The notes beneath the pieces were generated by a model. That model made no database searches, had not been told where the DNA came from, and saw only the letters and a list, made by a program, of their open reading frames with translations. A program made the translations under genes and the position numbers. This document shows, in pieces, positions 1 to 64,000 of a DNA stretch of 64,000 nucleotides. How positions within the stretch are numbered: position 1 is the first letter of the stretch; the number at the start of each line of letters is the position of its first letter. The DNA lies in the NCBI GenBank assembly GCA_007833815.1, contig CP033464.1, positions 3,652,001 through 3,716,000 of the forward strand. Reading direction: 5' to 3'. The DNA is from Brevibacillus laterosporus. Its GTDB lineage: Bacteria; Bacillota; Bacilli; Brevibacillales; Brevibacillaceae.

Positions 1-34
1 TATACAACTGTTCCTTCCATTCTAGCTGTTTCAT
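1..34 (-). CDS. Start of a T-box-controlled gene (partial, off left edge)
   Basis: Only the first eleven codons lie in the window (MKQLEWKEQLY). The ATG ends at position 34 and is preceded on the minus strand by AAAAGGAG, a good ribosome binding site. The gene lies directly downstream of two T-box leaders, so it should belong to amino-acid metabolism, transport or tRNA charging. The peptide is too short to identify the product. The specifier reading in the leaders (GUC) points to valine, but I do not recognise the N-terminus as valS. Confidence 0.5.
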   Translation of the reverse strand, partial: MKQLEWKEQLY

Positions 35-60
35 TTTCTCTTCTCCTTTTTATCAATAAA

Positions 61-360
61 TAAAACCTCTCGCCTTATCATCACATTAAAAAAAATGATG
101 ACTGAGGCGAGAGGTTCGCGGTACCACCCAGTTTTACTAATTCACTCACGAGAACTAGACATTATGAAGTCAGAGACTTACATCCTATAACGTGGATCAT
201 CCGGTGTATATTACGATAGGCATCTACTCTCTTTTATGCTTTTCACATACACAGCTCATAGGCGACTTCGGAAAAAGATAGTGACCGTTCTCTCAGCCAT
301 GGAACGGATTTCTGTACATCTAGAGCCTTTTCCTACTCCTCCTACTCATTGCAAGTAAAG
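61..360 (-). promoter_or_regulatory. T-box riboswitch, gene-proximal copy
   Basis: The minus strand carries the T-box core TGGGTGGTACCGCG at 130-117. It is followed by a terminator with 10-bp arms (114-105 and 75-66) and a U-rich tail. Stem I lies around 360-255. An AGTA element sits opposite GAAGTCG in the specifier loop, with helices GGAAAAG/CTTTTTCC above and TAGG/CCTA below, so the specifier reads GUC (Val). Uncharged tRNA would stabilise the antiterminator and permit transcription of the gene starting at position 34. The T-box itself is certain; the amino acid assignment is moderately supported. Confidence 0.9.
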
Positions 361-394
361 AAAATATGAAATTTTACATCTCTTTTAAAAAAAC

Positions 395-705
395 AAAAAA
401 CCTCAGAACGAAATGACATCTATCATCTCATTCTGAGGCGTATATATTTACACGGTACCACTCAGCTTTCTTGCTTTTTCACAAAAACAAGCTCTGTAAG
501 TCAATCATAATGACTCAAGTCTTTTAACGAGACTAACCGTTACTCACTACTCGTACACACTCATTCTTTGGCGAGTAAAGCTCAAAGGTGACATTCAATA
601 ACCAGTCCGTCACCACCCTTCCAGCCAAGGGGCGGCTCTCTATCACAAACATGATTATCTACTATCCTTCTCAATGCCTTCATATATAAATTTTAACAAC
701 GTGTG
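395..705 (-). promoter_or_regulatory. T-box riboswitch, promoter-proximal copy
   Basis: A second complete T-box lies upstream of the first in the same transcript. The core is CTGAGTGGTACCGTG at 465-451, and its own terminator has arms at 438-431 and 408-401 followed by a T run. The specifier loop has AGTA opposite GAATGTCA, which by analogy with glyQS (GAAA-GGC-A) reads GUC (Val). A Cys reading (UGU) is possible if the register is shifted by one. Each copy has its own terminator, so read-through needs two successive tRNA-dependent decisions. Confidence 0.9.
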
Positions 706-726
706 ACACGAAGTTACTTTCTATTT

Positions 727-754
727 ATTATAGCTAGCTTTTTCCTTGTGTCAA
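727..754 (-). promoter_or_regulatory. Sigma-A promoter of the tandem T-box leader
   Basis: On the minus strand TTGACA (754-749) and TATAAT (732-727) are separated by 16 bp. Both hexamers match consensus. It is the only strong promoter seen ahead of the two T-boxes, so both are probably transcribed from it. Confidence 0.8.
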
Positions 755-792
755 GATCTACGATGCTGTTTCTTCAAATATTGAAAAAATGA

Positions 793-2571
793 TCAGATAG
801 TAGATGCTTCAAACTCATGCTCTTCTGATAGACTGGTTTGCATATCATATAAGGTAGAATAGAAACCATTTTGCTTGAGAAGTTCTTTATGACGCCCTTG
901 TTCAACTACTTTTCCTTGATCTACAACATAAATCGTATCAGCGTCTTCTACTGTGGACAGGCGATGCGCGATGATCAGCGTTGTTCTTTCTTGCATCAAT
1001 TCTGATAAAGCTCTCTGCACCCAATACTCTGAACCTGAGTCCAACGCAGACGTTGCCTCATCTAATAAGAGAATCGGCGCATTTTTTACAATAGCTCTAG
1101 CAATTGCTATTCTTTGGCGCTGTCCACCCGATAACATAGCTCCACGCTCTCCCACTCTTGTTTGGTAACCATTTGGAAGATCCATTATGAAATCATGTGC
1201 ATATGCCGCCCTTGTGGCCTCTACTATTTCTTCATGAGTGGCATTTAGTTTTCCATAGCGAATATTCTCTTCAATCGTTCCTTCAAATAAGTAGGCGTCC
1301 TGTGGAACATAAGAAACCAAGCTTCTCATTTCTGGAAGTGTATATTCCCCAATTGTTTTGCCAAACAAACGAATGGCGCCTCTTTGTACCGGATAATAGC
1401 CCAGTAATAATTTGATAACCGTGCTTTTACCACTTCCACTAGCTCCTACAAGTGCAGCCGTTTCCCCCTCTGCAATAGAGAATGAAAAATGATCTAACAC
1501 CTTAGAACCAGGATCATATTCGAAAACAACCTGATTCATTTCTAGCACCATACCCTTGTGATGAGGAAGCTCTTCATCTATTGATGGATAACGCTCAGGT
1601 TCAATTGGCTCTTGAAGAAGTTCAATTACGCGGGAAGCGCCAGAGAGGGAGCTTTGCAAAATAGACAAAACTTGACCCAAGTGTAGAAATCCTAATGTTA
1701 CTAATAGCTGCTGTTGAATAATCGCTACTAGAGACCCCACACCAATTACATCTTGTGAAACCATGATGATACCAAAAACCAGCATTCCTCCAAAACTTAA
1801 AAAGTTAATAAAAAAGTTGGTTCCTTCTAATAAGGCATTTTTGTGGCCTTGTTCAATTGTAGATGACGTTACTTGTTCATTCACTTCCGTATAGCGCCGT
1901 GTTACTACTTGATGTAAATGAAACATTTTAATGATGGGGAGCCCCGATAGAAAATCGTTCAATCTTTCCGTCAAAACACCTTGCTGTTGTTGAGTTTTAT
2001 CACTAATCCTGCGCACTGACTTAGCAAATCTTGTATTAATATAGAGAGTTATCGAACTAAGTACTACAAGTATGGAAGCAAATCTCCAATCTAATATAAA
2101 CATTCCAATCAAAGACCCTAGTAAAGAAATCAGAACGATCGTAATCGTCTTAATATGTTCGGAATACGTACGCTCCATCGTCAGTAAATCATTACTCAAT
2201 CTAGACATAATATCGCCCGAATGATGCTGCTCATAGTAACGGGATGGAAATTTCCCCACCTGTTTAAACAAAATAAGTCTTATATCAGCCATTACCTCCT
2301 TCACCGTACGACGATAAATATAACTAAACGTAGGGGACAAAATACTTACCAATAGTAACGTTCCGCTAATCATGATTACTGCTCGAATTAACAAAGCAGA
2401 ATCCTTCCCGCTTGCAAAATCAGTTAAATCTTTAAACACAAACGGTAGAACGATAACGATAGCTGCTTGAATAAAACCGTCGCCTAGCATACCCAAAAGG
2501 TATTTTTTCTTTTTAGAGCCCATAAAAGATAGCAGATATACAAGTTCGTTCATCCATTTTTTTATGAACAT
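793..2571 (-). CDS. ABC half-transporter (TMD-NBD), second of a pair, TycE-like
   Basis: 592-aa exporter half-molecule. An N-terminal transmembrane domain of about six helices (roughly residues 20-300) is followed by a nucleotide-binding domain with Walker A GASGSGKST, signature LSGGQRQR, Walker B ILLLDEATSALD and the switch His in IIAHRLST. The ATG at 2571 follows AGGAGG at a normal distance and overlaps the end of the upstream transporter gene by 10 bp, which suggests translational coupling and a heterodimer. It is the last gene of the NRPS operon, the place of tycE in the tyrocidine operon. Export of the decapeptide and producer self-protection is an inference from this context; the sequence alone shows only an ABC type I exporter. 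Confidence 0.93.
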   Translation of the reverse strand: MFIKKWMNELVYLLSFMGSKKKKYLLGMLGDGFIQAAIVIVLPFVFKDLTDFASGKDSALLIRAVIMISGTLLLVSILSPTFSYIYRRTVKEVMADIRLILFKQVGKFPSRYYEQHHSGDIMSRLSNDLLTMERTYSEHIKTITIVLISLLGSLIGMFILDWRFASILVVLSSITLYINTRFAKSVRRISDKTQQQQGVLTERLNDFLSGLPIIKMFHLHQVVTRRYTEVNEQVTSSTIEQGHKNALLEGTNFFINFLSFGGMLVFGIIMVSQDVIGVGSLVAIIQQQLLVTLGFLHLGQVLSILQSSLSGASRVIELLQEPIEPERYPSIDEELPHHKGMVLEMNQVVFEYDPGSKVLDHFSFSIAEGETAALVGASGSGKSTVIKLLLGYYPVQRGAIRLFGKTIGEYTLPEMRSLVSYVPQDAYLFEGTIEENIRYGKLNATHEEIVEATRAAYAHDFIMDLPNGYQTRVGERGAMLSGGQRQRIAIARAIVKNAPILLLDEATSALDSGSEYWVQRALSELMQERTTLIIAHRLSTVEDADTIYVVDQGKVVEQGRHKELLKQNGFYSTLYDMQTSLSEEHEFEASTI

Positions 2572-4364
2572 GTGTATACCTCCTCTTCTGCCATCCTTCC
2601 ATGTTCGTCAGCGATAAATTGTTTTTTATATAATCTCGCATACACTCCATTTTGGGTGAGTAGTTGGTTATGTGTCCCACTCTCCACAATATGTCCTTTG
2701 TCAACTACCAACACCTCGTCGGCTTCCTTAATCGTTGATAGGCGATGGGCAACAACTAGAACAGAACGATTTTTCATCATGTTTTCCAGTGCTTCTTGTA
2801 CCATTGCTTCAGACTGTGTATCTAACGCGGAGGTTGGTTCATCTAATAAGAGGATAGCAGCATCTTTTAGAATAGCCCGAGCAATTGCAATACGTTGCTT
2901 TTGTCCTCCTGATAAACGTGAACCCCTTTCCCCCACTATCGTTTCATACCCTTCAGAAAGCTCCATGATGAACTGATGGGCATTTGCCGCTTTTGCCGCA
3001 GCGATGATTTCATCTCTAGTAGCATCTTGACAACCGTACGCAATATTTTCTGCGATCGTTACTGGAAAAAGGTATGTATCCTGAGAAACCAAGGAAATGT
3101 GCTTTCGCATTTCAGTTATGTTCCATTCCTGTAGGGTATGTCCAAAAATGGTAATACAGCTATCCTCTTTTTCCTCTTTTATTGAATAAAAGCCACATAA
3201 TAGTTTTAAAATGGTACTTTTTCCACTTCCACTTGCCCCTACTAATGCGATTGTTTTATTTTTTGATAAAGTAAAACTGACACGATCCAGTATTTTTTCA
3301 TGACCATCATACGCAAACGATACATTTTTGAATACGACTGGCTCTGTATGTAGATCCATGTCTAAGCTCGGCTTATCTTCTTGTTCAATCGGTTGTTCAA
3401 GAATCTCGAACATACGTTTCGACGCACCTGATACCTCCTGTACTTGTGCAAATAAAACTGGCATCAGGGAAAGTGGCTCTATAATATAGTTGAGCAAATA
3501 ACTAAACAACACTAAATTTCCTAAATCTAATTCCCCAGTCTGAATTAAGTATCCCCCGTATGCTACAAAAAAGATAATTGGCGCGGAAAAAAGTAACATT
3601 CCGGGAGCAGTCATCCACGCTCGCTTTTTTTCTACTAAGATTCCTTTTTGTAAAACGAGGGCCATAGTGGATGAATATTTTTCTAATAAAACATCTTTTA
3701 AATTAAAAGCCTTTACCATATGTATTCCCGAAACAGTATCTTGTGCAATTGAGTTCGCTTTTCCTAAATGCTGTTGCAGTTCTTCTGTATATTTTCGTAA
3801 CGGCTTACTCATTACGCCCATAATCAAAATAGCTACAGGCAATATTGAAATACTAAGCAATACCAACTTCCAATTGGTCGACACTAGCAAACAAAGCGCC
3901 CCTACAAAAATAACAGGCATATAAAAAATTTGATAGAAATGTTGTTGCAAGAAATTTTGCAATAAAGTGGCATCATTTGTTAAACGGGAAGTGATATCTC
4001 CCGAATGATATTTTTCAATCGAAGCGATAGGCATTTTTTCGATGTGATAGGTAATATTATTTTTCAAATCCCGCAAGGCACTTGCACTAAATTTTACAGC
4101 AGAAAATTTAATGAAATATTTTGATATAAAACCGACAATCGTCAACCCTAAAATTAAGATAGCGAAACTTACTAGTTTTTGATAGTCATTTGTATTTTCT
4201 ACCATTGTTCTAATTAAGATTCCCATCCAAATTTCGACTGCCGCTACGATAAGAGAAGTAACGATACAGAGAAAAACCCAAAAACGATATGGTTTTACAT
4301 GTGTTAATACCCACTGGAACACAGGCTTTTTTGGGGTTATTTGCTCTTGTTTTTGAAAATTCAT
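2562..4364 (-). CDS. ABC half-transporter (TMD-NBD), first of a pair, TycD-like
   Basis: 600-aa exporter half-molecule with an N-terminal six-helix membrane domain (roughly residues 25-310) and a C-terminal ATPase domain: Walker A GASGSGKST, signature LSGGQKQR, Walker B ILLLDEPTSALD, switch His in VVAHRLST. The ATG at 4364 follows GAGAGGAG. It starts 81 bp after the stop of the six-module NRPS, with a strong hairpin between them, and overlaps the next transporter gene by 10 bp. The two halves probably pair, since such genes normally come in twos. In the tyrocidine operon the equivalent gene is tycD. Substrate is inferred from the operon. Confidence 0.93.
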   Translation of the reverse strand: MNFQKQEQITPKKPVFQWVLTHVKPYRFWVFLCIVTSLIVAAVEIWMGILIRTMVENTNDYQKLVSFAILILGLTIVGFISKYFIKFSAVKFSASALRDLKNNITYHIEKMPIASIEKYHSGDITSRLTNDATLLQNFLQQHFYQIFYMPVIFVGALCLLVSTNWKLVLLSISILPVAILIMGVMSKPLRKYTEELQQHLGKANSIAQDTVSGIHMVKAFNLKDVLLEKYSSTMALVLQKGILVEKKRAWMTAPGMLLFSAPIIFFVAYGGYLIQTGELDLGNLVLFSYLLNYIIEPLSLMPVLFAQVQEVSGASKRMFEILEQPIEQEDKPSLDMDLHTEPVVFKNVSFAYDGHEKILDRVSFTLSKNKTIALVGASGSGKSTILKLLCGFYSIKEEKEDSCITIFGHTLQEWNITEMRKHISLVSQDTYLFPVTIAENIAYGCQDATRDEIIAAAKAANAHQFIMELSEGYETIVGERGSRLSGGQKQRIAIARAILKDAAILLLDEPTSALDTQSEAMVQEALENMMKNRSVLVVAHRLSTIKEADEVLVVDKGHIVESGTHNQLLTQNGVYARLYKKQFIADEHGRMAEEEVYTCS

Positions 4365-4391
4365 CTGCTGCTCCTCTCAAAAAGATAAATA

Positions 4392-4434
4392 GTGATTTCC
4401 CCTACAAACACGAATCCTTTATAGGGGAAATCAC
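4392..4434 (-). other. Perfect 13-bp hairpin between NRPS and transporter genes
   Basis: GTGATTTCCCCTA (4392-4404) is exactly complementary to TAGGGGAAATCAC (4422-4434), with a 17-nt loop. On the minus strand the stem is followed by an interrupted U-rich stretch (TATTTATCTTTTT). It may be a partial terminator that lowers transporter expression relative to the synthetase, or a 3'-end stabiliser of the NRPS mRNA. Confidence 0.75.
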
Positions 4435-4445
4435 GGAAACTACGT

Positions 4446-7400
4446 TTACTTCAGCACAAAAATCTCTTGGAGAATTTCTTGGAGAACGGAAGCATTTCTA
4501 GTAACTTGTTCCCCGCCAAGCATTTTCGAATGCTCCCCATAGCCACTGTATGTTATGAATCGGTCTGATGCTTTCGCCCATTCTTCTTCATTCCATTTTG
4601 CAGCATCATAGGCATCCACGTTACCTTCCTCGCACTCTGATTGGATGAGATGAATAGTAGCCTCGGTAGTACCAACATTCACCAGTTGGTTATTAAACAT
4701 TAGATAACTGAGCATGTTTTGAATAAAACTTTGTTTGACAAAATCGTTGGTCAAGAATAGATCGAGATCCTCTCTTGTCATATTAAAAATCTCGTTATGA
4801 ACCCCTAATTCTGTAAAGAAAGTTTCAATATCTTTTCTTGCTTCAGCAGCTGTTTGTTCAATTGCTTTATCCTTCCAATAAGAATCAAATAGAATGATAT
4901 TGGACACCTGATGCCCTTGGCTTTCCAGCTCTTTCGCTACTTCGAACGCTAAATTCCCGCCTGAAGAATACCCCACTAAGGTATACGGACCTTCAGCATC
5001 GATCTGAACGATTGCATTGGCATACTGCTCAATACGATTGTCTTCTTCTATGAAATCAAAGCTATATAAAGAAATATCATGGATTTCTTCAGCAAGCTTT
5101 TGATAGAAGGTACTGTGGGCTCCGATTGGTGTAAAGCTAAATACAGGTCGAATCGTTTCTTTATTCAATAGAATCGGGTGCCCTGCATGTTGCTCGTACT
5201 GCTTATGCAAAATAAACTCTGCCATTTTTTCAATCGTAGGATGCTGGAATACAAGATGTAATGGCAACTCTTCTTGCATGTACTCATACACTTTTGAAAT
5301 GAGATGCATTGCTTTTAAAGAATGTCCTCCAATTTCAAAGAAATGATCTGTAATACCAATTGGCTCCACTTCTAATACTTCTTGCCAAATAGCTACCAAC
5401 TGTCCCTCTGTCATATTTCTTGGAGCAACATATTCTTTGGTTGCGATTCCGACCCTCTGTGGCTCTGGCAATGCTCTCTTATCTACTTTTCCGTTTGCAG
5501 TAATAGGTAGCTCAAGAAGCTGTACGAAGTAAGTAGGAACCATGTAGCCCGGTAGCTCCTTGGCAACATATTTTCTCAAATCTGTCAGCTCTAGTTCCTC
5601 TTCAGCAACGAAGTAGGCACATAAATATTGCTGTGCGTGTTGGTCTTCTTGAGCAGTAACAACTACTTCCTTAACGCTAGGATAGTTGAGAATGGTAGAT
5701 TCAATCTCTCCGATTTCAATTCGGAAACCACGCACTTTAACCTGTTCATCTACCCGACCAATGTATTCTATCGTGCCATCCGTAGTCCACTTCGCCAAAT
5801 CACCTGTTTTATACATACGCTCACCAGGTATAAATGGGTTAGCAACAAACTTTTCCTCCGTTAATTCTGATTGGTTTAAATACCCTCTAGCTAGTCCACG
5901 ACCTGCTATGCATAACTCACCAACCACACCTATAGGCTGTAAATGATGCTCGGTATTAACAATATAGACCGCTACATTGGCAAGTGGACGACCGATAGTA
6001 ATATCTTGACCCACTTCAATTGCCCTTTGAATGGTAGTAACGACACTATTCTCAGTAGGACCATATTCATTGTTAATCTCGATCGTAGAATTTTTTTGTT
6101 TGATCTTTTGCACGATTTTAGGAGATAATTTTTCTCCTCCTAGAGTGACACAACGCAATTGGTGCATATCCTCTGCTGTAGCGCTATCGATGATTGCATT
6201 AAACAGACTCGGAACACCATAGTAATGCGTAATGTTTTCAGACGCGATCAATTTTCGTAGAGCGAACGGATCTTTAGCCTCTTCTTCTCTCGGCAAGATA
6301 GAAACGGCCCCTCCCAACATGGGAGCAAATAGGCTGGCTACGAACCCATCAAAAGCAAATGAGAATATCTGTAGCGCTTTATCGTTTGGATTAAATGCGT
6401 ATTCATCCCTTCTCCATTGCAAGCAATTAATGATGGACCGATGTTCAATCATGACACCTTTTGGCTTACCTGTTGTACCTGATGTATAGATCACATAAGC
6501 CAAATCAGTTGATTGGTTCACAACAGTAGGATTTGTACCATCGCCTATATAGTTTTGATCATCATCTAGATCTATCCAATTCATCTGAGCAGATGATCCT
6601 TTGAATAGATGCGACTGGGTAAGTAGTAGAATTGCACCGCTATCTTCTAGTACATACTGAATGCGTTCCATAGGATACGCTGGATCAATAGGAACATAGG
6701 CTGCTCCCGCTTTCATGATACCCATGATACCAACAATCATTTCTAAGGAACGATCTGCCATGATAGCTACTAGCTGATTAGGAACGATTCCTTTATCACG
6801 TAGCGTATATGCTAATTGATTAGCTCTTTCATTTAGCTCTAGATAGGTCATTGTATTCTTGTTCCATACAAGAGCTACTTGATCAGGTGTTTTTCTCACT
6901 TGTTCCTCAAAGAGCTGTTGAATCGTTGTATCCTGCTGATAGTTCCTTGCCGTGTTAGTAAACTCTTGTAAAATCTGCTGCTTCTCTTTGTCAGTCAGCA
7001 TTTCGATAGCAGCTAATTTTACTTCTGGATTTTCTACGATCGCTTTCATAATCTGTAGGAAATAAGTAGTCAAACACTCTATCGTTTCCGGACGGTATAG
7101 TTTAGTGCAATACTCTACACCAATCATGATTTCGTCTCTCTCTTCTGTTGCGATAAACGTTACATCAAATTTAGAGTGCTTAGACTTATTTTCTGCCTCA
7201 TAAGCTGCAAATCGTAGCCCATCTAATTCAATAGACTCTTCTCCTCTGTTTTGCAGAGTAAACATGGTATCAAACATTGGATTTCTGCTTACATCTCGTT
7301 GTAGCTCAAGCTTCTCAACAAGCTCTTCAAATGGATAATCCTGATTTTCATAAGCTTGCAATGCATTTTGTTTTACTTCTAACAGGAACTCTTTAAATGA

Positions 7401-10400
7401 TTTAGTTCTAACTGGCTTGTTTCGCATGGCCAATGTATTGACAAACATTCCAACCGTGCTCTCCAAATCGACATGAGATCGACCTGTAACCGGCGTACCG
7501 ACAATCAGATCTTCTTGACCTGAATATTTCGAGAGTAGCACGTTATATGCGGCCAATAAGACCATATATAGAGTTGTTCCTGTTTCTGTAGCTATCCCGT
7601 ACAAGCCCTGCATAAGTTCTTTACCAGTACCAATGGTAAATAAATCTCCTTCAAAGCTTTGTGCATTTGGTCTTGGAAAATCTGTCGGTAGATTTAATAC
7701 AGGAACTTCATCTGCAAACGTTTGAACCCAATGATCTTCCTGTTTTTTATACATTTCAGTTTGATACTGTTCATGTTGCCATACAGAGAAATCCTTATAC
7801 TGAATAGGAAGTTCTGACAAAATATTTCCTTGATACAATTCCACCAATTCGCTGATCAGAATACCAGAGGATACTCCATCAGAAATAATATGATGTGTAT
7901 CCATTAGTAGCAAATGACGGTCCAATCGAGTTTGAACAAGCTTGACTCGAAGCAATGGTGCCATGTCTAACTGGAATGGTTGGATAAACTCATCAATAAT
8001 CTCTTCCAATTCTTCTTCGACAGCTACTTGAAGGTGAATATCAAAATCCACTTCTGTATGGATTTTCTGTACAGGTACACCATTTACTAGCTCGAAGGAT
8101 GTACGTAAGCTCTCGTGACGGGTGATTAAATCTTTAAAAGCTGCTTCTAGTTGTAACTGATCTAGTTTTCCTTCCAATACCATGATGGAAGGCATATTGT
8201 AGCTGATATCAACACCGTCAAACTGGTTAAGGATAAACATTCTTCGTTGTGCTGCTGAAACTGGATAGTAGTCTTGCTCCACAGCCGGTTGAATAGAGAT
8301 AACTTGCTTCGCACTATCCTTCTCTAAGTATTGGGCTATCTCTTCAATCGTTGGTTTTTCAAAAAGCACACGTAGTGGAATATCAATTTGGTACTCTTTA
8401 TGCATCTGAGAAATAACCATCATGGCACGTAGGGAATGACCACCTAAAGCAAAGAAGTCATCATTACGTCCAACTCGATCAACTCCTAATACCTGTTGCC
8501 AAACTGTAGCAAGCTGTGTTTCCAATTGTGTACTTGGAGCAACATAGTCCGTTTTAGCAAGTAAAGTATCGTCTGGCTCTGGTAACGAGCGCTTGTCAAT
8601 TTTTCCATTAGCGGTTAATGGCATTGCTTCAAGTAAGATAAAAGTAGTTGGAATCATCGCTATAGGAAGTTCTGCTGCCAGATGCGCGCGTATTTCCGCT
8701 ATGCTCACTTCTTTATCAGTGACCATATAGGCACATAGGAATTTCTCCTTCGCCTGATCCTCTTTCGCGATGACAATCACTTCTCTTAGACCATCAAGCT
8801 TACGCATCTGTGATTCAATCTCACCAAGCTCGATTCTGACTCCTCTGATCTTCACTTGATGATCTGTTCGACCAAGAAACTCTATATTTCCATCAGGTAA
8901 CCATTTTGCTAAATCTCCTGATCGATATAGCTTTTCTCCCGGCACAAATGGACTATCAATAAACTTTTCTGCTGTAAGATCTGGCCGGTTTAGATACTCG
9001 CGAGCGACCCCCGCTCCGCCTATGCATAATTCTCCCACGACTCCGATTGGCAGAAGACCTACATGCTGATCCATAATATACATGGTCGTGTTAGGAAGCG
9101 GTTTTCCAATTGGTGCTGTCCCAACCGCATGTAAAAGTTCAAGCGGTAGTTCATAATAACTTGAATCAATGCATGCCTCTGTAACACCATAGCTGTTAAT
9201 GATCCGAACGGAATTTCCAAATCTAGCAAGCAACGTCTTGAAATCTTCCATCGAGCAACTATCTGCTCCAATAATCAAGAGTTTTACCTGACTAATATCT
9301 AGATTTTGTTCGTAAATGTACTCCATCAAAGGAACAATTAGCGCAGGTGTTGATTCGAATATGGTAATTTGATATCTGCTAAGCATGTCATATAAAGAAG
9401 CAGGATCAAGTTTTACCTCATTTGGGCATATCACCAATTGTCCACCATGAAGTAAGGCCCGTGCAAAATCGCCAGCCGATACGTCAAACGAGAAGCTAGC
9501 CATCTGAAGTAAGCGAACAGGGAATGCTTCTAAGTGATACTCCTCTTTCCAAGCAAATGCTATGTTGATATAGCTTTGATGCTCAATAACGACCCCTTTT
9601 GGTTTACCTGTAGTACCAGATGTATAAATAATGTAAGCCATATGATGTTTCTCAGAGATATTCTGTAAATTGGATGCATCTTCTTGGTAGCATTCCTCTT
9701 GATCCAAATACAGGACTTCGTTTGCAAACACAAGCTGTCCTGCTAGTTTTTGCAAGGTAAGTAACAGCATTGCGTTACTATCTTCAAGCATAAACTCCTT
9801 GCGATCTTGTGGATAGTCCATGTCAATAGGCACGTACGCCCCGCCCGCTTTTAAAACGGCCAACATACTGACAACCATGTGCAGAGAACGATCTACAATG
9901 ATACCTACTGTCCGTTCAGGTTGAACTCCCTTTTGGCGTAGAGTTCGTGCTAGCTGATTCGCTTTAGCATTTAACTCCTGATAAGTGAGCTGTTCGTTTG
10001 CATAAATGACGGCGATATCATTTGGTGTTTTTTCTACTTGTTCCTCGAATAGCTGATGGAACATCTTATTCATCGGATACGAAACAGTCGTTTCATTGAA
10101 GTCAAACAAAATTTGATTTGTTTCTGACTCTGACAATACGCTAATTTCCGAAAGCTTCATATCCGGCTGTGTCACGATAGACTGTAAAATTTGAGAATAA
10201 TGGATTACCCAACGTTCTATCGTTTGCTTTGTAAATAATTTAGTGCAATAACTAAATTGGAATTGAATTTCATCGTGTTTTTCAAAGGCATCCAATGAAA
10301 TATCAAACTTCGCAATTTGTCCCTTCATTTCATAAGGGATATAGATAAGTCCATCTATTTCAAAGCCTGTTGAATCGGTATTTCCTAAACTAAACATGGT

Positions 10401-13400
10401 GTCAAACAATGGATTCCTGCTCAAATCACGTCGAATTTGTAGCTTTTCAACAAGATTCTCAAATGGGTAATCCTGGTTTTGGAAAGCCCCTAGCGCATTA
10501 TGCTTCACTTCAGCTACAAATTCACGGAAAGTTAGCTCGCCTAGTGGTGCATTTTTCAAAGCGAGGGTATTAACAAACATACCGACGATATTCTCCACAT
10601 CTGCGTGTGATCTACCAGCAATCGGTGTACCAATAATAATTTCTTCTTGACCAGTGTATTTGGACAATAGCACATTGTAAGCTGCCAACAGAAGCATATA
10701 CAATGTTGCTCCCGTCTCATTAGACAAACGCTGTAAATCTGCCATAAGCTGTTTTCCTGAGCCAAAAATAATGTGATCTCCTTCAAAACTCTGTACAGAA
10801 GGTCTTGGGAAGTCAGTTTGCAGGTTCAGGATCGGTAATTCCCCTGCAAATGTATGAACCCAAAAATCTTCTTGTCTTTGAATGGCCTCAGATTGGAACA
10901 ACTCATTTTGCCACACTGCATAGTCTTTATACTGGATGTCAAGTTCAGGCAGATTTTGTTCATTATATAATTGGGCAAATTCTTTGATGATGATCTGCAT
11001 GGACACACCATCAGAAATGATATGATGCATATCCATTAAGAAGAGATGACGTTTTTCTGATAAGGTAACAAGACTTATTCTAAATAATGGAGCTATTTCC
11101 AAATCAAATGGTTGTATAAACTCTTCCACAATTTGTTCGACTTGATCCTCTGATGACTCTTGATAAGTAACAGAAAAATCTACAGTATCATGGATTTTCT
11201 GAACAGGCTCACCGTTGATCGTGTGGAAAGAAGTCCGCAGTGCTTCATGTCGGTTGACCAAGCTTCTCATCGCATAATCAAAACGCTTGTAATCCAAACT
11301 TCCCTCTATGAACATCACTCCAGGAACATTATAACTAATACCTGTTCCCTCGAATTGATGAAGGATATACATCCGTTTTTGTGCCGAAGAAACGGGATAA
11401 AAATCAGTCTGCGTAGCTTGCTGAATCGCTACGTACTTTCCTTTTTCTAGTCCAGCAATATAGGCTGCCAAGGAAAGGATTGTAGGCGTTTCAAACAGGA
11501 CTTTTAATGGTAATTCAACATGGAACACCTTGTGCACCGAGGAAATCACTGTCATTGCCTTTAGGGAATGCCCTCCCAATTCAAAGAAGTTGTCCAACAC
11601 ACCTATCTTGAATACCCCTAATACATTTTGCCAAATCTCGACCAATTGTTCCTCGATTTGATTACTTGGTGCTACGTATTCTGTTCCTGAAGTCAGTTCT
11701 CCATCTGGTTTTGGCAATGTCCTGCGATCTACTTTTCCATTTGGTGTGAGTGGCATTTTCTCCAGCTGAACAAAGAAAGTCGGTACCATATAGGAAGGGA
11801 GTTCCTCAGCTAGTTGCTCTCGCAATTTTGATAAAAGGATATTGTCTTCTGACACGTAATATGCACACAATGCTTTTTGGCCACTCTTATCCTCCACTAC
11901 GGTTATGACAGACTCCTTCACCTTATCTTGTCTAGCAAGAACAGATTCAATCTCTCCAATTTCAATACGGAACCCTCTAATTTTTACTTGTTGGTCGATT
12001 CGTCCTAAGTATTCAATCGTTCCATTAGGTAACCATCTGACCAAGTCTCCTGTACGATACAATTGCTCTCCCAGGACAAATGGGTTAGAGACAAATTTTT
12101 CTGCGGTTAACTCAGGTTTATTGATATACCCCCTTGCAACCCCTTCTCCTCCAACGCATAACTCACCCGGAACCCCGATTGGTTGTAGTTGATTAAATGG
12201 ATCGAGAACATAAGCTGTCGAGTTACTGATTGGCTTACCAATCGGTATGTTATCACTGAACTCCTCATCAATTCGGAAGCATGTAGAGAATGTGGTGTTC
12301 TCTGTTGGTCCATAGCCGTTCCAGATCACTAGGCTAGGATTTTTTTGTTTCACCTTATTAATGTGTTTAGGTGACAAGACATCTCCACCAACAATTAAGT
12401 CTGTAAGGCCAGCAAACATTTCCTCATTGTCTTGTGATAATTGATTAAATAGTGGTGATGTTAGCCACATTGTCGTAATTTGGTTTGTCTGTAAGAAGCC
12501 GCCTAATAACTCTGTATCCAACAAAATATCCTTGTTGACAAGATATAAGCGTGCTCCATGCAGCAAGGAACCAAAAATTTCAAAAGTCATCGCATCAAAA
12601 CCAATAGCACCTGTCTGAATCATTCGATCTTCTGGTTTCACCTGGACATAATTGGTGTTTTTCACTAGACGAACCACATTTCTATGCTCGACCATAACAC
12701 CTTTTGGTTTTCCAGTGGAACCGGATGTGTACATGATATAAGCCAAATCATTCGGATGATTGATACTTGGAAGATTAGTAGCATCTCCTTGGTATAAGCT
12801 TTCATCATCCAATAGAATCAGGTCTACTTCTTCCTGTACAAGTGGAGCTAAATGACGTAACGAAAGAACAATTTTAACTTCGCAATCTTCTAACATGTAA
12901 GAAATTCGTTCAGAAGGGTACTCAGGGTCAATCCCTAAATAAGCTCCTCCTGCTTTGAGAATCCCCATGATCGCTACAATCATTTCATGAGAGCGATCAG
13001 CCAAAAGACCGACAACCTGATTTGACTCTACGCCTCTTTGGCGTAGTGCACTCGCTACTTGATTGGCTCTATTATTTAACTCTTGATACGTTAATGTATT
13101 CCCTTCTGATATGACTGCTATATAATCTGGAGTCTTTTCTACTTGCTCCTCGAACCATTGGTGAATGGCTATCATCCTTGGGTAATCTGTTTTTGTATCA
13201 TTAAATTCAACAATGATTTGTTGCTTTTCTTCCTCAGATAACAAGCTGATCTCTGACAAAGCTACCTCTGGCTGCTTAGTGACAGCATGGATTATTTGTA
13301 AGAAATGACTAGCCATTCTTTCCATGCTTTCTTTCTTAAATAATCTCGTGCTATATACGAATGAGAACTGTAATCCCGATTTCTCTTCGTTCGCTTCCAG

Positions 13401-16400
13401 TGTAAGGTCAAACTTCGAATAGCCTCTTTGTGCAACATGAGGAGTTACCTGCACCTCTTCTAATGCAAAAGATTTCTTCTCCATATTCTGCAAAATAAAC
13501 ATGATGTCAAATAAAGGATTTCTACCTAGGTCTCTTTGAATTTCTAACTTTTCGACGAGTACTTCGAATGGATAATCCTGATTTTCATAGGCTTCCAAGG
13601 TATTTTGTTGTACTTCTGTCAAAAATGCTTTGAACGTTTTCATACCATTTGGATTATTTTTTAAAGCCAGTGTATTAACGAACATTCCCATTACTTTTTC
13701 TACATCAGGATGTGATCTACCAGCAATAGGAGACCCTACCACAATCTCTTCTTGACCAGAGTACTTGGAAAGTAAGACATTGAAGGCTGCCAACAATACC
13801 ATATATAACGTTGTTGATGTTTCATTAGCGAGTTTGTATAAATCCTCCATGACTTGTCTTCCAGTATGAAAAACAACTTGATCCCCATCGAAGCTCTGCA
13901 TAGTCGGTCTAGAATGATCTGTTGGCAAATTAAGAACAGGGATTTCTCCTGCAAATGTATTGATCCAATAGGCCTCCTGTTTCTTGAAAATGTCTGATTC
14001 AAACAGTTCATTTTGCCATACAGCAAAATCCTTGTATTGGATTCGAAGGTCTGGCAAGCTCTCACCACGATATAATTGAGCAAATTCCTCAAAGACAATC
14101 CCTGCTGATACACCATCTGAGATAATATGATGCATATCCATTAGGAATAGATGTTTCTCTTCCTCTATTTTGATAAGTCCAACACGTAATAACGGAGCTA
14201 CCTCAAGGTCAAAGGTTTGAATAAACTCATCCACCACTTGATCTACTTGTTCCTTCGATGCTTCTTTATAGAAAATTTCTAATTCCACCACTTGATGTAC
14301 ACGCTGCACTGGTTCACCGGTAACAGAATGGAAAGAGGTTCTCAACGCTTCATGTCTGTTCACTAAATGTTGAAGGGCGGCTTCAAAGCGCTGATGGTCC
14401 AGCTTACCATCCATGTATAGAGCACTAGGCATGTTGTAGATGGTTCCAGCTCCTTCAAACTGTCGAAGGATGTACATTCTTTTCTGTGCGGACGAAACCG
14501 GATAATATTCTTTTGGCAGGATAGGTTGAATGGCTGCATAATTACTTTTCTCTGCTTGATTAATGAACGTAGCTAACTGTGCAATAGTAGGCTTCTCAAA
14601 TATCAACTTCAGAGGAAGTTCAACACCACATTCTTTATGCACGTGAGACATAACCGTCATAGCTCTTAACGAATGACCACCTAAATCAAAGAAGCTATCA
14701 TTTACGCCAATCTTGTTAAGTCCTAATACATTCTCCCAAATCTCAACCAGTTTTTCTTCTGTTTCATTATGAGGAGCTACATATACGGTTCCCGAAACTG
14801 GATCTCCCTCTGGTTTTGGCAATGCTCCTTTGTCTACTTTTCCGTTTGGCGTTGTGGGGAATGCTTCCAGTTGTACAAAATAAGTCGGAACCATGTACTC
14901 AGGTAATTCTTTCGCTAGGTGTGCTCTCAGCTCAGGTAATAGAATTTCTTCTTCCGCTGTAAAGTACGCAGTTAAGAATTGCTGTCCATTTGTATCCTGA
15001 TGGACGACCACTATTGCCTCATTCATTTTATCGAATGTTAGAGTAGCATTTTCGATCTCACCGATTTCAATCCGATAGCCTCTAATTTTAACCTGTTCAT
15101 CCATGCGACCAATATATTCAATCGTGCCATCTGGCAACCACTTAGCAAAATCACCCGTTTTATACATGCGTTCACCTGGTACAAACGGATTAGGAACAAA
15201 TTTCTCTTTTGTAAGGTCTGGTCTGTTCAAATATCCTCTTGCTAATCCCGATCCACCGATGCATAATTCACCGATCACACCAATAGGTTGTAGGAGATGA
15301 TTGCTATCAAGAATATAGACAGCTACATTTGCTAAAGGACGACCGATTGTGATATTTTGCCCTACTTCAATTGAACGCTGAATCGTTGCAATAACACTAT
15401 TCTCTGTTGGGCCGTATTCATTGTTAATCTCAATGGAATGATTTTTTTGTTTAGCCTTTTGCACAATCTGAGGAGGTAATTTTTCTCCCCCTAGTGATAC
15501 GCATCGCAATTGGTGTAAGTCTTCTGACGTAGTGCAATCAAGGATTGCCTGAAACAAACTAGGTACGCCATGGTAATGCGTAATGGTTTTAGATACGATC
15601 AATTTTTTTAGAGCGAATGGGTCTTTTGCTTCTTCTTCCCTAGGCAAGATGGAAGTTGCTCCTCCCATCATTGCAGTAAACAAGCTAGCCACGAATCCAT
15701 CAAAAGCAAAGGAGAAGATCAATAGAACCTTATCATTTGGGTTAAAACCGTATTCCACTTTTCGCCATTGTAAGCAATTGGCGATAGACCGATGTTCAAT
15801 CATGACGCCTTTTGGTTTGCCTGTTGTACCCGATGTATAAATTACATAGGCAAGGTCAGTAGCTTGATTCACGCGGGATAGGTTTGTGCCATCGCCTACA
15901 TAGTTTTGCTCATCATGAAGATCCATCCATTTGATCTCGGTTGCTATTTGTTTTATCAGATGTGATTGAGTAAGAAGTATAGTAGCACCACTATCTTCAA
16001 GTAAGTATTCAATACGATCTTGTGGATAAGCTGGATCAATTGGCAAATAAGCTGCTCCTGATTTTAAAACCCCAAATATCCCCACAATCATTTCAACTGA
16101 TCGTTCTGTCATGATACCTACAATTTGATCGGGTTGTACTCCTTTATTCCGCAGAACCACGGCTAATTGGTTAGCTCTCTCATTTAACTGTCTATAAGTC
16201 AATGTTTGTCCAGCATAATGTAATGCGATGTGGTCAGGTGTTTTTTCTACTTGTTCTTCAAATAAACTCTGCACCGTGCTGTCCATTGGATAATGTACAT
16301 GAAAATCATTAAAGTCAACTAGTACTTGTTGTCTTTCCTCTGCGGTCAGCATGTTTATTTCTGATAAAGCAATCTCTGGATTTTTCGTCACTGCACGTAC

Positions 16401-19400
16401 AATTTGTAGGAAATGAGTTGCCATTTTTTCAATGGTTTCCTGTTTAAATAGCTTAGAGCAATATTCAAGGCAGAACACGATCTCTGCATTCTCTTCGGTT
16501 GCTTCTAAAGTAAGATCGAATTTAGCTTGTTTAACCTCGGTAATATACGGGCTAAAAGTTAAATTTTCAATTTCAAATATTTTCTTGTCAGTATTTTGTA
16601 AGATGAATATCGTGTCAAATAATGGGTTTCGGCTCAGTTCACGGTGTATATCCAGTTTTTCAACAAGCACTTCAAATGGATGGTCCTGATTTTCATAGGC
16701 TTGTAACGTGTTTTGTTTTACATCCTCTACAAATTCTTTAAACGACTTCGTTCCAACTGGATAATTTCGAAGAGCCAGAGTATTAACAAACATCCCCATA
16801 ATTTGCTCCACATCGGCGTGTGATCTGCCTGCGATAGGAGTTCCTACGATAATATCCTCTTGTCCAGAATACTTGGAAAGGAAAATATTATAGGCTGCTA
16901 ATAGAACCATGTAGAGAGTTGTACCTGTATCATTAGCAATTTGATATAACTCCTCCATCAAATCTGTTCCTGTATGAAAAATGAATCGGTCTCCATCAAA
17001 GCTTTTAGTCAGAGGCCGTGGGAAATCAGTCGACAGATTTAGGAGAGGAATTTCTCCTTCAAATGTATGGAGCCAATACGCTTCCTGCTTCTTCAAAACA
17101 CCAGATTCAAACCATTTGTTTTGCCAAGTAGCAAAATCTTTATATTGTAAACGAAGTTCAGTCATATCCTTACCTTGATACAGCTGCACAAATTCCTTGA
17201 TAAAGATTCCTAATGAAACCCCATCCGCGATAATATGGTGCATATCTAACAAGAAGAGATGACGCTCCTCTGTTAACTTGACAATTCCCACACGCAACAG
17301 TGGTGCAAGCGAAAGATCAAATGGCTGAATAAATTGAGTAACAAGTGTATCTACCTGATCTTCTGTTGATGTTGAATAGGAGATTGGTAAATCAATATTT
17401 TCATGTATACGTTGAACAATTTCTCCGTTCATGGAGTGGAAAGAAGTTCGTAACGATTCATGCCTTTGAACCAACGTTTTCATTGCAAATTCAAGACGCT
17501 GTACATCCAGACTGCCATCAATGTACATTACCCCTGGCATGTTATAACCAAGATCAGCCCCAGCTAACTGGCGAAGAATATACATTCTCTTTTGAGCGGA
17601 TGAAACAGGATAGTATTCCTGAGGCTGTACTGGTTGAATATCCGAATAATCGCCCTTGTCAGCATTTGCGATGTATGTAGCTAATTTTGCAATCGTTGGA
17701 TTTTCAAAAATCATTCTAAACGGTACATCTACTTGAAACACCTTATTTATCTTAGAGATCATGTTCATCGCTTTTAATGAATGACCGCCTAATTCAAAGA
17801 AGTTATCTTCCATTCCGATTTTGTTTACAGATAGAACTTCATTCCATATTTCACTTACCTGCATTTCAATATGGTTACGAGGAGCTACATATTCTACACC
17901 TGTAACAATAGAACCATCAGGTTTAGGAAGGGCACTACGATCCACCTTCCCATTTGGAGTAAGCGGGATTTTATCCATCCGAACAAAATAAGAAGGAATC
18001 ATATAGATTGGTAGAGCATTTCCAACATGCGCTCTCAAATCTGATACAGTTATTTCTTGTTCCGAAACAATGTAAGCATACAGCGAGTGAGAATTGTCCG
18101 CTTGTTGAGCAATAACGACCGCCTCTTTAATGAACTCGTGCTGTAATAATTGCTTCTCAATCTCACCTAGCTCAATACGATATCCTGCCATTTTTACCTG
18201 ATGATCTGCTCTACCTAAAAACTCTACGTTTCCATCTGACAAATATCTCGCCAAATCTCCAGTGCGGTACATGCTGGCACCTGATATAAATGGATTTGGA
18301 ACAAATTTTTCCTCTGTTAAGCTAGTCTGTTTCAAGTAGCCTTTGGAAACACCCTCACCACTAATGCATAACTCTCCAACGATACCTGATGGCACGATTT
18401 GGTTCCTTCCATCAAGCACGTATACCTGCGTATTCGCAATCGGTTTTCCGATGAATGGTCGTTCTACAAATTCAGTAATATTTTTTGTATCCAATAGATG
18501 AGTTACACATCCAATGGTCGTCTCAGTTGGCCCATAGTGATTCATGATTTGTGCAGAGGAATATTTTTCAAGATACCTTGTAACATCAGCAACTCGAATT
18601 GGCTCTCCTCCCATAACGATTAGCCGCAGAGAATCGCAATCATTTGTCATCATGAAAGATTCACTTTGCACAATCACGCTAAACAGTGAAGGAGTCATTT
18701 TTACGTACGTAATCTGATTCTCTCTCATATACGACATTAGATGCTCAGTATGGATGTACTCATCTTTTGTTAATAAGTGTAATTGACCGCCTGACAAAAG
18801 AGCTGAAAAAATTCCTGTATAACCTAAATCAAATGCGTAGGATGAGACAAGTACCGTTCTATCCTCAGGTGTTAAATGAGCTTGACGTGAAAATGCAGAT
18901 ACGTAGTTTATTACATTCCGATGAGCTATCTGTACTCCTTTAGGCACTCCTGTAGTTCCTGATGTATAAATGACATAAGCAAGATCCTCTGAGCTTACCT
19001 CCGTTACTTTTGGTAAACGCAAATCATGCTTCGTCATTACTTTATTCAACGAGATCGTGCTTACTGTCGTTGGAAGAGTATTTGACAAATCGCTCAAAGT
19101 AAGAATGACATCTACATCACTGTTTTCTAACATATAGCTAATCCGCTCTTCTGGAGCATCAGGGTCGATTGGTAGATAAGCCCCACCTGCTCCCCATATC
19201 CCCATGATTCCGACAATCATTTCTAAGGATGGCGGTGTCATGATTCCAACAATCTTATTCGAACTTACACCTTTTTCTTGTAAAAGAGCTGCTACATGAT
19301 TTGCTTTTTCATGTAGTTCCTGATAAGTTAATTTTTCTTTTCCGAACACAACTGCATCTTGTAACGGATATTTCTTTACGCACGATTCAAACAAGTTATA

Positions 19401-22400
19401 CAAGGTTAGATCACGTGGAAAATCAGCTATCACCCCAGATGTCTTATCCATAATTTTCACTTGATCTTCTTTGGTTAGAAGTGGGATTTCGACAAGTTTT
19501 TGCTCTACATTTTCAACAAAAGCACGTAGTATCATTTGGAAATGATTAGCAACCTGCTGGATGGTCTCACGCTTAAATAAGGCTGTACTGTATTGTAATT
19601 TGCAATGAATTTCTCCGTTTTCTTCAGTAGCAAAAAGTGTAATTTCCACTTTAGAGATGGAGTGAACAAAGGCATATGGTGTTATTGTCAACTGATCCAG
19701 CTCAAATGTGGTTTGGTCCATGTTCTGCAACACAAGCATTGTATCAAACAACGGATTTCGACTAAAATCCCGAGGTAAATCCAATTTGTCAACCAAAGCC
19801 TCAAATGGATAATCTTGATGTTCATACGCGCCTAGTGTCATTTGTTTCACTTCAGCGATAAGCTCGCTTACTGTTTTACTTGCTTCTGGGTAAGTTCGCA
19901 TTGCAAGTGTATTAATAAAGGTTCCCATAATACGCTCAACATCAGCATGTCTTCTTCCCGCAATTGGCGAGCCTACAATAATTTCTTCTTGCCCAGCATA
20001 CTTGGATAAAAGCACACTGTATGCAGAGAGCAACACCATATACAAGGTAGCTCCCGATTTTGCTGTTACGTCGTATAGACCAGAAGCCATTTGTTTTGGA
20101 ATAACAAAATCAACACCATCACCTTCAAAGCTTTGAACAGATGGTCTTCGCGAATCCGTAGGTAGCTGAAGTACCGGGATTTCACCTTTTAATGTGCCGA
20201 CCCAGTAGTTCTCTTGTTTCTCAAATATCTCAGATTGGAACAACTCATTTTGCCAAACAGCGAAATCCTTATACTGAATGCGTAGCTCAGGCAAGGTCTC
20301 ACCATGATAGAGCTTCATAAATTCTTCGACAAACACAGAGATAGATACTCCATCGGAAATGATATGGTGGATATCCATGATGAAGAGATGCTTCTGCTCT
20401 TCCAGAGTAACCAAGCCGACTCGAAGCAAAGGAGCAGCAGATAGATCAAATGGCTTAATAAAATCCTTAACAATTTGTTCTATTTGATCTTCCGTGGAAT
20501 CCATCCGAATCATTTGTAAATTAACATCAAGATGCACTTTTTGTGACGGTTCTCCGTTCACAGAATGGAAGGAAGTACGTAATGCTTCATGTCGATTCAC
20601 TATACTTTTCATTGCATATTCAAAACGCTGAGTATCTAAATTTCCTTCAATGATTAAAGCGCCTGGCATATTATAGCTAACACTATCCTCATTAAGCTGA
20701 TGAAGGATATACATTCTCTTTTGAGCAGAAGAAACTGGATAGTATTCTTGTGTTACTACAGGTTGAATAGCAGAGTACATTCCATTTTCAGTGTTGGCAA
20801 TAAAATGAGAAATGGCAGCAATGGTAGGTGTGTCAAATAGTACCTTCAAGGGTAAATCAACATTGAATGCCTTAGATACCTGCGAAATAACCGTCATCGC
20901 TTTTAGAGAATGTCCACCTAATTCAAAAAAGTTATCCAAAACGCCAATCTCATCTACACCTAATACACTCTTCCAAATCGTAACCATTTGGTCTTCGATT
21001 AGGTTTCGTGGTGCCACATATTCCACACCTGTGCGAATCACACCGTCAGGTTTTGGTAATTTTTTTCTTTCTACTTTACCGTTGGATGTTAAAGGGATTT
21101 CTTCCAATCGGATGAAGTAGGATGGGATCATATAGGATGGCAAGGTGCTTCCTACATGTTCACGGAGTTCGGAAATAGGTAACTCAACATTAGAAACAAG
21201 GTAAGCATATAGAACGTTTTGAGATGATTCATCTTTCTCTACAATAACGACAGCTTCTTTGATCATTTGATGCTGTACTAATTTTGCTTCAATCTCGCCC
21301 ATTTCGATCCGATGCCCTCTAATTTTTACCTGATGGTCGGTTCTTCCTACATATTCCATATTTCCATCTGGCAACCATTTCGCAAGATCACCTGTCCGAT
21401 ACATTCTCTCCCCCGGTATAAAGGGACTTTCCATAAATTTATCTGCTGTCAAATCAGGGCGATTCAAATATCCTCTGGCAATTCCATCTCCAGCAATGTA
21501 CATCTCTCCAATTGAGCCGATAGGCACGGGATGCAAGGCATCATCTAATAGATAGATTTTGACATTGTCGGCTGGTACTCCAATCGGGACCGAATTTTGT
21601 GCAGTATTGTTAGGGTCAAATACATAAATCATGCAACCTACTACGGTTTCAGTAGGCCCATACTCATTCATAATCTGGACATTTCCACCGAAATTGCTAT
21701 ATATTTTGTTAGCTAGCTGTGTATGTAAGTTCTCACCGCCAACAATAAATCTTCTAATATTGCTAGTTGATCCATCGAACTCTTCCATTAACCTTAGATG
21801 TGTTGGTGTTAACTTAATGATTCCAACTTTATTTTCTTTGAGGATGTCTTGAATGACCTGTACCTTGTCTTCTCCTCTATAAATGTGGATCGTATTACCG
21901 GAAACAAGCGGTGTAAAAATTGACGTGACTGTCAAATCAAACGAAATGGAAGAATAGAGTGGGAAATGAACCGTCTCATTTTGCACATACACTTTTTTGG
22001 CCCACCAAATATAATTGACAAGCCCTTGATGAGTGATCATGGCTCCTTTAGGATTTCCAGTAGAACCTGAGGTATAGATGATATAGGCCAAGTCACTCGT
22101 TTTGTTTACACATTCAAGATTGGCAGAATTTCCTTGGTACAGCTCTTGATTGTCTAGGTAAAGAATCTCTCCGTTAAAATCAAGTTTATGTGAAAGCTTT
22201 TGCTGTGTAAGCAATATAGTTGTTTGACTATCTTCTAGCAAATACTGAATTCGATCTTCTGGATAATCAGGATCAATAGGTAAATATGTAGCCCCAGATT
22301 TTAAAATAGCCAGTATCCCCACAACTAGCTCTAAGGAATGTTCTACCATAATTGAAACAACACTATCGACAGTAACTCCTTTCTCTCTTAACAAATGCGC

Positions 22401-23912
22401 CAGTTGATTGGAGGTTTCGTTTAACTCCTGATAGGTTATTTGTTCTTCTAGGCATACTGCTGCCAATTGGTGTGGTGTTTTAGCCACCTGCTCTTCAAAT
22501 AACTCATAGATCGTCTTAGAGTGTGGGTATTCAGATGTCGTGTTATTATAGGCCACTACTAATTGTTGTTTTTCTTGCTCGGTCAGTATCGTAATATCTT
22601 TTAGTAATACATCAGGATTTTCGATCACCTGAACAACAATATTTTTGATATGGCCCTGCATTCTAGTAATAAAGGCTGAATCATAAACAGCAGAATTATA
22701 GCTTAGCTTAATCATCATTTCATTCCACGGTGCTACTGCAACAACTACATTCAAATCATACGTTGTCTGCTCTTCTCCATTGTCTATGCGTATACTAAAC
22801 CCTAAAGATTCCTCTAAAGCCTCCATGTTATTGTCTGGATAATTTTCAAACGTAACAAGGTGATCAATGAGTTCTTGTTTAACCAATGACTGGCTTTGAA
22901 TTTCATATAAAGGGGCATAGTCATACTTTGTAGATTGGATTGAATTTTCCCGTGCACTTTTTATTACTTCATGAAAAGAGAGCACACCATTGCTATGTAA
23001 ACGAGTCGGAATGGTATTGATGAACAGCCCTACCATATTTTCAATGCCTTGTATTTCTGGAGGTCTACCTGAGACAACCGAGCCAAATACAACATCATCC
23101 GTATTTTTATATTTGCTAACCAAAACGCCCCAAATGGCATGGAATACATTGCTTAAAGTAGCCTGATTACGATTCGCGATCTGCATGAGGTTTTTTGTTA
23201 TGCCCTGATCTAATGTAAAAAGGGTTTCCTCAAGTTCGTAGTTTTCCTTCCCAGCTTGAATCTTGTTTTTAGGGAATTCAGTATGCAATTCATAGCCTTC
23301 TAAATAATTGTTCCAATACTTCAATGCTTCTTCTTTATTTTGTTTTTCCAGCCATTTGATATATTCACTATACGGTTTGGTTGCTTCGCGAGGAATGGAT
23401 TCATTTGCTCTTAAGACCGCGTAATAGCCAAGAAGTTTATGAATAAGAATTCCTAATCCCCAGCCATCAATGATGATGTGATGCAGAGCCCAAACAAATT
23501 GATACGATTTATCACCTGTTTGAAAAATAGCTGCTTTCATTAATACATCTTTAGCCAAATCAAATCCTTGTTCTTTACCGCTGTTTTTGTACGTTTCAAT
23601 ATATTCTTTTTGCTCATCATCCGCAAAACGCGTGATATTCTCAAAATATACATTCATTCTTCTTTCTTTAAACACAACCTGTCTCGCACGTTGTAAGTTT
23701 TGATAAACAAATGCTGTACGGAGAACTTCATAGTTTTCGATCAGTTTATTCATACTTTGCTCAAACAATTGAAGATCAAAATCGCCATGAATGGTAGCAG
23801 ACATTTGGAGATAGTAAGCACTTGTATTGTCATCCTTGATAGAATGGAACAGCATTCCTTCTTGCAATGGGGTTAATGGGTAAACTTTTGCAATATTATC
23901 TTGTTTTTTCAT
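4446..23912 (-). CDS. Six-module NRPS with terminal thioesterase, TycC-like (Asn-Asp-X-Val-Orn-Leu)
   Basis: 6488 aa: six C-A-T modules and a cyclising TE, adding residues 5-10 of the decapeptide. Phosphopantetheine serines (GGHS) fall near residues 1002, 2041, 3081, 4116, 5159 and 6194. Adenylation pocket codes in GrsA order (235-331): module 1 DLTKIGEVG (Asn), 2 DLTKVGHIG (Asp), 3 DGAHSGEVI (close to Leu DGAYTGEVV, uncertain), 4 DAFWIGGTF (Val), 5 DVGEIGSID (Orn), 6 DGAYTGEVV (Leu). The first C domain has LTPLQEGMLFH and HHIIIDG, the type that accepts a D-residue from an upstream E domain. No E domain is present, so these six residues stay L. The TE (about 6250-6488) has GYSSGG (Ser near 6318), LFDS and GEH for the catalytic triad. 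Start ATG follows GAGGTG. Codes were read by eye against GrsA. Confidence 0.97.
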   Translation of the reverse strand: MKKQDNIAKVYPLTPLQEGMLFHSIKDDNTSAYYLQMSATIHGDFDLQLFEQSMNKLIENYEVLRTAFVYQNLQRARQVVFKERRMNVYFENITRFADDEQKEYIETYKNSGKEQGFDLAKDVLMKAAIFQTGDKSYQFVWALHHIIIDGWGLGILIHKLLGYYAVLRANESIPREATKPYSEYIKWLEKQNKEEALKYWNNYLEGYELHTEFPKNKIQAGKENYELEETLFTLDQGITKNLMQIANRNQATLSNVFHAIWGVLVSKYKNTDDVVFGSVVSGRPPEIQGIENMVGLFINTIPTRLHSNGVLSFHEVIKSARENSIQSTKYDYAPLYEIQSQSLVKQELIDHLVTFENYPDNNMEALEESLGFSIRIDNGEEQTTYDLNVVVAVAPWNEMMIKLSYNSAVYDSAFITRMQGHIKNIVVQVIENPDVLLKDITILTEQEKQQLVVAYNNTTSEYPHSKTIYELFEEQVAKTPHQLAAVCLEEQITYQELNETSNQLAHLLREKGVTVDSVVSIMVEHSLELVVGILAILKSGATYLPIDPDYPEDRIQYLLEDSQTTILLTQQKLSHKLDFNGEILYLDNQELYQGNSANLECVNKTSDLAYIIYTSGSTGNPKGAMITHQGLVNYIWWAKKVYVQNETVHFPLYSSISFDLTVTSIFTPLVSGNTIHIYRGEDKVQVIQDILKENKVGIIKLTPTHLRLMEEFDGSTSNIRRFIVGGENLHTQLANKIYSNFGGNVQIMNEYGPTETVVGCMIYVFDPNNTAQNSVPIGVPADNVKIYLLDDALHPVPIGSIGEMYIAGDGIARGYLNRPDLTADKFMESPFIPGERMYRTGDLAKWLPDGNMEYVGRTDHQVKIRGHRIEMGEIEAKLVQHQMIKEAVVIVEKDESSQNVLYAYLVSNVELPISELREHVGSTLPSYMIPSYFIRLEEIPLTSNGKVERKKLPKPDGVIRTGVEYVAPRNLIEDQMVTIWKSVLGVDEIGVLDNFFELGGHSLKAMTVISQVSKAFNVDLPLKVLFDTPTIAAISHFIANTENGMYSAIQPVVTQEYYPVSSAQKRMYILHQLNEDSVSYNMPGALIIEGNLDTQRFEYAMKSIVNRHEALRTSFHSVNGEPSQKVHLDVNLQMIRMDSTEDQIEQIVKDFIKPFDLSAAPLLRVGLVTLEEQKHLFIMDIHHIISDGVSISVFVEEFMKLYHGETLPELRIQYKDFAVWQNELFQSEIFEKQENYWVGTLKGEIPVLQLPTDSRRPSVQSFEGDGVDFVIPKQMASGLYDVTAKSGATLYMVLLSAYSVLLSKYAGQEEIIVGSPIAGRRHADVERIMGTFINTLAMRTYPEASKTVSELIAEVKQMTLGAYEHQDYPFEALVDKLDLPRDFSRNPLFDTMLVLQNMDQTTFELDQLTITPYAFVHSISKVEITLFATEENGEIHCKLQYSTALFKRETIQQVANHFQMILRAFVENVEQKLVEIPLLTKEDQVKIMDKTSGVIADFPRDLTLYNLFESCVKKYPLQDAVVFGKEKLTYQELHEKANHVAALLQEKGVSSNKIVGIMTPPSLEMIVGIMGIWGAGGAYLPIDPDAPEERISYMLENSDVDVILTLSDLSNTLPTTVSTISLNKVMTKHDLRLPKVTEVSSEDLAYVIYTSGTTGVPKGVQIAHRNVINYVSAFSRQAHLTPEDRTVLVSSYAFDLGYTGIFSALLSGGQLHLLTKDEYIHTEHLMSYMRENQITYVKMTPSLFSVIVQSESFMMTNDCDSLRLIVMGGEPIRVADVTRYLEKYSSAQIMNHYGPTETTIGCVTHLLDTKNITEFVERPFIGKPIANTQVYVLDGRNQIVPSGIVGELCISGEGVSKGYLKQTSLTEEKFVPNPFISGASMYRTGDLARYLSDGNVEFLGRADHQVKMAGYRIELGEIEKQLLQHEFIKEAVVIAQQADNSHSLYAYIVSEQEITVSDLRAHVGNALPIYMIPSYFVRMDKIPLTPNGKVDRSALPKPDGSIVTGVEYVAPRNHIEMQVSEIWNEVLSVNKIGMEDNFFELGGHSLKAMNMISKINKVFQVDVPFRMIFENPTIAKLATYIANADKGDYSDIQPVQPQEYYPVSSAQKRMYILRQLAGADLGYNMPGVMYIDGSLDVQRLEFAMKTLVQRHESLRTSFHSMNGEIVQRIHENIDLPISYSTSTEDQVDTLVTQFIQPFDLSLAPLLRVGIVKLTEERHLFLLDMHHIIADGVSLGIFIKEFVQLYQGKDMTELRLQYKDFATWQNKWFESGVLKKQEAYWLHTFEGEIPLLNLSTDFPRPLTKSFDGDRFIFHTGTDLMEELYQIANDTGTTLYMVLLAAYNIFLSKYSGQEDIIVGTPIAGRSHADVEQIMGMFVNTLALRNYPVGTKSFKEFVEDVKQNTLQAYENQDHPFEVLVEKLDIHRELSRNPLFDTIFILQNTDKKIFEIENLTFSPYITEVKQAKFDLTLEATEENAEIVFCLEYCSKLFKQETIEKMATHFLQIVRAVTKNPEIALSEINMLTAEERQQVLVDFNDFHVHYPMDSTVQSLFEEQVEKTPDHIALHYAGQTLTYRQLNERANQLAVVLRNKGVQPDQIVGIMTERSVEMIVGIFGVLKSGAAYLPIDPAYPQDRIEYLLEDSGATILLTQSHLIKQIATEIKWMDLHDEQNYVGDGTNLSRVNQATDLAYVIYTSGTTGKPKGVMIEHRSIANCLQWRKVEYGFNPNDKVLLIFSFAFDGFVASLFTAMMGGATSILPREEEAKDPFALKKLIVSKTITHYHGVPSLFQAILDCTTSEDLHQLRCVSLGGEKLPPQIVQKAKQKNHSIEINNEYGPTENSVIATIQRSIEVGQNITIGRPLANVAVYILDSNHLLQPIGVIGELCIGGSGLARGYLNRPDLTKEKFVPNPFVPGERMYKTGDFAKWLPDGTIEYIGRMDEQVKIRGYRIEIGEIENATLTFDKMNEAIVVVHQDTNGQQFLTAYFTAEEEILLPELRAHLAKELPEYMVPTYFVQLEAFPTTPNGKVDKGALPKPEGDPVSGTVYVAPHNETEEKLVEIWENVLGLNKIGVNDSFFDLGGHSLRAMTVMSHVHKECGVELPLKLIFEKPTIAQLATFINQAEKSNYAAIQPILPKEYYPVSSAQKRMYILRQFEGAGTIYNMPSALYMDGKLDHQRFEAALQHLVNRHEALRTSFHSVTGEPVQRVHQVVELEIFYKEASKEQVDQVVDEFIQTFDLEVAPLLRVGLIKIEEEKHLFLMDMHHIISDGVSAGIVFEEFAQLYRGESLPDLRIQYKDFAVWQNELFESDIFKKQEAYWINTFAGEIPVLNLPTDHSRPTMQSFDGDQVVFHTGRQVMEDLYKLANETSTTLYMVLLAAFNVLLSKYSGQEEIVVGSPIAGRSHPDVEKVMGMFVNTLALKNNPNGMKTFKAFLTEVQQNTLEAYENQDYPFEVLVEKLEIQRDLGRNPLFDIMFILQNMEKKSFALEEVQVTPHVAQRGYSKFDLTLEANEEKSGLQFSFVYSTRLFKKESMERMASHFLQIIHAVTKQPEVALSEISLLSEEEKQQIIVEFNDTKTDYPRMIAIHQWFEEQVEKTPDYIAVISEGNTLTYQELNNRANQVASALRQRGVESNQVVGLLADRSHEMIVAIMGILKAGGAYLGIDPEYPSERISYMLEDCEVKIVLSLRHLAPLVQEEVDLILLDDESLYQGDATNLPSINHPNDLAYIMYTSGSTGKPKGVMVEHRNVVRLVKNTNYVQVKPEDRMIQTGAIGFDAMTFEIFGSLLHGARLYLVNKDILLDTELLGGFLQTNQITTMWLTSPLFNQLSQDNEEMFAGLTDLIVGGDVLSPKHINKVKQKNPSLVIWNGYGPTENTTFSTCFRIDEEFSDNIPIGKPISNSTAYVLDPFNQLQPIGVPGELCVGGEGVARGYINKPELTAEKFVSNPFVLGEQLYRTGDLVRWLPNGTIEYLGRIDQQVKIRGFRIEIGEIESVLARQDKVKESVITVVEDKSGQKALCAYYVSEDNILLSKLREQLAEELPSYMVPTFFVQLEKMPLTPNGKVDRRTLPKPDGELTSGTEYVAPSNQIEEQLVEIWQNVLGVFKIGVLDNFFELGGHSLKAMTVISSVHKVFHVELPLKVLFETPTILSLAAYIAGLEKGKYVAIQQATQTDFYPVSSAQKRMYILHQFEGTGISYNVPGVMFIEGSLDYKRFDYAMRSLVNRHEALRTSFHTINGEPVQKIHDTVDFSVTYQESSEDQVEQIVEEFIQPFDLEIAPLFRISLVTLSEKRHLFLMDMHHIISDGVSMQIIIKEFAQLYNEQNLPELDIQYKDYAVWQNELFQSEAIQRQEDFWVHTFAGELPILNLQTDFPRPSVQSFEGDHIIFGSGKQLMADLQRLSNETGATLYMLLLAAYNVLLSKYTGQEEIIIGTPIAGRSHADVENIVGMFVNTLALKNAPLGELTFREFVAEVKHNALGAFQNQDYPFENLVEKLQIRRDLSRNPLFDTMFSLGNTDSTGFEIDGLIYIPYEMKGQIAKFDISLDAFEKHDEIQFQFSYCTKLFTKQTIERWVIHYSQILQSIVTQPDMKLSEISVLSESETNQILFDFNETTVSYPMNKMFHQLFEEQVEKTPNDIAVIYANEQLTYQELNAKANQLARTLRQKGVQPERTVGIIVDRSLHMVVSMLAVLKAGGAYVPIDMDYPQDRKEFMLEDSNAMLLLTLQKLAGQLVFANEVLYLDQEECYQEDASNLQNISEKHHMAYIIYTSGTTGKPKGVVIEHQSYINIAFAWKEEYHLEAFPVRLLQMASFSFDVSAGDFARALLHGGQLVICPNEVKLDPASLYDMLSRYQITIFESTPALIVPLMEYIYEQNLDISQVKLLIIGADSCSMEDFKTLLARFGNSVRIINSYGVTEACIDSSYYELPLELLHAVGTAPIGKPLPNTTMYIMDQHVGLLPIGVVGELCIGGAGVAREYLNRPDLTAEKFIDSPFVPGEKLYRSGDLAKWLPDGNIEFLGRTDHQVKIRGVRIELGEIESQMRKLDGLREVIVIAKEDQAKEKFLCAYMVTDKEVSIAEIRAHLAAELPIAMIPTTFILLEAMPLTANGKIDKRSLPEPDDTLLAKTDYVAPSTQLETQLATVWQQVLGVDRVGRNDDFFALGGHSLRAMMVISQMHKEYQIDIPLRVLFEKPTIEEIAQYLEKDSAKQVISIQPAVEQDYYPVSAAQRRMFILNQFDGVDISYNMPSIMVLEGKLDQLQLEAAFKDLITRHESLRTSFELVNGVPVQKIHTEVDFDIHLQVAVEEELEEIIDEFIQPFQLDMAPLLRVKLVQTRLDRHLLLMDTHHIISDGVSSGILISELVELYQGNILSELPIQYKDFSVWQHEQYQTEMYKKQEDHWVQTFADEVPVLNLPTDFPRPNAQSFEGDLFTIGTGKELMQGLYGIATETGTTLYMVLLAAYNVLLSKYSGQEDLIVGTPVTGRSHVDLESTVGMFVNTLAMRNKPVRTKSFKEFLLEVKQNALQAYENQDYPFEELVEKLELQRDVSRNPMFDTMFTLQNRGEESIELDGLRFAAYEAENKSKHSKFDVTFIATEERDEIMIGVEYCTKLYRPETIECLTTYFLQIMKAIVENPEVKLAAIEMLTDKEKQQILQEFTNTARNYQQDTTIQQLFEEQVRKTPDQVALVWNKNTMTYLELNERANQLAYTLRDKGIVPNQLVAIMADRSLEMIVGIMGIMKAGAAYVPIDPAYPMERIQYVLEDSGAILLLTQSHLFKGSSAQMNWIDLDDDQNYIGDGTNPTVVNQSTDLAYVIYTSGTTGKPKGVMIEHRSIINCLQWRRDEYAFNPNDKALQIFSFAFDGFVASLFAPMLGGAVSILPREEEAKDPFALRKLIASENITHYYGVPSLFNAIIDSATAEDMHQLRCVTLGGEKLSPKIVQKIKQKNSTIEINNEYGPTENSVVTTIQRAIEVGQDITIGRPLANVAVYIVNTEHHLQPIGVVGELCIAGRGLARGYLNQSELTEEKFVANPFIPGERMYKTGDLAKWTTDGTIEYIGRVDEQVKVRGFRIEIGEIESTILNYPSVKEVVVTAQEDQHAQQYLCAYFVAEEELELTDLRKYVAKELPGYMVPTYFVQLLELPITANGKVDKRALPEPQRVGIATKEYVAPRNMTEGQLVAIWQEVLEVEPIGITDHFFEIGGHSLKAMHLISKVYEYMQEELPLHLVFQHPTIEKMAEFILHKQYEQHAGHPILLNKETIRPVFSFTPIGAHSTFYQKLAEEIHDISLYSFDFIEEDNRIEQYANAIVQIDAEGPYTLVGYSSGGNLAFEVAKELESQGHQVSNIILFDSYWKDKAIEQTAAEARKDIETFFTELGVHNEIFNMTREDLDLFLTNDFVKQSFIQNMLSYLMFNNQLVNVGTTEATIHLIQSECEEGNVDAYDAAKWNEEEWAKASDRFITYSGYGEHSKMLGGEQVTRNASVLQEILQEIFVLK

Positions 23913-23954
23913 TTTTGCACCTCAGCTACGTGATATGAAAAGAGAAAAATAGCT

Positions 23955-23999
23955 GTTCCTCCAACGAAATCACATCGTGCCAACTTCTATTGGAGGAAC
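23955..23999 (-). other. Perfect 10-bp hairpin between the two large NRPS genes
   Basis: GTTCCTCCAA (23955-23964) pairs exactly with TTGGAGGAAC (23990-23999) across a 25-nt loop, within the 107-bp gap between the three-module and six-module genes. On the minus strand it is followed by CTATTTTTCTC, a weak U tract. It could be a leaky terminator or a processing or stability element. It resembles in position and design the hairpin at 4392-4434, although the sequences differ. Confidence 0.7.
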
Positions 24000-24019
24000 C
24001 ATTTGTATAATCCGTTTAT

Positions 24020-27000
24020 TTAGATTAACTCAAGTATGTTCTCTAAATCTTCGAATGAAAGATCATCATCTCCCAAATCGCTTGGGGTGAGTTCTCCTAC
24101 TTCTTTGGACATGCAATGATCAATAATGAGCAACAAGTGTTTCTTATACATTTCCGCTAGTGCTGCAATCGTTTCTTCCTTGTATTGAAGGCTATTATAG
24201 CCAATACTGATTTGCAGTTTTCCACTTTCTACAACGGATGAAATATCTAACAAAAATGGTCTTTCAGACTCTGGACTAAACAGGTTACCTGTCTCGTTTT
24301 GGGAAAGCGAAAATACTCCAGTTTTTACATCAGAATCAAATTGTCCTAAATAGTTAAAGCTTACTTCCGGTTGTAGCCCAAAGGATAGGGATGGACGGAG
24401 CTCTTTTATCGTTACGTAACGTAGGATGTCATAACCGATCCCTTTGTTTGGTATATGTCGCAAGTTCTCTTTGACCAGCTTGATCTGAAGCGAAATATCT
24501 TCTGACTTTTCCAGATCTAGTACAACAGGATATTGCGAGGTGAACCATCCTACCGTTCTAGAAATATTCATATCATTCAAAATGTCCTCTCGTCCGTGTC
24601 CCTCTAGGTTGATGATCATTTGATTGGTTTTGGCCCAGTCTTTAAACGTTAGACCTACCGCCGTTAACAAAATATCATTTACCTCAGTGTGATACGAATG
24701 ATTCACATTTCGTAACAGATTCTCTGTTTGTTCCATTGTAAGTTCAGTCTTTAGGATGCGAGTGTTCTTTTGTTTATTTTCTGCTACTTCAAAATCTCTT
24801 GGTAGCATCGTAACCTTTGCTGTTTTCTCTAGCTTCTCCCAATACTCAACTTCTTTGATAATCAGCTCACTATTCGCATACTTTTGCATTTGAATAGACC
24901 AGTCTTTAAACGAATCTGTTTTATCTGGAAATGTAATCTCTTGCTTTTGAAGTGCCTGAGAATAAGCGGTGGCAAAGTCCTCAAACAAAATTCTCCATGA
25001 AACACCGTCAATTACTAAATGATGAATAGCGATTAACATTTGATCTCCCTCTTTTGTTTGAAAAATCGCTACTTTCATCAATGGCCCTTCTGTAAGGTCG
25101 ATGCTACTCTGGATTTCATTTGTTAATTCAAGAATTTTTTCATTTACATTTTCTTCTTCTCTTACATCAAACTTGTGAAGCTGGAATTTTTCGTTTTCGA
25201 TTCCACGATTCCACTGTATGATTCTGTCATTCTCACGTTTGTATACCATTCGCAATGCATCATGATGCTCCACGATTTTTTGGAATACGAGAGCTACTGC
25301 ATCTTCATCAAAGCCGTTTTCCCCATGTAGCATAACTGCTTGATTCCATTGATGCATATCAGTAAATTGACTTGTGAAAAACCAGCTTTGGATAGGTGTT
25401 AGCTCTATTTCACCTTCTACTACACCTTGGTTACTTTTTCTATGGTTAGGTGTCACGAAAGGAATGACCTGCTCAATAGCTGGATTTTGGAATAAATCTT
25501 TCATTTCTAATTTCCAACCAGCAGTAGTAAGACGTGTCAAAACTTGAATGGCTTTAATTGAATCTCCACCTAATTCAAAGAAGTTATCTTTTATGCCGAT
25601 CTTTTCTAAGCCTAAGACTTCTTGCCAAATCTCTGTTACCAATTGTTCTAAATCGTTTCGAGGAGCGTCATAGGCTTTTCCCGTATCATGATTTTTATCT
25701 GGCTCTGGCAATGCTTTCCTATCGATCTTATCGTTTGGTGTTAATGGCATTTTATCTAGTTGCACAAAATAGGCTGGGATCATATAGTTTGGTAATTCAT
25801 CAGCTATATACCCTCTTACCTCTGCGACAGACACAGCTTCATCTGAAACAAAGTAAGCACATAAATAAGATTGTCCTTGATGATCTTCACGTGCTAGGAC
25901 GGCAGCCTCTTTAATCAGGTGATGTTCTAACAGAAGACTCTCGATTTCACCTAGCTCTACTCGATGACCACGTATCTTCACTTGATGGTCAATTCGGCCA
26001 AGATACTCAATGTTTCCATCGGGAAGCCATCGTGCTAAGTCTCCAGTTTTATACATTTTTTCACCAGGTACAAATGGGTTATCAACAAATTTTTCAGCGG
26101 TTAGTTCCGGTCGATTCCAATACCCTCTGGCTAACCCTACGCCTCCTACACACATTTCGCCTACTTCGCCAATGCCTTGTAGCTGGTGACGCTGATCTAC
26201 GATATAAACTTGCGCATTTTGAATGGGAACACCAATAGGAACAGACTGCCCTGCATTCTCTTCTGCATGTGCCTTCCAGCAGGTAGCACAAATGGAGGTT
26301 TCGGTCGGACCATATCCATTGATATAGGTCACTTTGTCTTTCCATTTATTTACCAAACCAAACGATGTAGCTGAGCCCGCAGTGATAAGAGTACGTAACG
26401 TTGAAAGACGTTCTGGCTCCAAATGAATGACATACGTTGGTGGTAAGGTAAGAACAGTAATTCCTTGTTGATTAACATAATTCTCGAACTTCACAAAATC
26501 GTTGATGGTGTCTCTGGAAATAATATCTAGTCTTGCCCCTGTTGATAAAGCCATGAACATTTCCCAGACGGAGGCATCGAACGAATTGCTAGCAAATTGG
26601 CCGATACGATCCTGTTCACTCACGCCAAGGCTATTTTCAAAGAAGGTCTTTAGATTAGCTATTCCGGTATGCTCTAGCATAACTCCTTTTGGTTTACCAG
26701 TCGTACCAGACGTATAGATCACATACGCTAAATCGGTTGGTTGAGTAATTGAGTCAAGATTCGTGGTAGCTATGGTAGCTGGAAGCTGACTTGACACGTT
26801 GATGAATTCTGCATCCGAACTTGCCTTATTCATCACATGAGACTGGGCAAGCACCCATTTTGTCTGGCTATCTTCTATCATGTAGCGAATACGATCTTCT
26901 GGATATTCAGGGTCGATCGGTAAAAAGGCTGCGCCTGATTTTAAAATAGCTAACGTACCTATCACCATGTCTAGCGATCGTTCCACCATAATGCCTACTA

Positions 27001-30000
27001 GTTGATTAGATTGTACGCCCTTTTCACGTAGTAACCTCGCAAGCTGATTCGCTTTTTCATTTAATTCCTGATAGGTCAATTGGGTCTGTTCGAACACAAC
27101 AGCTATTTCATGCGGATGTTTTTCTACTTGTGCTTCAAACAATTGCTGGATGGTTTGATCTGATGAAAAATCAGCTGAATGATTATTAAATTCCACTAAC
27201 AGAAGTTGTTTCTCCGCCTCTGTTAGCATGTCGATTTCAGATAAAGGAACTTCCATATTAGCAATGATTGTTCGTACGACTTGTAGAAAGTGACCTGCTA
27301 TTCGTTCGATGGTTTTTCGAGTAAACAGCTTCGTGCCATATTCAATACGGAATAGGATTTCTTCAGGCCCTTCCGTCATATGAAAAGCCATATCAAATTT
27401 GGATACTGCTACGCTGTCTCCTTGTTCGTATGGACGCATCACAAGCTGATCAAAGGTTCTTGTTTCCACATCACTGTTTTGCAGAATAAACATGGTGTCA
27501 AAAAGCGGATTTCTGCTCGGGTCTCTTTCCAGTTGCAGTTTCTCTACAAGCTCTTCAAATGGGTAATCTTGATTTTCATAGGCTTGTAGCGCATTCTGTT
27601 TTACTTCCTTTAGGAATTCTTTGAACGTTTTATTACCGGCTGGTTTGTTTCTCATCGCTAGTGTATTAACAAACATTCCGACGACATTCTCTAAATCTGC
27701 ATGTGACCTTCCCGTAATAGGAGCGCCAACAATAATATCTTCTTGATCAGAATACTTGGAAAGTAGTACATTGTAAGCCGCTAACAAAACCATATAGCGC
27801 GTTGTGCCCGCTTCAGCTGCCACCTTATGCAAACCATCAAAGATCTCTTTTCCCATTCCCATCATAAATTGATCACCGTCAAAGCTTTGAATAGATGGTC
27901 TAGGATAATCTGTTGGCAGGTTCACTATAGGAATCTCACCTACGAACGTACTCAACCAATAATCTTCTTGTTCTTTTATGGCATCTGTTTGGAAATATTC
28001 ATTTTGCCATACAGAGAAGTCTTTATACTGAATAGGTAGATGAGGTAGTTCTCTGCCCTCATAAATGTCTGCTACTTCTTTGAGAATAATCCCGATAGAT
28101 GTGCCATCTGAAGCAATATGATGAACATCAAACAGGAAGATATGCCGTTCCTCTCCCACTTTCACTAGACCGCCTCTGCAAAGTGGGGAGACAGTAAGAT
28201 CAAATGGCTTCACAAATGAATGGAAAATTTCACTTATTTCATGTTCTGAGGCTATCATATACCCCATATCAAGCTCTACATGTTCTTGAATGCTTTGAAC
28301 GATTTGTTCTTTTATCACGAGATAACTTGTTCTCAAGCTCTCATGTCGATTAATCACCTTTTGCAACGCATGTTTGAAACGATCTTTATTTAATGTCCCT
28401 TCAATTACCATCATTCCAGGCATATTGTAACTGATACCTAAACCCTCTAGTTGGTGAAGAATGTACATCCGTTTCTGAGCAGACGAAATAGGATAGTATT
28501 CTTGTTGTGGTACTGATGGAATGGAAGTAAATAATTTCTTCTCAGATTGAGACACATATTCTGATAGGGACGCAATTATCTGGGCTTCAAACAACACTTT
28601 TAAAGGTAGCTCAATTTGAAGCTTTTTATGCATCTGGGTGATCACTGACATAGCTTTTAGTGAATCACCACCCAATTCAAAAAAGTTATCCTTGATCCCG
28701 ATCTTTTTTATCCCTAAAACTTCTTGCCAAATTTCTGTTAGCGATTGTTCCAATTCATTTCGTGGTGCGTCATATGCTTTTCCTGAATCCTGATTTTTAT
28801 CTGGCTCTGGTAATGCTTTACGATCAATCTTATCATTTGGTGTTAATGGCATTTTATCTAGTTGTACAAAGTAGGAAGGGATCATATAGTTTGGCAGTTC
28901 ATCTGCTACATATCCTCGTATCTCTGCCATAGCCACGTTTTCATCTGAAACAATGTAGGCGCATAAATAAGATTGTCCTTGGTGATCCTCACGTGCTAGA
29001 ACAGCAGCCTCTTTTATCTGGTGATGTTGTAACAAAAGACTCTCGATTTCACCTAGCTCTACTCGATGGCCACGTATCTTCACTTGGTGGTCGATTCTGC
29101 CAAGATACTCAATGTTTCCATCGGGAAGCCATCGTGCTAAGTCTCCTGTTTTATACATTTTTTCGCCAGGTACAAACGGGTTATCAACAAATTTCTCAGC
29201 GGTGAGTTCGGGTCGATTCCAATAGCCTCTAGCTAGCCCTACACCACCTACACACATTTCGCCTACTTCCCCAATCGCCTGTAGCTGGTGACGTTGATCT
29301 ACGATATAAACTTGCGCATTTTGAACGGGAACACCAATAGGAACAGACTGCCCTGCATTCTCTTCTGCATGTGCCTTCCAGTAGGTAGCACAAATGGAGG
29401 TTTCGGTCGGACCATATCCATTGATATAGGTCACTTTGTCTTTCCATTTATTTACCAAACCAAATGACGTAGCCGACCCTGCCGTGATAAGAGTGCGTAG
29501 GCATGGAATACGTTCTGGTTCCAGATGAATGACATACGTTGGAGGCAAGGTAAGTACGGTAATGCCTTGCTGACTAACATAATTCTCGAATTTCATAAAA
29601 TCTGTAATTGTCTCTTTCGAAATGATCGTTAGTCTGGCACCTGTTGATAGAGCCATGAACATTTCCCATACAGAAGCATCAAACGAATTGCTAGCAAATT
29701 GTCCAATATGATCCTGTTCACTTACGCCAAGACCATTTTCAAAGAACGTCTTTAAATTAGCTATTCCGGTGTGCTCTAGCATAACGCCTTTAGGTTTACC
29801 GGTCGTACCCGACGTATAAATCACATACGCTAAATCAGTAGGTTGACTGATAGGAAGTAGATTAGTACGCGCCATGCCATCTATAACCTGATCGCCCACA
29901 TTAATAAACTCAGTATTGCACGCTACCTTATTCATTACATGCGGCTGCGCAAGCACCCATTTTGCCTGACTATCTTCTATCATGTACCGAATACGATCTT

Positions 30001-33000
30001 CTGGATATTCAGGGTCAATCGGTAAAAAGGCTGCGCCTGATTTTAAAATCGCTAACGTGCCTATTACCATGTCTAGCGATCGTTCTACCATGATGCCTAC
30101 AAGCTGATTGGATTGGACACCTTTTTCACGTAGCAATCTCGCAAGCTGGTTCGCTTTTTCATTTAATTCTTGATATGTCAATTGAGTCTGCTCGAACACA
30201 ACAGCTATTTCGTGAGGCAGTCTTTCTACCTGGGCTTCAAATAGTTGTTGGATGGTTTGATCAGGTGAAAACTCAGCTTGCGTATCATTGAACTCCTCGA
30301 TCAAAAGCTGTTTCTCTGCACCTGTTAGCATGTCGATTTCAGACAAGGAGATTTCTGAATTCTCGACTACAGTACGGATGATTTGAAGCCAATGATTTGC
30401 CATTCTTTCTATTGTTTCTTTCTTGTATAAATTCGTGGAATACTCAAAGCAGAACTTCATTTCATTTTTTTCTTCACTTGCCTCTAATGAGAAATCGAAT
30501 TTAGCATGCTTGCCCTTTGGCACATATGGAGTAAACTTCATTTCGTCTATTTCAAAAGAGTTGTGATCCGTGTTTTGTAGAATAAACATGGTGTCAAACA
30601 AAGGATTTCGACTCATATCTCTTGATAGATCGATTTTTTCTACCAATAATTCAAATGGATAATCAGCATTTTCAAAAGCAAGCAAAGCATTGTTCTTTAC
30701 ATCAGCAAGGAATTCCGTGAATGATTTGTTACCCACAGGCTTATTTCTCATTGCCAATGTATTTACAAACATCCCTAGAAGATTTTCTGTATCTGCATGC
30801 GATCTACCCGCGATCGGTGTGCCTATAATAATTTCTTCTTGATCGGAATATTTCGAAAGCAGGACATTGTAAATCGCTACCAAGACCATATAGAGTGTTG
30901 TCCCTCTGTCTGAAGCTATTCGATATAATCCATCTACTAATTCTTTTTCCATCCCGAATGAATAGCGGTCACCTTCAAAGCTTTGGATAGTAGGTCTTGG
31001 ATAATCAGTTGGCAGATTCAAAAGTGTAACTTCTCCTGAAAAAGCAGTCACCCAATAATCTTCCTGCTTTTTAAAAGCTTCGGTTTGGAAGAACTCATTT
31101 TCCCAGACTGCAAAATCTTTATATTGAATTCGAAGCTCAGGAAGTGATTCACCTTGATAAAATCTGGTTAATTCATTAATAAAGATGTTTGAAGATACTC
31201 CATCTGAAATAATATGGTGCATATCAATGAGTAGGTAATGGCGTTCTTTGTTCAGCTTGACTAGACCTACACGAATTAACGGAGCTGATTCAAGAGTAAA
31301 CGGCTGAATGAATTCCTCTATGACCTGCTCAGCTTGCTCTTCTATGGACTCCAAATAGTTTATTTTGATTTTGACATCCTGATTCACACGTTGAACGGCT
31401 TCCCCATTTACGGTATGAAAAGAAGTACGTAGAATTTCATGGCGCTGGACTAAGCTCTCAACTGCCTGTTCAAAGCGCCCATAATCTAACGTACCATCTA
31501 CTACCATTACAGTAGGGATGTTATACCCCGTACCCTCTTGAGAAATTTGGTTTAAAATAATCATTCTCTTTTGTGCGGAAGATACTGGATAAAATTCCTT
31601 ACCTGGTACTGATGGAATAGCTGTATAACTCTCGTCTATATGTCCACCTTCTATATATTTTGCAATTGCTTGAATAGTCGGGGTCTTGAATAGTATTCGT
31701 AGTGGAATATCTACCCCATATTCTTTCTGTATAAGTGAAATAAGACTCATCGCTTTCAAAGAATGGCCACCCAGTGAAAAGAAATGATCATGAATACCGA
31801 TCTGAGGGATACCCAGAACACTTTGCCAAATAATTGCAAGCTTTTGTTCCAGTTCATTGGTAGGAGCTACATACGTTACCCCTGTACCTATCGTTCCTTC
31901 AGGTTTTGGAAGCGATCTTCTATCAATCTTTCCATTGGGTGTAAGCGGGATTTTTTCCAGTGTTACAAAGAAAGAAGGAACCATATAGTCAGGAAGAGTT
32001 TTACCTAAATAATCACGTAGTTCAATATCACTTACTTCTTTACTTTGAACAATATATGCAACCAAATATTTTGCTTGGTTTTCATCGATTCGATCCACTA
32101 CAACCGTTTCTTTTATATCCTTATGGTTGAGTAGGTGTGATTCGATTTCACCAAGCTCTATACGATGACCTCTTATTTTTACCTGTTGATCAATTCTGCC
32201 TAGATATTCAATATTTCCATCTGGCAACCAACGGGCTAAATCACCTGTCCGATACATTTTTTCAGTTGGTTTGAAAGGATTTATACTAAATTTTTCTGCA
32301 GTCAACTCAGCATTATGGATATAGCCTCTTCCCACGTTGGCGCCGGATATAAATAATTCACCTGCAATACCTTGTGGCTGTAGCTTTTGTTCCTCATCCA
32401 AAATGTAAATACCTGTGTTAGAAATTGGTTTACCAATGGACGGGATCTCAGGAATTTCGTTGTTAGGGTCAATTGTATATGTTGTCACAACATGTGTTTC
32501 CGATGGACCATAGTGATTATGCAGATAAACCCGATGATTGCGTAAATATCGTTTCAGCTCAAGAGTTACAACTAATTGTTCCCCAGCAGTAACAATATGT
32601 TTAATGCAAGTTGGGAAAATCGTAGCAAAACCCTTGTCGTTAAAAATAAATTTTAGAAAGGCACCAGGCAATGACAAAATACTAATTTTTTCTCTCTCAA
32701 TGAAGGTAAATAGCTTCTCTACATTACGTCTCATGTCATCAGTAATGAGATACAACTGTCCTCCACTTAGTAATGTAGAAAATATTTCCTGATAGCATAC
32801 ATCAAAACTGCATGTCGTATACTGCAATACTTTTTCATCAAATGAAATATTGGTCTTCGAGAAGGTAAACTGCATCAAGTTAACCATGTTCTTATGTTCA
32901 AGCATGACCCCTTTTGGTTTACCTGTTGTTCCTGATGTATATATGATATAAAACAAGTCATTTGAGCTATTCTGGTTTTCTACATGATCCATACTTTCTA

Positions 33001-34783
33001 GGTTGATGCTACTATCTTGAATGTCCACTATCTCTATTGCAGAAGGACTTTTATGCATTAGATGCCGCTGTGTCAGAAAGAGCTGTACCGCGCTATTCTC
33101 CAACATATAGCTAACTCTTTCTTCTGGATATTCAGGATCGATCGGTACAAATGCCCCACCAGCTTTTAAAACTCCTAATATACCCACAATCATATCAATC
33201 GACCGATCCATCATAAGCCCGACCAACTGATCTGACTTAATTCCTTTTTTTCTTAAGAATCTAGCTAATTGATTAGATTTTTCATCTAATTGTCTGTATG
33301 TTAGTTGCTTATCCTCCAAAACAACAGCGATTTGCTCAGGTGTTCTCTCTGCTTGTTCTACGAATAGCTCATGAATGGTTTTATCCGGATACTGAACTTC
33401 CGTGTTATTTAACTCCACGACCACGTGTTGATATTCCTCTTCCGTGAGCATAGTAATGTCTTTGATCTGCACGTTTGGATTATTTGCTACGCATGCAGCT
33501 ATTTCTTTCATGTGCCCTTCAATTCTTTTCATAAACGTAGTATCGAAAACGGCAGAATTATAGTCTAATCGAATATGGATTTCTTCTCTTGGTTGCACCA
33601 TGATTGTTAAATCATAATTGGTTGGCTCAAACATCTCGACAGAATGAACCGAAAACTCCACCTCTTGCATGACACTATTCTTTTTCAATTCTTCTACAAG
33701 TGGATAATTTTCGATAACAACAATATGATCAAACAAATCTTGTTTTAATTCAGAATGGTTTTGAATCTCATACAAAGGAACATGCTCATACTGCTGAGAA
33801 CTAAGCGTTCTTTGATGAACATCTTTCACAACCTCACCAAAGGATTGATCTTTTTTCGAGTGAACACGCACTGGGAGGGTGTTAATGAAGAGTCCAACCA
33901 TTCTCTCGATACCACTTAATTCAGATGGACGACCTGAAACAACTGACCCAAATATCACATCTGTTGCCGAATTATACTTTTGAAGCACAAGCCCCCAAAT
34001 GGTTTGAAAAACAATCGGAAGTGTCACTTGATTATTTTGAGCGATTTGCTGTAATTGTTGTGTGAGCGAACGACCAAACGAAAAATGATATTGCTTAGGT
34101 AAAAAATCCTCTTGCTCCTTGTCAGCTCCATTTTTTTGTAATACAGCTTGATTTTCATAATTCTCCAGATATTTCAGCCAATACTGAAGTGCTGCTTGTT
34201 GATCTTGTTTCTCCAACCATTTAATAAACGTACTGTATGCTTGCACCGGATGTAACGACAAAGATTTATTATCTTTTAAAGAGAGATAGATCTGTAAGAG
34301 ATCATCAAAAATAATGCTGAAGCACCAACCATCCATAATAATATGATGAAAGCTCCAAATGACCTGATAATCATCCGCGCTCATTTGCAAGATAATTACC
34401 CTCATGAGAGGATCTTTGGTTATATCAAACGTTGCTTTCTGATCATTTCTTCTATATTGTTCAGCTCGTTCTTTCTTTTGTTGCTCATCATACGCGGTCA
34501 AATTATGAAATTGGATGGGAATTGGTCGTTCTTTCAACACTACTTGCACGGGCTTCTTCAATTTCTCATGCAAAAAAGTGGTCCGAAATACATCATATCG
34601 ATCTACTAGCATGTGTAAACTCTTGGTAAAAAGATCAACATCCATTTTTCCTTGGATGGTAATAGACATTTGTACTAAATGTGAGTTATTCTCCCTATTT
34701 AGTAGGGAATGAAACAGCATCCCTTCTTGCATAGGAGACAATACATACATATCCTGGACCTGATCTCTCCTAAAAGTACTCAC
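24020..34783 (-). CDS. Three-module NRPS with epimerase, TycB-like (Pro-Phe-D-Phe)
   Basis: About 3587 aa, order C-A-T-C-A-T-C-A-T-E, adding residues 2-4. Carrier serines lie near residues 1008, 2039 and 3074. Pocket codes: module 1 DVQSVAHVV (Pro, as in TycB1), modules 2 and 3 both DAWTIAGIC (Phe, possibly Trp). The C-terminal epimerase (about 3120-3587) has [22 protein letters not shown] and FNYLGQFD, so residue 4 becomes D. The first C domain ([16 protein letters not shown]) is the type that follows an E domain. I chose GTG at 34783: it follows GAGGGG by 7 nt and gives [13 protein letters not shown], which lines up with the N-terminus of TycB. The longer reading from 34798 adds five residues without a good RBS. 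The two Phe A domains are nearly identical. Confidence 0.96.
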
Positions 34784-34878
34784 CCAAGCACCCCTCACTT
34801 CTTATTTTTTGCCTTTCATACAATAATATGGAACGAAACTATATGCATATCCCTCAAAGCTCTATAGCTAACTATTTA

Positions 34879-37800
34879 TTACTTTATTGACTCTTCTAAC
34901 AGACTGAAAATATCATCCACATCTTCTAATTCTAATCCCTTAATACTAAAATCACTTGGAGTACGTTCTGTTTCTTGTTTCTGCACACAATGCGTAATCA
35001 AACGAAGGAGATGATGCTTATATCTCTCGCTAAGTTTTATAATCGATTCTTCCTTATATTGTTGGTCACTATAAGAAAACGATAGGTTCAATCTCCTGCC
35101 TTCAATGACTCCCGTGATATTTAGAACCATATAACTCTCCGTATCTGGACTAATATTATTCTTACCGTCAGCTCCAAGAGAATTTCCTCCACTATATGGA
35201 GAACGGATAAACGATTTACGATCTAAATCAGAGTCAAATTGTCCTAAATAATTGAAAGTAATTTCGGGTGTCAGTTTAAAGGATAGAGAAGGTTTCAATT
35301 CTTTTGTTGTGATATATTTTAAAATTTCATAACCAATACCTTTGTTAGGTATCTTACGCAGATTCTCTTTTACAACCTTTATATGGTAGGAAAGATCATC
35401 TGATTTGTGCATATCAAGTAAAACAGGATATTGGGAAGTAAACCAGCCTACTGTTCTTGAAATATGAGCCTGTTCGATGATTTCCTCACGCCCATGCCCC
35501 TCTAAATTGATTAAGATTTGATCTGTCTTAGCCCACTCTTGTAACGTAAGTCCCAATGCGGATAATAAAATATCATTAATTTCTGTTCGATAAGCATGAT
35601 TCACATTTTTCAACAAGTTATCCGTCTCTTCTAGTGATAATTCCATTTTCATATGGTGTATACTACTTTGTTTGACTGAGGTATTCTCAAAGTCTTTGGG
35701 AAGTGGAGCATTATTTGCAGTTGATTCAAGCATTTCCCAATAGGAGATTTCGTTTAATAACTCTTTACTATTGGCATATTCCTTTAGTTGCAATGACCAG
35801 TCTCTAAATGAATCCGTTTTTTCAGGTAAACAAATCTCTTTATGCTCCAAGCCTTGTGCATAAGCCGTACCTATATCTTCAAACAATATTCTCCATGAGA
35901 TGCCATCTACTACCAAATGATGAATGGCAATAAATAGGTGATCGCCGTTTTGGGTATGAAATAACGCAAGCTTTACTAACGGGCCTTCATTTAAATTGAT
36001 CTGACTTTGTAAACGACAGGACTCCTCATAGATCGCTTGCTGCTCATCCGGATGAGCACGTAAATCGAGTGTAAAAAAGTCGTATAACGAACCTTCTCTA
36101 CCACGATTTATTTGGCTCACATTCCCGTTTTGCTGTTTATACACCATGCGAAGAGCATCATGATGATCAATAATTTTGTCAAAAACCTTTCGAATGAGAG
36201 ATTCATCAATTCCATTTGAATGATAAAGCACATAAGATTGGTTAAAATGATGCATGTCAGTAAATTGTTGATCAAAGAACCAGCGTTGGATAGGAGTCAA
36301 TCCCACTTCCCCCTCCACGATTCCTTGTTCACTCTTTCTATTGGTACTTTTTAATAAAGGTACAAGCTCTTTAATTGTTGGATGCTTGAGTAAGTCCTTT
36401 GTCTCCAGCTTTAGCTGATGGGCATACAATCGGGCAGCTACTTGGATGGCTTTAATAGAATCCCCGCCAAGTGTATAAAAGTTATCTGTAATACCGACTC
36501 GGTTACTCCCTAATACGCTCTGCCAAATATCTGCAAGAATTTCTTCTTTTTCAGTAGTCGGCGCTTCAAATTCTGTCGTTTCTAGATAGGTAGTATCAGG
36601 CTCAGGCAATGCTTTTCGATCAATTTTATCATTAGGTGTCAGCGGCATTTTATCTAGGCGTACAAAATAAGAAGGGATCATGTACATCGGAAGTTCTCTT
36701 GCTACATACTCTCTTAGCTCTGCAATCGAAATTTGCTCTGTTTCGATGAAGTAGGCACATAAGTATGCTTGTTCATGCGCATCTTTCCTGGCAATGACAG
36801 CAGCCTCTTTTATCTTGTAATGCCGGTATAAAACAGTTTCTACTTCTCCTAATTCAACTCTGTGACCCCTGATTTTTACTTGATGGTCCATACGTCCTAC
36901 ATACTCAATCGTGCCATCGGGAAACCATTTCGCTAAATCCCCCGTTCTGTACATTTTTTCACCTGGTACAAACGGATTAGTGACAAATTTTTCAGTAGTT
37001 AAATCTGGACGATTCCAATATCCTCTAGCTAATCCAATTCCACTAATACATAGCTCACCAATTTCACCACATGGTACGTTTTCTAGAGCTTGATTGACTA
37101 TATAAATCTGTGTATTTTGGATGGGTGATCCAATCGGAACCGACTGCTTTTCTACTTCTTCTGATTTTGCTATCCATGTGGTCGCACAAATACTGGATTC
37201 GGTTGGACCATATGCATTGATATATGTTAATTTATCTTTCCATTTATTCACTAGGGGAAAAGAAGTAGCTGAACCGGCAGTGATTAGCTTGCGTAAGAAT
37301 AAAATACGGTCTGGATCTAAATGAATAAGATACGTAGGTGGTAATGTAATAATAGAAATTTCATTTTGGTTCATATATGCTTCAAATGTCACGAAATCGT
37401 TTATAGTATCCTTAGGAATGATGTACAAGCTAGCGCCTGTTAATAATGCCATAAAGAATTCCGACACAGATGCATCAAAAGAGATGCTGGCAAACTGTCC
37501 AACCCGGTCTTCAGGTGTGATTTCAAGAATTTTTTTAAAATAATCGATTAAGTTTGCAATTCCTTTATGCTCCAGCATTGTTCCCTTTGGATTGCCAGTA
37601 GTACCAGATGTATATATAACATAGGCTAAATCACTAACATTACACGGCAGATTAAGGTTTACATCATCTTGTATGATCATTGTCTGCTCTTCAAGAGTAA
37701 CAACTTGCTCATGAAAATCAGCTTCACGAATAAGGCCCACTAGAGACTTCTGAGTTAGTACAATTTTGGCTTGACTATCCCTGAGCATATATTGAATTCT

Positions 37801-38106
37801 TTCTTGTGGATATTCAATATCAATGGGAACATATGCCCCACCAGCTTTTAAAATCGCTAAAATAGAGATGACCATGTCTATTGATCTTTCCATAAAAATC
37901 CCGACAATATGGTCTGTTTGAACGCCTTTTTCAATCAATAATCGTGCGAGTTGATTCGCCTTGCAATTAATCTCTCGATAGGTAAGTTTTTCTTTTTCAA
38001 AGATGATGGCAGGATTGTCTGGGGTCTTCTCAACTTGATCTTCAAAAAGTTGATGAATTGTTTTATCATACGGGTACGGTGTGGTTCGTGTATGACTGTT
38101 CACCAT
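34879..38106 (-). CDS. Initiation NRPS A-T-E, TycA/GrsA-like (predicted D-Tyr)
   Basis: 1075 aa with a stand-alone loading architecture. The adenylation domain (about 25-520) includes [11 protein letters not shown] and the core lysine in NDKIDRKAL. The carrier domain has GGDS near residue 550. The epimerase (about 600-1060) has [22 protein letters not shown] and FNYLGQFD. There is no C domain, so it starts the chain. The pocket reads DASTIAAIC. TycA/GrsA have DAWTIAA(V/I)C for Phe; here Trp239 is Ser (FDASVSEF), and the code is one conservative step per differing site from a listed Tyr code, DASTVAAVC. That predicts Tyr, delivered as D-Tyr, as expected for loloatin. ATG at 38106 follows AGGAGG. 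It is the first gene of the operon; the C-terminal tail probably docks to the next synthetase. Confidence 0.95.
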
Positions 38107-38756
38107 TACAGTTTAACCTCCTGTGATCGGACAAATTCTACAGTACTATGATCATGTCATCAATTAATTGTACTGACGATATGTAACACCTCCTCGTATT
38201 CACCTTTACGTGAGTTCAAATGGGATGTATTTTCAGGTAGCGGTTTACTCAATATTATAGAAACGAAAATATGAATTTGTTTTATAAATTTAAAAAAGCA
38301 GGAGTCTATCACAGAGGGAACTTTGTGTAGGTCTAAGAGGTTACATTGAGGATTGTTCACGCCATCTACAGCATTTTCTATATCTTTTTAGTAACATAAT
38401 GGATTTTTTGTTAAATCCTATAACTAACTCTTACTTATACTATATCGGTCATAGTAGAAATAATCATCAATCTTTTGTAATAATCCTATGAATTATAAAA
38501 CCCGAAATATTACGAAAATAAAATGTTACTTTTTCTCCAAGCATCCGTTTCACTGCTCTTGCCCGAAAAATTGTTTCTGCTGGAAACCACTATTTAGCAA
38601 AGTGGTATTACTCACCTAGTTTTACAAAACTTGACTTTTTATGTATTATATCTAAATTTACAATATCTTTCACGCAATTACAATAAACGGATAATAAGTC
38701 TTAATATTCTGACAATTATACCAATATCTTAACAATCCCTTGCCAGATCGATAAAA
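38107..38756 (-). promoter_or_regulatory. Long AT-rich leader region of the NRPS operon
   Basis: About 650 bp without a convincing gene lies between the NRPS1 start and the terminator at 38761. It must contain the operon promoter. TATAAT-like hexamers occur on the minus strand at 38650-38645 and 38259-38254, but neither has a good -35 box at the right distance, so I cannot place the start. A small hairpin (ACCACT/AGTGGT) lies at about 38586-38605 and GGATTT/AAATCC at 38401-38418. The high AT content would suit a transition-state regulator such as AbrB, which controls tyrocidine genes; that is inference. Confidence 0.5.
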
Positions 38757-38760
38757 AATC

Positions 38761-38784
38761 AAGACCTTTCTTGTGGAAGGTCTT
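38761..38784. terminator. Bidirectional intrinsic terminator
   Basis: AAGACCTT (38761-38768) pairs with AAGGTCTT (38777-38784) over an 8-nt loop. T-rich tails lie on both sides: AATTTTTTA downstream on plus and GATTTTTTA downstream on minus. It ends the oxidoreductase gene at 38839 and insulates it from the NRPS leader. Confidence 0.85.
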
Positions 38785-38838
38785 AATTTTTTACTTTATT
38801 CTATTTATTCCTTATTCTAGTTTACATTTATTTTATTT

Positions 38839-39855
38839 CTAACAATCTGCTACTTTTACTAATTGTTTTCCTGTATTATCTCCAGAAAACAGTCCCAAGA
38901 AAGCCTTAGGTGCGTTTTCAAGTCCTTCCACAATATTCTCTGAATATTTGATTTTTCCCTCTTTTATCCACTGGGCCATTTGAGTCATTCCTTCTTCATA
39001 ACGATCTGTGTATTGACCCACCAAAAAGCCTTTCATTGTAGCCATTTTTCTTAGAAGCTGTACTTGTATTCTTGGCCCAACATCTTGCTTCTCTGAATTG
39101 TATAGAGATATCTGACCACAAATGGGGATGCGCGCTCCCTGAGTAATTAAGCTTAAGACAGCGTCTGATATTGTACCACCCACGTTATCAAAATAAATAT
39201 CAACACCGTTTGGACATGCTTTCGCTAATTCTAGTTGGATATTTGATGTTGTTTTGTAATTAATTGCTGTATCAAATCCGAGCTCTTCGATTAAATAACG
39301 GATTTTTTCATCTGAACCAGCAATCCCTACAACCCGTGCGCCTTTCATTTTTGCTAGTTGTCCCACAAGCATCCCAACTGCTCCTGCCGCACCAGAAATG
39401 ACAACAGTTTCCCCTTCCTGAGGTTGACCGATATCTAATAGACCAAAATAAGCAGTCATACCAGGCATCCCGAGTACACCCAAAGCAGTTGTAATCGGTG
39501 CTAAATCAGCATCTATTTTTTTTACTTGATTAGCATCAGCTACTGAGTAATTTTGCCATCCCAAGTGTCCGAGAACAACATCCCCTACTTGAAAATCTGA
39601 TGATTTCGTTTCTATGACTTCTCCAATTACTCCACCTGTAAGAACTTCATTTAGTTGAAATGGAGGTATGTATGATTCTTGATTATTCATTCGACCTCTC
39701 ATGTAAGGATCAACAGATAAGTAAAGCGTACGTATCAAAAGTTGATTGTCATTTGGTTGAGGAATAGAGGATGTGATGATTGCAAAATTGTTGCTAGTTG
39801 GAGTGCCAACTGGTCTACTTGTAAGTAAAATTTGATTATTGGTTGCTTCATTCAT
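38839..39855 (-). CDS. NADP-dependent MDR oxidoreductase (YfmJ/CurA/PTGR type)
   Basis: 338 aa, a zinc-free medium-chain dehydrogenase/reductase. The N-terminal GroES-like catalytic domain contains DPYMRGRMN, and the Rossmann domain has the dinucleotide motif GAAGAVGMLVGQLAK near residue 158. A GMPGMTAYFGL motif precedes it, as in the enone-reductase branch (B. subtilis YfmJ, E. coli CurA, prostaglandin reductases). These enzymes reduce alpha,beta-unsaturated ketones or aldehydes with NADPH in the cytosol. ATG at 39855 follows GGGAGG. It is divergent from a TetR-family gene 177 bp away, which probably regulates it, and ends in its own terminator, so I do not assign it to the NRPS operon. Confidence 0.9.
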   Translation of the reverse strand: MNEATNNQILLTSRPVGTPTSNNFAIITSSIPQPNDNQLLIRTLYLSVDPYMRGRMNNQESYIPPFQLNEVLTGGVIGEVIETKSSDFQVGDVVLGHLGWQNYSVADANQVKKIDADLAPITTALGVLGMPGMTAYFGLLDIGQPQEGETVVISGAAGAVGMLVGQLAKMKGARVVGIAGSDEKIRYLIEELGFDTAINYKTTSNIQLELAKACPNGVDIYFDNVGGTISDAVLSLITQGARIPICGQISLYNSEKQDVGPRIQVQLLRKMATMKGFLVGQYTDRYEEGMTQMAQWIKEGKIKYSENIVEGLENAPKAFLGLFSGDNTGKQLVKVADC

Positions 39856-40032
39856 TTGTAATATCCTCCCTAATTTTTACTATAATTCCATCTTTTCATG
39901 CCTATCTTACCATACAAAATGAATTAATTAAACTTTTTTTGTTTATTTAGTATAGTTAAATGTTAGTGGCATGTTTATTTTATGAGATTGCGTTATAATG
40001 TATTTTGATGTTCTAGATTGGGAGGCATTGTA

Positions 40033-40710
40033 GTGAGAAACACTCGTGGCAGATCACGAATAAATGAGCAAGAAATGAAAAAAGAGTTGATTATTAAAAT
40101 TCTCCCCTTTATTAAGAAGCAAAGGATCAGCTCGTTAAAAATTGAAGACATGGCAAAGTATATGGATATCAGTAAAGCAACCATGTATAAATATTTTTCT
40201 TCAAAAAAAGAAATCATAGAATCTACAGTAGAAGTGTACGTGGATTATATTCTTAAGAACTTTAATGAGCTATCAGAGAACCTGTCTGTTTCTTATGTTC
40301 GACGTTTTCAAAAAGCTTTTGAAAACTCAGTTGTACTCGCCATTTTTTTATCTGATCTATTATTACAGGATCTAAAAAACATGTATCCTCATTTATACCA
40401 GCAAATTGTTGAAGCGCAGAAAGTGCGTAACGATCATTTAAAAAAGTTTTATGAAGCTGGTCATAGCGAAGGCGTATTTCTTCCTGTTAATCCTTCATTA
40501 TTGATTGTTCAGGATGAACTTTTACTGCAAAATTTGCTCAATCCTGTTTTTTTGGTACAGCACCACATGACACTAGAGCAAGCATTATTTGATTATTATC
40601 AGATGAAAAAGCATCAGCTACTCAAGCCTGAAGTCATACCAAACGTAGATGACTCAGTCATTCCCATGCAGTTGGGGAAATGTATTCAAAAAATAACGTG
40701 GGCTGAGTAA
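40033..40710 (+). CDS. TetR/AcrR-family transcriptional regulator
   Basis: 225 aa. The N-terminal helix-turn-helix covers about residues 20-65 (SLKIEDMAKYMDISKATMYKYFSSK), the typical TetR DNA-binding fold, followed by a helical ligand-binding domain of no recognisable specificity. I chose GTG at 40033 because GGGAGG lies 8 nt upstream; the longer frame from TTG at 40018 would start inside that RBS. It is transcribed away from the MDR oxidoreductase gene, so it probably represses that gene and itself from the shared intergenic region, perhaps in response to a reactive carbonyl or electrophile. It ends 60 bp before a strong bidirectional terminator. Confidence 0.9.
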   Translation: MRNTRGRSRINEQEMKKELIIKILPFIKKQRISSLKIEDMAKYMDISKATMYKYFSSKKEIIESTVEVYVDYILKNFNELSENLSVSYVRRFQKAFENSVVLAIFLSDLLLQDLKNMYPHLYQQIVEAQKVRNDHLKKFYEAGHSEGVFLPVNPSLLIVQDELLLQNLLNPVFLVQHHMTLEQALFDYYQMKKHQLLKPEVIPNVDDSVIPMQLGKCIQKITWAE

Positions 40711-40770
40711 CTCAGTTCATAGAGAAATAAGAATAAGATTCAGGTTCCACATTTAAAGATGGTTAATAAA

Positions 40771-40825
40771 AAACACAAAAAACCTGAAGGAGAATCTTCA
40801 TGCTCCCTCCAGGTTTTTTGTGTTT
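40771..40825. terminator. Long bidirectional terminator after the TetR gene
   Basis: Arms of about 22 nt (40771-40792 and 40803-40825) pair almost perfectly, including CACAAAAAACCTG against CAGGTTTTTTGTG. The A and T runs inside the arms provide a U tract in either direction. Confidence 0.85.
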
Positions 40826-40845
40826 AATAGCTTGGTTTTCTGTTA

Positions 40846-41168
40846 AAAATGCCGAAATTCTCAATATAGGAACATTTGTTCTAAAACGTATTATTCTATT
40901 TACATGCCGCTATTAGTTCGAATAGTAAACACCTTCTAATCCTTATACCTATACGATTTCAGTGGTAGTATACAGACAGATATACTAAATCCAAAGCTAG
41001 TATATACATGTTGTTTTAGACTTTCACCAAAAGAACGAAATAGGTATTTACATTCCCCAAAATCAAGAAAAGTCCGTTAATTTTTAACTTTAATTTCCTT
41101 AAAGTCCATTAAAATCCTTTATAAAAAGATTAGAAATGCCGATTTTCACGGCACAGGAACACAAGTTC
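40846..41168. repeat. Two imperfect 35-bp repeats, each carrying GAAC-N4-GTTC
   Basis: The 470-bp stretch from 40826 to 41298 has no gene that I can support. It holds two related copies, at about 40847-40882 and 41134-41169. Both begin ATGCCGA, have a variable middle, and end AGGAACnnnnGTTCTA. The dyads are GAACATTTGTTC (40870-40881) and GAACACAAGTTC (41157-41168). GAAC-N4-GTTC is the core of the Bacillus LexA (DinR) box, but no SOS gene starts beside either copy. They may be remnants of a duplicated promoter region. Confidence 0.5.
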
Positions 41169-41298
41169 TATTTGGCTGTTATTCATTTTAGAAGACCGTT
41201 TTTCTTGATACCTACCAATTGTCCACTCGACTCTGTATAACCACTCTTAAAGTAAGCTCCACAACAGAGCTATGTTGATACGTAAAACAGGCCGCCTC

Positions 41299-41640
41299 TC
41301 AGCGACCTATTTCTTTGCTTTCATCTGCCTCCACAAACCGCTTCAATGCAGACAATTTATTTTCCCAGAAACGTTCATAGTAATCGAGCCACTTCTTTAA
41401 TTCGAGCAACGGCTCTGCTTTAAGTCGATACCTTGTTTCACGTCCTACTTTTTTTTCTGTAAGTAGCCCAGCTTCTGTCAAAATTCGTAAATGTTTAGAT
41501 ACAGCTGTCCTAGTCATGGGGAAATGGCTACTTATTACGGTAACAGATAGCTCTTGATCACCTAACAATTCTAGTAGCTGCCGGCGAGTTGGATCAGCGA
41601 TGGCTTGAAACACATCGTACTTAGGAGCTGGTACTGCCAT
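41299..41640 (-). CDS. ArsR-family (SdpR-like) winged-helix repressor
   Basis: 113 aa. The winged helix spans about residues 12-85, with DPTRRQLLELL and the recognition helix region MTRTAVSKHLRIL. No Cys pair for metal sensing is present, so this is the non-metal ArsR branch that is usually paired with an SRPBCC/AHSA1 protein. ATG at 41640 lies one base after the stop of that partner, with AGAGG overlapping its end, so the two are co-transcribed and probably translationally coupled. It likely represses its own operon through the dyads at 42234-42282. Confidence 0.92.
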   Translation of the reverse strand: MAVPAPKYDVFQAIADPTRRQLLELLGDQELSVTVISSHFPMTRTAVSKHLRILTEAGLLTEKKVGRETRYRLKAEPLLELKKWLDYYERFWENKLSALKRFVEADESKEIGR

Positions 41641-41641
41641 A

Positions 41642-42073
41642 TTAGGCCTCTACGTATGTGATCAATGCTTTTTGCAAACCTACCCAGCCGTTTGCCATTC
41701 TGTCTCGTACAAGCGTATGTGTTTCACCAAACTCCGTAATTTTATCTGGGTCCCAACCACTGTGGATGAGTGTACACTCCGTTTGTTTTCCTTTCTCTAA
41801 TTCGGTTAGTTCAAAAGTAAGTGTCCAATCTTTTCCCCATGTAAAAGAAAGACGATGAGGCGGATCAAGCTCCACTACTTTACAAGGAGACATGCCGAAA
41901 GGACCAGCATTCAACTGAAATTCATACCCTTCAATTGGCTGAAAATCATTAGGCATAAACCAAGCGGCAATTCCATCTGATGTAGCAACAGCATCCCATA
42001 CTTTTTCAATAGGAGCATTACAAACTACTTTTTGGCGAATATCAGGCAGAGTGTTAGGATTATTCGTTTCCAT
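41642..42073 (-). CDS. SRPBCC/AHSA1 (START-like) domain protein
   Basis: 143 aa, a single AHSA1/SRPBCC hydrophobic-cavity domain: VCNAPIEKVWDAVATSDGIAAWF at the N-terminus and a C-terminal helix with RMANGWVGLQKAL. Proteins of this family bind hydrophobic ligands; in ArsR-AHSA1 pairs they often affect the activity of the repressor. ATG at 42073 follows GGAGG. It is the first gene of a two-gene operon with the ArsR repressor and has a 5' leader of about 175 nt from a consensus promoter. The ligand is unknown. Confidence 0.9.
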   Translation of the reverse strand: METNNPNTLPDIRQKVVCNAPIEKVWDAVATSDGIAAWFMPNDFQPIEGYEFQLNAGPFGMSPCKVVELDPPHRLSFTWGKDWTLTFELTELEKGKQTECTLIHSGWDPDKITEFGETHTLVRDRMANGWVGLQKALITYVEA

Positions 42074-42233
42074 ATTGTTTACCTCCGAATATGATTGACT
42101 TGGACTTTATCTGCTGGATGAGAACGTGCAGCTGACCATATCTGGTCTATTCCACATTACTAATGGGTCTATTTGATGTCTTATTTTGTGCCATCGTTTC
42201 CAAATTACCCCTTCTAGCTATAACCTTTTAATA

Positions 42234-42287
42234 CGACACCTTTTAGTTTCATTTACGATTATATGACACCTTTTGGTTTCATGTCAA
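42234..42287 (-). promoter_or_regulatory. Consensus promoter overlaid by two dyad operators (SRPBCC-ArsR operon)
   Basis: On the minus strand TTGACA (42287-42282) and TATAAT (42263-42258) are 18 bp apart. The spacer is the dyad ATGAAACC-AAAA-GGTGTCAT, and a second copy ATGAAACT-AAAA-GGTGTCGT lies just downstream, over the expected start site (42252-42233). The copies are 30 bp apart, about three helical turns. This is a classic repressor layout; the ArsR protein of the operon is the obvious ligand. Confidence 0.8.
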
Positions 42288-42331
42288 ACTACCCTTGGAG
42301 GTAATTGATTCCTTTCTCCTTGTCGTTTTGC

Positions 42332-43405
42332 TTATGTAAATGGATAAGCTTCAGCAACTCTTCCAATACGACCCTTAGTTGTCACGGCTTGAGACAGTGA
42401 ATTCAGGATTGCTTCTTCTGTCGCATCACTTGCAGCAGTAAACAATTGATTCATCACGGGATGATCTTCACGAACCTGCACCCGACTCTCCACAACTTGT
42501 TCACTACGATGGGAAATCTTACGAGCTGTTGAAAAGGCAATCACAATATCTCCACTACCATGACTATAATAGCTACCCGTTCTCCCAAGTCCAATTGCGC
42601 ATCGCTTCGCCATTCTCAATAATTGACGATCACTCACCGGTGCATCTGTAGCAAGAACAATAATAATAGAGCCATCTGATGTATGATCAATAGCTTTCGT
42701 TTGATGATCTATCCTTACTAGCTGATCTTTATATCTATCTATTTGAAATTCTTCTTTTTTTCCAAAATTGCTTAACACAAGTACGCCAACTGTATATGTC
42801 TCATCACCTACATGGATCAATCGAGAAGAACTGCCTATTCCCCCTTTATATCCAAAGCAGACCATACCTTTTCCTGCGCCAATAGCTCCTTCTTGTGCTT
42901 GTTCTTCTGTCGCATTCTTAATCGCACGTACAGCATCTTCTGGTTGAACCATACATTTGCGTATCGCGTTTAGGTACCCGTCATTACACTCACCCACTAC
43001 CAGATTGATTGTTCCTGTCGTGTCTCCAATCTCTGGATTTTGTTCTAACATTTCCTGAAGTGTGCCTTGCATGACAGCTGGTACCGAAAACGTATTAGTT
43101 AGCATGATTGGGCATTCTAATACCCCTAGTTCATTTACCTGTATTAGACCTGTTGTTTTGCCAAAACCATTAATTACATAGCTAGCGGCTGTCACTTTTT
43201 CACGAAATAAATTGCCTCCATGCGGTAGGATAGCAGTTACCCCGGTACACGCATAGTCTTGCTCAGGATCATCTAGTGGTCGATCTATGGTGACATGCCC
43301 GATACGTACTCCGCTCACATCGGTTATGCAATTTTTCATTCCTGTTGGTAATGATCCTACAGTTATTCCTAGCTCGCGGATTTTTCTTCTTGTTGTATAG
43401 TCCAT
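42332..43405 (-). CDS. P1-family (S58, DmpA-type) aminopeptidase/amidase
   Basis: 357 aa, full length for the family. DmpA-type enzymes are Ntn-type hydrolases that cleave themselves before a serine, which becomes the nucleophile; the expected site is visible as GGIGSSSRLI around residue 210. Other family motifs are ITDVSGVRIGH near the N-terminus, GECNDGYLN and the late SHGSGDIVIAFST. Members release N-terminal amino acids, including D- or beta-residues, from peptides and amides. ATG at 43405 follows GGGAGAGG. It stands alone between two minus-strand operons. A role in degrading D-residue-containing peptides is possible but has no direct support. Confidence 0.9.
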   Translation of the reverse strand: MDYTTRRKIRELGITVGSLPTGMKNCITDVSGVRIGHVTIDRPLDDPEQDYACTGVTAILPHGGNLFREKVTAASYVINGFGKTTGLIQVNELGVLECPIMLTNTFSVPAVMQGTLQEMLEQNPEIGDTTGTINLVVGECNDGYLNAIRKCMVQPEDAVRAIKNATEEQAQEGAIGAGKGMVCFGYKGGIGSSSRLIHVGDETYTVGVLVLSNFGKKEEFQIDRYKDQLVRIDHQTKAIDHTSDGSIIIVLATDAPVSDRQLLRMAKRCAIGLGRTGSYYSHGSGDIVIAFSTARKISHRSEQVVESRVQVREDHPVMNQLFTAASDATEEAILNSLSQAVTTKGRIGRVAEAYPFT

Positions 43406-43492
43406 ATATGTACCTCTCCCATTTATTCATTTATTTTTACATTATCAAATCTTTGAAGGGTCCATCCTGGCATATCATTAAGAAGGCTCGAA

Positions 43493-43536
43493 CAAAAAAA
43501 CAGCCGGTGATTACCGTGCTAATGGTGGGTTCGGCT
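43493..43536 (-). terminator. Intrinsic terminator downstream of the DinB-family gene
   Basis: On the minus strand AGCCG (43536-43532) pairs with CGGCT (43506-43502), an inner stem closes the loop, and TTTTTTT follows. From here to 44011 (about 475 bp) I see no supportable gene. An open frame at 43765-43971 on the plus strand has no family resemblance and was not called. Confidence 0.65.
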
Positions 43537-44011
43537 TTCTTATAGTTCCAAATTCTATCATCTACTTTTTAATCGATCAAACCATTCTTCGTATTACTCT
43601 GGCCTCCTCCAGAACGATGAACTACTATCGTTCAGTCTGAAATCTCCTAACAAAGACGATTTAACCAACCGGCTCATCGAACTAGTGTTTTTTGTTCATT
43701 CAAACTTAAACCCATAGCTTGAATTTCCCACCTATGAATTGCTTGACCATAACTAATATAAAGCTTGAAAAAGGAGTGCTTTCACACGAACATTACTCAT
43801 TCAAACAATGATGTTGTAATCCCGGCACTTTCTTTTTGCAACAAACCTTCGCATGTTCACACCATTCATCTGTATGTTCACCTTAGAAAAAATAGCTTGT
43901 ACATAAAAAAGGACGCTGCGAGAGAAGGAATACGTAATCAATCCCTTCTCTTTCAACGATCCCGACAATGATTTCCATCTAATTATCTCCCAAACTCACT
44001 ACAAGCAACAA

Positions 44012-44500
44012 TTAAACATATAGATCAAACATGTTCACTTCATATCCACGTATCTTTAGATAGGTAAACAACTGCGATCGATGGTGAAAGATATGCGTGA
44101 CACTCTCCGTAAACCAGTGGGCTTGAGTACCCGCTTGATCATGATAAAAAGGCGTTGTTTTTTTGGTAAGAAACTCTTCTTCTGATAAAGATGACAGATA
44201 ATCAATACACAGCTGATACCCTTGTTCCATTGCTTGTGCAAGTAACGTAGACGTGTTCATCCTATTGTACTTTTGTTCCACCTGTCGAATCGTTTCCTCC
44301 TCTTTCTCCTGCATGATCAGGAGGTCTACTTCTGGTATCGCTACCAAATGACAGGCTAGTTCGTGTAGACTGCGCATGTTTGGAACGGGTTTGTACTCCC
44401 AGTCGTCCTCTTTGACTTTTTGGAGAAGTAAGATCGTACTTTGAATGCCTACTTTCATTTGGTGAAATAATTCATCACGTAACACGGAAACATTGGACAT
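44012..44500 (-). CDS. DinB-family protein (putative metal-dependent hydrolase)
   Basis: 162 aa, a four-helix DinB/YfiT-like bundle. Candidate metal ligands are His in LHELACHL (about residue 46-51) and the HIFHHRSQL motif (about residue 136-140), the usual three-His arrangement. The family includes thiol transferases and damage-inducible proteins; no substrate can be read here. It lies 100 bp downstream of the WYL-regulator gene on the same strand, with a dyad and a TTGACA element between them, a pairing often seen for YafY-type regulators with DinB genes. Confidence 0.85.
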   Translation of the reverse strand: MSNVSVLRDELFHQMKVGIQSTILLLQKVKEDDWEYKPVPNMRSLHELACHLVAIPEVDLLIMQEKEEETIRQVEQKYNRMNTSTLLAQAMEQGYQLCIDYLSSLSEEEFLTKKTTPFYHDQAGTQAHWFTESVTHIFHHRSQLFTYLKIRGYEVNMFDLYV

Positions 44501-44559
44501 ACTTCTTCATCCTCTCATCTCGCATGTATCCTTCTGTTCTTAACTCTACCAGCTAATAG

Positions 44560-44591
44560 TGACAATTCCTGTCATGATTTAAGATTGTCAA
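44560..44591 (-). promoter_or_regulatory. TGACA-N5-TGTCA operator ahead of the DinB-family gene
   Basis: The dyad TGACAggaatTGTCA (44574-44560 on minus) lies 14-31 bp downstream of a TTGACA hexamer (44591-44586). At 17-18 bp spacing the -10 position falls inside the dyad and is poor (AATTGT), which suggests regulated transcription. The WYL protein encoded just upstream is the likely binder. Confidence 0.55.
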
Positions 44592-44600
44592 AAACACCTT

Positions 44601-45623
44601 TTATCCATAATGCTTTCTCATTTTTTCAATCTTTTCCTTCATATAGGTAATGAGTTCTTTCGGCTCCTTGACTGTGACCTCCAAACCTAAATTCCAGATA
44701 AGCTCAGCAAAAAAAGGGATTTCTGAGCGGGGGATCTTCGTATCTATCCAGCCTGTCCCATCCTTTCGTTCTTCAACCACACGTACTAAGTCCAACACTG
44801 ATTTTGCCTGTCTCGTACCGTCTCTTGTCAGCTCAACGGCAAAAGGAACGAGATTTCTCCCGTTCTGTTCACTGTATGTAATCCAGTCCATAATGGAGCC
44901 AAATAACTGTTTTTTCCTATGTCCAGCTGAGCTTTGCTCTACCGACGCTTTTTTCGGAAAAGAGGCATTCCCGTGATCCTGCTCCAATACATTCGCTTCA
45001 GTAGATGGAATTTCCACCTGTTTAATGCGATCAGCGCGAAACATTCGATAAGCTTGACGTTGTAGACAATAAGCTGGACAATACCAAAATCCATTATAGC
45101 TGTATAAACCGATGGGTTGTATCATTCGCTCGGTGATGCCCTTTTTTCCATCGTAATGAATAGTAATAACAGATTGGTCTATAGCTGTTTCTAGTAGAAC
45201 TTCTAAATGAAGAGAGGATTGCGAATAAGTAGGATTCCAAAAGACAATTCGATCTTGCATCTGATCAATTCGTCTTTTTACATCTTCCGGTAAATAGTGA
45301 TAAAACTTCTTTAACGCGGTTCTAGTTTCTGATCGAAAAGGTAAGGAATCAAAAAACTGCAACGATTGATAGGCAAAAAACATAGCAACTGCTTCTGACT
45401 CTTTAAAAAAGATAGGAGGCAGCATGCGGTCCTGCAATAAATAATAGCCGCCGCTTGCTCCCACCTCCGAATAAATAGGAACGCCTAACACGCTTAATTC
45501 ATTCAAATCGCGCAAAATCGTCCGATAAGAGACTCCAAACTCTTGAGCCAGTTCCCGTGCCGTAAATTTTCGTTTCGCATTAATTGTCATCATCATTTCG
45601 ATCAAACGTTGCGTTTTTGACAT
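44601..45623 (-). CDS. YafY-type transcriptional regulator (HTH-WYL)
   Basis: 340 aa. The N-terminal winged helix-turn-helix (about 5-60; RKFTARELAQEFGVSYRTILRDL) is followed by a WYL ligand-sensing domain (about 140-220, including GLYSYNGFWYCPAYCLQRQAYRMF-like core) and a C-terminal WCX extension. WYL domains sense nucleic acid or small ligands in several stress and defence regulators. ATG at 45623 follows GGGGG at about 7 nt, a modest RBS. The sequence just upstream is the broken end of the cfr-like gene on the other strand, so the original promoter of this gene may have been lost or replaced. Confidence 0.9.
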   Translation of the reverse strand: MSKTQRLIEMMMTINAKRKFTARELAQEFGVSYRTILRDLNELSVLGVPIYSEVGASGGYYLLQDRMLPPIFFKESEAVAMFFAYQSLQFFDSLPFRSETRTALKKFYHYLPEDVKRRIDQMQDRIVFWNPTYSQSSLHLEVLLETAIDQSVITIHYDGKKGITERMIQPIGLYSYNGFWYCPAYCLQRQAYRMFRADRIKQVEIPSTEANVLEQDHGNASFPKKASVEQSSAGHRKKQLFGSIMDWITYSEQNGRNLVPFAVELTRDGTRQAKSVLDLVRVVEERKDGTGWIDTKIPRSEIPFFAELIWNLGLEVTVKEPKELITYMKEKIEKMRKHYG

Positions 45624-45649
45624 CCTATTGCCCCCGTACGATTTGCCTC

Positions 45650-46411
45650 ATGTATTGGGAATCATTTTGTATATCTTCTCAGTGCGGATGTAATTTTGGG
45701 TGTAAATTTTGTGCAACAGGTGACCTTGGATTAAAAAGAAATTTGACCTCAGATGAAATAACTGACCAAATCCTCCATTTTTACTTACAAGGTCACTCAA
45801 TTGATAGTATTTCTTTTATGGGGATGGGAGAAGCGTTAGCCAATGTACAAGTTTTTGATGCCTTAGATGTACTCACTGATCCTACGCTGTTTGCTTTAAG
45901 CCCTCGTAGGTTATCTATTTCGACTATTGGTATTATACCAAGTATAAAAAAAATGACTCTGAATTATCCGCAAGTCAATTTGACGTTTTCGTTACATTCT
46001 CCTTTTAATGAACAACGAAGTAAGTTGATGCCGATTAATGATAGGTATCCATTATTAGATGTAATGGACACATTAGATGAGCATATACGAATAACATCAA
46101 GAAAAGTATATATTGCTTATATTATGTTACCTGGTGTGAATGATTCTATTGACCATGCTAAAGAAGTAGTAAGTCTATTAAAAGGTCGATATAAAGAAGG
46201 ACGTTTATATCATGTAAATTTAATCAGATATAACCCAACCGTCAGTTCTCCTTTAAGGCTCGGTGAAGTTGATGAAGGTCATGTTGTTCATTTTTACAAA
46301 AAATTAAAATCATCAGGTATTAATGTGACCATTAGAAGTCAATTTGGAATTGATATAGATGCTGCTTGTGGTCAATTGTATGGAAATTATCAAAAGAGCA
46401 ACAAGCAGTAA
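45650..46411 (+). pseudogene. cfr: N-terminally truncated cfr-like 23S rRNA methyltransferase
   Basis: Radical-SAM RlmN/Cfr family; Cfr methylates A2503 of 23S rRNA at C8, giving resistance to phenicols, lincosamides, oxazolidinones, pleuromutilins and streptogramin A. The frame matches Cfr from WESFCISSQCG onward, to the C-terminal DAACGQLYGNYQ. The cluster motif CNFGCKFC and both methyl-transfer cysteines (equivalents of C105 and C338) are present. About 98 N-terminal residues of the 349 in Cfr are missing; the similarity stops at about position 45654, next to the start of the WYL gene. Upstream codons of the open frame (from 45584) are antisense to that gene. The ATG at 45650 has no RBS. 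I call it a pseudogene; the break looks like a deletion or recombination junction. Confidence 0.8.
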
Positions 46412-46486
46412 TTTGAGGTGAAGATGATGCTGAATTGTATTCCATAAAAAAATTTGTTAATATAAAAATACAATTATGAGAGGACT

Positions 46487-46577
46487 GATGGATGGACAAT
46501 GATTAACTAATCTATATTTTTATTTGAAATGAATAACTTCAAACTACAAAATATAGGGTTAGTCTATCCATTTTTAT
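46487..46577 (+). terminator. Possible terminator/attenuator downstream of the cfr remnant
   Basis: ATGGATGGAC (46487-46496) can pair with GTCTATCCAT (46562-46571) with one G-U pair, followed by TTTTTATT. The loop is long (about 65 nt), so it may act as a conditional structure rather than a simple terminator. Confidence 0.4.
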
Positions 46578-46648
46578 TAATCAGTTTACACTTTATTTGT
46601 CATGATTCCAATGGCAAAAAAGAACTTATTTAATATAAGTGAAAGACT

Positions 46649-46682
46649 AATCCTTCCAATTACAAATTGGGAGGATTTTTTA
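46649..46682 (+). terminator. Intrinsic terminator upstream of the ABC-F promoter
   Basis: AATCCTTCCAATT (46649-46661) pairs with AATTGGGAGGATT (46665-46677), one G-U pair, 3-nt loop, then TTTTTATT. It would stop transcription from the cfr remnant before the ABC-F unit. Confidence 0.75.
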
Positions 46683-46699
46683 TTCTCTCATAGTTAAGA

Positions 46700-46728
46700 T
46701 TGATATTTTTTAACTGTAACTTTAATCT
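46700..46728 (+). promoter_or_regulatory. Candidate promoter of the ABC-F gene
   Basis: TTGATA (46700-46705) and TAATCT (46723-46728) are 17 bp apart, between the terminator at 46649 and the leader ORF at 46751. The -35 is good and the -10 is weak. It gives a leader of roughly 165 nt. Confidence 0.5.
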
Positions 46729-46750
46729 AATAAATTAAGGAGAGAGAGAA

Positions 46751-46804
46751 ATGAGCAATTCAGACACTATTGTTACGCATGTAATACTCCGTATAAGTCG
46801 TTAA
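46751..46804 (+). CDS. 17-codon leader peptide of the ABC-F gene
   Basis: ATG at 46751 follows AAGGAGAGAGAG and encodes MSNSDTIVTHVILRISR, then TAA. The last third of this ORF forms the 5' arm of the hairpin 46787-46826. Antibiotic-responsive leaders of this size precede many ABC-F, erm and cfr genes, where a drug-stalled ribosome changes the mRNA fold. The ORF, its RBS and its overlap with the hairpin are visible; regulation by stalling is inferred. Confidence 0.75.
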   Translation: MSNSDTIVTHVILRISR

Positions 46805-46892
46805 TATCCATCAAACTTATACGGAGAAATTTAGAATAGATGGATGTGCCGACTTTGTATAAAAAGTAAAAAGGGTTGATATACAAAGGAGG
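46787..46892 (+). promoter_or_regulatory. Attenuator: 12-bp stem plus RBS-sequestering stem
   Basis: Stem 1 is perfect: CTCCGTATAAGT (46787-46798) with ACTTATACGGAG (46815-46826). Its 5' arm lies inside the leader ORF and its loop holds the leader stop codon. Stem 2 is CTTTGTAT (46853-46860) with ATACAAAG (46881-46888). The 3' arm of stem 2 overlaps the Shine-Dalgarno AAAGGAGG (46885-46892) of the ABC-F gene and would hide it. No terminator U-run follows stem 1, so control is probably at translation. Confidence 0.75.
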
Positions 46893-46899
46893 AATTATC

Positions 46900-48378
46900 A
46901 TGTCAATGATACAAGTTCAAGACTTAACTTTTTCTTATCCAGGTAGCTTTGACAATATTTTTGAAGGTGTAAACTTTCAAATAGATACGGATTGGAAACT
47001 TGGATTTATCGGTAGAAATGGACGAGGTAAAACAACATTCTTTAATTTATTATTAGGGAATTATGAGTATAGTGGGAAAATCATTTCTTCGGTAGAATTT
47101 AATTATTTCCCTTATCCAGTTTCGGATAAAAACAAGTATACTCATGAAATCTTTGAAGAAATTTGCCCCCAAGCAGAAGATTGGGAATTTCTTCGTGAAA
47201 TATCCTATCTAAATGTTGATGCCGAAGTCATGTACCGACCATTTAAAACATTATCAAATGGAGAACAAACAAAGGTGTTGCTTGCTGCACTCTTTTTGAC
47301 TGAGGGTCAATTTCTATTAATTGATGAGCCAACCAATCATCTAGACACTGATGCACGAAAGATGGTCTCTGATTATCTAAGGAAGAAAAAAGGGTTTATT
47401 TTAATTTCACATGACAGAATCTTTTTAGATGGATGCGTTGACCATATCTTATCTATAAATAGGGCAAATATTGAAGTTCAAAGTGGTAACTATTCTTCTT
47501 GGAAGTTAAATTTTGATAGACAGCAGGAACACGAAGAGGCAACAAATCAGCGTCTACAAAAAGACATAGGGAGATTAAAACAGTCTTCAAAGCGTTCAGC
47601 AGGTTGGTCTAATCAAGTGGAAGCTTCCAAAAATGGGACAACGAATTCGGGTTCTAAGTTGGACAAGGGTTTTGTAGGACATAAAGCGGCAAAGATGATG
47701 AAGAGAGCAAAGAACCTTGAATCAAGGCAACAAAAAGCTATTGAGGAAACGTCAAAACTGCTAAAAAATGTGGAAAAAACTGAGTCATTAAAATTAGAAC
47801 CATTGGAATTTCAGTCAAATGAATTGATTGTTTTGGCTGATGTGTCTGTTAAGTACGATGACCAGATAGTGAATAAGCCAATTAGCTTTAAAGTTGAACA
47901 AGGTGACCGAATTGTACTTAATGGAAAGAATGGAAGCGGAAAAAGTAGTATCCTAAAACTAATTCTAGGAAATCCGGTACATCATACAGGCTCAATGAAT
48001 TTAGGTTCAGGCCTCATTATTTCCTATCTCCAACAAGATACTTCTCATTTGAAGGGACTGTTATCGGACTTTATTGAAGAGCATGAGATTGATGAAACGT
48101 TATTTAAATCCATCCTACGTAAGATGGATTTTGACCGAATTCAATTTGAGAAAGATATATCTCATTATTCTGGTGGACAAAAGAAAAAGCTGCTTATAGC
48201 CAAAAGTTTATGTGAAAAAGCTCATTTATATATTTGGGATGAACCGTTAAATTTTATTGATATTTATTCGCGCATGCAGATTGAAGAGCTTATTCAAAGA
48301 TTTAATCCCACAATGGTTATTGTTGAGCATGATCAGGCATTTCAACAAACAGTTGCAACAAAAACGATATCTATGTAG
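46900..48378 (+). CDS. ABC-F ribosome-protection ATPase (Lsa type)
   Basis: 492 aa from the ATG at 46900, which follows AAAGGAGG by 7 nt; the longer TTG frame at 46876 would begin upstream of that RBS. Two ATPase domains without membrane segments: Walker A GRNGRGKT and GKNGSGKS, signatures LSNGEQ and YSGGQ, Walker B LLIDEPTNHLD and YIWDEPLNFID. A basic, coiled interdomain linker of about 100 residues (from about 215, rich in K, S, N and Q) reaches the peptidyl-transferase centre in this family and displaces lincosamides, streptogramin A and pleuromutilins. Length and sequence character fit the Lsa branch; Lsa(B), described on a cfr plasmid, is also 492 aa as I recall. Its leader structure suggests induction by ribosome-targeting drugs. 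An intrinsic terminator follows. Confidence 0.92.
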   Translation: MSMIQVQDLTFSYPGSFDNIFEGVNFQIDTDWKLGFIGRNGRGKTTFFNLLLGNYEYSGKIISSVEFNYFPYPVSDKNKYTHEIFEEICPQAEDWEFLREISYLNVDAEVMYRPFKTLSNGEQTKVLLAALFLTEGQFLLIDEPTNHLDTDARKMVSDYLRKKKGFILISHDRIFLDGCVDHILSINRANIEVQSGNYSSWKLNFDRQQEHEEATNQRLQKDIGRLKQSSKRSAGWSNQVEASKNGTTNSGSKLDKGFVGHKAAKMMKRAKNLESRQQKAIEETSKLLKNVEKTESLKLEPLEFQSNELIVLADVSVKYDDQIVNKPISFKVEQGDRIVLNGKNGSGKSSILKLILGNPVHHTGSMNLGSGLIISYLQQDTSHLKGLLSDFIEEHEIDETLFKSILRKMDFDRIQFEKDISHYSGGQKKKLLIAKSLCEKAHLYIWDEPLNFIDIYSRMQIEELIQRFNPTMVIVEHDQAFQQTVATKTISM

Positions 48379-48503
48379 TTAAATATGAAAAATTGAAGAT
48401 ATAATCAGTAAATCAGGTTATTAAACTATATGGTGCTTTAGTTGAAGAACGTAGCTAAAATGATCAAACTTTTTTATGAAGACTAAACATAAATCTGTTA
48501 GAG

Positions 48504-48548
48504 AAGAATCCATTTTGATCAAACTTTTTTCAAAATGGATTCTTTTAT
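48504..48548 (+). terminator. Intrinsic terminator of the ABC-F gene
   Basis: AAGAATCCATTTTG (48504-48517) pairs perfectly with CAAAATGGATTCTT (48531-48544), 13-nt loop, followed by TTATTT. Confidence 0.85.
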
Positions 48549-48645
48549 TTATCGTAAAATACTGGTTTATGAGGTGTTTTTGAACAAACTTTATTTTAAA
48601 GCAACACCAAATCCCATGCCTTGTTGATCTTTATTGATAGCAATG

Positions 48646-48753
48646 CGAACCCTGATATCCTCCATCCACAAATATTTTGGTGACAAAGCCACCATTGTTG
48701 GTAAGGATGCTGGTTTTCATATATTGTTATATCAGGCTTGGTTTGTTGAATAG
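48646..48753 (+). pseudogene. Decayed fragment resembling the C-terminus of a MocR/GabR-type regulator
   Basis: A short plus-strand frame reads RTLISSIHKYFGDKATIVG and KDAGFHILL before a TAG at 48751. This resembles the end of the aminotransferase-like domain of MocR-type GntR regulators, where a YFG(D/E)KA...G..AGLH(I/L)LL pattern is usual. There is no start codon with an RBS and a TGA stands about 20 codons upstream, so only a remnant is left. Assignment rests on my recollection of the motif. The rest of 48379-48840 holds the ABC-F terminator and no other gene that I can support. Confidence 0.4.
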
Positions 48754-48852
48754 AAAATACCAATTTACCACAGAAATAATATGATTGACTGTCGTACAAA
48801 AAATTGAAAATGATTACATTTTAGTTTATCATTTGCTATAGGAGTGATGATA

Positions 48853-49515
48853 ATGACTAACCTTATCGTAGAAAGCAGATGGGTGCTTCTCATTGTAGCC
48901 GAAATCACATTTTGGCTACTATTTCTTTCTTTCTTACTATTTCGTTATTTGTTTCAAAAGAGTTATGCTTCAAAGATTTCATTGGTACTCCTTTTGCTAA
49001 ATGAAATTTGGATTATTGGATTAGGTATTATAGATTACATACAAACAGGTGTATTTTCTATTTACCAAATTGTTATTGGTATCCTCCTTCTATACGCAGT
49101 CACGTATGGAAAACAAGATGCAATAAAGGTGGACATGTTCCTTCGTAGAAAAATAGCAGCCTGGAAAGGTGAGCCCTGGCCTACATTATCGGAGGATATT
49201 GCTTACCTTAAAAATCAACTCTATGGATGGGATCATACAAAAAAGGAACTTATCGGTTTTGCCAAGCACGCGTTGCTCTTCGCATTTGCACATCTATCTG
49301 TATTTATCTATCTCTGGGTGGTAAACCAAGATGTAATGCCAGCTGAGCTTTCCTTATTAGATAAAGGAAAGTGGATTATCGCCACTTTTACAAGTATGAA
49401 GCAACTAAATGCTGCGAGTGGTATTTGGTCAACCATTCTATTCATTGATGGTCTCATTACTTCTTCTTATATCTTCTCCCCCAAAAAACCTACAAAGAAT
49501 AATGAGAACATGTGA
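48853..49515 (+). CDS. Small integral membrane protein of unknown function
   Basis: About 220 aa from ATG 48853, placed 8 nt after AGGAG; in-frame GTG 48844 and ATG 48847 would overlap that RBS. I see four or five hydrophobic segments: about 7-30 (VLLIVAEITFWLLFLSFLLF), 38-57, 63-80, 138-160 (LLFAFAHLSVFIYLWVV) and a weaker one near 192-208. A polar stretch between the third and fourth contains KVDMFLRRKIAAWKGEPWP. No catalytic motif is recognised. It is a single gene pointing toward the convergent PKS operon, 130 bp away, with a terminator between. Confidence 0.75.
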   Translation: MTNLIVESRWVLLIVAEITFWLLFLSFLLFRYLFQKSYASKISLVLLLLNEIWIIGLGIIDYIQTGVFSIYQIVIGILLLYAVTYGKQDAIKVDMFLRRKIAAWKGEPWPTLSEDIAYLKNQLYGWDHTKKELIGFAKHALLFAFAHLSVFIYLWVVNQDVMPAELSLLDKGKWIIATFTSMKQLNAASGIWSTILFIDGLITSSYIFSPKKPTKNNENM

Positions 49516-49577
49516 AAATTTATAATCTGATTATGTCAACATTCAGTAGTCGGAAAATTCGATTATTATTTCTAAAA

Positions 49578-49617
49578 AAGCTATTCCTAGGTAGATAATC
49601 TACTGTCGGAATAGCTT
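49578..49617 (-). terminator. Terminator of the NRPS/PKS operon
   Basis: On the minus strand AAGCTATTCC (49617-49608) pairs with GGAATAGCTT (49587-49578), followed by TTTTTAG. It lies 29 bp after the stop of the last PKS gene, so that gene really is the end of the operon. Confidence 0.85.
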
Positions 49618-49645
49618 CTTCTAATTCATATACGCTTTTCTCTGC

Positions 49646-52600
49646 TTACCCTGCATTCCCAACTGAAGAGTGAGTACCTGTTTTGGAATCGATGTAGGTT
49701 GCCATTTCCGCAACGTTTGCATATGAGAACATATCTGATATGTCCACAATACCTGGGAATTCTACATTAATATAGCTTAACAACTCCGTCGCCATGATAG
49801 AATCTCCACCTAGTGCATTGAAGTTTTCATAGATATCGATCACGTCCAAATCCAGACCCTGAGCATAGATGAATGCGATTTTTTGCTCTGTAGCTGTATA
49901 TTCGTCTTCTCCTTTACCTGTTAGGAGAATTTCTTCGATGCTACGCTTTTTCGCCTTTCCTTTCTCTGCTTGGTTGGCTGATTGGCTACGATAATTAGAT
50001 AGTTCCAGCTTAATCTGCGGAGACATCTGCATTGGAACTTGGCTTTCTATAGAAGACAGTAATCCTATATTGAGTTCACCAGGAATTACATTGCTTAAGT
50101 GTAAACTAATGACCTCATCAAAAATATGGAAGGCAAATTCATTTGGAATAGATTTAAACATAGCGAATTCTTCCGATATATTGAAGTCAACAGCCATACC
50201 AACTTCTTTCCATCCTGGCCAATTAATTGCACTTGTAGGCTTCCCTAGACTTGTTCTGTAATGAGCAAAGGAGTCCAGAAAAGAGTTAGCCGCTGTATAA
50301 TCTCCTTGGCCTCTTGAACCAAACAAAGTGGTCATAGACGAGAAGGCAACAAAGAAGTCTAAGTTATCTTCTCTTGTGAGACGATCTAACAACCATGTTC
50401 CATTTATCTTCGGTTTGAGAACTTCTTCAAAAGCACTTCTCTCTTTTAAAATAAGGAATCCGTCCCCTGCTACACCTGCACCATGAAGAATACCGTGAAT
50501 GCTACCAAAACGCTCACGAATATCTGTAAGAACAGAAGAAAGTACATTTTCGTTGCAAATGTCTACTGAATAGCATTGTACTTTTGTACCTGCTTCTTCT
50601 ATTTGCTTCAGCTTCAATAATCTTGACACCAGCTTTGGATTTTCATTTTGATTGATAATTTCTTCCCAATCCTCACGTGCAGGTATAGATGAACGATTCA
50701 GAAGGCAAATATTTTTTGCTCCTCTAGCAGCCAAATGTGCCGTCATTGCCATACCAATACCACCCATTCCCCCAGTAATGATATAGGCACCCTGATCGTT
50801 AATAGGAGTCGCAGTATGGGTTGGTTGATTTACATTCATACGATCGAATTGTTCAATATAACGTCTGTTATCTCGGAATGCCGTACGGAATTGAGTTTCT
50901 GTAGCATATAATTCTTTAACCACTTGATGAAGTGATTCGTGATCCATGTCAATGCTACGGCATAACAGATTAGGGAACTCTTGAGCCACTACTTTAGCCA
51001 ATCCCAGAAGTGCTGCATTGTGTGGATGAATCATTTCTTCCTTTTCAGCAATTTGATAAGCATAGTCTGTCATTACTACCAAATCCACTGTATTTTTTAG
51101 TTTACTTGCTACAGTAGCACGCGAAAGATTAAACAAGCTAGTAACACCTTTATCTACATTGTTTTGTAGCTCAGTATAACTTTGTAGATCCCTATCTCCA
51201 TTAACAGAGAAAAGGTGCAAAATTTGATCAATTTTTATATCCTGTAGCTCTTCGAAAAGCTTCATATAACTTTCTTCCGATACATCAATCTGATAATGCT
51301 GCTCATCAAGCTTTTGATATCCGCTTCCTAGCTCAACCTCAATAAAGGTAGTCTTTGAATCGGTCATAGCAGCTATTAGTTTTTCGGCAAACCCGACGGA
51401 ATCTTTTAAAACGACGACATTTTTCTGTTTTGGTTCATACTGCTCTGCTGCCCTTTCCTCCTGCACCCATTTCGCCTGATAATAGTGATTCTTATTGATT
51501 TCTTTTAATGCACTTGCTTGTACCTTTTTGATTGTATATTCTTCTATTTCAGCAAAAGCATTGCCCTGCTCATCAAAGAGGGATATATCGAAGCTAAGAG
51601 TCTCCAAGCTTTTGGAACCCTTGTCTTTTTTGCGAATATGCGTATAAAATAGAGAAGGCATTGGGCCGTAAATTTTTACGCTCTTGTAAGAAAGAGGCAA
51701 ATATAACCCATCCCCAAACGTTTGGGTGGCCGCATTTACTGCATTGTCCAACATACCAGGATGCAATTTGTATAGAATCAAGTCATTTTGGCATTGTTGT
51801 GGAATGCGTAGTTCGGCAAATACATCTTTCTCTGCACGTGCTACATAGTCCACATTAAGCCATCTAGGTCCAAATCTGACGCGATTGTTGGAGAAACTAT
51901 CATTTTCAACAATCAATTGATGCATATCTGGTCGCTGACGAATTTCTGTTGGAGAATGGGTGATATGATTTGGTTCTGACAAAGGAACAATTTTAACCTG
52001 TGTATGGATCGTCCAACTATCTTTAAGAGTTCCATCCTCTTCGCAATCTTGGCTTGTTACCGTTAGTTTTAAGTACTCTTTTTCTTTCTGGACGAGAAAA
52101 TGAATTTCTCTATCTTCATTCTCTTTTACCACGATTGGTGTAAGGAACACTACATCTGTCAGCTCAATATTGCCTTCATAGTACCTACTAGCTAATTCTC
52201 TAGCAATTTCTAAATAGGCAACACCTGGAACAATCGAGACCCCAAACAAGACGTGATCACTTAACTCCCACTGTTTGTTTACATTTAATTTGACTGTATA
52301 TATATCTTGAAAGATAGATTTTATTAAGCAGCCCTCTACTAACGGGTGTGGGTATTCAGTTGTATTTTGAACCTGGTTGTTTTTTAATTTAGAGACTTTT
52401 ATTTCTCCCCAATAAGGTATTTTTTCAAAAGGATAGACTGGTAAAGTAATACGTTGCAGTTTTTTACCCTCATACAATTTATTCCAATCCACACTTGCTC
52501 CTGCGGTATAGAGCGTAGCAAGATGATGAAGGTTCCTAGAATTCTCTGTTATATTGACACCCACTAGTTGTTGCAAGAGATTGTTTACTTCACTCGTCAT

Positions 52601-54427
52601 CTCACGTTTCTGAATCTCTGAAATTTCATAATCATCTTTATCTTTTTTCTTATCTGAAACAACCTTATGTCTTGCAAAGTAGATCCCATTTTCTTGTATT
52701 TCGTTTACTCCATTAGCTAAAATACCAGCTATTTTTTGTTTAAATTCCTGTAAGCTGCTTACAATGAACACTAATCGATACTCATAATGTCCTCTACCTG
52801 TATTAGCTGTATATGCCAACTGCTCTAAGTCAATTGTAGTATTTATTTCTAGGAAATTTTGGTATTTTTTTACCCAATCCATAATGACATTTTCACTCTT
52901 ACCTGATAGAGCAATGATTTGTGGTTGTATCGTTTTTTCTGTTTTGTTCGCTACCTTAGGAGCTTCTTCTAATAAGACATGCAAATTTGTACCACTAAAA
53001 CCAAATGCGCTAACTCCTGCACGTCTAGGAACCTCTCCTTCTGTCCAATCTTGTAACTGATCTACCACATATAAAGGTGAATCCACAAAATTAATATGAG
53101 GGTTTGGTTCTTCAAAATGTAAGCTTGCAGGTAGTTTCTTATTTTGTAAGGCTAATGCAATCTTCATGATTCCAGCGATACCAGAAGCACCGACAAGATG
53201 TCCCATGTTTGTTTTTACTGAACCAATCCCGCAGAATTGCTTTTTGTCCGTGTATCTTTTAAAAGCATTGGTTAAACCTTTGAATTCAATGGGGTCACCC
53301 AAAATAGTTCCCGTACCATGTGCTTCTACATAATTGACAGTCTCAGGATTGATTCCCGCTTGCTCCCATGCTTTAACAATCACGTCTTCTTGAGCTAATG
53401 GATTTGGAGAAGTAATACCATTAGAGGCCCCGTCATTATTAGCTGCTGTAGATTTGATTACAGCATAAACGTTATCTCCATCAGCTATCGCTTGTGTAAG
53501 AGGTTTAAGCAAGAGAGTAGCAATTCCTTCTCCAAAAACAGTTCCTGTAGATTTACGATCGAACGTTCGAACGGTGTTATCACTAGATGAAACAGAGTCG
53601 ACCATTGTTTCATCATCATTATCACTTTTTCCTTGAGCGGAAGAGCCAAGAGAAATTCCGCCTGCTATAGCCATTTCACATTCTTTTAATCGTAACGCCT
53701 GGCAAGCTTCGTGAACTGCCATTAATCCAGAGGAGCAAGCCGTGTCTAAAACCATACTTGGTCCGCGCAGATTATATAGGTAATTTAGACGGCTCGCCAA
53801 TATGCCATGCCATGTTCCTGTTAAGGTATGAGCGTCCTCTTCGGTGATGTATCGATAGTATGTTCCACCTGACGTACAATCCTTACCTACATACACGCCC
53901 GTATTGGTATTGCGGATCATATTTTCGCTATATCCAGCATCTTCTATAGCACTCCAAGCTGATTCTAAGAATAAACGATGCGCGGGATCCATAGATTTAG
54001 CTTCTCTTGGCTGAATGCCAAAGAACTTGGCATCAAACATCTCGACATCTTTAATGTAACCAGCCACTACCCCTTTCTGCTCGTTTTCCTCATCTGTTTC
54101 TAAGCTTATACCTAGAAACTCCGCATAGTGAGCATTCTTACTTAAGGGAGTAAAGAATTTTTTTCGTTCTGTCGGATATTTAATCATACATACTTTTTCA
54201 TTTTCTAAATTACTCCAGTACTCACTAGGGGAATCGCACTCAGCAAATTTACAACTCATTCCAATAATCGCAATGTCATTATCATTCTCACTTTTGTTTT
54301 GTTCCTGTTCCTGTTCTTGTTCGTACAATTCCATCAATAAATTTTTTGCTTCCTGTTGAGACAAATGTTGATTAGCAAATTGACTAATTATATACTCTTT
54401 TAGCTTTTCCAAATCCTCAGCTCCCAT
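49646..54427 (-). CDS. Trans-AT PKS module KS-DH-KR-ACP (second PKS gene)
   Basis: About 1593 aa. An N-terminal helical docking segment (1-45, ending in a run of EQ repeats) precedes the ketosynthase (about 50-480) with DTACSSG (Cys near 230), EAHGTGT and NMGHL. A linker then replaces an AT domain and ends in the post-KS motif LPVYPFEK. The dehydratase has HVLFGVSIVP (His near 725) and LDNAVN (Asp near 894). The ketoreductase has TGGMGGIG near 1220 and GDYTAAN (Tyr near 1376). The ACP has GGDSIMA (Ser near 1542). The module would add a malonyl unit and leave a double bond. No TE follows and the C-terminus is ordinary. I preferred ATG 54427 over TTG 54433; neither has a strong RBS, so coupling to the upstream gene 21 bp away is likely. 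Confidence 0.93.
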   Translation of the reverse strand: MGAEDLEKLKEYIISQFANQHLSQQEAKNLLMELYEQEQEQEQNKSENDNDIAIIGMSCKFAECDSPSEYWSNLENEKVCMIKYPTERKKFFTPLSKNAHYAEFLGISLETDEENEQKGVVAGYIKDVEMFDAKFFGIQPREAKSMDPAHRLFLESAWSAIEDAGYSENMIRNTNTGVYVGKDCTSGGTYYRYITEEDAHTLTGTWHGILASRLNYLYNLRGPSMVLDTACSSGLMAVHEACQALRLKECEMAIAGGISLGSSAQGKSDNDDETMVDSVSSSDNTVRTFDRKSTGTVFGEGIATLLLKPLTQAIADGDNVYAVIKSTAANNDGASNGITSPNPLAQEDVIVKAWEQAGINPETVNYVEAHGTGTILGDPIEFKGLTNAFKRYTDKKQFCGIGSVKTNMGHLVGASGIAGIMKIALALQNKKLPASLHFEEPNPHINFVDSPLYVVDQLQDWTEGEVPRRAGVSAFGFSGTNLHVLLEEAPKVANKTEKTIQPQIIALSGKSENVIMDWVKKYQNFLEINTTIDLEQLAYTANTGRGHYEYRLVFIVSSLQEFKQKIAGILANGVNEIQENGIYFARHKVVSDKKKDKDDYEISEIQKREMTSEVNNLLQQLVGVNITENSRNLHHLATLYTAGASVDWNKLYEGKKLQRITLPVYPFEKIPYWGEIKVSKLKNNQVQNTTEYPHPLVEGCLIKSIFQDIYTVKLNVNKQWELSDHVLFGVSIVPGVAYLEIARELASRYYEGNIELTDVVFLTPIVVKENEDREIHFLVQKEKEYLKLTVTSQDCEEDGTLKDSWTIHTQVKIVPLSEPNHITHSPTEIRQRPDMHQLIVENDSFSNNRVRFGPRWLNVDYVARAEKDVFAELRIPQQCQNDLILYKLHPGMLDNAVNAATQTFGDGLYLPLSYKSVKIYGPMPSLFYTHIRKKDKGSKSLETLSFDISLFDEQGNAFAEIEEYTIKKVQASALKEINKNHYYQAKWVQEERAAEQYEPKQKNVVVLKDSVGFAEKLIAAMTDSKTTFIEVELGSGYQKLDEQHYQIDVSEESYMKLFEELQDIKIDQILHLFSVNGDRDLQSYTELQNNVDKGVTSLFNLSRATVASKLKNTVDLVVMTDYAYQIAEKEEMIHPHNAALLGLAKVVAQEFPNLLCRSIDMDHESLHQVVKELYATETQFRTAFRDNRRYIEQFDRMNVNQPTHTATPINDQGAYIITGGMGGIGMAMTAHLAARGAKNICLLNRSSIPAREDWEEIINQNENPKLVSRLLKLKQIEEAGTKVQCYSVDICNENVLSSVLTDIRERFGSIHGILHGAGVAGDGFLILKERSAFEEVLKPKINGTWLLDRLTREDNLDFFVAFSSMTTLFGSRGQGDYTAANSFLDSFAHYRTSLGKPTSAINWPGWKEVGMAVDFNISEEFAMFKSIPNEFAFHIFDEVISLHLSNVIPGELNIGLLSSIESQVPMQMSPQIKLELSNYRSQSANQAEKGKAKKRSIEEILLTGKGEDEYTATEQKIAFIYAQGLDLDVIDIYENFNALGGDSIMATELLSYINVEFPGIVDISDMFSYANVAEMATYIDSKTGTHSSVGNAG

Positions 54428-54448
54428 TTTCAAATAGATTCAAATGAT

Positions 54449-57400
54449 TTAGTCTTGAAGGCCAAGAGACACTTTTTGAAGTAGCAAATCAATATCTTTT
54501 TCAATATCTGCTTTGGCTATTCGCGTTGTCTGTACAGGTTTTTGTTTCTGATCAATAAACGCAGCCATCTCGACAATAGTGGCATAAATAAAGACATCCG
54601 TGATATCTAATAGTCCTGGGTATACTTTTTCCATTTCTTTGAGTAAATGAGAGGCTAGCAATGAGTCTCCCCCCAGCTCAAAAAACTTGTCATAGACATC
54701 TATTTCTGAGAGTCCTAAAACTTGACCCCAGAGTCTTGCTACTGTCTTTTCTGTTTCACTTAAACTAGCTTTATCCTTGCCAGTAATACTCAATTCAGTA
54801 TCACCTTTTCTTGAGTGCTCCTTTTCTTGAAGCTTAGTCTGTTCGATTGACTTTTGATCCAATCGATCTGTAAGAGACTTAGATAAGACAATAGGAAGTG
54901 CGTTCAAAGAAGGTATAATCATCTCATCATCCATTTGACCAATCATGATCCGATCCAATCGTTTTTTTATTACGTGGCCAAATGCCTCAATCCCATTTCT
55001 TGTTTGCAGAGGTACAAACATGCTTCGAGACAAGTGAACACCGTGATCAACTGCCATGCCTGTCTCGCTCCATCCAGACCAATTGATGGTTAAGGCAGGC
55101 TTTCCTAATCGATTACGATAGGCGGCAAATGAATCCTGATAAGCATTAGCAGCCGTATAGTCTGACTGTCCAGGTGCACCAAATACAGATGTTAGAGAAG
55201 AACAAAGGACGAAGAAATCTAAATGATCCTGTTTTGTTAAGCTATCAAGTAGCCACGTACCAAGGATTTTTGGCTTTACTACGTCGGTAAATACTCGTGC
55301 CTCTTTCTTGATCAAAAAACCATCACCAGCAAGACCTGCACAATGAATAATTCCGTTTATTTTGCCATAGGTTTGACGCATCTGTTGCAGCACATCTGCT
55401 AATCGTTCACCATTTGTCAAATCTACGCTGAAATAATCAACCGTTGAACCAGAGGCCTCTAGTTCTAAAATGGCTCTTATCATCCGAGTAATCTTGCCAT
55501 CCTTCTGACCGTTAAGAAAATCGCTCCATGTATTTCTATCAGGAAGAATTGTCCTACTTAACCAAGCTAAATGAACATCACTTTGAGAGGCAAGGTACTT
55601 ACTTAACTCAATTCCTATTCCACCTGAAGCTCCTGTAATTACATACACACCAGATGGATTTATGTGAAAATCAACATTCTCATGTTTATTTAGTGTGGTT
55701 TCAATAAACTCCTCTACGTATCGATCATCTTGACGATAAGCAACCGTGTAAGTCTTTTTCTTTTGTAGAATTTCCTGAAGAATGGTTTCTGCTTTGGTAT
55801 ATTCATCTACATCAATCGATCTTACCTGTAGATTGCTATATTCATGTTCAATTACTTTCCCTAATCCATACATAGATGCGTGGTGAGGATGTATCAACTG
55901 GTCATTTTGACTTACTGCATATCCAGTAGAAGATAGTAAAACAATATCTATTATTCTATTTATCTTTTGTCTGACAAGCTCTTTGGTTAAAGAGAACAGA
56001 CTCATTACCCCTTTATGAAGAGCTTGTTGCAACTCTTCTTCTTCCCTAATATCTTCTGAATGATCTATGTTCCACATATGAACGATTTGCGATACATGAT
56101 GCTGATTCATGATTTGAACCAATTGAATGTAATCATCTTCGTTATCAGAAATGGTTACCTTATGTTCGTCATGTTTGTAAAAGGATTTACCATACGTTAC
56201 TTCAATAACAGTCGTACCTTTTTCTTTTAACTTTTGAGCAATCGTTTCACTCTTATCACTTCGATCTGTAAATAACAATACAGACTGATGAAGAGTGGGA
56301 GCAAAATCAGCTAATGGCTCTTTAGACCATATTGTTTTGTGGTACAAACTAGTCTTACCTGACAGCTGATGCAATTTCGTTTGGAACTCATGGAACTTTT
56401 TAATGGTATAGTTTTCAATCTCTCCAATAATCACTCCCTGCTCATTTACAAGAGTAATATCAAAGGTTGCGATATCATTCGTTCCTTTACTTAAATCTTT
56501 CTTTTTCAAATAACTATAGAATCGACGAGGTATAGGTTGATAAAATCTTGCTTTTTCATAATGCAACGGTAGGAATAATCCTTCACCCATCGTGCCATTA
56601 GCAGCATTAACTGCTCCATCTAACAAGGACGGATATAAGAAATAATGTTCTAATTCATGGGCGGATTCGAGAGGAAATAGTAATTCTGCCATTACTTCAT
56701 CTTCTCCCAGATAGAGTTTGTGTATATTTCTCCATCTTTTCCCGGTTTGAACATGTGCCTCAGCTAACAGCTCATCATTAATTAGTAATGTAGTGATACT
56801 ATTTTTCTTTACTTGTTGAATGTCGAAGCTAGTCGAAATTTCTTTTGAGCGTGTGACTGGATAGATTTTTCCTTCTACATGTTTCGTCCATTGCCCCGTT
56901 TCTTTCGATTTACTAACAATTGCAAATTCCTGATGATCTTGTATTTTCTTTATAATGGTTTGAACTTCTATCATCTCATTAAAAGGAACAATCAATGGAG
57001 AAATAAACAAAATATCTTGTAGTTCAATATTTCTAGAACCAAGGATTTCTTTTCCCAACTCCGACGCTATTTCCAAATAGCAGGTTCCAGGTAGTATAGG
57101 GTATCCACCTAATACATGCTCCCGTAGCTCCCAATGTTTATCTGCGCTAAATTGGGTCGAATAGATGTTGATTTCCATAGAATCCACCAAGCATTGATCA
57201 ATGAGAGGGTGCATACCTTTTCTTACATCACCTGAATTACCCTGTTGAGCATATGAAGATGGTTTTCCTTGTCCTTCTACCCAACATCTGTGACGTGCAA
57301 ATGGATAAACAGGAGCGTGAACTCTTTTGATCCTCTTGTTCCTATGTAACAAATCCCATTCAATTTCAGCGCCCTCTACATAGAGCTGGCACAATTTCTC

Positions 57401-59224
57401 CCATTTCAATTGATTCCACTCTTTATGATTGTGCTGGATGAGTTGATTTGCTTCATAACTTTTTTTACGCTTCTCTTCTTCTGTTAACTCACCTGTTCCC
57501 CGGCTTTCTTTTTGATCCGATACGATTCGGTTCGTACCGTAAAAATAACCCGATTCATCTGTATCTCCAAGTCCATTTGTTGAGATGCTTGTAAGCAAAG
57601 AAGCTAATTGATCTTTTGTTTGTGCTAATAGAGCTACACGATATTGATAATGTCCTCTACCAGTCTGAGATGTATAACAAATATTTTTCAAATCTTTTCC
57701 AACATGTTCATGAAGGACGTATTGCTCGTACTGCTCAACCAATCGTTGCAATCCATCCTTATATTTAGCAGAGAGTGTGAGAATCTGGAACGAATCTTCT
57801 TCATTATCTATGAATGTGTCCATTTCTACAGGTGGTGCTTCTTCCAAAACCACATGAGCGTTGGTACCGCTTAATCCAAAGGAGCTCACACCACAACGCA
57901 GGGGCACTCCATCTGTTGTCCAGTCACACAACTGATCATTGATATATACGGGAGAAGTAATAAAAGAAATATTTCGATTAGGTTCTTGAAAATGCAGGTT
58001 TGGTGGTATTTTTTTGTGCTTGATTGCCAAAATAGCTTTGATAAGACCTGCAATACCTGCTGCCCCATCCAAATGACCAATATTGGTCTTAACTGAACCT
58101 ATCGCACAAAACTGTTGTTTATTCGTAAAACGCTGAAAAGCTCTTTCCAACCCATTGATCTCTACAGGATCACCTAATTTTGTTCCCGTTCCATGAGCTT
58201 CCATATAAGATATGGTTGCAGGATCTATGCCGGCGTCTTCCCAAGCTGCTACGATGACCTCTTCTTGGGCTACCGAGTTGGGCGCAGTTATCCCCAAAGA
58301 TTTACCATCTTGATTTATCGAGCTCCCCTTGATAACCGCATAGATGGAATCACCATCCTCCAAAGCTTTTTGCAAGGGTTTCAAGAGTACAACACCGGCA
58401 CCTTCTCCTCCACCAGTCCCAGTAGAACTACTATCAAAGCTTCGAGTTCTCCCGTCTGAGGAAGCTATTCCTATGTCCTCTGTTTCACTATTTTGACCAG
58501 GTATCAGTGTAAGTTTAACTCCACCTGCTAAAGCCATTTCACACTCGGAGTTTCGAATAGCTTGGCAAGCAAGATGAACAGCTGTCAGTGAAGATGAGCA
58601 AGCTGTATCTACGACGAGCGCTGGTCCTCTTAAATCAAGTAAGTTGCTAATTCTGCTTGCAATAATAGATTTGATGTTTCCAGGGACAGCTATGGTAAAC
58701 AATTTAGGATCTGCCACTTCAATAAATCGTAGATATTCATCTAGGGAAATATTGCAATGACCTACATAAACCCCTGTTTTGGTCCCTGCTAGTTTGTTTC
58801 CCCCATAACCTGCATCCTCAATGGCTGACCATACATTTTCTAAAAAAATTCGTTGATTAGGATCAATAAGATTGGATTCAGCCGGAGAGAGAGAAAATAA
58901 TTGATAGTCAAATCGGTCTATCTCTTCCAAATAAGCTTTCTCGATATAATTCTCAACAGAGGATGCAGATGAGCCTCCTTGCTTTACATAATTCTCTATT
59001 AATCTCCTACGCTCTTGAGAAAGGGGGCGGACGCCATCCTCTCCTTCCTCAAGCATGTTCCAAAATTCATCTTTATTTTTTGTATGCCCAAACGTGCAAG
59101 AAAGTCCGATGATAGCAATATCCTTTTTGGAAACACGTAAACTTGATTTTTCTTTGAATAAGGTATTTTCAGAAGTTGCCGATAATTTTATGTTATCAAA
59201 ATCTAAACGAAACTCTTTCACCAT
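54449..59224 (-). CDS. Trans-AT PKS module KS-DH-KR-ACP (first PKS gene)
   Basis: 1591 aa. Ketosynthase (about 35-460) with DTACSSS (Cys near 208), EAHGTGT and NIGHLDG; no AT, but the post-KS linker with APVYPFARHRCW is present. Dehydratase with HVLGGYPILPG (His near 702) and LLDGAVNA (Asp near 867). Ketoreductase with TGASGGIG near 1196, LCSSLTSVFG and SDYTAAN (Tyr near 1355). ACP with GGDSLLAS (Ser near 1519) and a C-terminal tail of about 70 residues. It follows the acyltransferase gene by 15 bp, and that enzyme probably loads it. ATG at 59224 lies behind GGGGGAGG. It is predicted to make one reduced, dehydrated two-carbon extension, perhaps on the aminoacyl starter from the NRPS at 60532. 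Confidence 0.93.
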   Translation of the reverse strand: MVKEFRLDFDNIKLSATSENTLFKEKSSLRVSKKDIAIIGLSCTFGHTKNKDEFWNMLEEGEDGVRPLSQERRRLIENYVKQGGSSASSVENYIEKAYLEEIDRFDYQLFSLSPAESNLIDPNQRIFLENVWSAIEDAGYGGNKLAGTKTGVYVGHCNISLDEYLRFIEVADPKLFTIAVPGNIKSIIASRISNLLDLRGPALVVDTACSSSLTAVHLACQAIRNSECEMALAGGVKLTLIPGQNSETEDIGIASSDGRTRSFDSSSTGTGGGEGAGVVLLKPLQKALEDGDSIYAVIKGSSINQDGKSLGITAPNSVAQEEVIVAAWEDAGIDPATISYMEAHGTGTKLGDPVEINGLERAFQRFTNKQQFCAIGSVKTNIGHLDGAAGIAGLIKAILAIKHKKIPPNLHFQEPNRNISFITSPVYINDQLCDWTTDGVPLRCGVSSFGLSGTNAHVVLEEAPPVEMDTFIDNEEDSFQILTLSAKYKDGLQRLVEQYEQYVLHEHVGKDLKNICYTSQTGRGHYQYRVALLAQTKDQLASLLTSISTNGLGDTDESGYFYGTNRIVSDQKESRGTGELTEEEKRKKSYEANQLIQHNHKEWNQLKWEKLCQLYVEGAEIEWDLLHRNKRIKRVHAPVYPFARHRCWVEGQGKPSSYAQQGNSGDVRKGMHPLIDQCLVDSMEINIYSTQFSADKHWELREHVLGGYPILPGTCYLEIASELGKEILGSRNIELQDILFISPLIVPFNEMIEVQTIIKKIQDHQEFAIVSKSKETGQWTKHVEGKIYPVTRSKEISTSFDIQQVKKNSITTLLINDELLAEAHVQTGKRWRNIHKLYLGEDEVMAELLFPLESAHELEHYFLYPSLLDGAVNAANGTMGEGLFLPLHYEKARFYQPIPRRFYSYLKKKDLSKGTNDIATFDITLVNEQGVIIGEIENYTIKKFHEFQTKLHQLSGKTSLYHKTIWSKEPLADFAPTLHQSVLLFTDRSDKSETIAQKLKEKGTTVIEVTYGKSFYKHDEHKVTISDNEDDYIQLVQIMNQHHVSQIVHMWNIDHSEDIREEEELQQALHKGVMSLFSLTKELVRQKINRIIDIVLLSSTGYAVSQNDQLIHPHHASMYGLGKVIEHEYSNLQVRSIDVDEYTKAETILQEILQKKKTYTVAYRQDDRYVEEFIETTLNKHENVDFHINPSGVYVITGASGGIGIELSKYLASQSDVHLAWLSRTILPDRNTWSDFLNGQKDGKITRMIRAILELEASGSTVDYFSVDLTNGERLADVLQQMRQTYGKINGIIHCAGLAGDGFLIKKEARVFTDVVKPKILGTWLLDSLTKQDHLDFFVLCSSLTSVFGAPGQSDYTAANAYQDSFAAYRNRLGKPALTINWSGWSETGMAVDHGVHLSRSMFVPLQTRNGIEAFGHVIKKRLDRIMIGQMDDEMIIPSLNALPIVLSKSLTDRLDQKSIEQTKLQEKEHSRKGDTELSITGKDKASLSETEKTVARLWGQVLGLSEIDVYDKFFELGGDSLLASHLLKEMEKVYPGLLDITDVFIYATIVEMAAFIDQKQKPVQTTRIAKADIEKDIDLLLQKVSLGLQD

Positions 59225-59239
59225 GCTCCTCCCCCGTCT

Positions 59240-60523
59240 CTAAACTGTTTGAACGGCCGTTCTACCTACTTGCGTAAATGTAAAATCCTGAAAAAGTTCT
59301 TCGGTGTCAGTTTCAGCAAATAATTTTTGAAAACGAGCGACTTGCTCTTCTTGAGGAGTTTTTTTCGTAATAAAAATCATTTGCAGTAATTCTGCTATTT
59401 CTCTGATTTGCTGATCGCTTGGTTGCTTTGCTTGAGATTCCAGCTCTGCTTGAATTTCCTTCATTTTTTTGTATGACTCGATTACCCCTTTTTGATATTC
59501 TTCTTGATTCTCGTTGTAATTTTTTGTGCTAACAGCCATACCTAAACTACGAGAGATGAAATATAATTTACTTTTTTCGAATTGATGAATCGTCTTTTTT
59601 AACAAGGACAAATCAAAATCTTTATCAAATGAATGACTTTCAATGTCAGTAGTATTTTTGGATACAAGGTTCTTTAACGTCTTTCCTGGTCCTATTTCTA
59701 GCAGATACTTCACTTGGTTTTGTTTCAAATACGCCATGCAAGATTGCCACTTCACAGGCGCTACAATTTGTTTGGTCAGATTGTCCACGATGTTTTCTTT
59801 TCCTTGATAAGGCTGAGCATTTACGTTAGAAAGTACAGGTATTTTAATCTTCCCTTTTCCAAACTGATAGTTTTTCAATTCTTCGGAAAATTGATCTGCC
59901 GCTGGTTGCATGAGTGGACTATGAAATGGTGCGCTTACTTGAAGAAGAGTTACGTGAGCGCCACGAGCCTTGAGAAATTCACTAACTCGATCAACAGCTT
60001 CCTTATGTCCGGAAATTACAAGTTGTGAAGGTGAATTAATATTGGAAAGTACGACAACTGAGCCCTCTTGAGATGCTTTTTCACAATCTTGCTCAATAAC
60101 AGCCTGATCCACTCCTCCAACAGCTGCCATCGCCCCTTCACCAAGCGATACTGCCTCCTGCATAAAAAGACCTCTAGATCGTGCAATTTTCACGGCATCA
60201 TAAAAGGGAATGGCTTCTGCGCATGTAAGAGCTGAAATCTCTCCTAAGCTATGACCGGCAAAATAATCGGGACGAATTCCAATTTCCTCTTTGTATACTT
60301 GGTAAGCAGCTACACTCATTGTAAGAAGAGCTGGTTGTGTATTTTCTGTTTTTGTTAATTCCTCCATGCTTCCTTCAAAACATAGTTTCGCTACATCAAA
60401 TGATAGGGACTCACTTGCCTCGTCGAATATTTTTTTTGCAGAGGAATAATTTTGATAAATCTCTTTCCCCATTCCTACATATTGAGATCCTTGTCCTGAA
60501 AATATGATGCCAAATTTTTTCAT
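59240..60523 (-). CDS. Free-standing malonyl-CoA acyltransferase (trans-AT)
   Basis: About 427 aa. FabD-type acyltransferase with FSGQGSQYVGMG at the N-terminus and the nucleophile in GHSLGE (Ser near 90); the malonyl-type His lies in APFHSPLM. The AT domain ends near residue 290. A C-terminal extension of about 130 residues, helical and rich in Lys, Gln and Glu, is longer than in FabD and may serve docking. It should charge the two AT-less PKS modules downstream with malonate. The start is uncertain: GTG at 60535 overlaps the upstream stop (GTGA), while GTG 60529 and ATG 60523 lie 5 and 11 nt after AAGGAG. I report the ATG. Confidence 0.92.
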   Translation of the reverse strand: MKKFGIIFSGQGSQYVGMGKEIYQNYSSAKKIFDEASESLSFDVAKLCFEGSMEELTKTENTQPALLTMSVAAYQVYKEEIGIRPDYFAGHSLGEISALTCAEAIPFYDAVKIARSRGLFMQEAVSLGEGAMAAVGGVDQAVIEQDCEKASQEGSVVVLSNINSPSQLVISGHKEAVDRVSEFLKARGAHVTLLQVSAPFHSPLMQPAADQFSEELKNYQFGKGKIKIPVLSNVNAQPYQGKENIVDNLTKQIVAPVKWQSCMAYLKQNQVKYLLEIGPGKTLKNLVSKNTTDIESHSFDKDFDLSLLKKTIHQFEKSKLYFISRSLGMAVSTKNYNENQEEYQKGVIESYKKMKEIQAELESQAKQPSDQQIREIAELLQMIFITKKTPQEEQVARFQKLFAETDTEELFQDFTFTQVGRTAVQTV

Positions 60524-60531
60524 GCTCACTT

Positions 60532-63500
60532 TCACTCCTTAGAATCCTTTTTTATTATGATATGAAGTAATTCCATATACACACTCGCAAGTTCTCGCAT
60601 TTTGTCAGGATTGATAAGAGAACCGTAATTAATTCTACAAATCAATTCATCTTCTCTCTCTATCACCCTTACTAAAATATCTCCAAACGGAAGAGAATGG
60701 TTTGATTCTTCCCGTTCATATGAAAAGCACGGTAGTAAAAGATGTTTGGACAGATTTTTAGTAGATGCTTCTTTGTTAAGCAAATCACTATATGCATACT
60801 CGCCTGATTGAAGGGCATCTGTTAGCGTGATTTTTTCATTTATCGTTTTAAATAGCTCTGAGAAATGATGAAGGGCCTGGAAATCAGCACTAATATTTCT
60901 GACACGAGAAAAAAATGGGTTCATCACTAAAACGGATATCTGGTTTTGATGTGTAATGTTATGCAAAACATATATAAAGGAAGACAGCATCACTGTTTCT
61001 ATTGAAATAGACTCTTGTTTGCATAATATATGTAAATCCTTACATACATCCCGGTCTAGATTCCATTCAATTGAATCGCGATCATCCCCACATTCCCTAT
61101 CTTTCAAATAATCATGCGGAAAATCTACTCTTTCAAAAGTAGGTCCCTCTCGTTTCTGTTCATTCCTCTGATCTACAAATGCCGCCAGTTCATAAATAGA
61201 AGTATAGGTAAACAAGTCTGCTACGGTTAACTTGTTCGGATATCGTTCCTCCAATCGCTGGTGCATATCAACCAGTATTAGAGAATTTCCACCAATATCA
61301 AAAAAGTTACGATGTAATCCTACGTGTTCGACTTGTAAAATATCCTTCCATATTTCCCTCATTTCCTTCTCTGTATCTGTTAGCAAAACTGGGACGTCAT
61401 CTTCTTTAGCTAGAAAGCTTTCTTTTGTAGGCAATTCCTTCTTGTCTACTTTTCCGTTTGCAGTAAGCGGAATTTCATTTAGTTGAATCAATGTAGAAGG
61501 GATCATCGCTTCAGGTAAATATGTAGCTAAACCTTTTTTTACATTCATAGCTATTAAAGATCGTGTCGCAACATAGTAAGCGATTAAGGCATTACTCCCA
61601 TCTGGCTGATTATCTACTAAAACAATGCAATCCGTAATATCAGAAAGCTTTAATAATGATTTTTCAATTTCTCTGATTTCAACGCGGACACCCTGGATTT
61701 TAACCTGATTATCTTGTCTGCCTACATACTGTATGGTTCCATCAGATAACCATTTTGCATAATCACCCGTACGATACATGGTTTTGCCCGGTAGGTATGG
61801 ATGATCAACAAAATGTTTGTTAGTAAGCTCTTCATTCTGTAGATACCCCTTGGCCAATCCCTCTCCAGATATGCAAATCTCACCAGCAACACCGATAGGC
61901 TGTACTTGGTCATATGAATCCAATATGTACACTTGGGTATTATGGATAGGCTTGCCGATTGGGATCAACGCTGTATCCCCACATATTGGATGACTAGTGG
62001 TAACCACCGTATATTCGCTTGGTCCGTAGTTATTAATCAGTTGGTAGTCCTGTTTTACATAGCTACGTAACACATCCCCACCCGTTACTAATTTCTTTAA
62101 AGAACAATTTTGGAGATGTACAAACTTTTCGCATAAAGGTGTAGGTAAAAAACCTATCGTAATCTTATGTTCTTCAAAATATTGATTAAGTCTTGGAAGA
62201 TCGAGCTTCAATTGTTCAGGAATGACATAGATTGCAGCACCTGCTAACAAATAGGGGAACACTTCCCATACAGAGGCATCAAATCCGAAACCCGCAATCT
62301 TGGAAGCCTTATCTTGATCAGTAACATCAAAAAAGTTGATATGCCATCTACATAGGTTAGTTAACGACCGCTGAGATACCATCACACCTTTGGGCTCCCC
62401 CGTTGTGCCAGAGGTATATACGACATAGGCAATATCCTCTGATGTAGAATGTATGCTCAGAGGTGAAGCTTCTTCTTGTTCACATAGAGACAACCCGTTT
62501 ATCTCTACTATTTCACCTGCATACTCCACATTTTTTGGCAATGCTGTTTGGGTTACTAATAATGAAGACCCGCTATGATGTAGCATGTATTCTATCCGAC
62601 TTTTGGGATAATCAGGATCTATGGGAAGAAAGGCAGCTCCTGTTTTTACAATGCCCCAAAGACCCACGATCATTTCAATCGATGGCCTAGCTAAAAGGGG
62701 AATGATATCCCCTGCTTGTACCCCTTTTTTCCTCAAGAAGTGTGCGAGTTGATTGGATTTTTTCTGTAGTTCTAGATAAGTTAATGTTTGGCCTTCATAA
62801 TAGACTGCTGGATAATCTGGCGTTCTTTTAACTTGACTATCAAACCATTCGGCTATCGTTATATGCAGAGGATATTCTACTTCTGTATCATTGAATTTAT
62901 AGAAAAGGTTCTCTCTCTCTTCCTCTGATATGATATTGATTTGATAGAGTAAAGTAGAAGGAGCTTGCATAGCTGATTCAAAAAAAACGTGCAAGTGCTT
63001 CATGATACGCACAACGGATTCTTCTTTATAAAGAGAATCCTTGTAATACACCGTTAGATGAATTTGTTCTTCTGTGGTGGAAAAACAAAAAGCCATATCC
63101 TGTTCCATTTCGGTAATAAACTGTGCGTTTTGGAAATTTTCCAGAAGTACTATCGTATTCATACATAAAGAAGCAGTATTTTTCTCCAGTTCTTCTACTA
63201 TCTCGATCAATTTTGACTGAGGAAAGCTTTGATGTTTAATGGCTTCTTGTAAAAGAGAATTTGTTTGGTAGATCAGATTTTTAAATGGTTCTTGCGGATT
63301 AAGCTTTGAGTGGATGGGAAGGATTTTTAGTGCTCCTTCCATCATTTCTGTTTCGTCCTCTTTACTTATAGGAGTTCCGATCAAAACATCGGTTTCAGCC
63401 GTGTATTTATATAACAGGCCACTAACACCAGAGAGCAAGAAGACAAGAACACTATAAGGCGAACCCTTTGTGACTTGTAATAACTTTCTTGATAACGCCA

Positions 63501-63672
63501 GCGGAAAAGTAATACCTATTGATCGGACTGAGCCTCCTCCCAACTGATTATTATCAGCTGGGAAGCGACTAGAATGGCCATCCTTCTTGAATTGCTCTTT
63601 CCAATATTTCTCTTCTTCTACAAAGTAGCCGTTTGCCAATAAAACTTGTTGCGAATAATTGTTAGCGGACAT
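60532..63672 (-). CDS. NRPS module with half C domains at both ends (C'-A-T-C')
   Basis: 1046 aa. Residues about 15-250 match only the C-terminal half of a condensation domain (EEEKYWKEQF, then a donor-side fold); HHxxxDG is missing. A complete adenylation domain follows (about 270-760; YTSGTTGEPKG, core Lys in NGKVDKKEL). Its pocket code DAWFVGNVV is close to a Leu code (DAWFLGNVV). The carrier domain has GGNS near 795. Residues about 850-1046 again resemble the C-terminal half of a C domain without the catalytic motif. The ATG at 63672 follows GAGGTG. The upstream NRPS ends 34 bp away in the same kind of fold. It sits immediately before the AT and the first KS module, so it probably hands an aminoacyl or peptidyl chain to the PKS. 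The half domains may act as docking pieces. Confidence 0.88.
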   Translation of the reverse strand: MSANNYSQQVLLANGYFVEEEKYWKEQFKKDGHSSRFPADNNQLGGGSVRSIGITFPLALSRKLLQVTKGSPYSVLVFLLSGVSGLLYKYTAETDVLIGTPISKEDETEMMEGALKILPIHSKLNPQEPFKNLIYQTNSLLQEAIKHQSFPQSKLIEIVEELEKNTASLCMNTIVLLENFQNAQFITEMEQDMAFCFSTTEEQIHLTVYYKDSLYKEESVVRIMKHLHVFFESAMQAPSTLLYQINIISEEERENLFYKFNDTEVEYPLHITIAEWFDSQVKRTPDYPAVYYEGQTLTYLELQKKSNQLAHFLRKKGVQAGDIIPLLARPSIEMIVGLWGIVKTGAAFLPIDPDYPKSRIEYMLHHSGSSLLVTQTALPKNVEYAGEIVEINGLSLCEQEEASPLSIHSTSEDIAYVVYTSGTTGEPKGVMVSQRSLTNLCRWHINFFDVTDQDKASKIAGFGFDASVWEVFPYLLAGAAIYVIPEQLKLDLPRLNQYFEEHKITIGFLPTPLCEKFVHLQNCSLKKLVTGGDVLRSYVKQDYQLINNYGPSEYTVVTTSHPICGDTALIPIGKPIHNTQVYILDSYDQVQPIGVAGEICISGEGLAKGYLQNEELTNKHFVDHPYLPGKTMYRTGDYAKWLSDGTIQYVGRQDNQVKIQGVRVEIREIEKSLLKLSDITDCIVLVDNQPDGSNALIAYYVATRSLIAMNVKKGLATYLPEAMIPSTLIQLNEIPLTANGKVDKKELPTKESFLAKEDDVPVLLTDTEKEMREIWKDILQVEHVGLHRNFFDIGGNSLILVDMHQRLEERYPNKLTVADLFTYTSIYELAAFVDQRNEQKREGPTFERVDFPHDYLKDRECGDDRDSIEWNLDRDVCKDLHILCKQESISIETVMLSSFIYVLHNITHQNQISVLVMNPFFSRVRNISADFQALHHFSELFKTINEKITLTDALQSGEYAYSDLLNKEASTKNLSKHLLLPCFSYEREESNHSLPFGDILVRVIEREDELICRINYGSLINPDKMRELASVYMELLHIIIKKDSKE

Positions 63673-63705
63673 AAGGCAGCACCTCGGAATCGTTTGTTAG
63701 TATAG

Positions 63706-64000
63706 TTACCACTCAAAAATGAACTGATTGTCTACCTTATTTCGTTTCACGGAATTTTGCTTCTCACTCTGTAACTGGATGGATTCAATTACATAAGTAG
63801 GGTTTTCCATAATGGCCTTTACGATTGACAGGTAATCTTCTGCTATCATTTGAATGGTTGTAGCTTTGAATAAATCAACCTGATAATTTAAACTGAAATG
63901 AACTTGCTTTTGTACTTCAGTAGCGACCATGGATAATTCAAACTTTGCTTGTTTTAGGTCTAGTTCCAGTTGCGTTACTACCAGATTGCTAGCTTGAGTC
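63706..64000 (-). CDS. C-terminal end of an upstream NRPS (partial, off right edge)
   Basis: The frame is open from the right edge to the stop at 63706, so the ATG at 63930 is internal. The 98 residues visible (starting TQASNLVVTQLELD, then KQAKFELSMVATEV and FSLNYQVDLFKATTIQMI) match the last part of an NRPS condensation domain, compare KFDLTLEATEE and [14 protein letters not shown] in the modules of the decapeptide synthetase. The protein therefore ends right after a C domain, and the next gene begins with a half C domain. It is the upstream part of the hybrid operon; its substrates lie outside the window. Confidence 0.85.
   Translation of the reverse strand, partial: TQASNLVVTQLELDLKQAKFELSMVATEVQKQVHFSLNYQVDLFKATTIQMIAEDYLSIVKAIMENPTYVIESIQLQSEKQNSVKRNKVDNQFIFEW

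Follow-up and report, generated by a model that had tools for sequence, protein, structure and literature searches.

What does a synthetase module select when its A domain carries a Leu-like pocket at a position where an aromatic residue is expected, and how did such a domain come to stand there? The question is raised by module 7 of an NRPS operon of Brevibacillus laterosporus, which lies in the 64,000-nucleotide stretch of contig CP033464.1 analysed here as a whole (the window). The initial annotation offered two answers: a copy of the module-10 A domain in module 7, or a Leu pocket widened for Tyr or Trp. Each is partly supported by the results below.

The operon and its predicted scaffold

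Three NRPS genes, all on the minus strand, carry 1, 3, and 6 modules. TycA-like gene A (34879–38106) has the code DASTIAAIC and a TIGR01720 match at its C-terminus, which is taken as the mark of an E domain. TycB-like gene B (24020–34798) has codes for Pro, Phe, and Phe (DVQSVAHVV, DAWTIAGIC, DAWTIAGIC) and, near its C-terminus, a fourth HHxxxDG motif, read as an E domain; E domains at these two gene ends would give D-residues at positions 1 and 4, as expected of a loloatin/laterocidin synthetase. TycC-like gene C (4446–23912; 6488 aa) has codes for Asn, Asp, a residue X7, Val, Orn, and Leu (DLTKIGEVG, DLTKVGHIG, DGAHSGEVI, DAFWIGGTF, DVGEIGSID, DGAYTGEVV), and a GxSxG motif (GYSSG) near its C-terminus is read as a TE domain. 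Two ABC-transporter-like genes (793–2571 and 2562–4364, minus strand) lie downstream of the synthetase genes. All nine-residue codes were taken from a MAFFT alignment to the GrsA-like domain A1, with numbering from Asp235.

Under the usual code-to-residue assignments, which we take to hold here, the scaffold reads Tyr/Phe-Pro-Phe-Phe-Asn-Asp-X-Val-Orn-Leu, DLTKVGHIG at module 6 presumably standing for Asp. This series on a 1-3-6 module layout, including Asp6, is that of a loloatin/laterocidin synthetase. The code DAWQFGLID, which we take to be that for Gln, was seen at module 6 in all 11 tyrocidine-type operons that were fetched and is absent from the window, so that, with its Asn5-Asp6 codes, the window does not belong to the tyrocidine line. 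From its codes, the operon appears to encode a loloatin/laterocidin-type cyclic decapeptide synthetase of the B. laterosporus group.

Loloatins A–D share this scaffold but carry Tyr or Trp at position 7 where the window has a Leu-like code. Laterocidin matches the window codes at predicted residues 2–6 and 8–10, the residue-1 code is compatible with its Tyr, and its Leu7 agrees with the Leu-derived position 7 predicted for the window (available passages of PMC6510442). TycABC has in common with the window the six-module TycC layout, the 1-3-6 arrangement, and orthologous module-7 C and T domains, but differs at module 6 (DAWQFGLID versus DLTKVGHIG) and at module 7 (D[AG]LTTGEVV versus DGAHSGEVI).

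Three further features of the genome were observed. The A1 code DASTIAAIC is identical in all four laterosporus-group operons and fits D-Tyr1; it differs by Trp239Ser from what we take to be the GrsA/TycA Phe code, DAWTIAAIC, and an engineered W239S change of GrsA has reportedly been named in the literature. Modules 3 and 4 share 91.3% identity in their A domains (25517–30208), which points to recent duplication or conversion. The 5.76 Mb window genome has 115 matches to PF00501 (AMP-binding family), several of them within one open frame of 12205 residues.

A Leu-type core in a module-7 frame

The code DGAHSGEVI in the A domain of module 7 (third in the six-module protein; 14640–16229, minus strand) and the Leu code DGAYTGEVV in that of module 10 (5289–6878, minus strand) had been read by the initial annotation, and both are confirmed by MAFFT, which places the residues at 278, 299, 322, 330, and 331 of A1; the shift at 278/299 that had been feared is thus not seen. 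A pairwise global alignment to A1 put Gly at 278, a misplacement in DGA-type domains, and the MAFFT alignment was used instead. The likeness that had been noticed between the two domains also holds: the segments FDGFVASLF, LPREEEAKDPFAL, and INNEYGPTENSV are present in both, and their identity of 71.7% is the second highest among the 45 A-domain pairs in the operon (median 44.7%), rising to 77.6% in the A core.

The comparison with tyrocidine, in which module 7 had been given the unrelated code DALVTGAVV, needs correction. Among the 12 tyrocidine-type genomes of the family search, gene C was fetched for 11, and module 7 of these (L141–L151) reads DALTTGEVV in nine operons and DGLTTGEVV in two; the twelfth genome (G024) agrees in coordinates with the B. 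formosus genome behind L042, in which module 7 has DGLTTGEVV. In these genomes DALVTGAVV is not borne out. When 364 A domains were compared, the nearest relatives of the tyrocidine Tyr7 core outside its own group were Leu cores (60–63% identity), and therefore "unrelated" does not hold.

Identity along module 7 changes partner from one part to the next. The C domain (16353–17705, minus strand), which is orthologous to that of tyrocidine module 7, is 64% identical to it and 56% identical to that of laterosporus module 10, and the T domain is likewise closer to tyrocidine module 7 (54% versus 47%). Laterosporus module 10 is the closer in the A3–A4 stretch (82% versus 58%) and in the substrate subdomain (77% versus 54%), whereas the A5–A8 stretch is 71% identical to both and the C-terminal subdomain of the A domain is about equally close to tyrocidine module 7 (54%) and laterosporus module 10 (57%).

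The trees, built from 12 of 16 synthetase sets (G014, G017, G019, and G035 left out) with six chosen outside rows added for the A core, divide in the same places. Module 7 groups with tyrocidine module 7 in the C-domain tree (support 100/100) and in that of the A C-terminal subdomain plus T domain (14547–15029, minus strand; 100/99), but its A core (module residues 560–850; 15087–15959, minus strand; the Leu-like segment itself may begin and end elsewhere) groups with the Leu cores of the GrsB module 4/TycC module 6 type (95/97) and outside the Tyr7 clade. The check for a grouping of this domain with TycC3-type Tyr domains, set by the initial annotation, therefore has a divided outcome: the C domain and the subdomain plus T domain do group with them, and the A core does not. 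When the laterosporus module-7 cores are held with the Tyr7 cores, the log-likelihood falls by 12.8 (AU p 0.0396), a modest and narrow rejection. The root of the A-core tree is unsure because no branch sets the two named outgroup rows apart from the rest and two long outside rows came together, and module 10 of G005, cut by a contig end, is absent from this tree, from the subdomain-plus-T tree, and from the Leu counts. A two-breakpoint scan puts the start of the Leu-like segment at module residues 314–641 and its end at 736–841, a loose fit that 5 of 300 shuffles equalled.

Judged from these alignments, module 7 is a mosaic, its C and T domains being of the tyrocidine-module-7 type and the A core between them of the Leu type found in module 10. 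Natural recombination of A domains in NRPS evolution has been described, and module 7 resembles it in that its A core differs in type from the C and T domains on either side (available passages of PMC8097286); in module 7, the exchange may have run in either direction. One possibility, less likely by our estimate and compatible with any substrate, is that the Leu-type core is ancestral at module 7, having come from an early duplication of a module, and that the Tyr core was acquired or evolved in the tyrocidine lineage. It is consistent with the Leu cores being the nearest outside relatives of the Tyr7 core, and a tree that places the laterosporus module-7 cores outside all the Leu cores, those of module 10 included, withstands the AU test (p 0.273). 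Against it, the best A-core tree nests these cores with the laterosporus Leu cores (83/93, a node that is not starred), as would follow if a Leu-type core had entered module 7 in the laterosporus lineage.

The module-7 pocket and its predicted substrates

Module 7 shares with GrsB module 4 and TycC module 6 the A-core clade and the DGA..GEV pocket, but has His278 (codon 15570–15572, minus strand) and Ser299 (15495–15497, minus strand) in place of Tyr278 and Thr299, the pair of the DGAYTGEVV-type Leu A domains. His278 is found in all four laterosporus-group module-7 domains, versus Tyr278 in 18 of 18 Leu cores. Thr299 is likewise present in 18 of 18 Leu cores, while the module-7 domains of the window, G004, G003, and G005 have Ser, Ser, Ser, and Thr, respectively; position 331 (codon 15390–15392, minus strand, in the window) is Ile, Leu, Ile, and Ala in the same order. 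Of 399 genomes of the class, 4 have a DNA pattern that encodes THYHGVP with a Ser after it, and thereby His278; they are the same four. Since His278 is common to all of these, the change most likely predates their split.

The pocket shell comprises 34 positions, one of which is gapped, leaving 33 compared. Five of the 33 vary among the four module-7 domains, versus none or one in each Leu-core quartet (3060 quartets, which overlap and are not independent), and tyrocidine Tyr7 core quartets vary at 0–5 positions, mostly 2–3. In both lineages, then, position 7 seems to be under looser constraint than position 10. Differences specific to the laterosporus module-7 domains are not enriched in the shell (2/33 versus 7/195, p 0.38), which speaks against a simple redesign of the pocket. 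The window domain retains Ile331 and Trp213, like the Leu cores, and may be more Leu-like than its sisters. Solved structures matching at 1e-60 comprise 51 distinct chain sequences, with LgrA the best. A literature text search for DGAHSGEVI and four related codes gave no match, but carries little weight, as it missed textbook codes too.

Reported peptides bear on both residues at issue. Laterocidin, a Leu7 cyclodecapeptide of B. laterosporus, has already been described (available passages of PMC6510442 and PMC4553477), and therefore the new aliphatic-7 analogue that had been proposed is not needed; such a peptide would be laterocidin. Passages of PMC6510442, PMC4553477, PMC9320710, and PMC9698797 give B. 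laterosporus as a source of loloatins, among them loloatin A from strain IGM52 (PMC9320710) and loloatins together with bogorols as products of strain LB4 (PMC9698797); a passage of one paper instead attributes loloatins to B. brevis. In the loloatin passages covered here, no genes or codes for loloatin or laterocidin were found.

For B. laterosporus BGSP11, passages of PMC6510442 give MALDI masses of 1223.97 and 1274.78 for fractions 56–57 from cells, and 1223.92 and 1274.02 for fraction 57 from the supernatant; these are low-resolution values that come without sequence or module-7 allele, and Ile weighs as Leu. Among 56 scaffold variants in which residues 1, 3, 4, and 7 were varied, the first mass fits Tyr1-Phe3-Phe4-Leu7 only and the second Tyr1-Phe3-Phe4-Tyr7 only. 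The fit is suggestive and not proof, because one random mass matches at least one of the scaffold variants in 33% of draws, and in 3.2% two such masses match variants that are the same except at residue 7. In the same passages, the tyrocidine range given by the authors (1269.6–1361.7) covers the 1274 mass, and the two masses are not assigned to these peptides. As published, the masses suggest that BGSP11 may make both Leu7 and Tyr7 forms.

We favor, with a probability of about one half, a loosened Leu-derived pocket in module 7 whose predicted substrates are Leu and Tyr, and perhaps Trp. Its A core, Leu-like and of the module-10 type, is framed by module-7 C and T domains; Tyr278His most likely arose before the four genomes split, and positions 243, 299, and 331 went on changing. 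His278 together with Ala239 would leave an enlarged pocket in which Leu is still activated and Tyr and perhaps Trp are admitted, so that the line would yield both laterocidin (Leu7) and peptides like loloatin A (Tyr7) at the same time, in a ratio set by the module-7 allele and the amino-acid supply. Somewhat more tentatively, the whole may be a natural aliphatic-to-aromatic switch, in which a Leu core placed in a module-7 frame was opened by Tyr278His and tuned at 243, 299, and 331, one synthetase giving Leu7 and Tyr7 (or Trp7) products and strains shifting their ratio. The system is of a familiar kind, an NRPS in which one A domain is mosaic and one position probably promiscuous, and is specific in its detail. 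If the loosened-pocket reading is true, the reports of Leu7 (laterocidin) and aromatic-7 (loloatin) peptides from B. laterosporus would trace to one pocket, a short natural path would lead from a Leu pocket to a mixed or aromatic one, and code-based prediction may call residue 7 Leu where the product is mixed.

A pocket for aromatic residues only, as in a loloatin synthetase proper, is the less probable outcome by our estimate, which we put at the doubtful end: Tyr278His and Thr299Ser would turn the Leu pocket to Tyr or Trp and leave little Leu. This is close to the widened pocket of the initial annotation, which stays live because His278 is fixed in the four domains, at a position invariant in Leu cores, and loloatins, with their Tyr or Trp at position 7, are reported from the species. 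An exclusively aromatic pocket is opposed by the Leu7 laterocidin reported from the species and by the 1223.9 mass in BGSP11, and is favored by the loloatins of strain LB4.

Still less likely, module 7 could select Leu alone, as in a laterocidin synthetase proper, with His278 near-neutral. Six of the nine letters of DGAHSGEVI equal those of DGAYTGEVV and two more changes (T to S, V to I) are conservative, which leaves Tyr278His alone; the identity to the Leu core and the Leu7 of laterocidin also agree with such selection. The uniform contrast between His278 in the four domains and Tyr278 in the Leu cores speaks against it, and the variation at five shell positions is unlike selection for Leu alone.

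Age and distribution of the core

The module-7 domain, at an identity of at least 79%, was found in four of six genomes of the genus searched, and the four laterosporus-group cores (window, G004, G003, and G005) form one clade (98/98). Recent gene conversion of module 7 by module 10 within the window genome is highly improbable, because, even though core likeness between the modules is higher in the window (77.6%) than in G004 (72.4%) or G003 (69.3%) and a short tract could still be hidden, a tree that pairs window module 7 with module 10 of the same operon is rejected (AU p 2.6e-27) and no more than 34 of 72 fourfold sites agree. On the sequence evidence, the Leu-type module-7 core is old and common to four genomes of the genus, and is no recent copy. 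The proposal of a module-10 copy thus stands for the Leu-type core between module-7 C and T domains, and falls for a recent copy from the module 10 of the same operon.

A second Leu core with the code DGAYTGEVV occurs in a two-module NRPS of 2346–2347 aa elsewhere in the window genome, G003, and G004 (L111, L112, and L113). These three cores are near-identical to one another and are placed among the module-10 cores of the decapeptide line in the A-core tree, which suggests that a Leu core has been exchanged between clusters.
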